From NCBI GenBank assembly GCA_019054805.1, contig JAHQIY010000002.1, positions 1,364,001 to 1,428,000 of the forward strand: a stretch of 64,000 bases of DNA, read 5' to 3'. Position numbers and translations under genes: made by a program. The notes under the pieces are model-generated. The model had not been told where the DNA came from. It did no database searches and worked only from the letters and a program-made list of their open reading frames with translations. Below are positions 1 to 64,000 of the stretch, in pieces. The stretch is from Brachionus manjavacas (lineage: Eukaryota > Rotifera > Eurotatoria > Ploima > Brachionidae). Positions within the stretch are counted from its first letter, which is position 1, and the number at the start of each line of letters is the position of its first letter.

Positions 1-236
1 TTGCTTAAATGTAAAATATTTTTAATTATTTTTGTTATTTTTAACTTTGAATCTCAAGGGATCTGTAAATTTTGCATTGAAGAATGTCATAAAAGTATTC
101 AATTTTTTAAATAAATAGACAAAGGTAATATCAGATTTTTTAAGAACATAACGTTCGTCCATTTTCACTTAATCACAATGCAAATTGGTAATTTTTTTTA
201 AATAATGCTTATCTCAATTTCAATTTTTAATTTCAG

Positions 237-306
237 GGCATGTTGTTTTTGCGAAAGAAACAATTGCTGCCTCAAGGAATCACCCGAAATTATAATTAAA
301 TTTTAG
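237..306 (+). other. Possible terminal exon of a gene lying to the left
   Basis: A good 3' splice site (pyrimidine-rich tract ending in TTTCAG at 231-236) is followed by a short open stretch closed by TAG at 304-306. One frame gives a cysteine-rich tail (CCFCERNNCC) and the other two frames also stay open for about 20 codons, so the frame is undecided. No homology recognised. The rest of 1-568 is AT-rich sequence without a visible gene. Confidence 0.2.
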
Positions 307-568
307 TTATTTTTACCAAGCTATTTGAGTATTAAATAAAAAATTTCTTAATTTTTAAAATAACTATTTATGTCAAAAATAAAATTAAAATATTATGATA
401 AAAAAATAGAAAAAAAAATGCATAAATTTTGTTATATCATCGAAGCCATCTGATATCCAGTTATTGGTATTTTGAATCATACATAGATAAAAAAAGGTAT
501 GATGAGCCAAACTGCATTTAAATAATAAAAAATTGCCTTTAAAATTAAAAAAAATATTAATTTTTAAA

Positions 569-2992
569 ATGGAACTTGTTAAAGATCCAGCGAAAAATAG
601 CAAACAACGAAGCTTGTTTAGCAAAGTTGTGGGTGTTTTTCACAAGCCCGAAAAAACAAAACTAGACGAAAAAGTCCAAGAACCTCTTCAAATCGAGGAA
701 AAAATTTCGACAAAAAATCCAGAAAAAAAAACAATATTCAGTGATCAAAATTTTGCTCAAGAACTTGAGGCTGATTTGAAGGCAATTGATAATATATCTA
801 AATTTTTAAAAGAAACCGAAATGCTCGAAACAACTGGACACAAAGAAGATCATGGACACATTTCTCCCATCCAAAATTTGCCAACAGAGATAGTGTGCAA
901 AATATTTGACTTTCTTAGTTTTAGTGAGAAAAAGAACGCCTCTATGGTTTGTAAAAAATGGCGGGATTATTTTCTAGAAAGTTATTATTTCAAGAACATA
1001 ATGGTAAAGGCCAACAATCATCTTTTTATCAGTAACCGACCCAACTCCAGTTCTACTCACAGTCTGGGACATTTACACCGAGCTTCATCAGCCATGGCAC
1101 TTTCGGCTAGCTCAAATTTTAATCATCAACTCTACACCAATCTGGTAAACATAGAATTCATTAATGACTCGGCTGATGTTTCGTTAATGATTGAAAACTT
1201 GAAAAAATTCCAAAGTCCGAACAAAACTTGCACCTTACCAAAATTAAAAAGCCTAAAATTTACCAAAACAACAATGAGCGCAAGCAGTTTAATCGCTTTG
1301 ATAAACGAAGCGCCCAAATTGGAACAGCTAAGTCTAATCGAATGCGACAGTCTTTTCATGACCGGATTTTTGGCCGTTTCGACGCAATCTCGAATAGACA
1401 AACTTGACAATTTAAAAAATTTATCTCTGAGCAAAAATCGCTATCTCACCGATCAACTACTGAACATTTTTATCAATTCAACCACTTGCCTTAAATATTT
1501 GGATCTAAGCTATTGCAATTTTACCAAGACCAAGTTCAAATCAGTGAGCAATTCGAGTTTAAATGGCAATTCCTTATATAGCTGTGTGCTCACATTTGAA
1601 AATCTAATTACCAAAATAAACAATTTCTTGGCTCTGGAAAGCTTGGATTTGAGCGGTGTGGAAAACTTGCTCAATAATCAAGACTCTTTTTTTGAGTTTA
1701 TTGAAATTTTGCCAAGTTTAAGTCGAATACATTTGGAAAACTTGCCAAATCTAAAACTAGAGACTGGCATTAAAATTATTCAGCTGACTAACAATTTAAT
1801 TGAAATAAATCTAAATAATTCGGTACAGAATTATGACCTGAAACAAAACGGTGTAGAAGTTTTGTTAGAAAAAAGCTGCTATGAAAAGTCTGCTTCTTCC
1901 ATTCAGGTATTGAGACTTAATCGAGCTAATATAAACAATCGTAAGTTGTTTTCGGACCAGTTTTCTACCCTAAGCCAGCTCACACATTTGGATCTGTCTT
2001 GTCTAATGTTTAATTCCTCATTCGGTTCGGCAAATAAACTCCACGAGTTTACTGAACAATTTGCTGCAAATATTTCCAAATGTGAGCAATTGGAGCACTT
2101 GGATCTCAGCTATTGTGACTTTTTAGTAACTGATAGTTTTATAAAAATCACATCAAATAGTTTGATTAACCTAAAACATTTCAATGTAAGAAATTGTTCT
2201 CAATTAACAGACAGTTCTTTACATTTAATTTCTTCTCGGTTGAAAAAATTAGTCCATTTAGACTTAAGTTGGTGCCAAAATATTTCTGACTTTGGCCTCG
2301 ATTCATCAATTAATTTAGACCAAGACAAAAAAATGCTCAATGAATTCAGAAAGCACATAAACGGAACTTGTCGGTGCATGAGAATGTTTGCCGAGCAGCC
2401 GTTTTTGATGATCAAGGCCAAAAATGGTTTAGCTTCGGAGAAAAGAGCGCAATTTTTTGGATGTTTGGGAATGGCAGGCCGAGGGAACTCTCAAGCAGAG
2501 TTTGCTCAAGTTTGGGAATCAAGCTCTAGCATTACTTTGAAAAATTTGAGAAGTTTAAAAGTTTTAAAATTGGAATCATGTGTCAATATTACCGATTTAG
2601 GTATCTTTAATGGAATTAATTGGAAAAAGTTGACCGAATTTGATATCAAGCTTTGTACCAATTTAACTGGAGACTTTGTCAAAGATGAAGATGAAACATT
2701 TAGTAATTTAAAAATTCTAAGTTTAAGTCAATGTGTAAAGTTTGAGGAAGATAATTTACTAAAAATTGTCGAGAAATCACCGAATCTGAGAGAATTAGGG
2801 GCCGCAGGTCTTTCAAATGTTACAAATAATTTAATTGATGTTTTGTTGAGATTAAAAAAGTTGCTAATTTTCTTGGATATTTCGTTTTGTTCCGATATTA
2901 ATGAGAGTTATGTTGATAGATATGAACAATTTTTGTGCAATGACTTCGGATTAAGAGATTATAAAATTGATAAGAGATTTATAAGTAAATAA
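569..2992 (+). CDS. F-box and leucine-rich-repeat protein (FBXL-like)
   Basis: Single-exon gene of 807 residues. I chose the ATG at 569; the frame is open upstream to about 533 but contains only a TTG there. A charged Lys/Glu-rich leader of about 100 residues is followed by an F-box at about residues 100-145 (LPTEIVCKIFDFL, then VCKKWRDYF), the motif that docks onto SKP1 in SCF ubiquitin ligases. From about residue 190 to the C-terminus there are cysteine-type leucine-rich repeats (for example LEHLDLSYCDF, LVHLDLSWCQNI, LKVLKLESCVNITDLGI), which select substrates in FBXL proteins. A non-repeat insertion of about 70 residues, rich in Lys/Arg and Gly, sits between two repeat blocks near 2310-2540. 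The family is clear, the substrate is unknown, and no orthologue is claimed. No disabling mutations seen. Confidence 0.9.
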   Translation: MELVKDPAKNSKQRSLFSKVVGVFHKPEKTKLDEKVQEPLQIEEKISTKNPEKKTIFSDQNFAQELEADLKAIDNISKFLKETEMLETTGHKEDHGHISPIQNLPTEIVCKIFDFLSFSEKKNASMVCKKWRDYFLESYYFKNIMVKANNHLFISNRPNSSSTHSLGHLHRASSAMALSASSNFNHQLYTNLVNIEFINDSADVSLMIENLKKFQSPNKTCTLPKLKSLKFTKTTMSASSLIALINEAPKLEQLSLIECDSLFMTGFLAVSTQSRIDKLDNLKNLSLSKNRYLTDQLLNIFINSTTCLKYLDLSYCNFTKTKFKSVSNSSLNGNSLYSCVLTFENLITKINNFLALESLDLSGVENLLNNQDSFFEFIEILPSLSRIHLENLPNLKLETGIKIIQLTNNLIEINLNNSVQNYDLKQNGVEVLLEKSCYEKSASSIQVLRLNRANINNRKLFSDQFSTLSQLTHLDLSCLMFNSSFGSANKLHEFTEQFAANISKCEQLEHLDLSYCDFLVTDSFIKITSNSLINLKHFNVRNCSQLTDSSLHLISSRLKKLVHLDLSWCQNISDFGLDSSINLDQDKKMLNEFRKHINGTCRCMRMFAEQPFLMIKAKNGLASEKRAQFFGCLGMAGRGNSQAEFAQVWESSSSITLKNLRSLKVLKLESCVNITDLGIFNGINWKKLTEFDIKLCTNLTGDFVKDEDETFSNLKILSLSQCVKFEEDNLLKIVEKSPNLRELGAAGLSNVTNNLIDVLLRLKKLLIFLDISFCSDINESYVDRYEQFLCNDFGLRDYKIDKRFISK

Positions 2993-3850
2993 ATCGGTTT
3001 AGTTTATTTTAAAAATGTGTTTTTTATTCTAACTTAATCTTAAATGAATTTTTTAAATATCCGGTTATATTTTTTAATCAAATAAAAAATTATTTAATTT
3101 TTTCCTTAAATTATTAGAAGTTTTTATCTAAAAAAAATATATTAAAAGAGGATTTTTTAGCATTATCAAAGCCAATAAGTAAATTTAAAATGGAACTATG
3201 ATCAATATAAATATTTAAGGTTCTTTAAAGAAAAACTATATTTTTCTTTAATCTTTCTTTAAATTAATCGATTTTATTAAAAAATGTCCTTATTTCATTA
3301 TAATCATTGTATGAAAATACATTTTTTTCCGATGTTATAAAATAAATTAAAATATGTTTAATATTTAATATTTTATTAATTTATTAAGTTAGTTGAATTT
3401 AAAATTTTTTTATTCACTAATTTTCAAAAGAAATCAAAAAAAAATTAAAGAAAACTAATTAATTGCATTAATTTGTGTTTACTTTGAATAGCATCAGATT
3501 TACATTAAAGTTGATCCAATTTTTTGATGTACATTTGATGAAGATATGATGTTAAAATACAGTGATGTTAGTTTTTAAAGATAATCTAAAGATTAATGAT
3601 GTACATCAATTAAATCGATGAAAATTTGAAGTCAAGCTATAGAAATTTTTTTTTTAATTTTTATCATTCATTAAAGATTGGAATAAAATTCTTCTTTTAT
3701 AAATTTAATATTGTTAGACTGATTCATACTAAAAAGGAAAAAAAAATAATTATTGAAATTATAGGAAAATTATAAATATAAACATTTAAATTTAAATTTA
3801 AAATTAACGAATGCTACTCTTATATTGTCTTAAATTTATTAATTTTATTT
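2993..3850. other. AT-rich spacer after the F-box gene
   Basis: Contains the 3' UTR of the F-box gene and simple A/T runs. AATAAA-like signals are abundant, so a polyadenylation site cannot be chosen. No convincing coding exon seen. Confidence 0.5.
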
Positions 3851-3854
3851 AAAA

Positions 3855-3906
3855 ATTTTTTTTACATCGCCTACAAGGCGTTCATTGAATAAATAAATAA
3901 ATAAAA
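3855..3906 (+). mobile_element. 3' end remnant of a non-LTR retrotransposon
   Basis: A small hairpin (CGCCTACAAGGCG) precedes TTCATTGAATAAATAAATAA, a tetranucleotide-repeat tail of the kind that ends many CR1/Jockey-group LINEs. No reverse transcriptase is attached on the left, so this would be a severely 5'-truncated copy. Identification rests only on the tail. Confidence 0.35.
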
Positions 3907-3962
3907 TAAAGTTCAACTAATTAATATTTTTTTTTTAAATTTTTTAATTTTTGTCAAATTGT

Positions 3963-5460
3963 TTGTAGTAGTAGTAGTAGTAGTAGTAGTAGTAATTACT
4001 GCAACTTGGAGCTAGTCCAAGCAAAGCTCTAATGAGCTATAGCAGTCGATTCATTGTGTTTCGTCATCCAAACGTCAATCTTAGCTTTAAAGCTGTTAAG
4101 ACTAGTTGCACTTACAATTTCTTCTGGCAACTTATTCCAAACATCAACAACTCTGTTAGTAAAGTAATTAAATCGATGACTACAATTCTTATCTCTTTCT
4201 CGCACCAAGTTCTTGGAGTTTCTTCTGAGATTATACTTTTTGCTGTCAGGCCTAGTGTTTAAGCTGTAGTTTAAACCATTTCTGAAATTCAAAATCTCCA
4301 TATTGTTCACTAGTTTGAACATTTGGATTAGATCTCAACGTATCCTTCTTGTTCTTAGACTTTGTAATTTCAGTCTAGATAGCCGTTGTGGATAATCCAA
4401 ATCTGCAAGTTCAGGTACTAACCTCGTCGCCCTACGCTGCACTTTTTCGATCTCATTTATATCTTTTTCTAAGTAAGGATACCATGAGCTGATGGCATAT
4501 TCCAAATGAGGCCTGACAAGTGAGCATTATAGTAGTCTTACTATTTTTGTTGTTGGGAATTTGAAAGATCTGTGAATCATCCCCAATATACGGTTTGCCT
4601 TTGCAGTCACATTTTTGATTTGAGAATCCCATTTCAAGTCACTTTGGATATAAATACCTAAGTCTCTTTCGCAAACAGACTTGTTGAGCGGTTTTGAATC
4701 GATAGTGTAATCGAATTTTGTGTTCATGTTGCCAATATGTAAAACTTTGCACTTATCAATATTCAGTGATGTTGACCAGTCCCTTGACCATCTGCATATG
4801 TTGTCTAAATCCGATTGTAGGCTAAGGATCGAGCTGAAACTCTTGATTACTGATATAATTTTTGTATCATCTGCATAAGCTTCACATTCATTTTCTATAA
4901 GTTCTAACATGTCATTAATATAAATAACAAAAAGTAATGGCCCCAGTACTGAGCCCTGAGGCACTCCACTTATCACATCTATCCAATTAGAACATGTTTC
5001 ACCAAGTACCACTTTCTGAGTTCTAACTTTCAAAAACGATGTGATCCATCTTATCATACGTTCACCATAACCATAAAAATTAAGCTTATACAAAAGCTTA
5101 TCATGCAAAACTCTATCGAATGCTTTCGCAAAATCAGTATACTCCAGATCCACCGAAAAACCTTATGCGAGAGCTTTAGTAATTATGTCCATTGTTTCTA
5201 GCAAATTTGTCAAGCATGATTTTCCTGGCAAAAAACCATGTTGGCAGCCAGATGAGGTTATTATCCAATAAATGTTCTAGCATTAAATCTTTTACTAGGT
5301 TCTCTAGTAACTTGCAAATCAAACTGGTTAACGAGATAGGACGATAATTCTTTGGTGACAATTTAGAACCTCCCTTGTGAAGTGGAGTAACGAAAGCCTG
5401 CTTCCAAAGCAACGGTAGTTTTACATCGAGTTGATCATCTACACCGTAATTATTACCCAG
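3963..5460 (-). mobile_element. 5'-truncated CR1/Jockey-group LINE with a trinucleotide tail
   Basis: Read on the minus strand, this element holds the reverse transcriptase palm and the C-terminal region of a CR1/Jockey-group LINE. It ends at a pure (TAC)n microsatellite (about 3967-3995 on the plus strand as GTA repeats), which acts as its 3' tail. The 5' side stops near 5460 within the fingers region, so endonuclease and ORF1 are missing. Its protein sequence and tail differ from the second LINE family in this window, at 9.1-9.9, 21.1-22.9, 33.7-36.0 and 55.3-55.7 kb. No target duplication could be assigned. Confidence 0.85.
4029..5412 (-). pseudogene. Reverse transcriptase of the LINE, broken by frameshifts
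   Basis: Three reading-frame segments lie in order on the minus strand. 5412-5176 has the fingers motif (TPLHKGGSKLSPKNYRPISL). 5153-4527 has the palm: FAKAFDRVLHDKL, then GVPQGSVLGPLLF and the catalytic AYADDT. 4322-4029 has the conserved C-terminal region (FTNRVVDVWNKLPEEIV). The catalytic aspartates are present, but changes of frame between segments and the lost 5' half make it a dead copy. Confidence 0.85.
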
Positions 5461-6497
5461 TCGAAACTGGTCTTCCTATTTTTAAATTGTTTTGACAGAC
5501 GAAAAGCCTTTGTATTCTGATAAACTGTACATGACGCTGATTATTAGTATTTTTTTTTTAGAAACTCAAACTTATCTTTATTAAATTTTTTTTTAATAAA
5601 CTCTAAACTGAAGGGGCAAAAGCCATAAACTAAACATAATAAAAAAAAGAAAGTCATATCGTTAAAGTCTTTCCAAAAGTCAAAGGCCGGAGTTTTTATT
5701 ATATATTATTACATCTACACAATTTACATCTAGTAAGATATATTTTAAGTTAATATCCATATTTTTTTAATATTTTTAACCACTAGAAAATTTAAATTTA
5801 TTTGATCAAAGCATTTATCTTGTAAAAAAAGGGAAATTTTAGAATAAAATTCTATAAATATGAAAAAGAAAAAATTACTTTTACATTAATATTTAATCAA
5901 TTAATGTTAATGATTACGATTCGATGTCACATCAATTTTTACTAAGGATGTCACTTTGAAGCGATAGGAAAATTTATCATCAATGTGCATCACTCTTTGT
6001 TACCAATTTGACTCTTACATCACTTCAAATTTTGTTAATTGGGTGGCTTTAATGAAGAAATCTAATAATAATTTCAAAAAGTACAAATTTTTATACCAAG
6101 TCTCGTTTAACACCTAATTCAATAAATTTTATTCAATAAATTTTACTTCACCCTAATTTTGAAAATCAAAAATGAAAAATAATTCTTTCTTAGAGCCTGT
6201 AAATTTTACAATGTCTAAAGTTTCATGATTCCTTGTGATAAGTTTTAAAGTTTAATCAAATAAATTTAATTTTAAAGAACTAGTTTTAATACTTAACATA
6301 AACTACCTATTTGCCATATTAATTTTGCAAAAATTTTTATCATTTAAACATAAAATGAGTTACATAAACTCGAACGTGCAATTCAATTATAAAAAACCAT
6401 AAAAGTAAAAATTTCAAAATAGATTTGAAATAGTAAAAAAAATCTTTGCCTATAAATATTTTTAAAGTAAGTTATTTGCTCTTGAAAAAAGTACAAA
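5461..6497. other. AT-rich spacer upstream of ZNF622
   Basis: No exon or recognisable repeat family seen. It should contain the promoter and 5' UTR of the downstream gene, but no core promoter element stands out in this base composition. Confidence 0.4.
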
Positions 6498-7824
6498 ATG
6501 TCAGTAAAAAAGCCATCAATGGATCTTTTTACTTGTGTAACGTGTAATGTGACTTTTGAAAGTTCCGAACAACAAAGAGATCATTACAAAGCAGATTGGC
6601 ACCGTTACAATTTAAAACGAAAAGTTGCAGAATTGCCGATCATCAGCTTCCAAGATTTTCAGGAACGAGTCAAATTGCAAAAAACTCAACTGGATAACTC
6701 GCAAAATCAAGTCAATGACGAACTTTTCTGTAAGCTATGCTGTAAACATTTCAATACAAAAAATTCGTTTGTCAATCATACCCAGTCCAAAAAACATAAG
6801 GAACTAGAGCTCTTAAAATCCAAACAAACCGAAGAGCCAATTGTGATCAAAAGTGATCGCTCGACAAAAAAAATTGCCCAAATGGAAGAATATCTAAAAA
6901 AACAGGAAGAGCTATTAAAGGTAGAAGAAATGGAAGATGACGGTGATCAAGAGTGGGAAGACGTGGTTGACGAAGATATGTCTAATTTTGGTAAATTAAT
7001 TCAAATTTAAGTCAGAAAAAAAATATCAGTTTTTATTTAATTTTAAATTTTAAATTAATTTTTTTTCAGATGAAGCAAACGGAATCGACATCCTAACATG
7101 TCTTTTTTGTGAGCAAAAATTTGATTCATGTGTTGAAAAATGTGAACACATGGCCAAAGAGCATAGCTTCTATATTCCAGACATGGAGTTTGTAAGCGAT
7201 TTGGAAGGGCTATTAAAATTTCTTGGAATAAAATTAGGTGCCTATCATGTTTGTTTGTGGTGTTCAAATAAAGTTTACCGGGATGTTAAATCAGTTCAAA
7301 AGCACATGATCGATAAGGGACATCAAAAAATGAAATTCGAAGGTGACACTCTCGTAGAATATGCAGATTTTTATTCCTATGGAGATGAAACTGATGATGA
7401 ATATGAAATGATTGATGACAGCGATTTGAATATGAGCCAGTTGTCTGTTGTTGATGATCAAATAATCAACAACGAAGGATTTGAGCTTGTTTTGCCATCA
7501 GGCTCAAAGATTGGACATAGATCTCTATACAGATATTATAAACAGAGCTTTGGTCATCGAAATCTTGAACTTAAACAGCGTAGTAATCTAACAGTTAGGG
7601 ATAAGTATAAAGCTATTTCAAATAATCAATCCTATTCAAGTAATAAGTGAATTTAAAAAAAAATATACAATTATTTATTTTTTCATTTTTAAGATGCAGA
7701 AATACAAAAACAACGCAAGGATATTGCATACTTAAAAAGATGGAGCTCGAGGATGTATGCCAAAATGGGCTGTGATGCGAACAAGCTACAGAAACACTTT
7801 AGGCGACAGGATTTATGCTTTTAG
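6498..7824 (+). CDS. ZNF622: REI1/ZNF622 cytoplasmic 60S biogenesis factor
   Basis: Three exons, 6498-6990, 7070-7639 and 7694-7824, joined in phase 1 at both junctions, give 397 residues (yeast Rei1 is of similar length, human ZNF622 somewhat longer). Zinc fingers: C13/C16/H29/H35, C78/C81/H94/H100, C175/C178/H191/H196 and C226/C229/H243/H249, the last two flanking the family's GLLKFLGIK segment. An acidic stretch follows (YGDETDDEYEM). The third exon encodes the diagnostic basic tail, KDIAYLKRWSSRMYAKMG onward. In yeast, Rei1 acts on late cytoplasmic pre-60S particles, helps recycle Arx1, and inserts its C-terminus into the peptide exit tunnel. Donor GTAATAAGT at 7640 is the only choice that keeps the tail in frame. 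Introns are 79 and 54 nt. Orthology is firm. Confidence 0.95.
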
Positions 7825-8818
7825 TGAGAGTTTCAAGTTATTTGAACCATTTTATGAAAATATTTTTAGTTTATTTAAAATAAAGAGTGAAGAAATTGAT
7901 TTTAAATTTTTAGTTAGTTTGAATAGTTTTTTGGTGAAAAGTTTAGATTGATAGCCTAAAATAATTTAATAAAATTATTGTATTTAATTAAAACAATTAT
8001 CTAGAAAATTCTATTTTTAATTAGGGTTGTTAAACGTTTTAAATTTTGGAAGTTCAAAATTTTTTAAAAAATTTCAAACTGTTTCTTGAAATATTAAAGA
8101 CAACTGTAAACTCTGTTAAGTTTAAATTGAAAAAAAATTCACTGCAAAATAAATATCTTTTATCTTTCAGCTTTTATTCTTTTATTCTAAATTCAAATAT
8201 ATAATCGAAATAGTCTTAATGGTATTTTGTATAACGGCTTCTTCAGTGCCATACGAAAACCTTTTTAGCAATTCTGGCCAGGTACAAGATTTACAAGAAA
8301 TAGAATCGAATCTTCTGTATTAGACATAACATATTTTATATCAAATTTTAAAAATAAAAATAAACTTTAACTTTTTGAAATTTTTTTACAATATTAAAAT
8401 AAACAATGTTTTAATTTAATGGTTCGTAAACGATAACTTCGAAATTCTAATGTTTGGTTTTAATTTCAATTTCAACAATTTCAAAGTTTTTATTTTTCAA
8501 ATCGAATTAATATTTCAAATTTTTTTCTACTCAAATAAAAATCTTAAATCTATAAGTATTAAAAAAATATTTCAATCCTCGAAACTTAAAACCACGTTTA
8601 ACAACTCTAGTTTAAAGTAATAACTTATAATTATAAGTTATTAAGGAAAGGGATTTAATCGTGCACTTATTAATTTAATTTGAAAGCTTTCTTGAAAAAT
8701 AAATAAATAATAAAATAATGGTGAACTATCAAAAAAGAGAAAAATTAAAATAGAGAAAAAAAAACAGAGAAAAATCATCATTGAAAATAAACAAAAGAGA
8801 GAAAAAAAATCATGCCCA
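7825..8818. other. AT-rich spacer
   Basis: 3' UTR of ZNF622 followed by low-complexity A/T sequence. Open frames in both orientations lack any recognisable protein signature and are compatible with chance in this composition. Confidence 0.4.
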
Positions 8819-9043
8819 TTGAGCAAAAAACCTCGTTTCCCCATTGAGCTTTGGAACTTGCACGAGCGCGTTAAAAGTGACTTGCCACGTACTAACAATA
8901 ACGCAGAATCGTGGCATTCACGAATAAAATCAGATGTAAGGCATAACTTAACAGTCCCTAAAGTAGTTGAATTTTTCAGATTGGAACAAAATAATATGGA
9001 GTCTGATTTGTTGTTGTTGTTTGCTGGTAATCTAATTAAGTAA
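8819..9043 (+). pseudogene. C-terminal fragment of a MULE-type transposase
   Basis: The open frame (no ATG) contains WNLHERVKSDLPRTNNNAES followed by WHSRIKSDV, the signature found after the catalytic core in Mutator-like transposases of animals. The DDE core and the N-terminal zinc finger are absent. Flanking sequence is degenerate GA/A-rich repeats, and no terminal repeats are visible. It differs from the MULE protein at 28-29.7 kb. Confidence 0.65.
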
Positions 9044-9120
9044 ATGACATTAAAAGCTAAAAAAAAAAGAAGAAAAGATAAAACGACAAGTTTTGGATTA
9101 TAATAAAACACAAAACACGA

Positions 9121-9940
9121 AATTATTTATTTATTGGTTTTCTGTACCGAGCTAGGGCTCCTTCAGAATAAATTTAAAAAATCAAAATCAAAATAAAAAA
9201 TAAAATTAAAGTTAATAAAATGAGATAAAAAAATCAAAATAAAGTAAATAAGCTAAAAAAAATGAAATTTTAGTAGACATAGATTGTTAGATGTGGCACA
9301 TGTTTACATAGTTCAGGTTTCAGGAAAAAAGGAGGAAATAGTAAGGTAGCAATTACACAATGGAGTTGGGTATTCAATATATCTCGATTCGAAACCTTCT
9401 TTGTATTCCTCCATCAGTCTTACAACCAATGGAATAGAATGACTCAGTCCTGTCCCAACATATCTCTCACTCAACTCAAAAAGCCGATTTGAGACTGTTA
9501 GTAATTTAAGTTTATTAAAAGCTTCATGATGCACGATGTTGGAGGGAGTATCATATTTTAGTTTAAGGATAGATCTGACTGCTGAATTCTGAATTGCTTG
9601 TAGTTTTTTGATATTATTTTCTGAAAATGAATTCAATCAAGGAAAAGAATAGTCTAAAATAGAACCAACTAAAAATTTATATAAATTTCCTAATGTGTTT
9701 TGAGTGAGACCCCATTTTTTATTCGACAGTATCTTAATAATATTTAGCCTTTTGTTGCAGCGTTCTTTAATTTCGTCTACTAATATAATCTTTCTTTGTA
9801 TCAATTAAATCAGAATTAGGACTAAATATTGAAGATAAGAGTTCTCCAAAGCATTTTCCCTTTTCTTAATTAGTTTTGAATTCCTTGTCATTTGAAAACA
9901 AAATTGGGACTAAATTTGATCCTTTTTTTGTTCTAAAGAA
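9121..9940 (-). mobile_element. LINE family B, copy 1: 3' half, separated from its 5' half by an insertion
   Basis: The minus-strand 3' end is a (AAT/AATA)n tail after CTGAAGGAGC; the same tail ends the copy at 33.7 kb. The open stretch 9636-9313 encodes the family's C-terminal region (KKLQAIQNSAVRSILKLKYD, then NRLFELSERYVG). Part of the reverse transcriptase is deleted compared with the 33.7-36.0 kb copy. The LINE stops at about 9940 and resumes, in the expected 5' direction, at about 21142. The two parts therefore look like one LINE interrupted by the 9941-21141 element. Confidence 0.8.
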
Positions 9941-10341
9941 CAATACACTGTTTCCATTGAAATTTTGCCCTTTTATATTTTATTTAAAAAAAGAGGGTTC
10001 AACTTAATTTTTATATCAAAATAAAGGTTTTTTACTCATCTTTCGGCAAAATTATCTAATTTTTTTAGATTTCCAAAAAAAATGTCAATTTTGGCAAGAT
10101 GAAAATCTACATTTTTTCATAATAAACTTTACAATTTTACTTGCAAGCAGTCGTTGTTTCTTTTTTTCTTGGTGAAAAAGAATAATTCTCTATTAAGGAT
10201 TTATTTTGCTTAGAATTGAATTAAATAACAATTTAAAAATAATAAAAAATATCTTTTGATAAAAGTTATGTAATTTTTAAATAAAAATTCAGATTAAAGA
10301 TGCAGAAAACTTAATGAACCTTATTAAATACTTAAAATCTT
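9941..10341 (+). repeat. Left terminal inverted repeat of the 11.2-kb element
   Basis: Near-identical reverse complement of 20743-21141. Differences noticed include GCAAGCAGTCG against GCGAGCAGTCG and a few single-base changes, so the arms have diverged little. Similarity ends inward at CTTAAAATCTT. Confidence 0.88.
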
Positions 10342-11043
10342 ATTTTATATTTATTTAATTTATTTTTAAAAAACAATGATTTATTTTATTTGGGATGATA
10401 TTCATGATTTGAAAAATTTTTTTATCTAAATGATTATTTCCCTTTAAAGGCTTTACCAAAATAAAAAGGTAAATAATTTAAAGTATTTTGGATTATCAAT
10501 AATTTACTTATTTTTGATCATAAATTTTTTCATCAATTATCGACTACTTTTTAAAAAGAAATAAAAATGAAAAAAATGAATTTAAACCAGTAACGCAGAG
10601 GAAAGCAAAAGCAATTAAAAATTTAATATAATCTAAAATATTTAAACTTTTTGTTAAGTTTTATTTTGTTTCATTTGTCAATATTCATTTTGAAATATTA
10701 TTTTCAATTTATTTTTTCCATATTAATGATTTAAAATTAATAAAAAATTATAGCATACATCTCAAGAAAAATTTTTTAATTGTTTATTGAAACAAAATTT
10801 TCAAAAAATGATTAGTCATTTTAAAAAATGAATTTTTGATTTTGAAATTTCAGTCAGTCTCTTTTTAACCTAGCTCAAAATTTTAATGGCCTTATGAAAT
10901 CTGTTTTAAAAGAAGTTTGAACCGATTTCTTTGTATTTTGATCTTCTTTTCTAATCTATTTTTTTTACTCAAAAAGTTTCTTTAAGCTTTTCTTTACCAT
11001 CCGGTTTCAACTTGTTTTTTTCATTAATATTTCTTTTATAAAG
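10342..11043. other. Spacer between left terminal repeat and first cargo gene
   Basis: AT-rich, no long open frame. It probably contains a 5' non-coding exon of the gene that follows, because that gene's first visible exon starts with TG directly after an AG, completing an ATG if the previous exon ends in A. Confidence 0.35.
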
Positions 11044-11838
11044 TGAGTTCGTTCAATGCGTTTTTGGAGAAATTTTGGTCAAGTACAAAAATTGCAGCTA
11101 AAAAGTCTTCGATTTCAACGAATTTGACAGTTTCAAACTTTTTGAACAATTCTAAAAATTCAATAGATATCAGAATTGATATAAATATGATATCAATGAC
11201 CAGATTTTTTATAGTTCTTTTGACTGTATTTTTAATTTGCTTATCTGTATCATTACTGAAAAAAATTATTTTTCAAAAAAATGTAATTTCTTTTTCTAAA
11301 AGCTGAGCAATTTTTTTATTTTTAAATTAAGAACCCAAATTCAGATTTGAACTTAAGTATTGGTCAAAATGGTGTCTCACGTTTTTCAGCTGATAATCGG
11401 AATCAGATTTTGGTAATAAATTGTCTTGCATTTTCCTTTTAAATATTTTTAAAGGGCCAGGACCAAAATGTTCCTATAATTGATCGACAGCCTTGTCTGT
11501 GCGCACAACCAAAATTTGCCAAAGCATTTTTGAGAGATCTTAACGAGGTTTTTTCAAAAATATCTTATAAAAGAATAAGCAAAATTTTTTTAAGCTTCAA
11601 TCTGCAATCGTTTCTGAAGAAGTGTATAATCAGACAAATGACGATAGCTTCGAAGTAATTTACAAAGATAAAAAAATGGCATTTTTTTACACAATTTCAT
11701 TAAAAGGATGTTTGTATTTATGAAAACCAATATGAAAATTCTCAATTTTTAAGGGAACATTTTAAATTAGAAAAACTAAATGATACTGATTCAACCAGAA
11801 CAAGAGAATTAGTTTCTCATCCTGTTTCATGTTTCTGA
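11044..11838 (+). CDS. Predicted single-pass membrane protein, five small exons (cargo gene)
   Basis: I assemble exons 11044-11282, 11332-11412, 11455-11547, 11595-11654 and 11707-11838 (stop TGA). After the first codon, which needs an A from an upstream exon, every junction is phase 0, giving about 201 residues. Introns are 42-52 nt. Residues about 51-75 form one hydrophobic helix (RFFIVLLTVFLICLSVSLL) after a Ser/Thr/Lys-rich head, with a hydrophilic tail beyond it, as in a single-pass membrane protein. The donor after exon 3 (GTTTTTTC) is weak; the others are ordinary. No family recognised. Without the introns the region would look frameshifted, which is how I found the model. The gene lies inside the inverted-repeat element, 0.7 kb from its left repeat. 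Confidence 0.55.
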
Positions 11839-12105
11839 TCCATTGTTTTTGTATTAATATTTCCTTCTAACTTGTTCTGGTTAATTGTCTTTGTTGCTTT
11901 TTGTATAATTTAATTGTAAAAAATTTGCTGCGATCCATTAAAATTTTGTAAATATATTAGTTGTAATTAATATTTAATTTTTTTACTTATCAACATATAT
12001 TTAAAAAATCAACATACGTCTAAATTTTTTTTTGTTATAACGTTTAAATGTTAGTAAATAGAAAATGAATTAATAATTTGTTTATTCAAAAAAATTTTAA
12101 AAAAA

Positions 12106-15100
12106 TTAAAAACTATTGATTAAATAATAAAATGAATAACTGATGGTTGCTTTTTGAAAATAAAAATGATCTCTCTTCTTTTTCAGATTTTTTCCATATT
12201 TAGATAATTTTTTGACAGTTTTATATATGTCATCAACCACATAAAAATCATTTTTTAGCTTAAAAATTGAAACAGTATGGCCTGGTTTGTTTAAAGTTGC
12301 ACAAAGAAAATTATAGTTTCTATTATCACATGTTATAACATCTGGTAATTCATGGATAAAAATGTTCTTCTCTGCTGATTTTATAAACAAAAATGTAGGC
12401 TGATTAAAAAATTTAACGTTGAATTCAAAAGTCAACTTGCATGACTTGCATCTTTCTTCATTTTCAGCTGATAACTTAATTTTTGAATTAGATTTTTTAA
12501 AAAGTATGACATCAGATTCTTTGGGAATATTTCTCTCATTTTTTTCACATCTTGAACAACTTTGTTGAATAAATACATACTTTTGAAATTCTTTTAAATT
12601 CTTTGAAAAATTATCTTCTTCATTATTATCAAGTGATATTTCAATAAAATTTTCAGAAAAATTTAATTTTTGTATCATAGCTCATTATTTGTTTAATCCA
12701 TAATTCTTTAGCTTTATCGAAATTCTTTTATCCACTTCATCTATAATGTCTTTTATAACTATAGTCAACTTGTTACTTATTATATTTTGAAAATAAGAAG
12801 AATTTTTTTTATAAAGATACCAGAATGCTAAAAGAATATAATCAATTGAGCAAGTTTTTGAAACAAAAACGTTTTTTTCCTTTGTATTCAATGAAAGCTC
12901 CCCACTTTGGTATGTGATTTTTGAATGATTCAATACTTGTTAAATCGTTTGATGATATTTCATGAGTTTGATTCAATTCCTTTTGAAGGATTTCAATTTC
13001 AATATCACTTGAATCTGAACAACTAGTAGTATATTCCGAATCACTTGAACTTTCTTTTCTACTTCTCTTTCCTTTAATATTTTTCGGTTTGTTAGGCAAC
13101 TGTTGATTCTGTATATCGATAGGAATTTCGTTTAAATGTCTTCCTTTTGATATGATACCAGGTGTTCTATATTTTAAATAGCTTAAATAATAAATCACAG
13201 TTGCGACATGGCTACAGCATCCGACTATTCGACGACCTGACAAACATGTGCATATATGAGCTTAAATAAAAATTAAAATCAAAAGATTACCTAGTAAATA
13301 GTGTAAAATTTTGAATTTACCTTGAATTGACTTCGAATGATTTAATCCAGGTATATATTTGATAAAAACTTTGTATGTATTTTTAAACTGTTTAACATAG
13401 CTGGTTTGCCCAATATCTTTTAGATTTTTTTAGATCTTCTATGACGTGAAATTATTTCAAATGCAAGGATTTTTGAATTTTCATATTCATCAGTTAAAAC
13501 CCTATTTGACATATTCTTCATCAATCTTGAGCTAACAATGTAAGCTGTTTTATTAAATAAAAGGTCATCAGCGTAGGCTCTAGCTTGCTTTAACTGATAT
13601 GATCCAAGAAATAACTTTCTCATCATTTGTTTTGGTCTTAGAATTGGAAAATCAACAATACTTGAAATCGAAATAGATGCTATCAATTTTGTTTCCAAAT
13701 GTTTTCCTATTAAAAACTCTAATTCATTCTTGGTTATTTTTGATTTTCTAATCATTCTTCGCGCAATTTTTTCCATGATTTCCATCAGGGGAACAACTAA
13801 TATGGCTGAAATTAATCATTGCTGATGCTATTCGATAGTCAATTTGAATATGACCAATAGCTGTATTTCGAACATTTTCTAAAGCCCTAAATTTTTTAAT
13901 TTCGCCGATTTTTTTTCAACTATGAATCGACACTTAATTAATCAAATAAAATTTTAATAAAAAAAACATAATTTAATTTACCTTTGTTACCATTCGTGTT
14001 TCATTAGCCTGTTTGGTAGAAAGCTGTTTAGATTTTAAATTAGACTCATCCAAATCATTATTTAAAAACTGCTGACAAGTTGGAATTTTTACATCAAAAT
14101 CGTATTTTTCTCTAAGTTGTAATACGACATCTCTAAATCCTTTTAAATAAATCTTTTATTTTTAACAATTCACATAATAAAATTCTTTAGTGCAAATTAT
14201 AAATTTTTACAAACCTCTATCGAGAAAGATAATTGTTTTTCCAGGAAGAAGAATCTTTTCTTTTAGAGCTAAGTCTGTCTTCAATATATATTCAAATATA
14301 CAAGCATCGTTCATATTTGCAGAAAATGATCCATAACAGTCAATAATATATCCATCACTACAGCATATAATAAAAGGCTTAAGTAATGATGTTGATTTTT
14401 GAACACTCCAACTTTTATACTGGAAGTTATTATTCTGACTTTTTTCAATGCGAGTATAGGTACCATCACAAACAATAACAAGTTCTTCATTCTTAATTGA
14501 TAGAAGTTCTGTTACCATTTCATTGTTGTGTTTCAAAAAAATTCTCTTTTTCTATCAGCTCCAAGAAAAAATGGAACAAAATCATCGTTTATTGCCTTTC
14601 GTATTTGAGACAAGTATTTACTAATGGCTTGTTGAGAACATCCCTTTTTAAAAATTTTAGCAAGTACTGATTGGTTTGTTCCTGTTCTTAACCAGTATCG
14701 ATAAAGAGCAATCAGCTGTTCTTTCGAACGATTTTTACTATTTTTTATGCTAGTGATGAATTTAGAAAAGTCTAAAAATTGTTTTTTTGTCCAACCTGTA
14801 ATTTCAATACAATGTGAGTCTTGAACAGAAGAAATATCTTTAAATTTTTCAAACACACTTTTTTCACCGACTTCAAACATATCAAACATTTTTATTAATT
14901 GATTCTTATAATTTTTTTTTTGTACGAATTTGACCATAAAGTTCCTCTTTAATACAACCATTATTATCAAGATGGTTTCTGCAGCATCTTGCATTTTCAT
15001 CAATAATTATTCTTTTCATTTTGAATGCATGAATAATTGAATTTTTATTAATTGTTCGCAGTTTAATCCTATCAGAACGCTTCCGTCTACAAATAAAACA

Positions 15101-15145
15101 GCAATTATGCGAATTTATAGCTGTTTCTATCTTTTTCGTGGACAT
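12106..15145 (-). pseudogene. DDE transposase with C2HC finger, SWIM and USP-like protease region, frameshifted
   Basis: Read on the minus strand. A zinc finger (CFICRRKRSDRI, then ARCCRNHL) comes first, then a helix-turn-helix near KKGCSQQAISKYLSQI. The DDE_4-type catalytic region follows: VIVCDGTYTRIEKSQNNNF with the first Asp; FLDRGFRDVV after an intron at about 14140-14213 with the second; TKCRFIVEKK with the Glu. Next are the family linker (KLFLGSYQLKQARAYADDLL) and a SWIM finger (CTCLSGRRIVGCCSH), then a region with a Cys box (KTCSIDYILLAFW), two CxxC pairs and a His box (NKPGHTVSIF), resembling ubiquitin-specific proteases. Several frame changes and an in-frame TAA TGA split it, most at or next to A/T homopolymers. 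It resembles ISL2EU/Harbinger-related elements. Decayed gene or assembly errors are both possible. Confidence 0.75.
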
Positions 15146-15249
15146 TTTAATTTATTTTTTTATCTAAAAAATGAAGATTGAGTTCTTAAAAATTTCATAA
15201 AAATAATATTTTGTGTTATTATCGATTAGAGTGATATAATAAATATAGT

Positions 15250-16085
15250 TTAAACTTTTATTTGAAAAAAATACAAAAAAAAATTGAAAAATCTACTTTG
15301 ATTTTTTGGTTTCATTAACTTTTTTATCTGACATTTTACTCTTGATTCTTCTGTTAAAACTTTAATACAAATGTAAATTATGCACAGTTTTGTATAAATA
15401 GATTTCACTGTAAGAAGACAAGCTCCGATAAACACTAGATCCTAAATAGATAACAAATTTTAAATTCAAATCTTCAAATAAAAAAAAATACTTTTAATCC
15501 AACAAAATAAAAAATTCTGTTTTTTTCTTCATCGTATAATCCAAATGAGAACATAAGCCAACAAGCGAACTCATTATTTTTAAATAAGAGCCATTCAATT
15601 GTCTCTTCTACATTTTTTATGTCGCTAATTGCTATTGTTTCCCTAATTATAATTAGAACTTGTTCTTCATTTATTTTAAACCTAACAAAAGAAATTAGAG
15701 TAAGAAAATTAAAATTTACTGCAATCAAAAATTACCTTTTAATTTTTTGACATGTTTCTGAATTTTTTTGATGGTAAAATAAAATGCCTCCATCCCGTGG
15801 ATAAAAACCAATCTGAGAATCGCCAAAAATAATTGGTAGATATTTGTCGAAACAATTCAATGAATGATTTGGAGATATTGAAAATTCAATAATTTTTAGG
15901 CAACGAAGTTTATCATCACATGCCACAGCGTTGCTTACACCATGAAAAGTGTTTGGAGGAAAATGACTAGAAAATGTTTCAGTGTTTACATTTTTTTTAT
16001 TAGAAATTATATGGGCAGATGATAAAGTTTTACTTTTTTTGAAATTTAAACAAAATAAAAAAAGAAAAAAAATATATAATTGCAT
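15250..16085 (-). CDS. Predicted secreted or membrane protein, three exons (cargo gene)
   Basis: Exons 16085-15736, 15681-15492 and 15441-15250 join in phases 2 and 0 to give 243 residues. The start has a hydrophobic signal-like segment (MQLYIFFLFLFCLNF). The middle contains several cysteines (CDDKLRCLKI, SLNCFDKYLPIIFGD). The third exon has a second hydrophobic stretch (DLVFIGACLLTVKS, then LCIIYICIKVL), so it may be membrane-anchored rather than released. Introns are 54 and 50 nt. No family recognised. It lies just upstream, on the same strand, of the transposase, inside the inverted-repeat element, which suggests cargo or an accessory gene. Function unknown. Confidence 0.6.
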
Positions 16086-16205
16086 CTCCTTTTAGATTTT
16101 GTTTGAAAAAAAATTATTTTACTACAACTTTTTTATCGAAATAAAAAATATTATATTTTTAAGAATATCTTTTTTGAATCAAGTTTCAGCGAAAATTCTT
16201 ACTTT

Positions 16206-17068
16206 TTAACATAAAAAATCGATATTGACCTCAATAAAGATTTTTATACTAAAAAAACTTATTTTAAGGCAGAAAACATATCTTTAAAAAAGATAAAAAT
16301 TATAGTTTTTTCTTCCAAATTCTATTTTTTAACATAAAAAATCGATATTGACCTCAATAAAGATTTTTATACTAAAAAAACTTATTTTAAGGCAGAAAAC
16401 ATATCTTTAAAAAAGATAAAAATTATAGTTTTTTCTTCCAAATTCTATTTTTTTAACATAAAAAATCGATATTGACCTCAATAAAGATTTTTATACTAAA
16501 AAAACTTATTTTAAGGCAGAAAACATATCTTTAAAAAAGATAAAAATTATAGTTTTTTCTTCCAAATTCTATTTTTTAACATAAAAAATCGATATTGACC
16601 TCAATAAAGATTTTTATACTAAAAAAACTTATTTTAAGGCAGAAAACATATCTTTAATAAAGATAAAAATTATAGTTTTTTCTTCCAAATTCTATTTTTT
16701 TAACATAAAAAATCGATATTGACCTCAATAAAGATTTTTATACTAAAAAAACTTATTTTAAGGCAGAAAACATATCTTTAAAAAAGATAAAAATTATAGT
16801 TTTTTCTTCCAAATTCTATTTTTTTAACATAAAAAATCGATATTGACCTCAATAAAGATTTTTATACTAAAAAAACTTATTTTAAGGCAGAAAACATATC
16901 TTTAATAAAGATAAAAATTATAGTTTTTTCTTCCAAATTCTATTTTTTTAACATAAAAAATCGATATTGACCTCAATAAAGATTTTTATACTAAAAAAAC
17001 TTATTTTAAGGCAGAAAACATATCTTTAGAAAAGATAAAAATTATGGTTTTTTCTTCCAAATTCTATA
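16206..17068. repeat. Seven tandem copies of a 123-124 bp unit
   Basis: Units begin with TTAACATAAAAAATCGATAT at about 16206, 16329, 16453, 16576, 16700, 16824 and 16949 and are nearly identical; they differ in T-run length and a few substitutions such as TTTAATAAAG for TTTAAAAAAG. Each ends with a polypyrimidine TTTTTTCTTCC. The last copy runs into the homeobox gene region. Homogeneity points to recent expansion or ongoing gene conversion. Confidence 0.92.
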
Positions 17069-17190
17069 TCTTTTACCTTAAAAATTTTTTTCTTGTCGTT
17101 AGTATTTTAATTTTAGATTTTTTTGATATAATTATTATTCCAATATTTTATTTTAATCTTTTTATCTTGATGTTTAAGATTATTTTTAAA

Positions 17191-17740
17191 ATGGCATTAA
17201 TTCGTTATTCAAACATTTTACTCACTTCACTTAGAGCTTCAGCTAACTTAAGCTGGAGATTTTCTACCAATGCTTTTAAAATGTTTTTTAATTCTTCGAA
17301 AGTCTCTTTTCGAAGTTTATCGAAAGTTTTCAATACATTTATCAATAAAAAACAGTCCAAGAAAAATGATAATCAGCCTATTAAGAAAAATTCAAAAAAA
17401 CGAATAAATTTTAAAAATCGCAGGATTCTTTACGATGCACTCATATACCAAAAAGATTTTCTCGAAATGAAAAGATTCAATTAGCTAAAAAACAAATTTG
17501 TCGGTCCGTCAAATATCAAGATGGATTTCAAATTCAAGAAATAAAAAATTTAATTCGTCTAAACGCATATCATTAAACGAAGAAATAAAACTGAATGAAT
17601 TTTTTGAAAATGTGTGTGCATATCCACAAAAAGAACAAATATCTGAATTGGCAGAGAATCTCGAGATCACAAGAAGACAAATCAGTCAATGGTTTTACAG
17701 AAAAAGAAGAAAAGAATTAAAAAAAAATAAATCAATTTAA
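17191..17740 (+). pseudogene. Double-homeobox gene, first homeodomain frameshifted
   Basis: From the ATG at 17191 the frame runs through a Ser/Lys-rich leader into the start of a homeodomain, then shifts twice within about 50 bp near 17455 and 17500. The conserved third helix (VRQISRWISNSRNKKF) is in a different frame. A second homeodomain at about 17560-17735 is intact (NEFFENVCAYPQKEQI, then ITRRQISQWFYRKRRKEL), with the expected W-F and basic residues of the recognition helix. An alternative ATG at 17044 lies in the last tandem repeat and is less likely. Homeodomain proteins bind DNA; a role as regulator or repeat-binding protein of the element is inference. Both shifts could be sequencing errors. 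Confidence 0.6.
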
Positions 17741-18780
17741 TTTTATGTAAATTTTTTTTTTAAATAAATTTTTACTTGCTAAATACAATAATTAACTTTT
17801 TAAACATAGTGTATATTTTATTAGAGTATTAATAGCGATAAAAAATTTAGAGAAAAGGAAAAATATCATTTTTTTAGAATATCACTTTTATTTCAAAAAA
17901 CAATGTTTAATTTTAAATTTCACTTGAATGATAAAATCTTAATTTTTGCATCTGAACTTGGTTTTTGATTCAGGAAAATAGATGGATAAATTCGAACGAA
18001 TCATCATTTTATTGGAATTTTTTATAAGATATTTAATATTCACATTTATTTAACAAAAATATAAAATTACAAATAAACAAATAAATTATTTACCATTAAT
18101 GGTATTGTGAATTTAAAAAACAGAAAATAGAATAAAAAATTTTATTTAAGGCGATAAAGTGTAACATACTTTGTTGCAGTTTGTGGCCTTATTTTTTCTA
18201 ATATTTTTTATTAACTCTAATTTTGATTTATCAAAACATGATGAATTTTTTTTTCTATTTGTTTTTGAAATTCACAACACCCCAAAAAATCAAATCAAAT
18301 GTCAAAAAGAGCCCAAATCTGAGCTGAAGAATAAATAGGTTTTTTTAATGTTATATTTTTGTGACATGATTTGGATTCGAATTCTTAATAAAAAAATATT
18401 ATCTCTTTTTACTCATTTACATATGCAATGAATTATCAATAATCATTTGAATTTAATAACTTTAAAAAACTTAAAAACTTTCATAATTTTATTTAACCTG
18501 CAAATCTAAGACTTATTCATTTTTTTATGCTGACTGTTTTAAGTCCTAATGCTCCTGCAAATTAATCACAATTTTACTTGTGGTACTCTACAAATAGCAC
18601 CAATTGTCATTAAAAAAGCTGACCTCGTATCCTTGAGCCACTTATTGATTAGAAAAATTTAATAATTAATATTTAATTTTTTAATCGTTTTTTATAATTG
18701 TGGTTAAAAACTATTATAAACTTTAAAAGACTTTATTCTAATACAATTGAAGTTTTTTGTTTTGGTAGTTAAGTAGTCTC
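17741..18780. other. AT-rich spacer inside the 11.2-kb element
   Basis: No open frame with protein character and no repeat recognised. Confidence 0.4.
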
Positions 18781-19735
18781 TAAAGGAAGCTGGGATAGGA
18801 CCCTAAATTTTTTTGAAGATCATGATATTCTCATTAGATAAGGCAAGCTACATCCCACAGAGGGACAACGTAGTAGTGGTAGCCACAAAGCCTGCTAGCT
18901 CCTCAGGAAGGCTTCCTAAAACAGGAGGCAACAAGACAGCTACAGCTAAGTCTCGCACTCGCTCAAAAAGCAGGATGCGGTTTTAAGGAACTAGCAAAGC
19001 TCACACCGGGGATCGATTTAGTCAACAATATCCTTTCACCCACCACTAATCACCCTAATTATTCATTAATTCATAAGTGGAAGTTCGGTCGCCCGGTAAT
19101 TAGTAAATACTTCTGGGACAAAGACACGAACATTATTAATTAATTATGGAATTAATTAGTAATGTTCCATAATTCCTTATGGAATCGTGGAGGTACATGG
19201 ACAATCCAGAAAGCTCGGAAGACGAGCTTCAAGAGCAAAATGATAAGGAAAATGATCAAATAGGCGAGGGATCTCCAACAGCCTCCTCCACCTACTACCA
19301 CCAGCTTCTTTGCAACCAGGTCGAAAGAATTTTCGCCCAGTTCGATGATTGTCAGATTCAGGCCAAGGGTCTCACAGCTCACAGCTCTATATCTAGGGAA
19401 AAAGTAAAGGTGGACGCCTACTTCGCTCTACCCACAGATATCTTTCCATTAGGAATTTCCAATCACTCACGCGCTCTTTGCCAATCTACAAAACGGTCTC
19501 ATGATTCGGTCGGCAGCTGGTTGCGCTCGTATTAAGAGCTATTAGCACAAAATTAGTCCAGCGATAAGGATAAGGACTCGTGCTGGTCTCTCTTTAAAAG
19601 GCCAGAATAGTCGAATCATCCCGATATTGCGGAACGATCAAATAGGAACGATATTGCGGAACTTTTTTGCTGGTCTCGAGACCCAGGACGAAAGTAAGAC
19701 CCATAGCGGACTTCTCTGCATTAACAAGGTCCATA
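18781..19735 (+). other. Block richer in G+C, possible further inserted element
   Basis: Base composition changes abruptly from its surroundings at both sides (for example GAGGGACAACGTAGTAGTGG on the left and GACCCAGGACGAAAGTAAG on the right). It contains a duplicated motif (AACGATATTGCGGAAC and a near copy 24 bp upstream) and one moderate open frame. I could not identify terminal repeats, a target duplication, a polymerase or a tail, so its class is open. Confidence 0.4.
19179..19535 (+). CDS. Hypothetical 118-aa ORF in the G+C-richer block
   Basis: ATG at 19179 (alternative ATG at 19197). The N-terminal third is acidic (NPESSEDELQEQNDKENDQ), followed by a Ser/Thr-rich stretch and a section with two cysteines. 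Composition differs from random AT-rich frames, which supports coding, but no family is recognised. Possible gag- or ORF1-like protein of an unassigned element (inference only). Confidence 0.3.
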   Translation: MESWRYMDNPESSEDELQEQNDKENDQIGEGSPTASSTYYHQLLCNQVERIFAQFDDCQIQAKGLTAHSSISREKVKVDAYFALPTDIFPLGISNHSRALCQSTKRSHDSVGSWLRSY

Positions 19736-19803
19736 AAATAATATTTTTCTTATTTAAATTTTAAAAAAATTTTATTTTTTAAAGAAAAAACAATAATATT
19801 ACA

Positions 19804-20426
19804 CTAATTTTTTTCTAGCATATAAACATATAAAAAAATTAAAGTTAAAAAAATTATAACAAAGGTGATCACACAAATAACAATTTGAAAAAATCCAAAA
19901 ATTCCAACATTTGTAAATAATCCTTTAAAAAAAAAATTTAAGTAGAGACCACCACAATGCCCTATACTAGAAGCTATATCAGAAAAAGTAACAAGGATTG
20001 CTCTTAGAAAAGAAGGACTCTTTGAACAAAAGTCTGTGAAAAAAAAAACAAAAAAACTTAAATCTTTATACGGCAAGCACTTATTATATGCTATTTCTTG
20101 TTCAACATAGTTAACATAAACACCTTCCCCAATCAAAATTCCAAACAAACTAAAAATGACAACCATCAATGATATTAAGAATGTTTTAAGGGAAAAATAT
20201 TTATTTTTAACAAGCTTGACGTCCTCAATTCGAAGATTTTTTGCAAAAGTCCTCTGATTACTATTCCATACCAGCTCTAATTTTTCTTGATTTATACTCT
20301 TAATAAATCCTATTTGAATTAATCCTTAAAAAAAAATTTTAAACAATATTTAATTATAATGCATGATATTAATTTTATACCATTTGATCTTTTAAATGAA
20401 ACTTTATCATTGATTTTTAAATTCAT
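19804..20426 (-). CDS. Membrane protein with an N-terminal SH3/Tudor-like region, two exons (cargo gene)
   Basis: Exon 1 20426-20381 and exon 2 20324-19804 join in phase 1, giving 188 residues; the intron is 56 nt. The first 60 residues (NDKVSFKRSNGLIQIGFIKS, then KLELVWN and IEDVKLV) look like a small beta-barrel and recall the N-terminal region of kinesin-13 proteins; this is a pattern impression, not an alignment. Then come a hydrophobic segment (FLISLMVVIFSLFGILIG), a cysteine-containing loop and a long hydrophobic C-terminus (GFFQIVICVITFVIIFLTLI). No disabling changes. It sits 0.3 kb inside the right terminal repeat of the 11.2-kb element. Function unknown. Confidence 0.6.
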
Positions 20427-20742
20427 TTTTTAGCTTCAGTTAAACTTTGTCTAAAATTTTTAAAATGAATTTATATATAAATTAATTTATGTGCAATTTT
20501 TAAAAAATATGCTATGTCCAATTTAATATGTAATGCTCTATTTTCAATTGGAAAAAATTTGATTATTGAAAAATACGAAGAAGATGACTCAAAAATTATC
20601 CTCTTTTTTAAATAGATATTTATGTAATCTTATTTAAAAACTTTTTGTAACTAAAATTATTTTTTGTTAAATGAAATAAAAATTACAACTTAAATCTTTA
20701 GAAAAATAACTCTCAAACGCTAAAATTTTCGTTGTATTCTTG

Positions 20743-21141
20743 AAGATTTTAAGTATTTAATAAGGTTCATTAAGTTTTCTGCATCTTTAATCTGAATTTT
20801 TATTTAAAAATTATCTAACTTTTATCAAAAGATATTTTTTATTATTTTTAAATTGTTATTTAATTCAATTCTAAGCAAAATAAATCCTTAATAGAGAATT
20901 ATTCTTTTTCACCAAGAAAAAAAGAAACAACGACTGCTCGCAAGTAAAATTGTAAAGTTTATTATGAAAAAATGTATATTTTCATCTTGCAAAAATTGAC
21001 ATTTTTTTGGAAATCTAAAAAATTAGATAATTTTGCCGAAAGATGAGTAAAAAACCTTTATTTTGATATAAAAATTAAGTTGAACCCTCTTTTTTTAAAT
21101 AAAATATAAAAGGGCAAAATTTCAATGGAAACAGTGTATTG
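20743..21141 (-). repeat. Right terminal inverted repeat of the 11.2-kb element
   Basis: Reverse complement of 9941-10341, ending outward in GGAAACAGTGTATTG. The LINE resumes immediately beyond. Confidence 0.88.
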
Positions 21142-22885
21142 TTCTTTATTAATTTTTTTCCAAAAAGGGCTACTTGTAAGTGGGTTTTTTCCCATCTTCT
21201 TGATAAAATCAAACCAATTTTGATTCCAGAATTTTTTTAAAAGATGCCTTTAACTCAAATGTTAGTTTATTATATTTTTGCTTGAGCTTTTGACAGCGAG
21301 TTTTTTGAAAGTTTCTTCTTACTTTTCTGAGTTCTTTTATCAGAATAACAATGTTCGGGGGAAGACTGGTTTTGTCGATTTTCTGAGAAAGATAAGGAAT
21401 GCTTTTATGAGAAGCAGAAATGATTTTTTCTGTAATTTTATCATTTAGTTGATCTAAAGTGATGGAACTTTCCTGGAAAATAACTATTTGAGAATTTAAA
21501 ATCTCGCTAAATAATTGCCATTTCGCTTTCTTATGGTTAAATTTTTTAGCTGTTGATTTTTTTCAATTAGAAGCTATCAATTTGAAGTTCTAATTGATAG
21601 CCCAGAGAAATTGATGCTTCGATTGGAAAATGGTCAATAGTTATGTCCTGACTATTTAAGACATTAAAGTCGGTAATTTTGTCAATTAATGAAGATGAAA
21701 CTAAAAAAAGATCAAGAATTTCAAAATAATTCTTAATAAGAATATTGAAAGTAGGACACTTATCATTTATTACTGAAAAGTCTATCTCATTGATTATTCT
21801 TTCCAACATTATACCGTTTTCATTTTCCCTTATGCAGCCTATATGCTTTGTTCTAGCGTTTAGATCGCCACCAAAAATGTAGTTTTTACATTTTTTATTA
21901 ACAGTTTTAAAAAGCTCAAAGTTAAGAAGTACATTGAGTGGATTATATAGACTAAATACTTAATCATTTTTCTTTCCTAAATTTAGTTTTATACAAAGGA
22001 GTTCGGAATTAAATTCTTCATAAGAAAAATCTTGTATATATTCAATTCCTTTTTTAATAAAAATAGCTACTCCTCAACCATACTTGTTGCGTGGTTTAGA
22101 TATGAACAGATAATTGTGAAATCAAGATAAAAATTTGCCTCACTAAAATCTATCTTTTATTCATTGAGCAAAACGATGACGGGACAATTATGAGCTAAAA
22201 AATTTCCTAAGAGATGAACCCTACTAGGTAAGTGAAGACAGTTCCAGTGTGTAATTACTAACTTGTTCTTAGAGGAAAGTTGACTTGATAGATTTTTCAT
22301 CATTGTTTGTTTGAGTTTGACTGTTTTTGAATGAAATCGCTGTTGTTTTCATCTGAATTCTGTCCAATATCATTGTCTTGAATTACGCCATTAAGTTCAT
22401 TGTTTTCCTTATCATTAGCTTGATCTTTAAGTTTTTTCGATTGAGCTGTTTGTGAATTGTCGGATTCTGAAACGCGCTTGATTTGCTTACTTGTTTGAAC
22501 ATTGTTACCAAGGTTTAGGGAGATAGTGAAACCTATATATCGAGTATTTTCTTGTTACCGGCAATTTGTTCGCATCTTTAATCTTAAAAAATTCACCATT
22601 AATTTCGATTGAACGTTCAAAACCTTTCGATGCGGTAAATGCGTGTTCGAACTTTATATTTCGAAGAGAAATTGTAAATTGCTGTAATTTCTTTAATTCC
22701 GGGTCTCTGAGAACACATTGGAGTTGCTTAAGGATTGTTTTGTGATTAACAGGTTTCTCCAACTTTTTAAGAATCAGTTTGACTGAATTCTTTAAATTCC
22801 AACGTTGAATTTCGCTTTGGTTCGCTAGCGAACTTTCCATTTGAAATTTAAATTACGTGATGACGCTATAAATTAAGAACAAGAT
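21142..22885 (-). mobile_element. LINE family B, copy 1: 5' half with ORF1 and endonuclease region
   Basis: Minus-strand sequence from about 22885 down to the right end of the 11.2-kb element. It carries a gag-like ORF1 (22840-22505), a Lys/Asn-rich continuation, the N-terminus of an APE-type endonuclease (LVITHWNCLHLPSRVHLLGN near 22260-22200), and more endonuclease at 21809-21567 (FEILDLFLVSSSLIDKITDF, then DHFPIE). Several stops and frame changes make it inactive. Its inner edge matches the point where copy 1's 3' half stops at 9940. Confidence 0.8.
22505..22840 (-). pseudogene. LINE ORF1 (gag-like), truncated by a frame change
   Basis: ATG at 22840 opens 111 codons (MESSLANQSEIQRWNLKNSV). 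After the stop, a second frame continues with ORF1-like composition (SKQIKRVSESDNSQTAQSKK), so a small indel near 22505 probably separates two parts of one ORF. No RNA-binding finger seen in the first part. Confidence 0.5.
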
Positions 22886-23130
22886 TGCTAAGCCAAAAGT
22901 AAATTCAATAAATAAATAAAATAAATAAGGATCAATAAAAAAAAGGGGACAATGGTTTAGTAGGACCCATAGACTTAAGGCTGAATTGAATTAGAATATT
23001 TGTATAACTTTAACATATTAAAAATTTTTTTAAATCTTCAGTTGTAATCAAATAAAAATAAAAACAGTCTCGTGATTTGATTTTAATTTTTAATCCGAAG
23101 AAGCTTAAGCTCAGAACAGACAAATAAATA
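22886..23130. other. Spacer with a short AATA-type tail
   Basis: Around 22905-22930 there is an (AATAA)n tract like a LINE tail, but no element body can be assigned to it. Otherwise no feature seen. Confidence 0.3.
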
Positions 23131-24691
23131 AATAATTATTATGATCAATTTTCAAATTTAGAAATTATTTTTATTAAATTGAAGTCCGATGAGTTTAATT
23201 ATCTTAAAATTGTTTACTTTCATTTCTTATTTTAAAATTATAAATTATGTCAAAAGTGTCTTCGCAAAAACATCGTAGAAAAAAAAATATGAGAATCTTT
23301 TACTTTTGCAAAATTTCAGCTTCTGTAGATTTATGAAATAGTTTGAAGAAATTTTTTCAAAAGAATTATTGACTATTGAGACTGATAGCAAAAAAACACA
23401 AAAAAAGTTTGGCTTTTCGATTTTTAAAGACCTTCGATCAAAGTTTAGCCAAATTAAAAAAAATTTAGTTTAGATTCGTTTTATTGGATATATTTTGGAT
23501 TTTTCGCAATACTTCTTTTTGAAAATAATTCATTTAGCGAAGATTTTCACAAAAAAAACCAAATTTTTTTTTTCTAGTTAATTTTAAAATCAATCACTGA
23601 TTTTGTGATGATTTGAAAAAAAAAATTAAATTATTGGATTTTTTTCTAATTTTTTTTATTTAGCAAAAAATCGTGAGAAATTTTAGATCTTAGGTGAATT
23701 TCAGGACAATTTCGCTGTTTTTTTTTTTATTAATTAAAATATCTTTTTCAAAAAATCTTTTTTAATTTTTAGTCAAAATCTGCACGAACATGTAGTATTT
23801 TTAACGAAGGTGTTTGTCTGAATTTGAGGGTGGTGACATGTGAAATAAAAATTTATTATTTTTAATCCTTTTAGTCATTTTAATATTTTATTTTATTAAT
23901 TTTACAGCTAAAAAGTTTATTCGAAAAATTTATTCGAAAGAAAATTAAAAATTAAATAGCCGATAATTTTTATTTATTTATTTATTTAATTAAATAGTTT
24001 AGGGAATACCCCAGGCAGCTCAGAATGGATCAGAGTCCTTCTTATCAGCCTAGCGATTGAATAAAAAACAAAAAAAATTAGAAAGATAAGCGACTAAGAA
24101 TAAAAAAAATGAAAATAAATATTGACTAGTATTTTGGTAAATAATGAAATAGCCGATAAACAAAGCATTAAAATAATTTAAAAAGATATATAAAAATAAA
24201 TTGAATCAGTCCTAATTTATTTTCCATCTTTTTTGTATTCATCATTTTTCTGTAAAATGCACACCATCAAAAAATATATGATTAATATCTGCAATAAATT
24301 GCAGAGTTTTCGCAGAGCTTGGTATTCGTTTCTAAAAAATTTGTAAAATATTGTACTGTTTACAGAACCATTTTTGCACAATTAGAAAAAAAATTATAGC
24401 GTTTTTACTTTTTGTACTGTAATTTTTGTACTAATATTTCACATTGCCTTTCATTAAGTATTCTTTTAAATTTTAGACCGGAGACTCGGCTCATTGGAGG
24501 TTCCATAGCTAGTATGTAACAAAACCCAGAATAATCTTCAAAAAATAAAATTTTAGTGTCTAATTTCTGTGAGTTAATTCAAAGATCGTTGGAGACTTGC
24601 ACTTTAGATCACTAATCATCTCTAATATCAAAAATTAATCTTACCTGAATACAAGTAACAAGCCTCTTGGAAATTGCTGAAAGACTTGCTG
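23131..24691 (-). repeat. Diverged, internally deleted copy of the ADCK1 3' flank (copy C)
   Basis: 23140-24290 matches 24945-25990 and the parental 56260-57310 with visible divergence. 24440-24690 matches the part of ADCK1 spanning the end of exon 6 and the alternative exon. The intervening part, including the terminal exon, is missing. The copy stops abruptly where copy B begins. It is a dead fragment. Confidence 0.75.
23967..24146 (-). mobile_element. 180-bp LINE tail inserted in copy C, with target duplication
   Basis: The insertion is absent from the two other copies of this segment. It is flanked by a direct repeat AAATAGCCGATAA (23954-23966 and 24147-24159). On the minus strand it ends in an (AAAT)n tail, the pattern of a severely 5'-truncated LINE. 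Confidence 0.7.
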
Positions 24692-26191
24692 ATGTTCCGG
24701 TATGACTTATAAGTCATTTCCATCACCCATTCTAACAAACAATTTTTTTTCAATCACTCTGTATCTTTTACCATTTTCAAAACATTCATTTCCAGAGTTG
24801 TTTTCTACCTTTTGCACGAATTCTTTGTAAAGATGAATCTTTCTTCTGCTTTTTTTTCAATTTGTATGGAGCTAATGCTGGTGTGTATTGCAAATAATGT
24901 TCCATTATCAAATTCTTCGAGTATTAAAGTATTAAAGCTGAGTTGCTGTGATCAATTTTCAAACTTAGAAATTATTTTTATTAAATTGAAGTCCAATGAG
25001 TATAATTATCTCAAAATTTTCTATTTTCATATCTTATTTTAAAATTATAAATAATGCTAAGAGTTATTTTAGAAAAGATGAGAATTTTTTACTTTTGTGA
25101 AATTTTTCAGCTTTTGAAGATTAATGAAATAGTTCCGAAATTATTTGTAGAAATTTTTTCAAAAGAATTTTTGACTATTGATACTGATAACAAAAAAAAA
25201 TTAGCATTATTTTTAGTTTTTTATTAAGTTAATTAATAAAGAAAATGTATGGAGCTTCCAACACAACACAGAATAGGACAAGGTACCCCCGCATGACCTC
25301 ATTAGTAAATCAAAGAAGAAATTGAGTTTATCAAAGTTTAACCAAATTTAAAAAATTTAGTTCATTTGTTTTATGAGATATGTTTTGGATTCTTCTTTTT
25401 GAAAATAGTTCATTTGGGGAGAAGTGAATTCTTTTCTTCTTTTCACAAAAAAAAAGAAAGTTTTTGTTTGAAAAAGTAATTCAATCACTGATTTTGTGAT
25501 GATTTAAAAAAAATGTGGTGATGTTTACTGACGTCCTTCAAAAAACATAATTAACACAGAAGTTAAATAAATTATTGGATTTTTTCTAACTTTTTTTATT
25601 TAGCAAAAAATCGTGAGGACTTTTAGATCTCTAAGGTTAATTTCAGGACAATCGCTGTTTTTTTTTTCATTTATTAAAATATCCTATTTAAAAAATCTAT
25701 TTTAATTTTTGGTATTTTCACGTAGTGTTTTCAACTAAGGTTTTTGTCTGAATCTGAGGGTGGTGGCATGCGAAATCAAAATTTATTATTTTTAATCCTT
25801 TTAGTCATTTTAATATTTTATTTTATTAATTTTACAGCTAAAAAGTTAAATGATAATCTTCAATAAAAATTTATTCGAAAGAAAATTAAAAATTAAATAG
25901 CCGATAAACAAAGCATATAAATAATTTAAAAAGATATATAAAAATAAATTGAATCAGTCCTTAGTTTATTTTCCATCTTTTTTGTATTTTTAATTTTTTT
26001 GATTATTGAAGAACATCAAATTAATGATAATCATTTGATGTCATCGCTTCATTTATTTCATTGAAAAGTTCATTTTGTATTCGTCCAAATCTTACCATTA
26101 AGATTAAATATTTAGTTAAAGCCCATCTTTTTAAACTGTCATAACTTAAGGAACAAAATCAAATAATTTTAAATTCCATTTTAACTAAATC

Positions 26192-27237
26192 TTACGCTAT
26201 TATAAAATCGAAAAGTCTTATCTCAAACCATGTCTTGAGTTTCGATTTCCATCCGAGTTTCATTTGTTCTTTATAAGCACCGGAAATTGCTATTCTTGCC
26301 ATAATGGTATGTCTATCTACCAAATTTCCATGATCGTGTATTATTGAGCGAACAGTGTTAAGGTTTCTATTTTAAAAATAACTTAATTACTGAAATAACA
26401 TTTGGAAAAAGAGATGACTAGCTTTGCTAAGACAATTACAATACCTAAGTACGAGAAGCATGTATGGATTGACTTGCTTAAGTATTTCTTGAATTTTATC
26501 AATTTGATCCCGAACTGTTTCTCTCATTTTAATAATATCATTTTCATTAAGTATTCTTTTAAATTTTAGACCGGAGACTCGGCTCATTGGAGGTTCCATA
26601 GCTAGTATGTCACAAAACCCAGAATAATCTTCAAAAAATAAAATTTTAATGTCTAATTTCTGTGAGTTAATTCAAAGGTTGTTGGAGACTTGCACTTTAG
26701 ATCACTAATCATCTCTAATATCAAAAATTAATCTAACCTGAATACAAGTAACAAGCCTCTTGGAAATTGCTGAAAGACTTTGGTAACATCATCTTTAAGC
26801 TCGTCTATATAAGGCTTGAACTTAACTCGCCATTCTTTAATTTCTTCTTTACTCATATTTCTAAACTCTTTTGTGGAAGGTAAGCGAAATTTTCCTTGTT
26901 GAATGGCGTTTTCTTTTTCCTTTTCGGTCAGCTTAATCCAGTCAGAGTTAAATATAAACTTGTCATGTATGGGCCGATGCAATGGTCTCATTGACAAAAA
27001 TGCAGAGAAGATCATGAAATATTTTTCTTGATTTAATTTGCGCTCAAATTTTAGTTTATTTAATTTAATAAAATATTTACCATCTACATTTAATTTCAAG
27101 GAATAATATTTCATTTTGTCTTCGTTCTTGAGGATAATGTATTTCCATAACTTGCACAGATTTTTTCGGTCGCCTTCGGTAATTGTGTTGTAGAGACCAT
27201 GATCCAAGAGCAAAATTTCAGCCTTAATTATTAACAT
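26192..27237 (-). pseudogene. ADCK1 fragment (exon 6, alternative exon and last exon) in copy B
   Basis: Copies of the parental exons 58544-58058, 57948-57765 and 57686-57512. The exon 6 copy keeps ILLLDHGLYNTITEGDRKNL (the parent has IVLLDHGLYDTI), but its 3' splice site context is altered and all upstream exons, with the KxGQ and HxDPHxGN motifs, are missing. Little frame damage suggests a young duplication. Not expected to make a kinase. Confidence 0.8.
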
Positions 27238-27770
27238 CCAAAGATTGATCCTTATTTAAGATCTTATAAGACAATGTAAGAATGAAATTTTTGAGTAATC
27301 TTAGAATAAAGTTTTTTAACTTAAAATTTTTTATATTCTACTCTTAAACGATTCTTTTTTTTTTCTTAATACTTAGAAAATTTTTAAGATTAAATAAAGA
27401 TCTTTTTAAAAAAATTATCAAGAACATATTAGTTTTTTGTTGTTCAAGATATTTAATAGTTTTGGGATTCGTACACGCGATCAGCTAGCCGGCTAAAAAT
27501 TCACATAACCGGTTAGTTGCTCGCTTAAGTTGGTCATAATTAAGCGAAAAAACCTTAGATAGGTCCATTAGGCGATAAAAATTTATAGACGCCAAATTAT
27601 GCGAGCAGAACCAAATCTGATTTGAACGGTTCCTGCTATCTTGAAATGGAGTTCTTTTCTTGTCATGTTATCTCTGATGATTTTAAATATTTACTTTGAA
27701 TAATTCATGTATTTTTCTTTCAATTGGGCATCAGCGAAATCTATTAAAAAAATTTCTTCCCATTTTAATT

Positions 27771-29963
27771 GGCATATATTTTTTTGAGTAGCTAATTTAT
27801 TTTTTTCGAGTAGCTAATTTACTTTTCAAAATAGCTAATTGAATAAAAAAAAAATATTTTTCGACAGTAGCTAAATTTGCGATTATAGCTAATTTATTTT
27901 TTTAAGTAGCAACTGATAAAAAATTAATTTTAATCTAAAATAGCACTTAATTGACATCATATAAGTGACAATTAGATAAGAAGTCAGAATTCTATAATTT
28001 TTATAAAGGTAATTATAATGTTTAATTATTATGAGTATAAAATTAACAGACTTTTGAGTAACTTCGAAACAAAAAATTTAAAGTAAAAACATAATATGAG
28101 CCAAGCCAGAAAATTCTGAATCATCAACGACTTCACTTGTTCGACGAGAGGATGAATATGATGAAGCGAATCAAACTGACAACGACGCCGATAAATTGCC
28201 TACCAAAAAGTTTCGTGGCTCTTCTTAACCGTATGATTCTTACAAAACGTATGAGAATCTAGAAGAGTGTATAAGAGAACTTTCTTCGGGTCAAATCGAA
28301 CAAACAACTTGGGCAAAAAAAGAAAAAAAAAATGGTGAAACAGGTGAAAAACGTTATTACAAATGTTCATTTTGCTCCAAACTTCTATATATTTTGATTC
28401 ATCGTACAAGTCTTCAAGTAACATTATACATTCAAGATCAAGAACATGAACATGAAGATATCGATAAAGGCATTCCAACAAGGACCAAAGAAAAAGTGTT
28501 GTCGTTGTACTATGATAAAAATAAAAAAGCTAAAGACATAGGACGTTGGCTTCGTAAACACATGAATGACGATTATATCGAATTTAGTGACACTCAAATT
28601 TTGAATTAAGACCGAAGATTATGAATTCATATTCAAATGTATTAAAGACCTTGCATTCGAAATATACGGTTTTGATTTCAATGTAAGTGTGCTTTTAGCT
28701 GATGCTGCATTATCAATTACGAGCGGGTTCAAGTTGGTGTTTCCCGAGCTCGATAAATGAATTATTTGATAGGCTCACGTAAACAGGAAAATTGATGAAC
28801 GTTTGCGCGGCGTTGAAGAAACAATAAGAGGCGCAATAACAAACGATTTTGAGGTATTTCAAAGTACAATTACTGAGCCTCATATCAATCAAGCTTTTGA
28901 ATTACTTTACAAAAAATGGCAAGCGTTGAATAATCAAAAAATCAACGATATGTTTCAATATTTTAGGAATCAATGGCTTACCGAATCCAATATTGGATGG
29001 CATGAAAGTTATGCAAGTGGTTTTCCAAGTACAAATAATGCTCTTGAAGCAACAAATGACGTTATCAAGGATAAAGCTACTCTTAGAGATAGACTTCCGG
29101 TTAGAGATTTTTTGAAATGCATGGATGAACTTTTATCAACTTTTATCAACTTTAGAACGACAACTCGATTTCATCAAAAACCAATTCTATCCACCCATGA
29201 ATATACACTTGGTCATGATTGGGTAAAAAAAAACAAACGAATCGTTAAATTAAGACATCAAAATAAGGTAATTTACATGGTAACTTCAACTGATGTAAAT
29301 TATGAAGCGACAAAAGATGGCTGTCGAAATTATTTGAACTCAACAGGACCTTGGGCTACTTTTAAAGAATATTTGTCATGGAACGATTCTTACAAGATAA
29401 TCGAAATCAATGAACAAATATGGGAATTAAGTGAATGTTCTTGTCAGGAAAAAAAATTACATTTGCAAACATGTAATAGGTATAAGCTATGAACTGTCTA
29501 AGTTTGATACCTTTCCAGCTTTGAACTTGAATATTGAGCAAAACTTGAAGAGAGGTAGACGCAAAAAAGCTTCTTCTGCACTACAGAGAAACTCAACTGG
29601 CCCTTTGAATCGGGACGCCTTCAATATGCCAACACAATTAGTCTCAAATAGTGAAACAAATGATTCTCAGCCAGTCATAAATGAATTAACAAATCAATCA
29701 GCCCCAACAAAGCGCCCAAGAGGTCGCCCAAGAAAAAATAAAAATTAATTTTTGTGTATTTTTTTGTTTTTTTTTCGATTTTTGGTTTTCTATTTTTGCT
29801 ACTGACAAAAGTATTTTTGCTTCCTTTTTGAATACTCTAGCTACGAAAAAAAATTATTTTTGCTACTTTTATAATCTATTTTTCAAAAATAAATTAGCTG
29901 TTTTGAAAAGTAAATTTAGCTACTCGAAAAAAAATAAATTAGCTATTCAAAAAAATATATGCC
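27771..29963 (+). mobile_element. 2.2-kb Mutator-like element with long inverted repeats and 9-bp target duplication
   Basis: Ends are inverted repeats of about 70 bp (left GGCATATATTTTTTTGAG, right CAAAAAAATATATGCC) containing repeated TAGCTAATTTA motifs. ATTTTAATT flanks both sides (27762-27770 and 29964-29972). The matching place in the parental ADCK1 intron (about 59534-59545) has a single ATTTTAATT and no insertion, so this is a filled/empty pair. A 9-bp target duplication is typical of Mutator elements. Confidence 0.9.
28097..29748 (+). pseudogene. MULE transposase, core-deleted and frameshifted
   Basis: Parts in order: an N-terminal FLYWCH-like finger region (EKRYYKCSFCSKLLYI, then DQEHEHEDI); a deletion near 28610 removing the first catalytic Asp region; a remnant LADAALSITSGFKLVFPEL; the intact downstream region 28803-29492 (WHESYASGFPSTNNALEATN); a SWIM-type finger split by a frame change near 29455 (ECSC... 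then ICKHVIGI); and an AT-hook-like tail (KRPRGRPRKNKN). The missing core makes it non-autonomous. Confidence 0.8.
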
Positions 29964-30430
29964 ATTTTAATTAATTTTAAAGAATTGGCTTTAATTATTT
30001 TTTAAATTTATTTAAAAAAAAATAATTCATAATATTTTTAAAAATTTTAAATTCGGTTCAACAAAGTTTAAATATGTGCATTGAACAACTTTTCATATTT
30101 GGCAAAATAATTTATAATTTTAGGTAACATTAATTCATCGTTTTTGATAGAACTGATTTTTTTACCACATTTTTTGATGAAAATTATGAAATATTATGAA
30201 AAATCATGACATTTTTTTGTAAAATGATCTAAAATGTGTGAGTTTTTTATGTTTTTTTTGTTCGACACATCAAGAAAATTTTAATTTTCAATCCAACAAT
30301 AAGAAAGTCAATATAATAATTTTTTCCTATTTTCTAATCTTTTTTAGTTAGAATTTAAAAAAATAATTACAATTTTGATAATTACAATTTTAAGTTCCTT
30401 CTTTTTTTCGAATGCAAATATTTAGTGAGA

Positions 30431-31981
30431 CCAAAAATTGTCTCGAAAAATTTCTTCTCATCAAAAAATCTGAGCTGCGCTATATAAGATCTGAATAATA
30501 GAAAATTCTAAATTTTCTGAAGTGTGACCACCAACTAAGTCACTAAAGTTTAAGCAATATGTTTTAAGCTAATATAGCTATAGTTTTGGCAAGATGTCCA
30601 GCTTTCTGAATTGAGACTAGATAAATCAACTGAAATAAGTTTAGTTAAGAATATTTTTTTTTTAGTAAATTTCATCCATAATTGATCTAAATTTTTTTCT
30701 TGACGGTAATTTATAGTCCTTATAATAAAATAAATTCCTTAAAACGAGAATTTTCTACAATTAAAAAAAAAATTAAAAAAATTTAAGGTCTATCTATTTT
30801 TTGTTGATCATTATCTGAAGAGTATATTTTACTTTGGTTTTTTGCAATTTTTATCCAGTGTTTTACCTTTTGATAGTCGAAATTTGTTTTTGTCGGAGTC
30901 TTTTGATAATATTTTAGGATTTTATCTTTTTTGCATTCTAAACATTGCAACATTTGAACAACAATATTATCTTTTTGTAGTATGCTAACATACTTGAAGA
31001 AATAAACAATCCTTAATTTAGAAAGTCATAATTTTTTTGTGTGAAAATTTTTTTAAGGAAGATAGGTAACAAGACCAAATTTTATTAAGTTAAGCCTAAA
31101 AGAATCATTATCGGAAAATCTTGTTTTTAATTTCCTATATTCTATTGTTTGTTTAATAGGATAAGAATTTCAATTATTAACTTGTTTACTCTATAATTTT
31201 TAAACAAAAAAAACAATGATTCAATTCTTTTTCAGATAATTTAATCATATTTATTTATATGAGTCCTTGCATCAAAAAAAAATACTTAATACAATAAAAT
31301 ACTTTATGTTAGTAATTTTCCAAACAGGTACTTGAAATTATTTAGTGAGAAAAAATTCACTGATAACCAGCCATATAAGGACTATATTGACGTCTTAAGA
31401 ATGTAAATTAATAGAATTATAAGAATGTAAATTTCTTTAACGATTAAATCTTAGTTATAAATAATAGTAAAAATTTACCCTAAAAAATTTGAATTTAAAA
31501 AATTAGACTTTAATTTTTTAATTTTAGTTAAGTTGGCTAAAAATTAGTTATCTAAAAACTAGTCGACTAATAATTATTAAACTTAAAATTAATTGACTAA
31601 AAAATAGTTAACTTAACTAAAGAGAAAACTTCCATCACTAATTTGGTCACTAAATAACTTGACTCCTTTATCAAAGTAGATCTCAATTGCTAAACAATTA
31701 ACAAACTGTTTTTTCAGAAACTTGATTCCAAGTTGTTTTTAAGTTACCAACCAATGATTTAGAACCCATTTGAAAGTGGAAAACGTATATTTTTTAATCA
31801 AAAATAATAGCTCAAATTACTCTTAGCAAGCTATGAACCTTTAAAAATGTCGAAATTAATTGCGTTCCCTAATTTTATTCAAGAAACCGTAGTTACCGTA
31901 TCACTTAATAAAATTATTATTTTATTTTTATATTTAGAGTTTAAATTTTTTTCATAAGCGTATTGTCATTTGATTAGGAAA
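30431..31981. other. AT-rich spacer before the SecA-like gene
   Basis: No coding exon recognised. It should include the promoter of the giant gene. Around 31540-31620 there is a short imperfect TTA-CTAA-rich repeat (variants of AACTAAAAATTAG). Confidence 0.4.
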
Positions 31982-32618
31982 ATGAATTTATATACAAATC
32001 ATGAATTAAGAAAAATAGTGAGAGAAAAACTACAAAAAGGAGAACAAAAGAGGAAACGTTTGCGAGTTTTTGTTCAGATTGCATTGCTTATCAGAAAAGT
32101 TCACAAAAAAACAACGGAAAGATTCAAGAATGAAAGAATCAATTATGTATTCGATAGGGAACTTGCAATTGTTCAGCTAAGAAAATTTGATCACACATTA
32201 CCGGCAGATTTTATCTATTTGATTCGAAAATTCAGCATAGGTCTAGAAGAGATTGGCACAGGATCAATTTTTTATAATAAATATGAAAAAATGATCAAAG
32301 AAAATGATAATAATATGAAAAATGTTGAAAGCGAATTATATGAATTCACGGTGGCCTTAAAGTACTTGTGTCGTAACAGTAGCAGTGATTTATTAGCCTT
32401 TTTGAGTTTATTTGAAATACTTGAATTGATAAATATATCAAAGAGTGGCCTAATAAGTAACCAACTTGTTCGTATACTTGGTTACATGATCGAGAAATCA
32501 AACCAAAGAATCGCTAATGATTTAACTTCTGGTATTTATCAACTTGTACATGAAAAATCAAATTTGATTGACGGATCATCCAAAGAGTTTTTATTCAGTT
32601 TGATAAAATCTAATAAAT
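31982..32618 (+). CDS. Exon 1 of the SecA-like gene (helical N-terminus)
   Basis: The ATG at 31982 opens 212 codons of charged, leucine-rich helical sequence (for example ELYEFTVALKYLCRNSSSD). The frame ends at an ideal donor (GTAAGT at 32619) in phase 1. The first acceptor downstream with an open matching frame is at 36719, also phase 1, which would read on without interruption. If that junction is wrong, this exon belongs to a separate gene with a similar helical character. Confidence 0.65.
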
Positions 32619-35600
32619 GTAAGTAAAAGTAACACAAATATTAAGTTGGCGCATCAATTATTGTTATCAATAAAATTTCTGAAAACCTTGAATATCTCCG
32701 TGACTATTAGTCCAGGCTATGTTTTTTAATTTTTTCATTTCTAAAGCTATCTTTTCAAACATAAATTTTTTTTTCGTTAATTTCGAAATTCCAAAAAACT
32801 CAACAATTTTTTTAATTCATGATTCTGTGCGGTGTTAAATTTTGTTTCAAAATATCAAAAATAGGTTTAAAATTTATGGCAACTGTGCAAATTTAATTGC
32901 ACTTTAATTCAAATAACTTTGATTTTTTTATTTGATTGCGCAATAAAATTTGCACAAGTTTTGAAAATTTTTGAAAAGTTTTCGGAGATTCAAAACGTCC
33001 TCACTATCTTAAAATCAAATTTTTGTGGGATCCAAAAATAAAAAATTTAGAACTCAAGGGGTCTGAGGAAACATGACCACAGAAAAAACATACTTAATTA
33101 TTTTAATTGCACTTTAATTCAAATAACTTTGATTTTTTTATTTGATTGCGCAATAAAATTTGCACAAGTTTTGAAAATTTTTGAAAAGTTTTCGGAGATT
33201 CAAAACGTCCTCACTATCTTAAAATCAAATTTTTGTCTGAGGAAACATGACCACAGAAAAAACATACTTAATTATTTTAACCCTAGTTATCTAAGTAACC
33301 CAGGAACCATAAATACATTATAAAAATTCTGAAAGAGCGTAAAATTTTTTTAACAAATTTTTCGAGGTCATTTCCAAAAGAAAAGGACTGATGAAATAAA
33401 TGATTGAACCCAATAGAACTAATAAATGACATCTTAAAAAAAAAGTTTAAGTAGCTTAATTTTTAAGAGTCTTTCAAGAAAAAAACAAAATAAAAAAATA
33501 AATTGTTAAAAATTTATCTAAAACGATTGTTTTGATTAATGTTTAGAGTTTTGCGAGTTTTTTTGCCCTGAGTTAAGACTAACTCTTATTCTCAATAAAA
33601 TTTATATCTGTAAAGTCAAATATACAGATATAAATTATATCTGTATATTTGACTTTATTATTTATCAGACCCCTTGAACATTATCATTTAACTTTTTTTA
33701 TTTATTTGTTTTATCTGTGCCGAGTTTAAGCTCCTTCAGATTAAAAAAAAATAAAAAAAAATAAAAATGTTAAAAAAAAATATATAAGAAAAATTAAAAT
33801 AAATTAAAATATAATAAAAAGACAATTAAAAAAGCCGATTCGAGACAGTGAGAAATTTTAGTTTATTAAAGGCTTCATGATGCAAAATATTGCGAACTGC
33901 TGTGTACTTAAACTAAGACTTGAATTTTTTTAATGTTTGTCTCCGAAAATGAATTTAGACACGGGAAAGAGTAATCAATTATTGATCCGATTAAAGATTT
34001 ATATAGGTTTCCTAGTGTGCAATAATTAAGATCCCATTTTTTTTTTGACAATATTTTTATTAAATACAACCGTGAACTACAACGCTGTTTTATTTCATCA
34101 ACCATTGGGGTAAAGGTTAATTTTGAATCAAATTTTAAACCTAAAAACTTTGTTTCCTTTTGACTCTCAATTTTATTTTCATTTCAAGTCAATATTTTCC
34201 TTATTATATTTAGTGAAGATAATGAAGCAAGACTTTTCAACAGATATTTTGCATCTTCCACTTGAAGAGCCATTTTTTCGTTCGTCTAACTATTTGTTTT
34301 ATTTCTTTTAGGAATATCATTGATAAAAATACTAAAAAGTAATGAACTAATTACCGAGCCTTGAGGAACACCTGCAGTAATATGGTATTCATCACTTATG
34401 TGACCATTTACATTTAATTTAAATTATCTTGAGTCTTAAAATGAATTGATCCAATGTATTAGGGAAGGGCCATTTCTATTAGTTTATAAATAAGACCATC
34501 ATGCCAAACCCTATCGAACGCTTTGGAGATATAAAAAAATAGGGAACAAACTTTCTTCTTTCTATTAAATGATTCTAAAATTTTTTGAATAAGGAAGAAG
34601 AGATTATCAGCGGTTTGTCGATTTTTTCCAAAATCTGATTGCTCCTGAATTAGTAACAAGTTTTGTTCTAAATAACTATATAATCTTGAGTAGACGATAC
34701 GTTATAAAAGTTTTCCTAATCAGCTTGTCATACTGATTGGTTGGGAGTTAGCTGGGTCTTGTGTTAAAATTGACTTTTTAGATATCATAGTAATGTTAGC
34801 AGACTTCCATGCATTCGGTATTTTACTTTCTCTTAGACTTAAACTAAAAAGATACATAATGCCTTTTAGAATATTTGAAGTACATTTTTTAACATAAGTT
34901 TATAAATTTGATCTCTTTAGTGCTAACAGGCTAGTCAAATTTGCATTGATTTTTCTTATTAAAAAACTCAAGATTATAATCAATTATTTCTCTATCTTTT
35001 TGGGGATTAATTAGATCATTATTCAGACTAAAAGTTTTTTGAAGAAATTCACCAAAAAAGGTAGCCTTTTCTTCATCAGTTCTAAGTTCATTATTATTAG
35101 AGATTAAAGAAGGTATTAATCCAGATCCTTTCTTTGATCGAAACTTTTTAATTTTTTTTCCAGAATTCTCTACTTAAAAGCTGATTTTTCCGAATTTAAT
35201 AATAAAAACAGTTTTGATTCCAAAAATTTTTTAAACTGATTCTTAACTCTGAAGTTATTTGGTTGAATATTTTTTAGTATTTTGACAACGAGTTTTTGAA
35301 ATATCCTTCTTATTTTCCTGCGTTTCTATATAATACTGACAATGTTCGGTGAAGACTTGTTTTGAAAATTCCATTTGTTTGGTATGGAATGCTTTTATAA
35401 GTTGCAGAAATTAATTTTTGGGTAATTTCTTCATTTAGTTTGTCAATTGATGCTGAATTTAATCCTGAGTTTTGACCTTTTAGGATCTCACGGAATAAAA
35501 ACCAATTTGGTTTTCAAGTTAGAGCTTCTTTGGTTGTGTTTTATGGAACTGAGTAGTCAAAATGTATGCATGCCTCAATTGGGAAATGATCACTGGTCAC

Positions 35601-38600
35601 ATCTTGATTGTTTAGAACCCTAAAATCAGTGATTTTATCAACCAATGAAGATGAGACTAGAATAAATCAAGAATTTCAAAATATTCCCTATTGAATATGT
35701 AAAAGGATGCACACTTATTATTGTGAGATTACTGTGAGATTAAGCTCGTTTATAATGCTTTCCAAAATGATTCCATTTTCGTTTTCTCCTTCGCATCCTA
35801 TTTGTATGTTTTGGCGTTTAAGTCACCCCCGAGAACATAATTTTTACAATTCCCATTTATCTTTTCGAATATTTTTAAATTTAGAAGTTTATTAGGTGGA
35901 TTACATAAACTGAAAATGTATAATTTATCTTTTCCTGGATTTATTTTGATACAAAGTAATTCAGAACTTGTAATTCAGAACTAAACAGAGGAGAAACCGT
36001 TTAATGTTTATTTACTGTTTCATAATCTATTTTTCACAAGAGTTGTCAAAAACCATCATTAAACCAACAAATAAGCAATTTTCTGGGGCTTATTTGCCAT
36101 GTCGAACTTAAAGGGAGAATTTAACTCCTTAATATTAAGGCACATGCCCTTAATTAAATAAGGTTACTTCTTCTTGGTCCAAAATTCGTTTAAATAACAA
36201 ATAAATTGATAAAATTGGCTATAGCTGAGAATCGAGTCGGTTTTTGTTAGTATGGTTACCATCTTAAACACATCATGTTTTTTTCTGTAAAAAATTATAA
36301 AATATGTTTATGAAATGAGGTAAAACTCCAAAAATTTGAAAAATGATTTGTGCGCTGATTAGTATACTGTTAAAAACTGAATTAACTGTTTCTTAAATTT
36401 AAACTAAGCGAAAACGTTAATTCACCGTAATAATTCGTCATAATTCGTCATAATTCGTTTTTAACAGGTAAACGGCTCGTGTTATTTAGAAAATGCACCA
36501 CTAAACTTAGACTTAGAAAATACACAACTGCTTAGACTCGTAATCTAGGTTAGGGTTTCTTAGTCAGAAATTTTTAGGGCATAAAAGTCAATTATTGCTG
36601 ATTTCGTTTTTCAAGTTTAGTTTTATCGCTAACAAAGTAAACTAATTTTTAATCGCTTATTTATCGCCAAAAGGCATTAATTTGAAATAAATAAACAATT
36701 CAATTTTTAATATCCAAAGCCGGAAGTCGAGATTATCTTCTTGATGATGAAGATGATAAAGAATTTGAGCGTAAACCTTACAATTCGATCATTGTCAAAA
36801 ATCAAAACAATCAGAACAAGAAAGCCAATAAGCAAGTTGTTACAAAAACAATACAAACAGTAAAATCAATGGTAAAAAATAGAATTTCAGAAGAAACTGA
36901 TAACAAAATTCTCAATTTGGCAAGTGCGCTCAAGAATAGAATTAGAAAGAAAAACATGAAAGTGACTCAGGAATCTATTGAAACAGATAAAAACGAAATA
37001 GGTGATAACAGATCAATATGGCGCAATACATGGGCTGAATGTCTAAATCTCTATCAGTCGGCTAAACAAGGTCAACCGGTAAAGAGCGATGACAAGGACA
37101 ACTATTTACCGAATAAGTTATTTGGTTACCATTTTCAAGTAGGAGGGCATCCTTTTTTCTTCAGTTTTTTTATTCAACGAATGATAGTATCAACACTGCT
37201 TAGGGTGTCAAAGAAACAAACCTTAAGCAAGTTAGCCATTCAAAAGCTCTCAATTTGTATTGATAGCTTGACCAATATTATAAAAGGACATTTAGGATAT
37301 CCTGATTTAAAAACCATGAATGATAAGTGGATTATTATTGTTAGAAGAAATTATTATAATTTAGAGGCATCGAAAGAGCCTGATATTCTAAACAATTTAG
37401 TAGTTAAGATGATTGATAAAATGATGAAGGAGGAAAAAAGCTGGATAATTGGAACTTACAAAGTAGAGAAAGAATATTACAGTCGAAGTGAAGTAGCGAC
37501 TCTGATTCGAAAAGAAGTAGAACAGTTGAGAATCGATGCAGTTAATGCATTGTATAATTCAGCATTGCGTGATAACAATATTCTAACCAAAGATATCTTG
37601 AAAAAGATAGAAGAAGTCCTAAATGACAACTATGACGAATATAGCCAAGAATTCGATACAAATGATACAGAGCGATTCAAAAATTTTCTATTTAAAATGT
37701 TGGCTCTGGTTGAATTAAATGCTGATCTTGACTATAAAGGTTTATTTCGAACTTTTTTTAAGCTTATTAAGGAATCGCAAACATGCAGCTATCAGAACAT
37801 GAAATCAGCAGTTAATTTTCTTCTATATCAATCGAAAGATCGTCAAAGATCGGAAGAACTATTTACAGATTCAAACATACACGATCTAATAGAAATGTTA
37901 AATAGAACTAACCTAAATCAAGATATCAAGTCATATTTAATTGAAATAATAAATAACAATTTGGAACATGACTTTAGACATGGTCTGAATGAAGAACAAC
38001 AACAAAATTTAATTCATTATGTTATTCAAGATGAGAATTCAACGAAAGAAGTGATCGATGCTGCTTTTTTGGCCATTCTACAATCAGTCGAAAAGGAACA
38101 AAGTATGCAAAATAAAATAAGAAAATATTTCCTTGTTGAGAATACGATTCTAATGGAGACTTATGCAAATCATCTAATATTTATTCTAAGTCGCATCAAG
38201 AATCATAAAAGTCTTGATAAAAAAGAGATAGAGACACTGTCAAAACATCTTGAAAATGGGTTTGTAATCGTTGATGAAGATGATTCAATGTTTAAATTTG
38301 AGAAGTTCTCGAATACACAGCTCAATTATCAATCAGTATCATATCTTGCCTGTCGACTTATTCTAGTCTCAATTGAGAACAAAAATGAGCATTTATCAAG
38401 TGACACTGCTGAGAATCTACTCTTGTCAATTGAGAGAAGTGTCGATAAGCAAACAAAAATCATATCGGCTAAATGTATCTATAGATTAGCCGATTATTTT
38501 TCATTTGATAAGGTAAATTTGAATACCCTAAAAAACAATGTTAGTCATGAAGTCTATGACGTTGGAGTTTACTTACACACAGCATATGTAAAATGTCTAG

Positions 38601-41600
38601 CGAAACTTTCACGAGAAAATACTCTACAAATTGAGTCGCATCATTTAGAAATTCTTAGCTCGCTTCATATTAAAGAGAGCTTAAAACTAGGCGAGCATGA
38701 TTTTACAATGGAAATAAACAATAGCATATTGCAAATACTCAAATATGAAGCTAAAAAACAGAAATTCATTGATGAGAATTTATTCAATCTATTTGATGAT
38801 ATCTTATACACGAGCGAGAGCAATGCATTTGAAGCTTTGGACATACTCGAGAATTACACATTGAAAAAATATACTATCCCCGCAAGTACAGTAACTGCAC
38901 TGGAGGACACACTAATGAGTCGAAAAGACTTATACGATAAAGCTTTATTAATACTGCAATGTGTAATTCAGAACGGTCAAGCGGTTCATGTCCCGATACT
39001 ACATATTTTTACGGATAATCTTTACAATTCAAATAATTCAAGTCGTCGTTTTAGAGCATTTAAATTACTCGAACAGGCTAGACTTAATCAAGAACTACCC
39101 GATGAAATATTTTTCAAGCTTGAGCTTGAAAAAGTTGCGTTTGGTCTATGTAGAGTTAAAGACACAAAACCGCTGCTCGATTTCCTAAAAACCAAAACTG
39201 ATATCGGTTATCTTCTCCCTATTGATACAATGATTGCATTGGAAAACAACCTAGACGATCAGAATGTTCTTGAAATCTTATTAAACGTAACTAGGCTAAA
39301 ACAAACACTTAGCTATGAACTACTCAATAAACTAACAGATATGTTCGATCTAGGAAATTCCAATCATGTTAATCAATTAATGCTTGGTTTATTCTCAAAT
39401 ATATCACAAAATTATCAGCGACTTACACCGAAACTACTCGATAAACTAGAATCGGCTCTCGATAACAACCTAGTGAAAGACAAATGTCTGTCGATATTTG
39501 TTTATAGAGCACAAAAAGGTGAAGAGTTAACTGGTAATATAATTGTAAAGTTATTAGATAGTATAGATGCTGAAACGAATCTAATGATCAAACAAGAGTA
39601 TTTAAGTTCACTTGGATCATTGATTCTAAACAACTCTAGTTTAATTGTAGATTCAGTGAAACAAAATGTGGAAAGAATTTTATCCAAGTATATAGAAGCA
39701 AAAAATGCTAACACTCAAAATATATGTATAAATGGTTGGCGATCACTATTAAAAAAATTTAAAGTAGATATTAAATATTTGGAACAACTTATTCAGATAG
39801 CAACAAATCCTAAATGTGATGAATCAGTTAAGAAAAATCTTAAACTCTTATTCGACTCGTTAATTCTCTCTCAGAATTGTCTAACGGAAAATTTGAAGGC
39901 GAAGATTGAATTGGACAATTTAGAATACAATTCAAACGAGGATCGATTGGATAAGATATGTGTCTACATGAATAATGAAAATAATCTACTAGAGCAAAAC
40001 TATGACCAGTTGGCAATTTTAATTGACGAAGGATCTTTTAATCTAAAACAAAAGACATTAAACTTACTCAATTCATACAAATATAAAGACGAAATAAGCG
40101 AAAATCTAATCGAAAGTATTGTGTTCTTGCATGAGAGCACTAGATCAACTGAAACTAAATCACTGTGCAGTAATCTATTAAGTAAGCTAAAAAAGCATTC
40201 AATTAAAGCGTCAATGATTCTTCAGCGGGAGAATAGTCAAAAAAATAAACCCACACTCTACTCAAACACTAAAATTTATAATCTATTTAAAAATAGATTC
40301 AAAATGGATGATACTAAAATACGTGAATTATTCAAACAGCTTAATGTGGACACACAACTATTGAACACGAATGACATCAATTCATTTTTATCCATTTGCC
40401 TCAAAAACATTCAAGATTATTACGATAACCCCGCATTCATATTTCTTATAGAACAAGTTATTCTAGATGGCAAGCATTCAATAGAAGCCCTGATTTGTTA
40501 TAATCGAATAATCGAGGAGAAAAAATATCAGAATTTAGAAGGATGTCTTGAAAAACTAATTCAATCAGAAATAAGTGGTAGAGTTGAGCTGCTTGGATTA
40601 GTCATTGAATGTATATTTATTTCAGTTGAGAAAATAAGAGTACCATTTGATTGTCTTAAGTTATTGGAGAGTCACATGGAGCATAAGAATGAGTTTATTC
40701 GAAGTTGTTCATTTAGAGCGCTGAGAGTAGCGGTTGACAAATACGATGATTATTCGTCTGATACGTTTAACAACTGGTGTGATAGGAAAATAGCCGAATT
40801 ATCTAAATTAATCAACGTCAATCTCACACCGACTAAAAAATATTTAGATTTATTGGAATTGATAAGCTCATTAAGTAGCATTGATTTTGAAGTGTTTAAG
40901 ACTCAGTCTCAAAAAGTTTGGAAACAAGAGCTCTTAATATCATGTCTATTTAAGCAATTGCAACCGGAAAATACGGAAAAAATGCTCTTTTACACTATCT
41001 GGTTTGAAATAAAAAATAAATTCAAATACATACATAGTATAAAAATACTCCAACATTTACATGATAGAATTTCAATATTTCGGTCAATGAGAGAATTTAA
41101 CGAGACAGTTACGATTATAAAGAAGTTAGATTTAGACACCGTTTTAAACAAACTTCGACGAGATTTAGATCCATTTCAGAGTCTACGCATCGAATGGTGC
41201 GTTAGCAATATAATGAATATTCTTACAAATAAAGAGGAAATATGCAACTCGTATATTGAGACTTTAGCCCAACGAATGCTCTTATTATTGGATTTAAAAC
41301 TAGTCGAGCAAATATTTCAATCAATTATAGCTATAGACAATCTAAAAGCATTTGAATCGTTGATTGACTTCTGCTATATTGAGAACGTAAAAGTCAATGA
41401 TGTTAGGTTCGAGAATGTCGAAAAAGTGCGTGATTTACAGAGTCTAATCGAAGTTAAACATATATGCAATAACATTCAATCATCATCTAATGATAAATCA
41501 AATACTAATTGGGATTTATTTAGTCTATTATTTAATTTAATGAAAAAAAATTGGACCTATGATCAAATAATGAAGCTAATTGACGCTTTGAAATGTCGTT

Positions 41601-44600
41601 TAAGCCAAAGGCGACCCGAAAAAGATGCAATTGATGCTCTTAAAGTAATTGATTATTTCAAACTATCGTCTATGAAATATGATGATTGTCTGAAACTTAT
41701 CGATAATTCAAAGCATATGACAGATCTATTGCAGAATTTAAATCAACTGGCTGTTGAGAATAGTTTTCAAGAAAAAGGTAAAATAAAAGATGCGGCACAA
41801 TTGCTTGCTGAACTTGAAATGCTTAATTCAAATAATGGAGAATTGCTCGAATACATTCGAAATAACTTGCCCAAACAACTGAAAAATATAAAATCAAAAT
41901 TATTTAAATCGTCTGTTGTTAATCACGATGTACCAATATGTGAATGGAGTGAAAAGTATATAACAAAATGGGCAAATGAAATAGTTTCATTAAATATGAA
42001 TAAGTATCTTGAGGAAGGTGTGGCTGTTATAAAACGGGCTAATTTTATATTCACTAAATACGAGCTAACCGATGCACAGATTCTATGTAGTCTTATTTCG
42101 TTGAAGAATTTCGACCCGGGACTAGAAGAGTTATCAACTTGTAGAGGGAAGTTATTAGAAGTGGCTACTGGTGAAGGTAAATCTACTATTGTATGCATAT
42201 TGGCCATTATAAATGCTTTGAGGACTAAGAATTCTCAAGTGAATATAATTACAAGTTCATCTGTATTAGCCGAACGCGATGCTCAAGATAAAACTAAGCT
42301 ATTTAAAATGTTCAATCTAAAGTGTTCTCACAACAATGATGCCGCTGTATATATAAAAGGTAATTTTATACAATAAAGATTATTTGTGTGTGTTATGATT
42401 ATGAAAATGTCTGGCGGTAATCCCTAAGATCCGGACATGTGTTGATTTTTTAGAAATTTATAGATTCCGGACACGGAATATTTATCTAAAGACTAAAAAA
42501 TAAATTTAATATTAGATGCAAAAAAAAGAACTTGTTACTATCTTTAATTGCAGATGAGTTTTTTTAATATTAGAGACGAGAACAATAATGTTGTTATGGT
42601 TAAACTGTATCCAAATCCAAACTGTTCTTGCTATGAGAAAAAAAGATTTTTGTCTCATGATTGCGGTAAAATTTAGTATTGTCTTAGAATAGACTATAAG
42701 AAAAAATAATCAAAAAAGTGTCAGGATGTAAAGAGATAATTTCGATGATGAGGAAATCATTCAGGTTTAGTACATTTAGTACCTAAGGGTTTTCTCATAA
42801 TGTTTAAAATATTTATTTTTCTTCTTTACCGACACTGATTGTTTTTCGATTGAAGAGAGTTTTTCGAGTTGGGTGCGTGTTTAAGATGCTAAATAAAATA
42901 AATTTCGTTTTTTTTTAAATTTTAATTTTTGTTCAATTTTTTTGTCTGTGTCCGTATTTTAGGAGATTTTTGCCATTTAATTTTCAAATGAAAAATTTTG
43001 GGTAGAAAATATCCTTGAGTTTATGGATATATGCTTATTTACAATAATCAATAACTAAACTTCATTATAAGCAATAAACAAAATTCGAAGATTCTCCTAT
43101 GGCCAGGTTGGGTGGTCATTGACTCCCTTCGGCCTCCCGTGTCAGAATTTCTAAAATATTACCTCATGGATAGTCAATTCATTTTCTCATTGTTAAACAA
43201 ATTATATGCTTTATTAAAAGTTTCTGAACAAGAATACCTCTGGATACTAGGTATGCTAGTCAAATAAGAACTTTAGAAACACACCCAAATGCATTTTCGT
43301 TTTTTCAATTAAATTGTAGATATAAAATGCACATCCAAAGTGTATTATATGCTTTTGTTTAATTGTAACTGAAGAGAGAAATTCATTCAATGGAGATGAA
43401 AGACCAGTGTGTTTTTTGCAATGTCAGTCACTATTGAGATCATCTTGTCTATTTGATATCCCAAATTTGCATCAACTGGTATCAAAATATCTCTTAAAAT
43501 TTCGGTTGTATGCTTTTCATCAGCAAATTTTACTGAAATTGTCTTGTAATGTAATTTTAAATTTTCATTTAGAAAATGAAATATTACCCCTATGTATGAA
43601 TACTTATGAGTAGACTTCAAGAAATCTAATGATAAGCTTAAAAAACCAGCTTTTTCCATTTCAGTCTTAATGTTAACGATCGTCTGATTATATTTATAAT
43701 TAAGGAGTCTTTTTGATAAGGTGTGTCGACTAGGGATATTATAACACGGAAACAAAACTCTAAATATCTTATCTTGTTTTCTCTCTTTCCTCCTACGCTT
43801 GATTACTTTAGTTTCATCGTCCTCAAAAAAATGCATTTCATCATCAAAAACTTCTTGTTTTCTTGTAAAGTTGATGTCATGTGTTACCTTAAAAAACTTA
43901 CATGTATTAAAGTAAGAACTTATTTTGCTTGTAATTCTTCAAGGTTCAAAAGAGTGCTATAAATCACATATAGTCTATGGTGAAGTATCACAATTTCAAT
44001 TCGATCATTTAAGAGATAACTACAGTCAGTTAGGTACACTTGCTGGAAGAGAATGCAAAGTAGCTATAATAGATGAAGTAGATGCAATGTTGATTGATGA
44101 CAGTTCAAAGATCTCGCGTCTATCATCAACAGCCGCTGGCTTAGACCATTTTCATTCCATTTACATTTATATTTGGCAAAAGTTACTTTTAATAAAAGAT
44201 AAATTCATTTTGCTCAATGGTCGAATGTATATGCTTAATGGTAAAGTATTTTTTGAATCAAATGGTCAAATTAGACTTGAATTTATCGACGAACAAGGCG
44301 AGATCAAAATAATAAACGATTTAGAGGCATATATTAACGAAAATTCAAACATAAGTACTATAGGTCAGAGAATAAATGGAGATATTGATGAGTTTTAAAA
44401 AAAAACCTTGAACGATTACGTTGAAAACTTAATTGAAAACCGAATTGTTCAAATACCAGATAATTTTCAAAAGTTTTTCAATAGGCAACTACCAAAGTGG
44501 ATTCAAAACGCCATAGAAGCTATGAATTATCAACAAAATGTACACTATGTTGTTCAAGAAGGTCAAATTAAACCAGTTGATTATTTCAGCACTGGAATAG

Positions 44601-47600
44601 TACAAAGCGCAACAAATTGGAGCGATGGTCTACATCAGTTTCTTCAACTTAAACACAATCTCAGAATGACATGTGAAACATTTACAACCAATTTTCTCTC
44701 CAATATTGGTTTCATAAATGCATATGATAAAGTATATGGTCTAACGGGTACATTAGGTAGTGTAAAGGCTCGAAGTGTATTAAAAAAAGTCTACAAAGTG
44801 GATCTAATAAACGTGTCTCAATTGCGTCAAAAGCAATACATTGAATATCCAACCATAGTTGCCGAAAATGAAACCAAATGGATTCAGATTATTTGCTCTT
44901 CAGCCCTAGTCGAAACAAAAAAAAATAGAGGCATTTTGATTATATGTGAAACAATCGAACAAGCCAATCAGATAGGTCAACTTTTAAAAGAAAAATATAT
45001 TCCAAGTGCAGTTAAATTGTATACAATGAATAATATGGACCAAGAGAAACAAGTTGAAAAAGTCGTACCAGGTGAAATTATAATAGCAACTAACTTAGCC
45101 GGACGCGGCACGAATATTCAAGCAGATGCCGTTGAGCATACGGGTGGTTTACATGTAATACTTATATTCATGCCCAATAATCAACGGGTTGAGGATCAAG
45201 CATTTGGTCGAACAGCCAGACAAGGCAAACGTGGCACCGGACAAATGATTCTAAATCTAATGAATCTAATTGGATTTAGAAATGTAAATCACAATGAGGT
45301 CAAACATGAACGTGATCTAATAGAGTCAAAGCAGTTGATTGAATTTCAAGACAACGAGCTGAGACTAATAAATGCCAAAGATAAGCTGTTCAGAAAGTTT
45401 AGCAAATTTCTAAATGAAGAAATACGCGCTGACATTAGGGAAAAAAGTGGTCTATGGCAAAAAACTAAATCAGTCTTTACGTTTATTAAACCATCTGTCT
45501 ATGAACAAAATGTTCTGGCGGCCATTGAAGAACAATGGGCCATGTTCTTGCACGGCTTCGATGATGGAGCAATTTCTATTGAAAAATCAATGTCAGAGTA
45601 TGATTCACTTGAAAAACGATTACGCCAAGACTATAAACTTAATAAAGTAATAAAGAATCAGTTTTATCACACTGTAATTGGCAATCACTTGATAGCAAAC
45701 GAATCAAATGCGAAAAAAGCATTAGAACATTTTCAAAGTGCTACAGTTGATTCCAATTTTAGCGGTTCGGCTTTCGTAGGAATTTGCTGGTCCACTTTAT
45801 CAATTGGAACGAATGTAGTTAAGCGGGATCTACTCGATAATTACCACAAGGCACTTAATATCTTAGCCAGCGAAATGGGTCGATTAAACGCAAACCAAAT
45901 ACTACTTCAAAAGATTCAAACAGGTTTCGTGAACAGTGATTTGGATAGACAACTAAGCACTAAGACATCCATACTTGGATCATACTTAAACAGTGTTCAA
46001 AGTTGTTACGATGTTATCAAAAAATCAATGAGACTTTTCGATGTAGTTAAAAATGATTCTAGTTCACTTGACTACTACTATGATTTAGAAAGAGATAATT
46101 TAAGAAAAGATACCATAGCATGTGTGGATACTGCTACATATCAGTTAACATTTAATAATCTAACAGCAAGAGAAGATTCATGGACAGTTGATCAAGCATG
46201 TCAAAATATACATGTTGCATTGAGAGAAATAGAGAACAAGGATAATATGGTAACTGGCTACATGAATAAATTGAAATCACGTTTTATCTACAATAATTGT
46301 AAAAGTAGTAAAAAAAAAAATGAACATTTAACCTATGAGGATATAGGACTTAAAGTTAGTCAAATTACCCTATCCAGATTAAAGTCTCTTCTAAGTAAAA
46401 ACGTCGAATTGGATGAACTAAATGGTGCTTTAGCCATCACAAAGCTTAAAGAAACAAGAAGCTATATGAATGCATTCGGTTTAACAAACACATATTATGT
46501 AGATGTTAGAATAGTTCATATGGATAATACAAAAAAAACTCTGGAAAATATGCCAATAAATGAACTTATCGCGCTTATTGAAACAAACAAAGATAAACAA
46601 CTAACATATTATTTAAAAATAAGAGAGGCTAATGAGAATGAGATAAATATCTCTTATCTTAGTGAAACATCCGGATCTAATTTTGATATACAATTTGATG
46701 GTCTCGATCACACGGAGGCATCCAAATTACAGCGGGATTTAACTGCTGAATATGTCAACATTGAATTTAGAGTTAAAAAAAGTCAACTTCTTCCAATTGC
46801 AAAGTCAAATCTATTCAATGATAAGAATATTTTTAACAGAATTATATGTACCGTTGATAATAAGACGTACTCTATTGTAGACAATAAAAAACTAATGTCG
46901 ATCATAGAAGAAAAAGAATCAAATGAGCCATTTTACCTAAAAATTGAATGTGCACAAATTTTTTCAATTACTCTGTTAAACAAATTTCCACAGAGTACAT
47001 TTAATATAACATTTAACACAGTAAGCTATTTAAATCTAATGCAATATTTAGATAAGGAAGAGCTAGAAGAAAAACAAATTAAATTTAGCTTTGAGAATCT
47101 TAATAAATCAAATGCGGAAGGTTACATTAAAGTGTTACGTCAACAACACATTGAGTTTAGTCTTGAATTTAAGAATCTAAATCACAAACAATTAAATGCA
47201 ATAATAGCTAAAGCTCATTTAGAACAAGAAGAGATACAGATAAGCAGTGTTAAGAATCTGGCTGAGTTATTTATGAAATCAGCCATACCACAATTCGAAT
47301 TGAATGAATTTTCTGCCAAATGTATCGAATATCTTATTGAAATAAATGAAAAAATGTTCGTGCCATGGTTCAGTGTGGCTATTGTTGCTTGCATAGGTCT
47401 TATTCAAACAGTAATCGGTGGCTTTTTGATCGCATCTGGATTTGGAGCGACTTTAGGCATGAGTTTAGTATCAGAGGGTTTAGCTGATCTTTTTTATGCA
47501 TATCGAGCTTATAGTAGTCGACAATTTAGTTGGGGCGATTATGCTACACAAAAAGCAGTTAGCATTGCAATTTCGGGAGTCACTGCTGGTTTTGGTAACC

Positions 47601-50600
47601 TAAAAGATGCTGGTAAGGCAGCTACTACGCTAACGTCTAAGGCCGGCAAAGAAATAGCTGAGGAAGGAGCAAAAACAGTTTTAACAAATGGTAAAACAGT
47701 GGCTCAACAAGTCACGACCGCTGGAAAAAATCTTAAAAGTCTCGCATTTAAATATGTGGGTGCTAAAACGGGAGAGGCGGTTGTGCGTGAGAGTCTCAAT
47801 AACGGTGTACAACTATTAACGACATTGTCATTCGATTTGATCAAGTCGCAAATATGCGAAAACATGCAAGAAAGATTAAATGCTAGATTTTGCTTAGATA
47901 GTCTAAATAGACTCTTGCGTAAAATGTATGCACTTGATGTATTGGCCAAGTCAAAAACATTACAAGGCAGAGTGGAGAAAATTGTTTGCGAAATTATGAA
48001 TCCGGAAAGAAGCACGATGAACAAGCTATGGGACTCTATTGGTGTTCCATTACTAAAAGGTTACTTTTATTACATATCACTAAAAGGAACTTAACCTTCA
48101 AAAAAATTTTATTTAATTTTCTTATTTTGCATGATTAATTAAGTCCTGAAAACGGATTTTTCATTGATATCATCTGTCATCAGTTGATATCAACTGGTAT
48201 CATATGATGTCGACTGACATTAGTTGCTATGAGCAGCCGTTGTCCGTTTTTATTAGTGTTGGACGCGGACAGAGCTAACCGGTCCAGAAACGGGCGGTTC
48301 ATCGCGGTTGTTGACCCGTTTAATAAACGTTTAAAAATAAACGGGCGGTCCAAGAAACCGTTCCAATTTTGGCGGGCGGACTCTGGCCCGTTTATTTTGG
48401 CGGGCTAAATTTTGACCCGTTTAATAAACGTTTAAAAATAAACGGGCGGTCCAAGAAACCGTTCCAATTTTGGCGGGCGGACTCTGGCCCGTTTATTATG
48501 GCGGGCTAAATTTTGAACCGTTTAATAAACGTTTAAAAATAAACGGGCGGTCCAAGAAACCGTTCAAATTTTGGCGGGCGGACTCTGGCCCGTTTATTTT
48601 GGCGGGCTAAATTTTGACCCGTTTAATAAACGTTTAAAAATAAACGGGCGGTCCAAGAAACCGTTCCAATTTTGGCGGGCGGACTCTGGCCCGTTTATTT
48701 TGGCGGGCTAATTTTTGGCCCGTTTAATAACCGTTTAAAAATAAACGGGCGGTCCATGAAACCGTTCCAATTTTGGCGGACGGACTCTGGCCCGTTTATT
48801 TTGGCGGGCTAATTTTTGGCCCGTTTAATAACCGTTTAAAAATAAACGGGCGGTCAAAAAACCGGCCAGATTTTTGGCGAGCGTTAATTTTGCCGGTCAA
48901 CTTGGCGGTCTTAATTTTGACAAAAAACAGGAAATAAATAAAAAATTAAGCTATCTTAATATATTTATTTTTTAAAAAAAGTTATTTTTTAATTAGAAAA
49001 AAAAAATAAAAAATCTACGAAAAAAAAATTTTATTTAAAAATTAATAAAAAATAAAAATCTTATTTAAAAAAAAAAAAAAAAAATAAAAATTTTATTTAA
49101 AAAATAAAAAATATTTTTAAACGGTTATTAAACGGGCCAAAAATTAGCCCGCCAAAATAAACGGGCCAGAGTCCGCCCGCCAAAATTGGAACGGTTTCTT
49201 GGACCGCCCGTTTATTTTTAAACGTTTATTAAACGGTTCAAAATTTAGCCCGCCAAAATAAACGGGCCAGAGTCCGCCCGCCAAAATTGGAACGGTTAAT
49301 ACGGTCACGGTCACGGTTTTTAAAATTTTTGGCCCGTTTACTGTCCGCTTGCACGGACACCAACACTAGTTTTTATCCAAATTTTAATATAATCTGATAT
49401 CATTTGAATTTAACTGTAATTTTTTTGAGCCAAAGGGCCTTTGACTAAACTTTTGCGATGCTCATAATTATTGATGCTCATTAAAAGGTATTTTGTCCGA
49501 TGAGAAATATTTTGGCAATTCGTTTAGCATGGGTCTTAGAATTCTCGGCACATTGCATGGTTTGTATGAAATTCAGGCAATCATTGACAAAGTCTACACA
49601 GATCTTGTTAACAAACTAACACAAATCGATCGTGATACTCTTACTTTAACTCAAATACTTCACGAACATTTGAAATTGGACAAAGAGACTTCACGTCAGG
49701 TGACCAACGAATTGAAATTGCACGACATCGATGAATATTCTCTATTGAATCTAAATAATCTAGATATGATTTACATTAGCACAAGTGATAACGAACGCCA
49801 ATGTGAAATAATAAAACGTATAGAAAAATTTCAAAAAAAAACCGATAATGGTAAAGTGTCTCTATTTCTTAAAAATTACTGCGATGAAAATGCTCGAATT
49901 AATTTGGAAGCATTTAGCGTTGTCATAAAGTCAATATCAGATAAAATAACTAATCAAGTAATAAGCATTATACAGTCACAAATGATTACGCCATGGTCAA
50001 CGTTAGCCGTTAGTGGTGTAACAGATGCTTTATCTAAACGAATTCAGCACTATTGTCTGGTTAACAGTAGTCAAAATGCTGATGCACAAAATGAAGAAGA
50101 GAAATTGTATAATGATTTAAAAAGGAAGAAAGAGAATAGCCAGAAACTAACTGATGCCGAAAAACAATTTCTCGACGGTTATGAGCCATTTAACACATTT
50201 ACCAAACAAATAAACGAAAATGCCAAACAGTATATAATGAACTTTACGAGAAGTGAAGCCGCCTATTATGCGAAAAAGCAAAAAAATAGTGAAGAAGTGA
50301 GCGATAAAGTTAAAGAACGTGCAGATGAAGTTGAGAAAGGCAAAAAACCAGCTAGTTTGGCAGAGATAAGTCTAATGATAGAAAAAATGAAAGAAGAATT
50401 TGGCATAAATGTGAAAGTAGTAGACGATCCGAACTATCAGAGATCACAAGAAGACATTGATTCAGGCGTGGAGATTGTCTATATTAAGAGAGGTGTCAAG
50501 GATGAAAATGGTGTGGATGGCATTGGGCATGCTCAGTTTATAGATAAGGTTGGCCATCGGGTTGATATAAAAGCAGATCCAAATGATTGCGTTTATGGAG

Positions 50601-52100
50601 TGTTTAGTAAAATTTTGGAAAAGAATGGAATCGACAAACCTATAGATAAGCTAAGAAGTGAGATTGCTAAGAATATTAGAACTAATGCAAACTATGAAAA
50701 GGTCATTGAAGCGGAGAAATACATGCATGAGAGATATCCGCATGAGGCTAATTCAGTAATAGAATCTATTTATTTTCTCATTTATTCGAGTATTTTTTTT
50801 GAAAAAAGTGTATTTTTAATTATAGGTTTTATTCACTGCTGGATTAATAAATAATAACGGTACTCTGGAAGTTGAAGACAAGGATTTAGATAAAATTGAT
50901 GAATCATTAGATAAAGGAGATAAACGTGGAAAGCCATATGATGATTTTTTTCAAGTAAATATATAAACTCTTTGATCCCTTCTAAGTGGGAAACTTAAAT
51001 TGTATGAACATATTTTTTACGACCTCTTAGAATATCCAAATTTATCACTTTGCTACTTTCAGGAAAGTCCCAAGACATAAAAATAAAAATCATGAAGTGA
51101 ATCATGAAGTTTAAGATACGGGCTATGTAAGAGCACAAAATTTAATATGTCTTGGGACTTCCTGAAAGTAGATTCAAAAAAATAAAAATGTATCTAAAAC
51201 TTCATTTTTAAATTCTTAGATTACCATTAACTATTTAATTAAGTCAGCTCCAATAAATATCTTAAACTTAAGATTCCTTTGTACAAAAATAGAATTTTCA
51301 TATAAAGGGGACAAAATTATGGAGTCAGATTTTGTATTGAAGATGCAATTAAAATCGGACATCATTTGCTTGACTCCATAATTTTGTACCTTATTCAGGT
51401 ACATGGGACTCAGATCCTTTTGAGCCCATGTCACTAGGGAGTTCTAACGAGAATGAAAAATATCACGAAAAGAGTAACCAAATTAACAAGAACTGTCTGA
51501 ATAATACTTAAATAGCTTTTAAAGAATTCAAAAAAACTTTTTGGTTTTGTTTTTTTTTTAAAGGCGCAAGTACCAAAAGGAACTTCAACACCTGAATTGA
51601 TAACTGATAACGGAGAAAAAGACGATCAAAGATATACATTCCATCATATAACACCTAACCATATCCTGATCGAAATGTTGAAAAAAACAAAAGATCTTCC
51701 AAAAGAAGAAAGAAAAAAAATTCTAAATGATTATTTAAATATGGAACATATAAAAAAAGTTATTATTGAAAATAATTTAATCGAAAGAGAGATTTATGGT
51801 ATAAGGAACCATGGTAGATTGATACAATCAGCAGTTACAAATAATCCAAATAATTTGGTATATGGTCCTGGCTTTAATGAAAAAGGTAAAACATTACGAG
51901 GTAAGGAACCAAAAGAAAAAAAAGATGAAGAAAATGCCAAAAAGCAAACAGCTGATCATCAGAATAAAACTTCAATTTTTGAACAAGAAAAAACTTTAAA
52001 AGCATTTGGTGATATACCGGCTACTATTCCAGTTAATTATAAATTGCATGAAGGTAAAACAAATAAAGACAAAACGTTTAATAAATATTATGCCGAATAG
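31982..52100 (+). CDS. Giant SecA-like ATPase protein, six exons (about 4,108 codons)
   Basis: Exons: 31982-32618, 36720-42359, 43944-48059, 49488-50755, 50826-50954, 51564-52100. Junction phases 1,1,1,0,0 all agree and all introns are GT-AG. Order of parts: helical N-terminal region (residues about 1-1990), SecA-type motor (about 2000-2560: Walker A GEGKST at 2030, DEVD at 2136, motif V ATNLAGRGTN at 2474, then FGRTARQGKRG), helical repeats, a hydrophobic Gly-rich segment (about 3230-3300), an OTU-like Cys motif (C3832) and a terminal HHITPNH motif (about 3957). Bacterial SecA drives protein export and is roughly 800-900 residues; this one lacks an obvious zinc-binding C-terminus and is far larger. 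A TAA at codon 2244 interrupts the frame. Introns make bacterial contamination unlikely. Cellular role unknown. Joining of exon 1 is the least certain step. Confidence 0.8.
32891..33281. repeat. Tandem duplication of about 210 bp in intron 1 of the SecA-like gene
   Basis: The segment beginning AATTGCACTTTAATTCAAAT occurs at about 32895 and again at about 33105, in direct order. The second copy lacks about 33 bp after TCAAATTTTTGT. Confidence 0.85.
33611..33657. repeat. Perfect palindrome, 23-bp arms with a 1-base loop
   Basis: TAAAGTCAAATATACAGATA and the next three bases of the left arm are exactly complementary to the right arm ending in TGACTTTA. Intronic. Confidence 0.9.
33680..35980 (-). 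mobile_element. LINE family B, copy 2, in intron 1 of the SecA-like gene
   Basis: The minus-strand 3' tail at about 33690 (CTGAAGGAGC, then AAATAAATAA) matches copy 1. 34105-33908 holds the C-terminal linker (LYLIKILSKKKWDLNYCTLG). 34659-34459 holds reverse transcriptase (EQSDFGKNRQTADNLFFLIQ, then AFDRVWHDGLIYKL). About 35900-35380 matches the endonuclease half of copy 1. Stops and shifts throughout. 5'-truncated near 35980. Confidence 0.82.
36720..42359 (+). CDS. Exon 2 of the SecA-like gene (helical scaffold and Walker A)
   Basis: Uninterrupted for 5.6 kb. The reading frame is already open before the ATG at 36869, with clearly protein-like acidic sequence (DYLLDDEDDKEFERKPYN), so the true exon starts at about 36720 behind an AG. 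About 1,750 residues are alpha-helical, with repeated Leu/Asn/Lys patterns of HEAT/armadillo appearance and no transmembrane segment. The 3' end encodes the first SecA motif (RGKLLEVATGEGKSTIVCIL) and SSVLAERDAQDK. The donor at 42360 interrupts the motor between Walker A and the DEAD-equivalent box. Confidence 0.88.
42542..42680 (+). pseudogene. Possible SWIM-finger remnant of a transposase in intron 2
   Basis: A short open stretch reads RDENNNVVMVKLYPNPNCSC, then YEKKRFLSHDCG, resembling the end of a SWIM zinc finger as found in many rotifer-type transposases. Too short for a firm call. Confidence 0.25.
43387..43860 (-). pseudogene. hAT transposase fragment in intron 2 of the SecA-like gene
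   Basis: Minus-strand open stretch of about 150 codons with hAT features: PSRHTLSKRLLNYKYN, a LSLDFLKSTHKYSYIGVI block in place of the usual D-x-W region, and ISIVTDIAKNTL near the second catalytic Asp. N-terminal BED finger and C-terminal dimerisation domain are missing. No terminal repeats found, so it is a relic. It lies within the 1,584-nt intron 42360-43943, antisense to the host gene. Confidence 0.65.
43944..48059 (+). CDS. Exon 3 of the SecA-like gene (rest of motor, helical repeats, hydrophobic segment)
   Basis: Begins with the conserved SecA segment HIVYGEVSQFQFDHLRDNY and the Walker B box AIIDEVDAMLIDD. After the in-frame TAA (44396-44398) the same frame continues with SATNWSDGLHQFLQLKHNLR, YGLTGTLGS, NLAGRGTNIQADAVEHTGGL and FGRTARQGKRGTG, matching the order of SecA motifs. 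The region corresponding to the preprotein cross-linking domain is short. Then come about 600 residues of helical, TPR-like character, and a hydrophobic Gly/Ala-rich segment (VAIVACIGLIQTVIGGFLIA, then GFGATLGMSLVSEGLADLFY) that could insert into or associate with membranes. Confidence 0.88.
44396..44398 (+). other. In-frame TAA inside the SecA-like motor
   Basis: The frames on both sides are the same, so this is a nonsense substitution, not an indel. It lies in TTTTAAAAAAAAACC at a T/A homopolymer boundary, where one T-to-A miscall would turn a Lys codon into TAA. Coding is strong for 450 nt before and 3.6 kb after. Options are a sequencing error, a recent null allele, or readthrough. Confidence 0.85.
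48254..49368. mobile_element. hAT-type foldback element in intron 3 of the SecA-like gene
   Basis: The ends are TAGTGTTGG and CCAACACTA. An 8-bp direct repeat GTTTTTAT flanks them exactly (48246-48253 and 49369-49376), as in hAT elements. The left side holds about five tandem copies of a unit of about 120 bp rich in GGCGGG and CCCGTTTA; the right side (49110-49330) holds roughly two copies in inverse orientation, with an A/T loop between, so transcripts could fold into a long hairpin. No transposase inside. Its high G+C stands out sharply from the surroundings. Confidence 0.93.
49488..50954 (+). CDS. Exons 4 and 5 of the SecA-like gene (OTU-like region)
   Basis: Exon 4 (49488-50755) joins exon 3 in phase 1 (Gly codon split) and exon 5 (50826-50954) in phase 0 across a 70-nt intron. 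Helical sequence leads to SLAEISLMIEKMKEEFGINV, then a beta-rich part ending in DIKADPNDCVYGVFSKILEK and DKLRSEIAKNI. The D-x-N-D-C pattern followed by a helix and an LR motif resembles the active-site Cys region of OTU-family proteases. A matching catalytic His is not obvious, so activity is not claimed. Exon 5 is acidic (EVEDKDLDKIDESLDKGD). Confidence 0.8.
51053..51171. mobile_element. MITE-like inverted-repeat element in intron 5 of the SecA-like gene
   Basis: Ends are inverted repeats of about 26 bp starting CTACTTTCAGGAA, differing by one base. The 119-bp unit lacks coding capacity. No clear target duplication. Confidence 0.65.
51311..51387. mobile_element. Second short MITE-like element in intron 5
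   Basis: Inverted ends ACAAAATTATGGAGTCA (51311-51327) and its reverse complement (51371-51387) enclose about 43 bp. Confidence 0.5.
51564..52100 (+). CDS. Exon 6 of the SecA-like gene (His-motif C-terminus)
   Basis: Phase 0 after acceptor AG at 51562-51563; stop TAG at 52098-52100. Encodes 178 residues. Near its start is QRYTFHHITPNHILIE, a cluster of histidines with Asn resembling the HNH/LHH-type nuclease modules found at the C-termini of bacterial polymorphic toxins. This is motif resemblance only: a full metal-binding set has not been demonstrated. The remainder is Lys/Glu-rich and ends in a low-complexity polar tail. Confidence 0.75.
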   Translation, partial: AQVPKGTSTPELITDNGEKDDQRYTFHHITPNHILIEMLKKTKDLPKEERKKILNDYLNMEHIKKVIIENNLIEREIYGIRNHGRLIQSAVTNNPNNLVYGPGFNEKGKTLRGKEPKEKKDEENAKKQTADHQNKTSIFEQEKTLKAFGDIPATIPVNYKLHEGKTNKDKTFNKYYAE

Positions 52101-52344
52101 GTAATCCCGTGAAAAAAGTTTGTTTAGTTTTGCAAAAAAACATTTTATTGTTGTTTAAAATTTATTTATGAATTAATAGTTATGAATAAGTTTTTAAATA
52201 AAATTTAATACGAAGACTTAAAATAAATCTAGTTTTTTTTCTGTTTAACTATTTGGTGTTAAAATCAAATGCAACCGATTGTTTATGTTGATTGAATTTC
52301 AAAATTGATATATAAATTATTTAAATTGTTTAGATATTATAAAA

Positions 52345-53082
52345 ATGTCATTAAAAGACAAGTTTCAAAAAGGTAATAATTTACTACAGAGTACGCCGCT
52401 TATTCTTGAAATAACCGGCTACGAAGGTATATTTATAAACAAGAATCTTCCATATCCGAGTGATGTCGACTCATTTGAGAATGCAAATTGGAAAAGAGAT
52501 AGATTACGCATAGATAAACTAAAAGTAATAAACGAAGGTGATTGGGAACTAAAAATTTCAATGATAAATATATTTAATTTTGAAAATAGAGATAAACTTG
52601 ACGAAATGTTACTTGCAAACACACGACTTGCTCATCCTAAAAAGGAACCTCGCCAGAAAATAAAGCGAATTTCAATTCAAAAGGCATTAGATTATATTCA
52701 CGCTAAGCTATGGATAAACATGGAATTTTACATGAAGAATAGGAACGAGCTTGAAGCAGATCTATTGCGTAAAGTTTCCGATTTTGAGTTAAAGGATGAA
52801 CATATTCGCAAACGAATAGAACAAGAGCTATTTTATAAAGAAATGCTAAAGTTATTTGGTTCAGACGAGAAAGCTCTTGCTGATGACACTTTTAAACCTG
52901 AAGATGCTCATATTGTTGATGTTTCTGACGATGATGATGAAAATAAAAATCAAGTCAAAATTCCATATTCTTATGGAAAAACTTTTATACTAAATGAGTT
53001 TCACAAATATTTGGATGGAAACTATATGTATGCGTCGGCTAGAAGAGGCGATTATTATTTGCTTTTTGATTTTGGATCCTAA
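52345..53082 (+). CDS. Orphan 245-aa protein directly downstream of the SecA-like gene
   Basis: Single-exon ORF from ATG at 52345 (AAAAATGTC context), 244 bp after the SecA-like stop and on the same strand. Mixed alpha/beta composition: an N-terminal beta-like part (LILEITGYEGIFINKNLPYP), a central helical part (FEMKDEHIRKR-like charged helices at about residues 130-170), an acidic run (DVSDDDDENKNQ) and an aromatic C-terminus (ARRGDYYLLFDFGS). No signal peptide or membrane segment. No family recognised. Its position next to a toxin-like terminal exon invites comparison with immunity genes of bacterial polymorphic toxin loci, but nothing in its sequence proves this. Confidence 0.7.
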   Translation: MSLKDKFQKGNNLLQSTPLILEITGYEGIFINKNLPYPSDVDSFENANWKRDRLRIDKLKVINEGDWELKISMINIFNFENRDKLDEMLLANTRLAHPKKEPRQKIKRISIQKALDYIHAKLWINMEFYMKNRNELEADLLRKVSDFELKDEHIRKRIEQELFYKEMLKLFGSDEKALADDTFKPEDAHIVDVSDDDDENKNQVKIPYSYGKTFILNEFHKYLDGNYMYASARRGDYYLLFDFGS

Positions 53083-53208
53083 TTTTTGTTTAGAATCGAA
53101 TAATATTAACTTTTAAATGCCATACATAAAAAAATAAAAGCTTTTATTTAAACAATTTTTATAATTAAAGAAACCGTATTCCCTCGTGCGATTTTGCAGC
53201 CCCACAAC

Positions 53209-53544
53209 TCGAAATACGACTTTGACGAAGGCATTAAATACCATCTTGCCCATGTTAAAACATTCTTTACTTGTACTGCATGCTTAAAAATCGTGTTTCG
53301 AGTCGTTGGTCGGCATTAAAGCTAAGTTTCTTAATAAGCAAGGTAGCATCCACTCTGGAGTTATTGTCTATTGTACTCTGGAGTTATAAAAACTTCAGAG
53401 TGGATGCTGCCTTGCTTATTAAGAAACTTAGCTTTATTGCCGACCAACGACTCGAAACACGACTTTTGAGCATGCAGTACCAGTTAAGAATGTTTTAACA
53501 TGGGCAAGATGGTATTTAATGCCTTCGTCAAAGTCGTATTTCGA
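53209..53544. repeat. 336-bp near-perfect foldback (154-bp arms, 28-bp loop)
   Basis: Left arm 53209-53362 and right arm 53391-53544 are reverse complements with only scattered differences (for example TTTACTTGTACTG against TTAACTGGTACTG). G+C is higher than the surroundings. The arms contain an open frame in one direction (KYDFDEGIKYHLAHVKTFF), so the unit may derive from an inverted duplication of coding sequence. No target duplication identified. Confidence 0.9.
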
Positions 53545-53559
53545 CTTTATATATCCAAG

Positions 53560-55289
53560 TATTTGTATGCAAGTTGGATTTATAGAATTTTTGTTATAAT
53601 TTTTATTAAATCAAACTTTTCTTCTAGACAACTAATACGATTATTTGCGGTATCAATTATTTTTTTTTGCTTCATGGTGATTTCAAAGTGATCGAGCAGA
53701 TTGGCAATCTAAATTTCGATCACATCGATCGAGTCAAAATAGGATCGATCAACAACACTAGATATACTAACTCCGATTTTTTAAGGTTTGAGAGTAAAAT
53801 TTATGTTAAAGCCAATTGAATTGAGAAGATTTAAACAACGCATTCATGTCTTTAAAGTCTTTTCTATTTTAAACAAAGCATAATTCTTTTAAAGCTTTTT
53901 TTCACTTCTCTAGCAACTAAAGAGAGTTTTTTATGTACTCGGTCATAACTTTCAGCGATGTTAAGTTTTATACTTGATATTTTGATACTAAACTTAACAT
54001 CGCCTAACTTTCCTGCCTAGGCCACTCTTGCCTTAACAATCCAAGGATGGTAGAGTCTTTAAACCTGTTTTTAAAAAATTTGAAATACATTTTTTACAAT
54101 TTGTCCGTCCTTCCGAGTGTTAATTACAAAAATTTCCTAGAGTTAAGTTTTTTATTAAAGAAGAATTCGAAAATTGGCATACTTCAATTTACAAACTACA
54201 AACTCGAAAATCTACAAACTTAAAATAAAAAATTTATGCAAAATTTTATAAAATACTCTTTTTATAGCACTTTTTCCTAAGTTGCCAGGGTAGAAGAAAA
54301 TTTTTTTGTAAATTTTGTCCTGTTATATTTTGTTAAAATGATGGTTTAAAAGAAAAAAAATTTAAAAACAGAAATAAACAATATTCAATGAGATAAAACT
54401 ATTTTGAATAAAGGAGATCATTTGTCACAATAAAGTGTGTACGGAAGCTCGAATTGTCTTTGAGATTGTCATTGTGACTTTTATATTCAAGTATGGTACT
54501 TGGTGGCAATTTTAAGATTCGTTTTAAAGTTTCTTTTGAATTTTATAGTAATACAACCTTATTTTTACTTTGATTACTCGGATAAGATCCAAAGCACCAT
54601 GTTTTGAATTACTGATTATTTGATTACTCTCGAAAAGTAAATACTATTGAAATACTTCTTACACTTGAATCTTTAAGCTGAATAGATTGTCATCTAAAAG
54701 AATTAAATAAGCTACCTTTTCTTTGATTTTGGCTTCAAAGCTTTGCAGATTTTGAATATTACTTTGATTTTAAGTAATAAGCCACACAAAATATTTCACA
54801 AGAGAATGTTTTGAAATCTCTTTGGAATAAATAAAAGATTTAGTCTCGATTTTTTAAAATTTCTCCTGTGAAAAATAGAAGAACTTTTGGAGAAAAAGGT
54901 TACAGAGATCTTTAATTTATCTCAAAGGAATCTTTTGAAGTCTTAAAATTTTCTCGGTAATTTTCTCCTTGCGATCTCGCAGATGTGATCCTGAACAGTA
55001 AAGATGTAATGACTGACCAAATGATGAAGGTTAGCAATAGTCTTATCATTAAATAAGCGAGGAACGAGCGAAATTAAACAGATGTGTACCTGTATTGAAA
55101 AATGATATATACTGAGAAGAATTGATATATACTAATTTAGGGTCAGAATTTTCTTATTCATATTTTCTAAGTCGTTTTTTCAACTTTAAATTGCATGACC
55201 TTGTTGGTCGAATACATTTCCGAATGCAAATTTATTGTTAAAAATACATAATAGCTAAAAGACTTTAATTGAACTAAGTAATCTTTTTA
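53560..55289. other. AT-rich spacer with one small hairpin
   Basis: No gene seen. 53956-54002 is a stem-loop with perfect 13-bp arms (CGATGTTAAGTTT). Near 53685-53750 GATCGA-type motifs recur. Confidence 0.4.
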
Positions 55290-55745
55290 ACAGGAGTTTG
55301 GAACTAGGCCAAGTGCCAAAATCTTGGAAAATAGCAAGTATAACCATGGAAAGTTACTTGAACGCATCATCTTCACTAGAATATATAATTTTCTTGAGAA
55401 CAATAGTCTACTTATTCATGAACAATCAGGATCTAGAAAACATAGACGCACTGCAGATAATCTTTACTTTCTTATTCAAAAAGTTTCAGAGTCCTTTAAT
55501 AGAAAGAAGAAGGCATGTTGTCTATATTTTGACATTTCTAAGGCTTTTGATAGAGTTTGGCATGATAGACTAATTTACAAGGTAATAAGAATTAATCTAC
55601 CTCCTTATCTTATCTATTGGATAATATCGTTTCTGCACTAAAGATCTTTTAAAGTAAATATAAATGGTCATCTAAGTGAGCATTACCTTATTAAAGAAGA
55701 AGTTGCACAAGGGTCAGTAATTAGTCCGCTTCTTTTTTAGCATTT
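55290..55745 (+). pseudogene. LINE family B, copy 3: reverse transcriptase fragment
   Basis: Two overlapping frames encode LELGQVPKSWKIASITM and then KLLERIIFTRIYNFLENNSL, EQSGSRKHRRTADNLYFLIQ and YFDISKAFDRVWHDRLIYK; after a stop comes EEVAQGSVISPLLF. Truncated at both ends, and on the opposite strand to the other copies of this family in the window. Confidence 0.8.
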
Positions 55746-55759
55746 TCATAAATGTCCTT

Positions 55760-56200
55760 TTATTATTTTCCTCAGTGGTCCCATTTTATCAATTCCAACC
55801 ACTTTGAATGGGGCAATTGCTCTTACTGGCTCTAACAAACCATTAGTTATTGACTGAGGAGGTTTGAGCTTCTGACAGGTTAAGCATTCCTTCACCTATT
55901 TGCTAACATCTCCATGCATTCCATTCCAGAAATATTTGTTTCTCAAATACGCAAATAATTTATCTCTGCTAAAAATTTCCCATGATAAGCTTCTAGCAGA
56001 ACCGGTACAGATGTTCCGGTATGACTTTTAAGTCATTTCCATCACCCATTCTAACAAACAATTTTTTTTCAATCACTCTGTATCTTTTACCATTTTCAAA
56101 ACATTCATTTCCAGAGTTGTTTTCTACCTTTTGCACGAATTCTTTGTAAAGATGAATCTTTCTTCTGCTTTTTTTTCAATTTGTATGGAGCTAATGCTGG
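55760..56200 (-). pseudogene. Ty3/gypsy integrase fragment
   Basis: The minus strand reads, with stops and shifts, an integrase zinc-binding (HHCC) region: LLEAYHGKF, KYFWNGMHGDVSK, then VKECLTCQKLKPPQS and the start of the catalytic core (PFKVVGIDKMGPL). Upstream polyprotein sequence continues to about 56200. The part from about 56012 is shared with copy B (from 24692). No LTRs visible. Confidence 0.65.
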
Positions 56201-57511
56201 TGTGTATTGCAAATAATGTTCCATTATCAAATTTTTCGAGTATTAAAGTATTAAAGCTGAGTTGCTGTGATCAATTTTCAAACTTAGAAATTATTTTTAT
56301 TAAATTGAAGTCCAATGAGTATAATTATCTCAAAATTTTCTATTTTCATTTCTTATTTTAAAATTATAAATAATGCTAAGAGTTATTTTAGAAAAGATGA
56401 GAATTTTTTACTTTTGTGAAATTTTTCAGCTTTTGAAGATTAATGAAATAGTTCCGAAATTATTTGTAGAAATTTTTTCAAAAGAATTTTTGACTATTGA
56501 TACTGATAACAAAAAAAAATTAGAATTATTTTTAGTTTTTTATTAAGTAAATAAATAAAGAAAATGTATGGAGCTTCCAACACAACACAGAATAGGACAA
56601 GGTACCCCCGCATGACCTCATTAGTAAATCAAAGAAGAAATTGAGTTTATCAAAGTTTAACCAAATTTAAAAAATTTAGTTCATTTGTTTTATGAGATAT
56701 GTTTTGGATTCTTCTTTTTGAAAATAGTTCATTTGGGGAGAAGTGAATTCTTTTCTTTTTTTCACAAAAAAAAGAAAGTTTTTGTTTGAAAAAGTAATTC
56801 AATCACTGATTTTGTGATGATTTAAAAAAAATGTGGTGATGTTTACTGACGTCCTTCAAAAAACATAATTAACACAGAAGTTAAATAAATTATTGGATTT
56901 TTTCTAACTTTTTTTATTTAGCAAAAAATCGTGAGGACTTTTTAGATCTCTAAGGTTAATTTCAGGACAATCGCTGTTTTTTTTTTTCATTTATTAAAAT
57001 ATCCTATTTAAAAAATCTATTTTAATTTTTGGTATTTTCACGTAGTGTTTTCAACTAAGGTTTTTGTCTGAATCTGAGGGTGGTGGCATGCGAAATCAAA
57101 ATTTATTATTTTTAATCCTTTTATTCATTTTAATATTTTATTTTATTAATTTTACAGCTAAAAAGTTAAATGATAATCTTCAATAAAAATTTATTCGAAA
57201 GAAAATTAAAAATTAAATAGCCGATAAACAAAGCATATAAATAATTTAAAAAGATATATAAAAATAAATTGAATCAGTCCTTAGTTTATTTTCCATCTTT
57301 TTTGTATTTTTAATTTTTTTGATTATTGAAGAACATCAAATTAATGATAATCATTTGATGTCATCGCTTCATTTATTTCATTGAAAAGTTCATTTTGTAT
57401 TCGTCCAAATCTTACCATTAAGATTAAATATTTAGTTAAAGCCCATCTTTTTAAACTGTCATAACTTAAGGAACAAAATCAAATAATTTTAAATTCCATT
57501 TAAACTAAATC

Positions 57512-60500
57512 TTACGCTATTATAAAATCGAAAAGTCTTATCTCAAACCATGTCTTGAGTTTCGATTTCCATCCGAGTTTCATTTGTTCTTTATAAGCAC
57601 CGGAAATTGCTATTCTTGCCATAATGGTATGTCTATCTACCAAATTTCCATGATCGTGTATTATTGAGCGAACAGTGTTAAGGTTTCTATTTTAAAAATA
57701 ACTTAATTACTGAAATAACATTTGGAAAAAGAGATGACTAGCTTTGCTAAGACAATTACAATACCTAAGTACGAGAAGCATGTATGGATTGACTTGCTTA
57801 AGTATTTCTTGAATTTTATCAATTTGATCCCGAACTGTTTCTCTCATTTTAATAATATCATTTTCATTAAGTATTCTTTTAAATTTTAGACCGGAGACTC
57901 GGCTCATTGGAGGTTCCATAGCTAGTATGTCACAAAACCCAGAATAATCTTCAAAAAATAAAATTTTAATGTCTAATTTCTGTGAGTTAATTCAAAGGTT
58001 GTTGGAGACTTGCACTTTAGATCACTAATCATCTCTAATATCAAAAATTAATCTAACCTGAATACAAGTAACAAGCCTCTTGGAAATTGCTGAAAGACTT
58101 TGGTAACATCATCTTTAAGCTCGTCTATATAAGGCTTGAACTTAACTCGCCATTCTTTAATTTCTTCTTTACTCATATTTCTAAACTCTTTTGTGGAAGG
58201 TAAGCGAAATTTTCCTTGTTGAATGGCGTTTTCTTTTTCCTTTTCGGTCAGCTTAATCCAGTCAGAGTTAAATATAAACTTGTCATGTATGGGCCGATGC
58301 AATGGTCTCATTGACAAAAATGCAGAGAAGATCATGAAATATTTTTCTTGATTTAATTTGCGCTCAAATTTTAGTTTATTTAATTTAATAAAATATTTAC
58401 CATCTACATTTAATTTCAAGGAATAATATTTCATTTTGTCTTCGTTCTTGAGGATAATGTATTTCCATAACTTGCACAGATTTTTTCGGTCGCCTTCGGT
58501 AATTGTGTCGTAGAGTCCATGGTCCAAGAGCACGATTTCAGCCTCTAGATTAAAATTAATTTTTATTTTTTATCTAGAAAAATGGATGAACAAAATAAAA
58601 ATAAAACCTTAATTTTAATTTATATTCTATTGCTTCAACTAAAACTATTTTTCATTATTTTGTGACAAATGTGTTTATTAAGACCCAAGGATTGGTCCTT
58701 ATTTAAGATCTTATAAGATATTGTAAGAATAAGATTTTTGAATAGTCTTACAGTAAAGTTTTATAATTTTTATAACTCTAACGATTCCATTCTTTTTCCT
58801 TTCTTTCTCTCATTTTAATTCCTTTCTTTTTTTCGGCACAACCCGAATAAGTTGATGTACTCCATTACAGTCAATGGACCAGCGCGTAGCGTTCGCGAAA
58901 GCAAACACCGTCTTGAAAATCAGTTAACCAAGAATGGCTACAGAGAACATTTTCTGTTGAATAGAGTAGTTGACAATTAGAGCAATTTAACAACAGAGAC
59001 TATCACATGCAGAAGCAAAAACCTCTTCAAGAAAAGAGTAGACGATTCAAGGGCCTTCAAGGTGGGAAAACTTAGCACTTAGACAGGAATGGATCATACC
59101 ACCAGATCGGAGTAAAAAAGAAAAAAAAGGGAAAAAAGTGAAATATAAAGAAATTGAGTTACCTTGATTGGGATCTATATGAAGCTTGATATTAAGTTTT
59201 TTTTCTTAATTTACTTTGTTACTACATGAATAATTTCTACCATACTGTTAAACTGTTGGAGCTTATTATTATTATACGATATTTAATAGTTTTAGGATTC
59301 GTACACGCGATCAGCTAGCCGGCTAGTAAATCACATAACCGGTTAGTTGCTCGCTTAAGTCGGCCATTAGGCGATAAAAATTTATGGTCGCCAAATTATG
59401 CGAGAAGAACTGAAATATATTGAATGGTTCCTGATATCAGAAACGGAGTTCTTTTCTTGTCATATTATCATAAATACTAACTTTGGATAATTCATTTATT
59501 TTTTCATCGCAATCTAATAAAAAAAAATTTTCCCATTTTAATTATTTTTAAAGATTTGGCTTTATTTTTTTTTAAATTAAATTTAAAATATAATATTTGT
59601 TAAATATTAAAAATTCGGTTAAACAAAGCTTAAAAATGTGCATTGAACGACTTTTCAGAGGATTTGGCAAAATAATTTAGAATTTTAGAATTTTTACCAA
59701 AGTGTCTGATGAAAAAAGAGTTGGTCAAAAGTCAAACTTTTAAGTCAGAATCGTTAAAAGTCAAAGTCAAAGTAGACTTTGAAATATTATGAAAATCATG
59801 ACATTTTTTTGTAAAATGATGTAGAATGCGTAATTTCTTATGTTTAATCCCGAGTAAATTTTAATTATCAATTCACAAAAAAGAAAATCGATTTAATAAT
59901 TTTTCTTATTTTATAGTCTTTTTTTAGTTAGAATTTTTAAAAAAATTTTTAATTACGATTTTTAGTTCCTTCTTTTTTTCTAATGTAAATATTTCCGTGG
60001 TGTGGATCGGCATGCACAAAACCCGTATTAAAAATTTGCTCTGCAAACAGTTTAACCAATTTTTCATCAATCTTAATCAAATATTAATTATTGGGTTATA
60101 AAGAAAAAGTGCTTACTTCTTTTAAATCAAGTCCCATTTTTTTTATCTCATCAGTTTCACTTATTTTTACTCCGTTTATAAATTCCATACATAAAATTTT
60201 CTTTAGTTAAAAAATTAAATATTATATTAAATAATATTGTAGATGTTTATTTTATTTTTTTAACTACCTTTGTTGTTAAATTATCAAAAACTTTGGGCAC
60301 ATAGACAAAATTTAAACTCTTAAGCTCGTTGTAACATCTCTTTGAATTATTTGCTTCATTAATAAAATCCAGCTCTTTTTCTAGAGTGTCTTTCATTTCC
60401 TTTAAAAATTAAAAAAAAATATTTTAAAATAGCATTTTTTTAAACTAAATTTACATCTAGAACCCAGCTAAAATTGAAATTCTTAAAAGCAAATCCTATC

Positions 60501-61248
60501 ATTTCGAGGATGCATCTACATGTAAACACATCACCGGCAAATCTGTCTTGTAAATCGATATACTGTAGCTTAACTGCTACTTCATTGCCTTCAAAATCGA
60601 CAGCCTTATGAACTTGAGCCAAGCTTGCTGCTGCCAAAGGTTTATAGTCGAAGTCTTTAAAAACTTCATTTGGTAGTTTATTGAACTCTTCTCTAAATAA
60701 TTCATCAATCTAAAAATAAAATTAAAAACACAATTTGTTATCTAAAGCAATCTTACATCATTTCCTTCACTTCTTAAAGCTTGACTTTGAAGCTTTCTCA
60801 AAGTAATATAAAATTCTTTGGGCAGAATATGATTCATGGTTGACAGGCCTTGTCCTAATTTGACATAAAGGCCACCATTTTTAATGCAAATGTCTACTAA
60901 CTTGTTAGCTGATCTCAAGTGACATTCTTTTATATTATTATTGTACTCGTCACTACTGTCATCTAGGCCCCACAAATTCCATTTATAATCAGCAGCTATT
61001 TCAAGCCCCACGTTGAAAGACCTCACTGCCCTTCTTATTGATTGTATATAAATGCGAGTTTTACGCTTTTGCTGAGAATCCAGCAAATACTCATAGGAAA
61101 CAAAGGCTCCAGTAGCTAAAACAGATGTACCAAAAAGTAAACGAGGGATTTTAGATGAAGCCTTTGGTTGTGCATTATTTGAAATAAATCGTTTGAAAAA
61201 ATTTTTTTTATTATTTAATAGATTCCTGTAAGAAAATGAATTTAACAT
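57512..61248 (-). CDS. ADCK1: ADCK1, mitochondrial UbiB-family atypical kinase
   Basis: Seven exons on the minus strand: 61248-60757, 60709-60455, 60399-60268, 60200-60117, 60071-59957, 58544-58058, 57686-57512. Phases 0,0,0,0,1,2 agree throughout, giving 579 residues (human ADCK1 is somewhat shorter). The N-terminus is basic and Asn/Ser-rich, as in mitochondrial targeting, followed by a hydrophobic segment (LLFGTSVLATGAFVSYEYLL). UbiB-family hallmarks: KLGQ (130-133), Ala-rich loop AAASLAQVHKA (190-200), the VAVKLQY lysine, catalytic HADPHHGN (341-348; the family consensus has P at the sixth position) and metal-binding DHG (367-369). ADCK1 acts in mitochondria and affects cristae and lipid homeostasis; its substrate is unsettled. 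Intron 5 is 1.4 kb, the others 46-67 nt apart from the last (371 nt), which holds an alternative exon. Confidence 0.93.
57765..57948 (-). other. Alternative, phase-matched duplicate of the ADCK1 exon 6 3' end
   Basis: The stretch has an acceptor (TTTTTTGAAG) and donor (GTATTG) and encodes YSGFCDILAMEPPMSRV to VNPYMLLVLR, similar in layout to the end of exon 6 (SMRPLHRP to FPRGLLLVFR). It enters in phase 1 and leaves in phase 2, like exon 6 itself, so it could replace but not follow exon 6. The replaced form would lack the DHG motif. Confidence 0.55.
58800..59275. other. Unassigned insertion in ADCK1 intron 5, absent from copy B
   Basis: Includes a stretch with higher G+C (58840-59110, for example GACCAGCGCGTAGCGTTCGC) and short open frames without recognised domains. 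Probably an old transposon fragment. Confidence 0.35.
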
Positions 61249-61431
61249 CTAAATTTTTTATTTTTTAAGCAGACATTTGGTGAATTTAATCAACGATTTT
61301 TAACTACCGTCTTTGGTCAATTAAGTAATTTAGTTTAAAGAATTTATTAACTTATTAAAAATAATAAAAAAAATTATCAGTTTTTATTCAGATTTTTGAC
61401 AAGCATTTAAATCTTATAATGAGACTAGATT

Positions 61432-61629
61432 TTATTCAAAATCGTGCACAAAATTTTCTGAATAAGTCATCACAGAGCTCCAAACAGTATAACCGATCAA
61501 GATGACAAACACAAACCCCAAAATTAGTAAAAAAGACGATGTTTCTGAATTATGTTTCGAAACAATGGTTTCTTTGCCATCGATTTCTTTTTTCAATGAT
61601 TCTGGAATGCGTCTTTTGATCTGAGCCAT
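61432..61629 (-). CDS. Small single-pass membrane protein (65 aa)
   Basis: ATG at 61629, stop at 61432. A basic N-terminal half (MAQIKRRIPESLKKEI), one hydrophobic helix at about residues 33-52 (FLLILGFVFVILIGYTVW), then a short acidic tail. Layout of a tail-anchored or single-pass ER or mitochondrial accessory protein. It lies 183 bp upstream of ADCK1 on the same strand. I considered SERP1/RAMP4 and TRIQK-type proteins but see no specific motif. Confidence 0.7.
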   Translation of the reverse strand: MAQIKRRIPESLKKEIDGKETIVSKHNSETSSFLLILGFVFVILIGYTVWSSVMTYSENFVHDFE

Positions 61630-61689
61630 TTTTAAAAATTTTAAATAAAAATCTAAAATTATAAGCGTTTAACTTAATAATTTATTATA

Positions 61690-62870
61690 AAAACCACTTT
61701 TAAATTTATTTTAAATAAAGGAAATTTTATTAGCTAAAACACTTACTTTTGAATTTATGAATTATCATTAAAAACCTAGCTGTTTAAGGTTCATATCATA
61801 TATAATTAAAATTAGGTCTAAAAAGGGCGCAATTATTCAGCGAGAATCTCCAATTTACAAAATTCCCTTAGGCGTTTTAAAAAAAATAAAAAAATATATT
61901 TTAAAATTTTTTATCTCATGTTACATTTTAGTATTCATATTTTGGAAAAATTTTATTGATTTTCTCCAGTGCATTCGTTTTATTCAGCATAACCTTAAAT
62001 TAAAAATTTTACAATGAAAAAGATGAAAAATGAAAGATCCTATTATGGCTCATCTGTCACAAACTATTTTAGTTTATAAAAATCTTAGCAATACACTAAT
62101 CTTTTTACTAATTCATAATTTTCCCTTATTGATTTATGAATGTTGACAATTTAAACTCACAAAAAATTATAAAAAAATAATTTATATAATTTAAATTACC
62201 GTAAACTCGGACTTATGCATGTAATACCTAATCCTGCCTTAAAAGCGAAAAATTTAAAATTGATTTTTTTGATTTTTTTTAACATGGTTCTCTACGGAGT
62301 AACCGTGTCGCGTTTATATATCGTTCTCGAAGTAGATGCTGCGTCTATAAGTCCGAGTTTACGGTATTTTAAAAATTTATTTCAATTTAATTAACTTTTA
62401 ATAATATTCAGTTTAAAATTTGTTGCTATGATTAAGAGAAAAAATTTGAATATTAATCTACTAAAAAAACATAAACTTACCTTCAAATATAAATAAAACT
62501 TGATATTGAGTATATACTTAAAAATCGAAAAAAATCCCTAATTTTGCTAGTAAAAATATTCTGATTATTTAATGAGCCAAAATAAAATCAAAACTAAAGT
62601 ATCCGCTCTATCGAAAAAGGCGCCTATCTAAATTTAATTATATAAAATTTTTGGTTAGCTCACTTTTTTATAAACTATCAAAGTTGATTTAATTTATACG
62701 AAATTTTATTCCCGTTTTTTATGGTTTAGTTTTTTATTCTAGAATAAAAATTTATCAATTATAACACTTAAGAAATATTTTATTTTGATATCCAGATAAT
62801 TAATAAAATTAAATTTTAAAACGTTTTTTAAACTAAGCAAAATTACAATAATTTTAAACTTTTCGTTGGA
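61690..62870. other. Spacer between SDHD and the small membrane-protein gene
   Basis: AT-rich. The only structured feature recognised is the Tc1-type MITE at 62199-62364. Confidence 0.4.
62199..62364. mobile_element. 166-bp Tc1/mariner-type MITE
   Basis: Inverted ends CCGTAAACTCGGACTTAT and its reverse complement, each bordered by TA (62197-62198 and 62365-62366), as for Tc1/mariner insertions. The interior has higher G+C and no ORF. Confidence 0.88.
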
Positions 62871-63454
62871 TTATAATGACCAAATTTTTTTAATTGCCTT
62901 TGACAAACCAACATCGGTATAGTTGAAGTAACATAGACCAATAAAAGCAACAATCGAAGCAGTGTACATTAAGCCTAGAGCTACTTTTGGTAAAGTTTTG
63001 CCATGAACGTAGTCAATGATGATGCTGTGACAGCCCCAATTGGCATGGAGAACTAGCGCAGCAGCTAGCAAGTAGTCAGTAACTGCAGTTTCGAGTAAAA
63101 TGCTTCCCGGTATCAAAGCAAGAAGGCCCACGGCTACGTAACGCTCAATGGTCCAATGTTGACCGGCATGCTCGTCTCGCGCTAGCGGAGATCTGTGTGG
63201 GTGGACAGAAGTCACCGCTCGGAGAATTTGGTTCATTGGAACTCGAGTTTGAACGAATGGATTAAGTTGAGTTGAAAAAAGAATATTTTTTCGGGCAAAC
63301 TTGTAAAAAAATTAAGAATTAAAAAAATCTAATTTTTAGTTTAAAATTATACTGTTGCAGTTCGTCCATTAAAAGAAGACTGAATTGATGAATATGGTCG
63401 AATGATGGTGTTTAGGGAACGGTATCCACCTCTTAATAAGTTTGCTGATGTCAT
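62871..63454 (-). CDS. SDHD: Succinate dehydrogenase cytochrome b small subunit (CybS)
   Basis: Two exons, 63454-63353 and 63299-62871, joined in phase 0 across a 53-nt intron, give 176 residues. The N-terminus is Arg/Ser-rich without acidic residues (LLRGGYRSLNTIIRPYSS), as expected of a mitochondrial presequence. The mature part has the family's HWTIERYVAVGLLALIPGSI, the second helix with the heme-region His (LVLHANWGCHSIIIDYVHG) and DY pair near the quinone site, and the C-terminal CYFNYTDVGLSKAIKKIW. It anchors SDHA/SDHB in the inner membrane with SDHC and takes part in ubiquinone reduction. Three hydrophobic helices are visible. No damage seen. Confidence 0.96.
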
Positions 63455-64000
63455 TTTCAATCTAAAAGTTGTGTTTAGAATTTAACCAGGATATTTTTGG
63501 ATAATTTAAAAAGAAGCGTCGTTTTTTTTATATTTTTTCGCTTAAAATATTAATAGATTTAATTTATGTTCAGAATTGGTAATCGCGGTGCTTTTATGAT
63601 AATTAAATGAGCTTTTACCAAACTTTTACATAACACCGAATACGCCAATACTAAATATAGCTTTAAAATTTATAATTTTTTATAACTTGATTTCTGTATA
63701 ATTCGAGAAAATTTTATTTTATTGTATAAATTTTGTTAAATTTCGCTAGTGCTTTTGCATTTAATTTGTCTTTTTTCTAATTTTTCTAAAAGAAAATTTT
63801 GATTTTGATTTCATCTAAAATAAAAAAATAAGAAAATATTTTTTTTTTAAGTTAATTTGAGATCGAGATTCAATGTTTGTAATAAAGCTAGACGATTAAA
63901 AAATTCACTCTCTCTCTTGAATTGTGCTTCACATCTTTAGTTTTTGCCAAACTTTGATATTTTTTTTGTCAATTTGTACTAAATTTCTTGATGGTATCCT
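63455..64000. other. Upstream region of SDHD
   Basis: 5' UTR and promoter side of SDHD; AT-rich with long T runs. No exon or repeat recognised. Confidence 0.4.

Follow-up and report, generated by a model that had tools for sequence, protein, structure and literature searches.

Long genes that carry a SecA domain are a class already known from 2013, when they were published from an ant, mosquitoes, Daphnia, protists and Wolbachia (PMC3639933). In 2016 the SecA domains of phage WO were noted to be closer to those of invertebrates than to those of bacteria (PMC5062602), and SecA-like domains have also been described in effectors of Amoebophilus (PMC3482391). The expectation behind the original prediction, that animals should not have SecA, is out of date given the animal genes described in the 2013 paper. 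Among the matches listed in a literature search that left most subscription journals outside its scope, none dealt with SecA in rotifers, and the combination of SecA and Megaira was represented by one lake survey, seemingly unrelated. Here we analyzed a stretch of 64,000 nucleotides (the window) from the rotifer Brachionus manjavacas, which corresponds to positions 1364001-1428000 of contig C2 in an assembly of 114 Mb and 61 contigs. Compared with the known class, what is new at this locus is a full-length match in Rickettsiales, introns that were checked, C-terminal tails that differ and a domain resembling a cysteine protease.

Gene structure and chromosomal setting

The window was assigned to an animal chromosome on the basis of wnt matches, which were found on the same contig (1277133-1278306, ~86 kb upstream of the window start) and on two further contigs, and in none of 14 control genomes. 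Genes for CybS (SDHD), zinc-finger and F-box proteins lie within the window and, with an ABC1-kinase gene, surround the SecA-like gene. These neighbours, the wnt genes on the same contig and the introns ruled out contamination. The SecA-like gene itself extends over 31982-52100 and comprises six exons joined in phase (12,327 nt, or 4,109 codons with the terminal stop counted), with all five introns of the GT...AG type. The main features of the gene are as follows.

31982-32618, + strand: exon 1, residues 1-212, with ATG start and donor GTAAGT; weakly aligned to a homologue, and only from residue 149 on
32619-36719, + strand: intron 1, 4.1 kb, with degenerate reverse-orientation pieces, LINE-like by eye
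36720-42359, + strand: exon 2, N-terminal region and first motor part (SecA_DEAD)
42170-42187, + strand: Walker A motif GEGKST, exon 2
42360-43943, + strand: intron 2, 1.6 kb; junction gap-free against bacterial homologues
43944-48059, + strand: exon 3, rest of SecA_DEAD, PP-binding domain, second motor half, C-terminal regions and the in-frame stop
44072-44083, + strand: Walker B motif DEVD, exon 3
44396-44398, + strand: in-frame TAA, codon 2244, exon 3, between DEVD and WSDGLHQ, splitting the motor
44618-44638, + strand: motif WSDGLHQ, exon 3
44741-44752, + strand: motif LTGT, exon 3
45092-45115, + strand: motif NLAGRGTN; the final residue is Asp in all 8 of the bacterial giants aligned
45206-45235, + strand: motif GRTARQGKRG, exon 3
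47357-47506, + strand: hydrophobic Gly-rich segment, common to the Megaera and Legionella geestiana giants
48060-49487, + strand: intron 3, 101-bp tandem array and inverted copies; junction gap-free
49488-50755, + strand: exon 4, carrying the cysteine-protease-like domain
50312-50755, + strand: cysteine-protease-like domain, with H at 50528-50530, D at 50564-50566 and C at 50588-50590, all conserved in each of 3 sequences
50756-50825, + strand: intron 4, 70 bp; junction gap-free
50826-50954, + strand: exon 5, tail non-homologous beyond the first few codons
50955-51563, + strand: intron 5, GT-AG
51564-52100, + strand: exon 6, tail and terminal stop

The single exon-intron gene of about 4,100 residues that had been predicted is thus present, its exons adding up to 4,108 codons and a stop. 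The agreement in phase of the six exons was likewise borne out, but the frame is not open because of the TAA at 44396-44398, which had been missed. Three of the five junctions, those following residues 2092, 3464 and 3887, lie in stretches that align well and without gaps to intronless bacterial homologues. The other two rest on splice logic, since alignment is weak around residue 212 and the tail is non-homologous around residue 3930. Intron 2 holds an ORF on the minus strand (43387-43938) without a Pfam match, and the fold prediction for exon 6 was unusable (pLDDT 44.6).

The next ORF after the giant gene (52309-53082) was rejected as an immunity-like partner, having no Pfam match at E <= 0.01 and one sub-threshold match at 0.037. 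Neither this ORF nor exon 6 had a plasmid match, a second copy in the genome or a match in any of 261 Rickettsiales-order genomes, the latter in searches run without a positive control. No Rfam families were found within the window, and a PADLOC scan gave a single weak partial match (DpdA, E 0.0036). A spliced-leader motif, used as a non-decisive indicator of rotifer identity, had 0 matches. Another contig of the same assembly (C21) is bacterial and carries a canonical secA; its product shares 50-54% identity with SecA from five named genomes, including a member of the Legionellaceae. No giant SecA-like gene was seen on this contig, and it was rejected as the donor.

Identity of the motor and its bacterial relatives

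The six motifs listed above occur in SecA order, as originally predicted. The Pfam families SecA_DEAD, P-loop_SecA, SecA_PP_bind and Helicase_C all scored above their curated cut-offs: SecA_DEAD (PF07517) reached 47.9 and 45.3 bits on either side of intron 2 (cut-off 24.6), and the preprotein cross-linking domain (PF01043) reached 34.7 bits against 23.5 over profile positions 48-109 of 110. When the ORF at 44399-48091 was queried against the PDB, 22 of the 27 distinct matched sequences were SecA (E <= 1e-13). Together, these Pfam scores and PDB matches show that the SecA-type motifs are not due to chance, and SecA families were the best matches in the profile search, with no other helicase family preferred.

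The description of a complete SecA-type motor, on the other hand, was too strong. The scaffold/wing domain gave no match at E <= 0.1 in the exon 3 ORF, which is weak evidence in so divergent a protein, and the Asp of the GRGTD motif is replaced by Asn. Among NCBIfam models, the best SecA equivalog score was 102 bits against cut-offs of 800-814, and the best score to a SecA model of any type was 123.2 bits against 862 (cut-off range 725-1493). These scores are lower than those of a single chain because the motor was scored as three pieces; even so, their sum stays far below the cut-off. The window gene is a SecA-like giant and not a SecA translocase.

With the ORF at 44399-48091 as query, a tblastn search of 72,556 plasmid records retrieved 128 of them. 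The top match, with 99% query coverage and 44.5% identity, was a Candidatus Megaera polyxenophila plasmid that came from a culture of Euplotes; the next, from Legionella geestiana, had 57% coverage and 27% identity, and the other 38 among the matches listed (the best 40 of 128) covered 20-26%. The Megaera protein (WPX99843.1, plasmid CP113870.1) is annotated as 'SecA-like domain protein', is encoded without introns and has 5,225 residues, of which 380-4099 align with residues 238-3893 of the window gene in one colinear stretch at 38% identity. The two share the cysteine domain and are 63% identical in the second motor half. They differ in that the Megaera gene has an open frame and a tail of ~1,130 residues that includes a RickCE_cat-like domain, whereas the window gene has an unlike tail of ~220 residues, five introns and an in-frame stop. 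Helical repeats are suspected in the N-terminal region of the Megaera protein from sub-threshold matches.

Relatives were also searched in a species-level genome collection with a partial profile of the second motor half. Nine of the 11 pattern matches were relatives: five from the Rickettsiales, including four Rickettsiaceae, together with one from the Legionellaceae, two from the Bacteroidota and a Proteobacteria MAG. Matches to the family were present in 26 of 261 Rickettsiales-order genomes (E <= 1e-45), and the best value of the same profile on the canonical SecA genes of nine genomes was 4.5e-38. Not all of these 26 matches are giants, as their open frames range from 467 to 4,932 residues and one holds a TAA. 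Viral contigs yielded 11 pattern-matching stretches and a first genome scan with A2 yielded 275, with no relatives in either case. Among 50,697 phage records 20 matched, with a query coverage of 15-26%.

A motor tree was built from 28 sequences and repeated with 26 after removal of two long branches (C13 and RK_L065). Four of 34 motor candidates were dropped for lack of a motif (G177b, L033, can_L037 and can_L039), and the near-duplicates RK_L050 and RK_L056 were left out of the 28-sequence tree; six of the 12 extra Rickettsiales loci requested gave a usable ORF. In both trees, the window gene grouped at 100/100 with two proteins, that of Megaera and another of the Megaera type, and four canonical SecA rows stood apart from the giants (100/100). 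The wider fork with other Rickettsiales had values of 93/93 and 94/94, below the starred level. Two other loci of the same animal genome, C5 and C8, paired together elsewhere in the tree, while C13 could not be placed owing to its divergence and C6, a TGA-containing fragment, was left out. A tree constrained to unite the window gene with C5 and C8 was 39.6 log units worse (p-AU 4.3e-5, a value weakened by the grouping having been tested after the first tree was seen). Rejection of this joint grouping points to at least two origins among the three testable loci. We infer that the window gene came from a Megaera-like symbiont, independently of C5 and C8.

Most probably, the window gene derives by transfer from a giant motor protein of intracellular bacteria. 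One half of the earlier proposal of an ancient transfer stands, since the animal setting (wnt, CybS, zinc-finger and F-box genes) and the grouping with Rickettsiales giants both support a bacterial transfer into an animal. The other half, that the transferred gene then became a large scaffolded ATPase, is not supported: the giant architecture already exists in bacteria, and the gene did not grow around SecA.

State of the animal copy

Both sides of the TAA at codon 2244 are in the same frame, two homologues have a residue at that position, and coding-like base composition by codon position persists 3' of the stop. A GT-AG intron removing it, the only type considered, was rejected: the first downstream AG is at 44458-44459, and an intron ending there would also remove a stretch that is aligned in C5, C8, Megaera and a further homologue. 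Because of this stop in the motor as assembled, we describe the gene as derived from the bacterial giants and not as a working member of them. Eight bacterial giants share 50 invariant columns in the second motor half, and the window gene retains 47 of them. Among columns invariant in seven bacterial rows (51-56), the window copy departs in 3-9 and a left-out bacterial row in 1-6. The end branch of the window gene measures 0.49 versus 0.17-0.18 for the sister paths, only one full copy was found in the genome, and codon-use distances did not separate host from donor.

We consider it probable that a giant gene of a symbiont, encoding a bacterial effector, was transferred independently of C5 and C8, and that the animal copy was under selection for most of its stay and now carries, at the stop, either a recent lesion or an assembly error. 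It is also quite possible that the gene is a decaying pseudogene without a role in the animal, as the stop, the repeat-filled introns, the branch longer than those of its sisters and the departures at invariant columns would all suggest; speaking against decay, the 4,108 codons carry a single lesion, with 38% identity between the gene and its nearest named homologue, and all splice borders are intact. More doubtful is a working domesticated host protein, with a role for instance in ubiquitinated-protein handling or symbiont control, in which the stop is an effect of the assembly or of one allele. The 4,107 of 4,108 codons open before the terminal stop, the intact splice borders, the 47 invariant columns kept and the long open exons of C5 and C8 speak for such a protein, and the assembled stop, the lost Asp of GRGTD, the single full copy and the indecisive codon use speak against it. 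An extension of this idea, in which the animal repeatedly acquired SecA-motor giants and runs them as motor and deubiquitinase-like machines, the window copy still being expressed whole in some alleles, seems unlikely.

The opposite direction of transfer, out of an animal and into a bacterium, was proposed for the long secA genes of Wolbachia from the gene length and tree of wBol1 (PMC3639933). For this gene it is highly unlikely: the family recurs in Rickettsiales genomes and also in Legionellaceae and Bacteroidota MAGs, the window gene falls among Rickettsiales rows (wider fork 93-94%), and the introns are absent from the bacterial copies. Least credible of all is the fusion of two or more separate genes, which the stop and the large introns might suggest and which, judging by the one bacterial protein that covers residues 238-3893 across three junctions and the stop, is already refuted for exons 2-4, with exon 1 and exons 5-6 joined mainly by splice logic.

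Proposed function and comparison with known systems

Under the preferred reading of a transferred symbiont gene, the anatomy shared with the bacterial giants would fit a host-directed effector in the bacterium. Its N-terminal region would bind a target, the SecA-type ATPase would pull or unfold a polypeptide, the deubiquitinase-like cysteine protease might act on ubiquitin or on the giant protein itself, and the swappable C-terminal tail would hold the specific activity. The closest bacterial proteins are likewise not SecA translocases, which partly answers the puzzle, raised by the original prediction, of a motor that lacks SecY as its partner. Such giants place SecA-type motors outside protein export, in modular proteins with differing tails from bacteria that live inside eukaryotic cells. 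In addition, that a giant gene of an animal chromosome can be tied over nearly its full length to a gene on a Rickettsiales plasmid bears on the question, already raised in print, of the direction in which such secA genes have moved.

The best structural match of the cysteine-protease-like domain in a second look was EschOTU (6w9s), a permuted OTU deubiquitinase in which, as in the window domain, His precedes Cys (PMC7396840); the domain may resemble a permuted OTU deubiquitinase. With canonical SecA (e.g., PDB 3jv2), the window gene has in common the first motor domain, part of the preprotein cross-linking domain and the second motor domain, and it differs in the undetected scaffold/wing domain and in missing the NCBIfam SecA cut-offs. 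Finally, the genes of wBol1 and wHa Wolbachia, Harpegnathos, mosquitoes and Daphnia likewise combine a SecA domain with very long genes of symbionts and invertebrates (PMC3639933). Compared by their description in that paper, they differ from the window gene in that its authors noted little sign of true introns and concluded that transfer had gone from eukaryote to bacterium.

Surroundings of the giant gene

The six-exon SecA-like gene is followed directly, on the same strand, by an open frame of 257 residues. No relative of this frame was retrieved from Pfam (E <= 0.01), plasmid records, its own genome or 261 genomes of the order Rickettsiales, the search of those 261 genomes having been run without a positive control. 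The giant gene is also flanked by a direct repeat of about 2.54 kb, the two copies of which are 99.25% identical and the right one of which contains an ABC1-kinase match on the minus strand. Tandem arrays were observed in the window, and inverted copies of the intron 3 array unit lie a few hundred bases further on, in a foldback-like arrangement.

16203-17084, tandem array (124-bp unit, 7.1 copies, 98% matches)
24691-27230, left copy of the direct repeat
48311-48864 and 49112-49297, 101-bp tandem array and inverted copies, intron 3
52309-53082, plus strand, open frame
56010-58552, right copy of the direct repeat

SecA-like loci elsewhere in the assembly

Three further loci were located on other contigs (C5, C8 and C13) of the animal assembly, G000.

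G000:C8:55092-74532, SecA-like, open exons of great length, reaching 3,551 residues
G000:C5:6916002-6931276, SecA-like, open exons of great length, reaching 1,937 residues
G000:C13:66837-74978, open frame of 2,714 residues

The C8 and C5 loci share 44% identity across 1,271 aligned residues, and the motor tree indicates an origin separate from that of the window gene. The C13 frame combines a GTPase-like match, a sub-threshold VWA match and a SecA-like motor too divergent for placement in the motor tree.

Bacterial counterparts

A canonical bacterial secA was found on C21, a 1.22-Mb contig within the animal assembly that probably represents a symbiont. On the Candidatus Megaera polyxenophila plasmid (L019), which encodes the closest named homologue of the window gene, a giant of 5,225 residues, a second SecA-like protein of 1,589 residues (L019:16046-20815) directly follows that giant.
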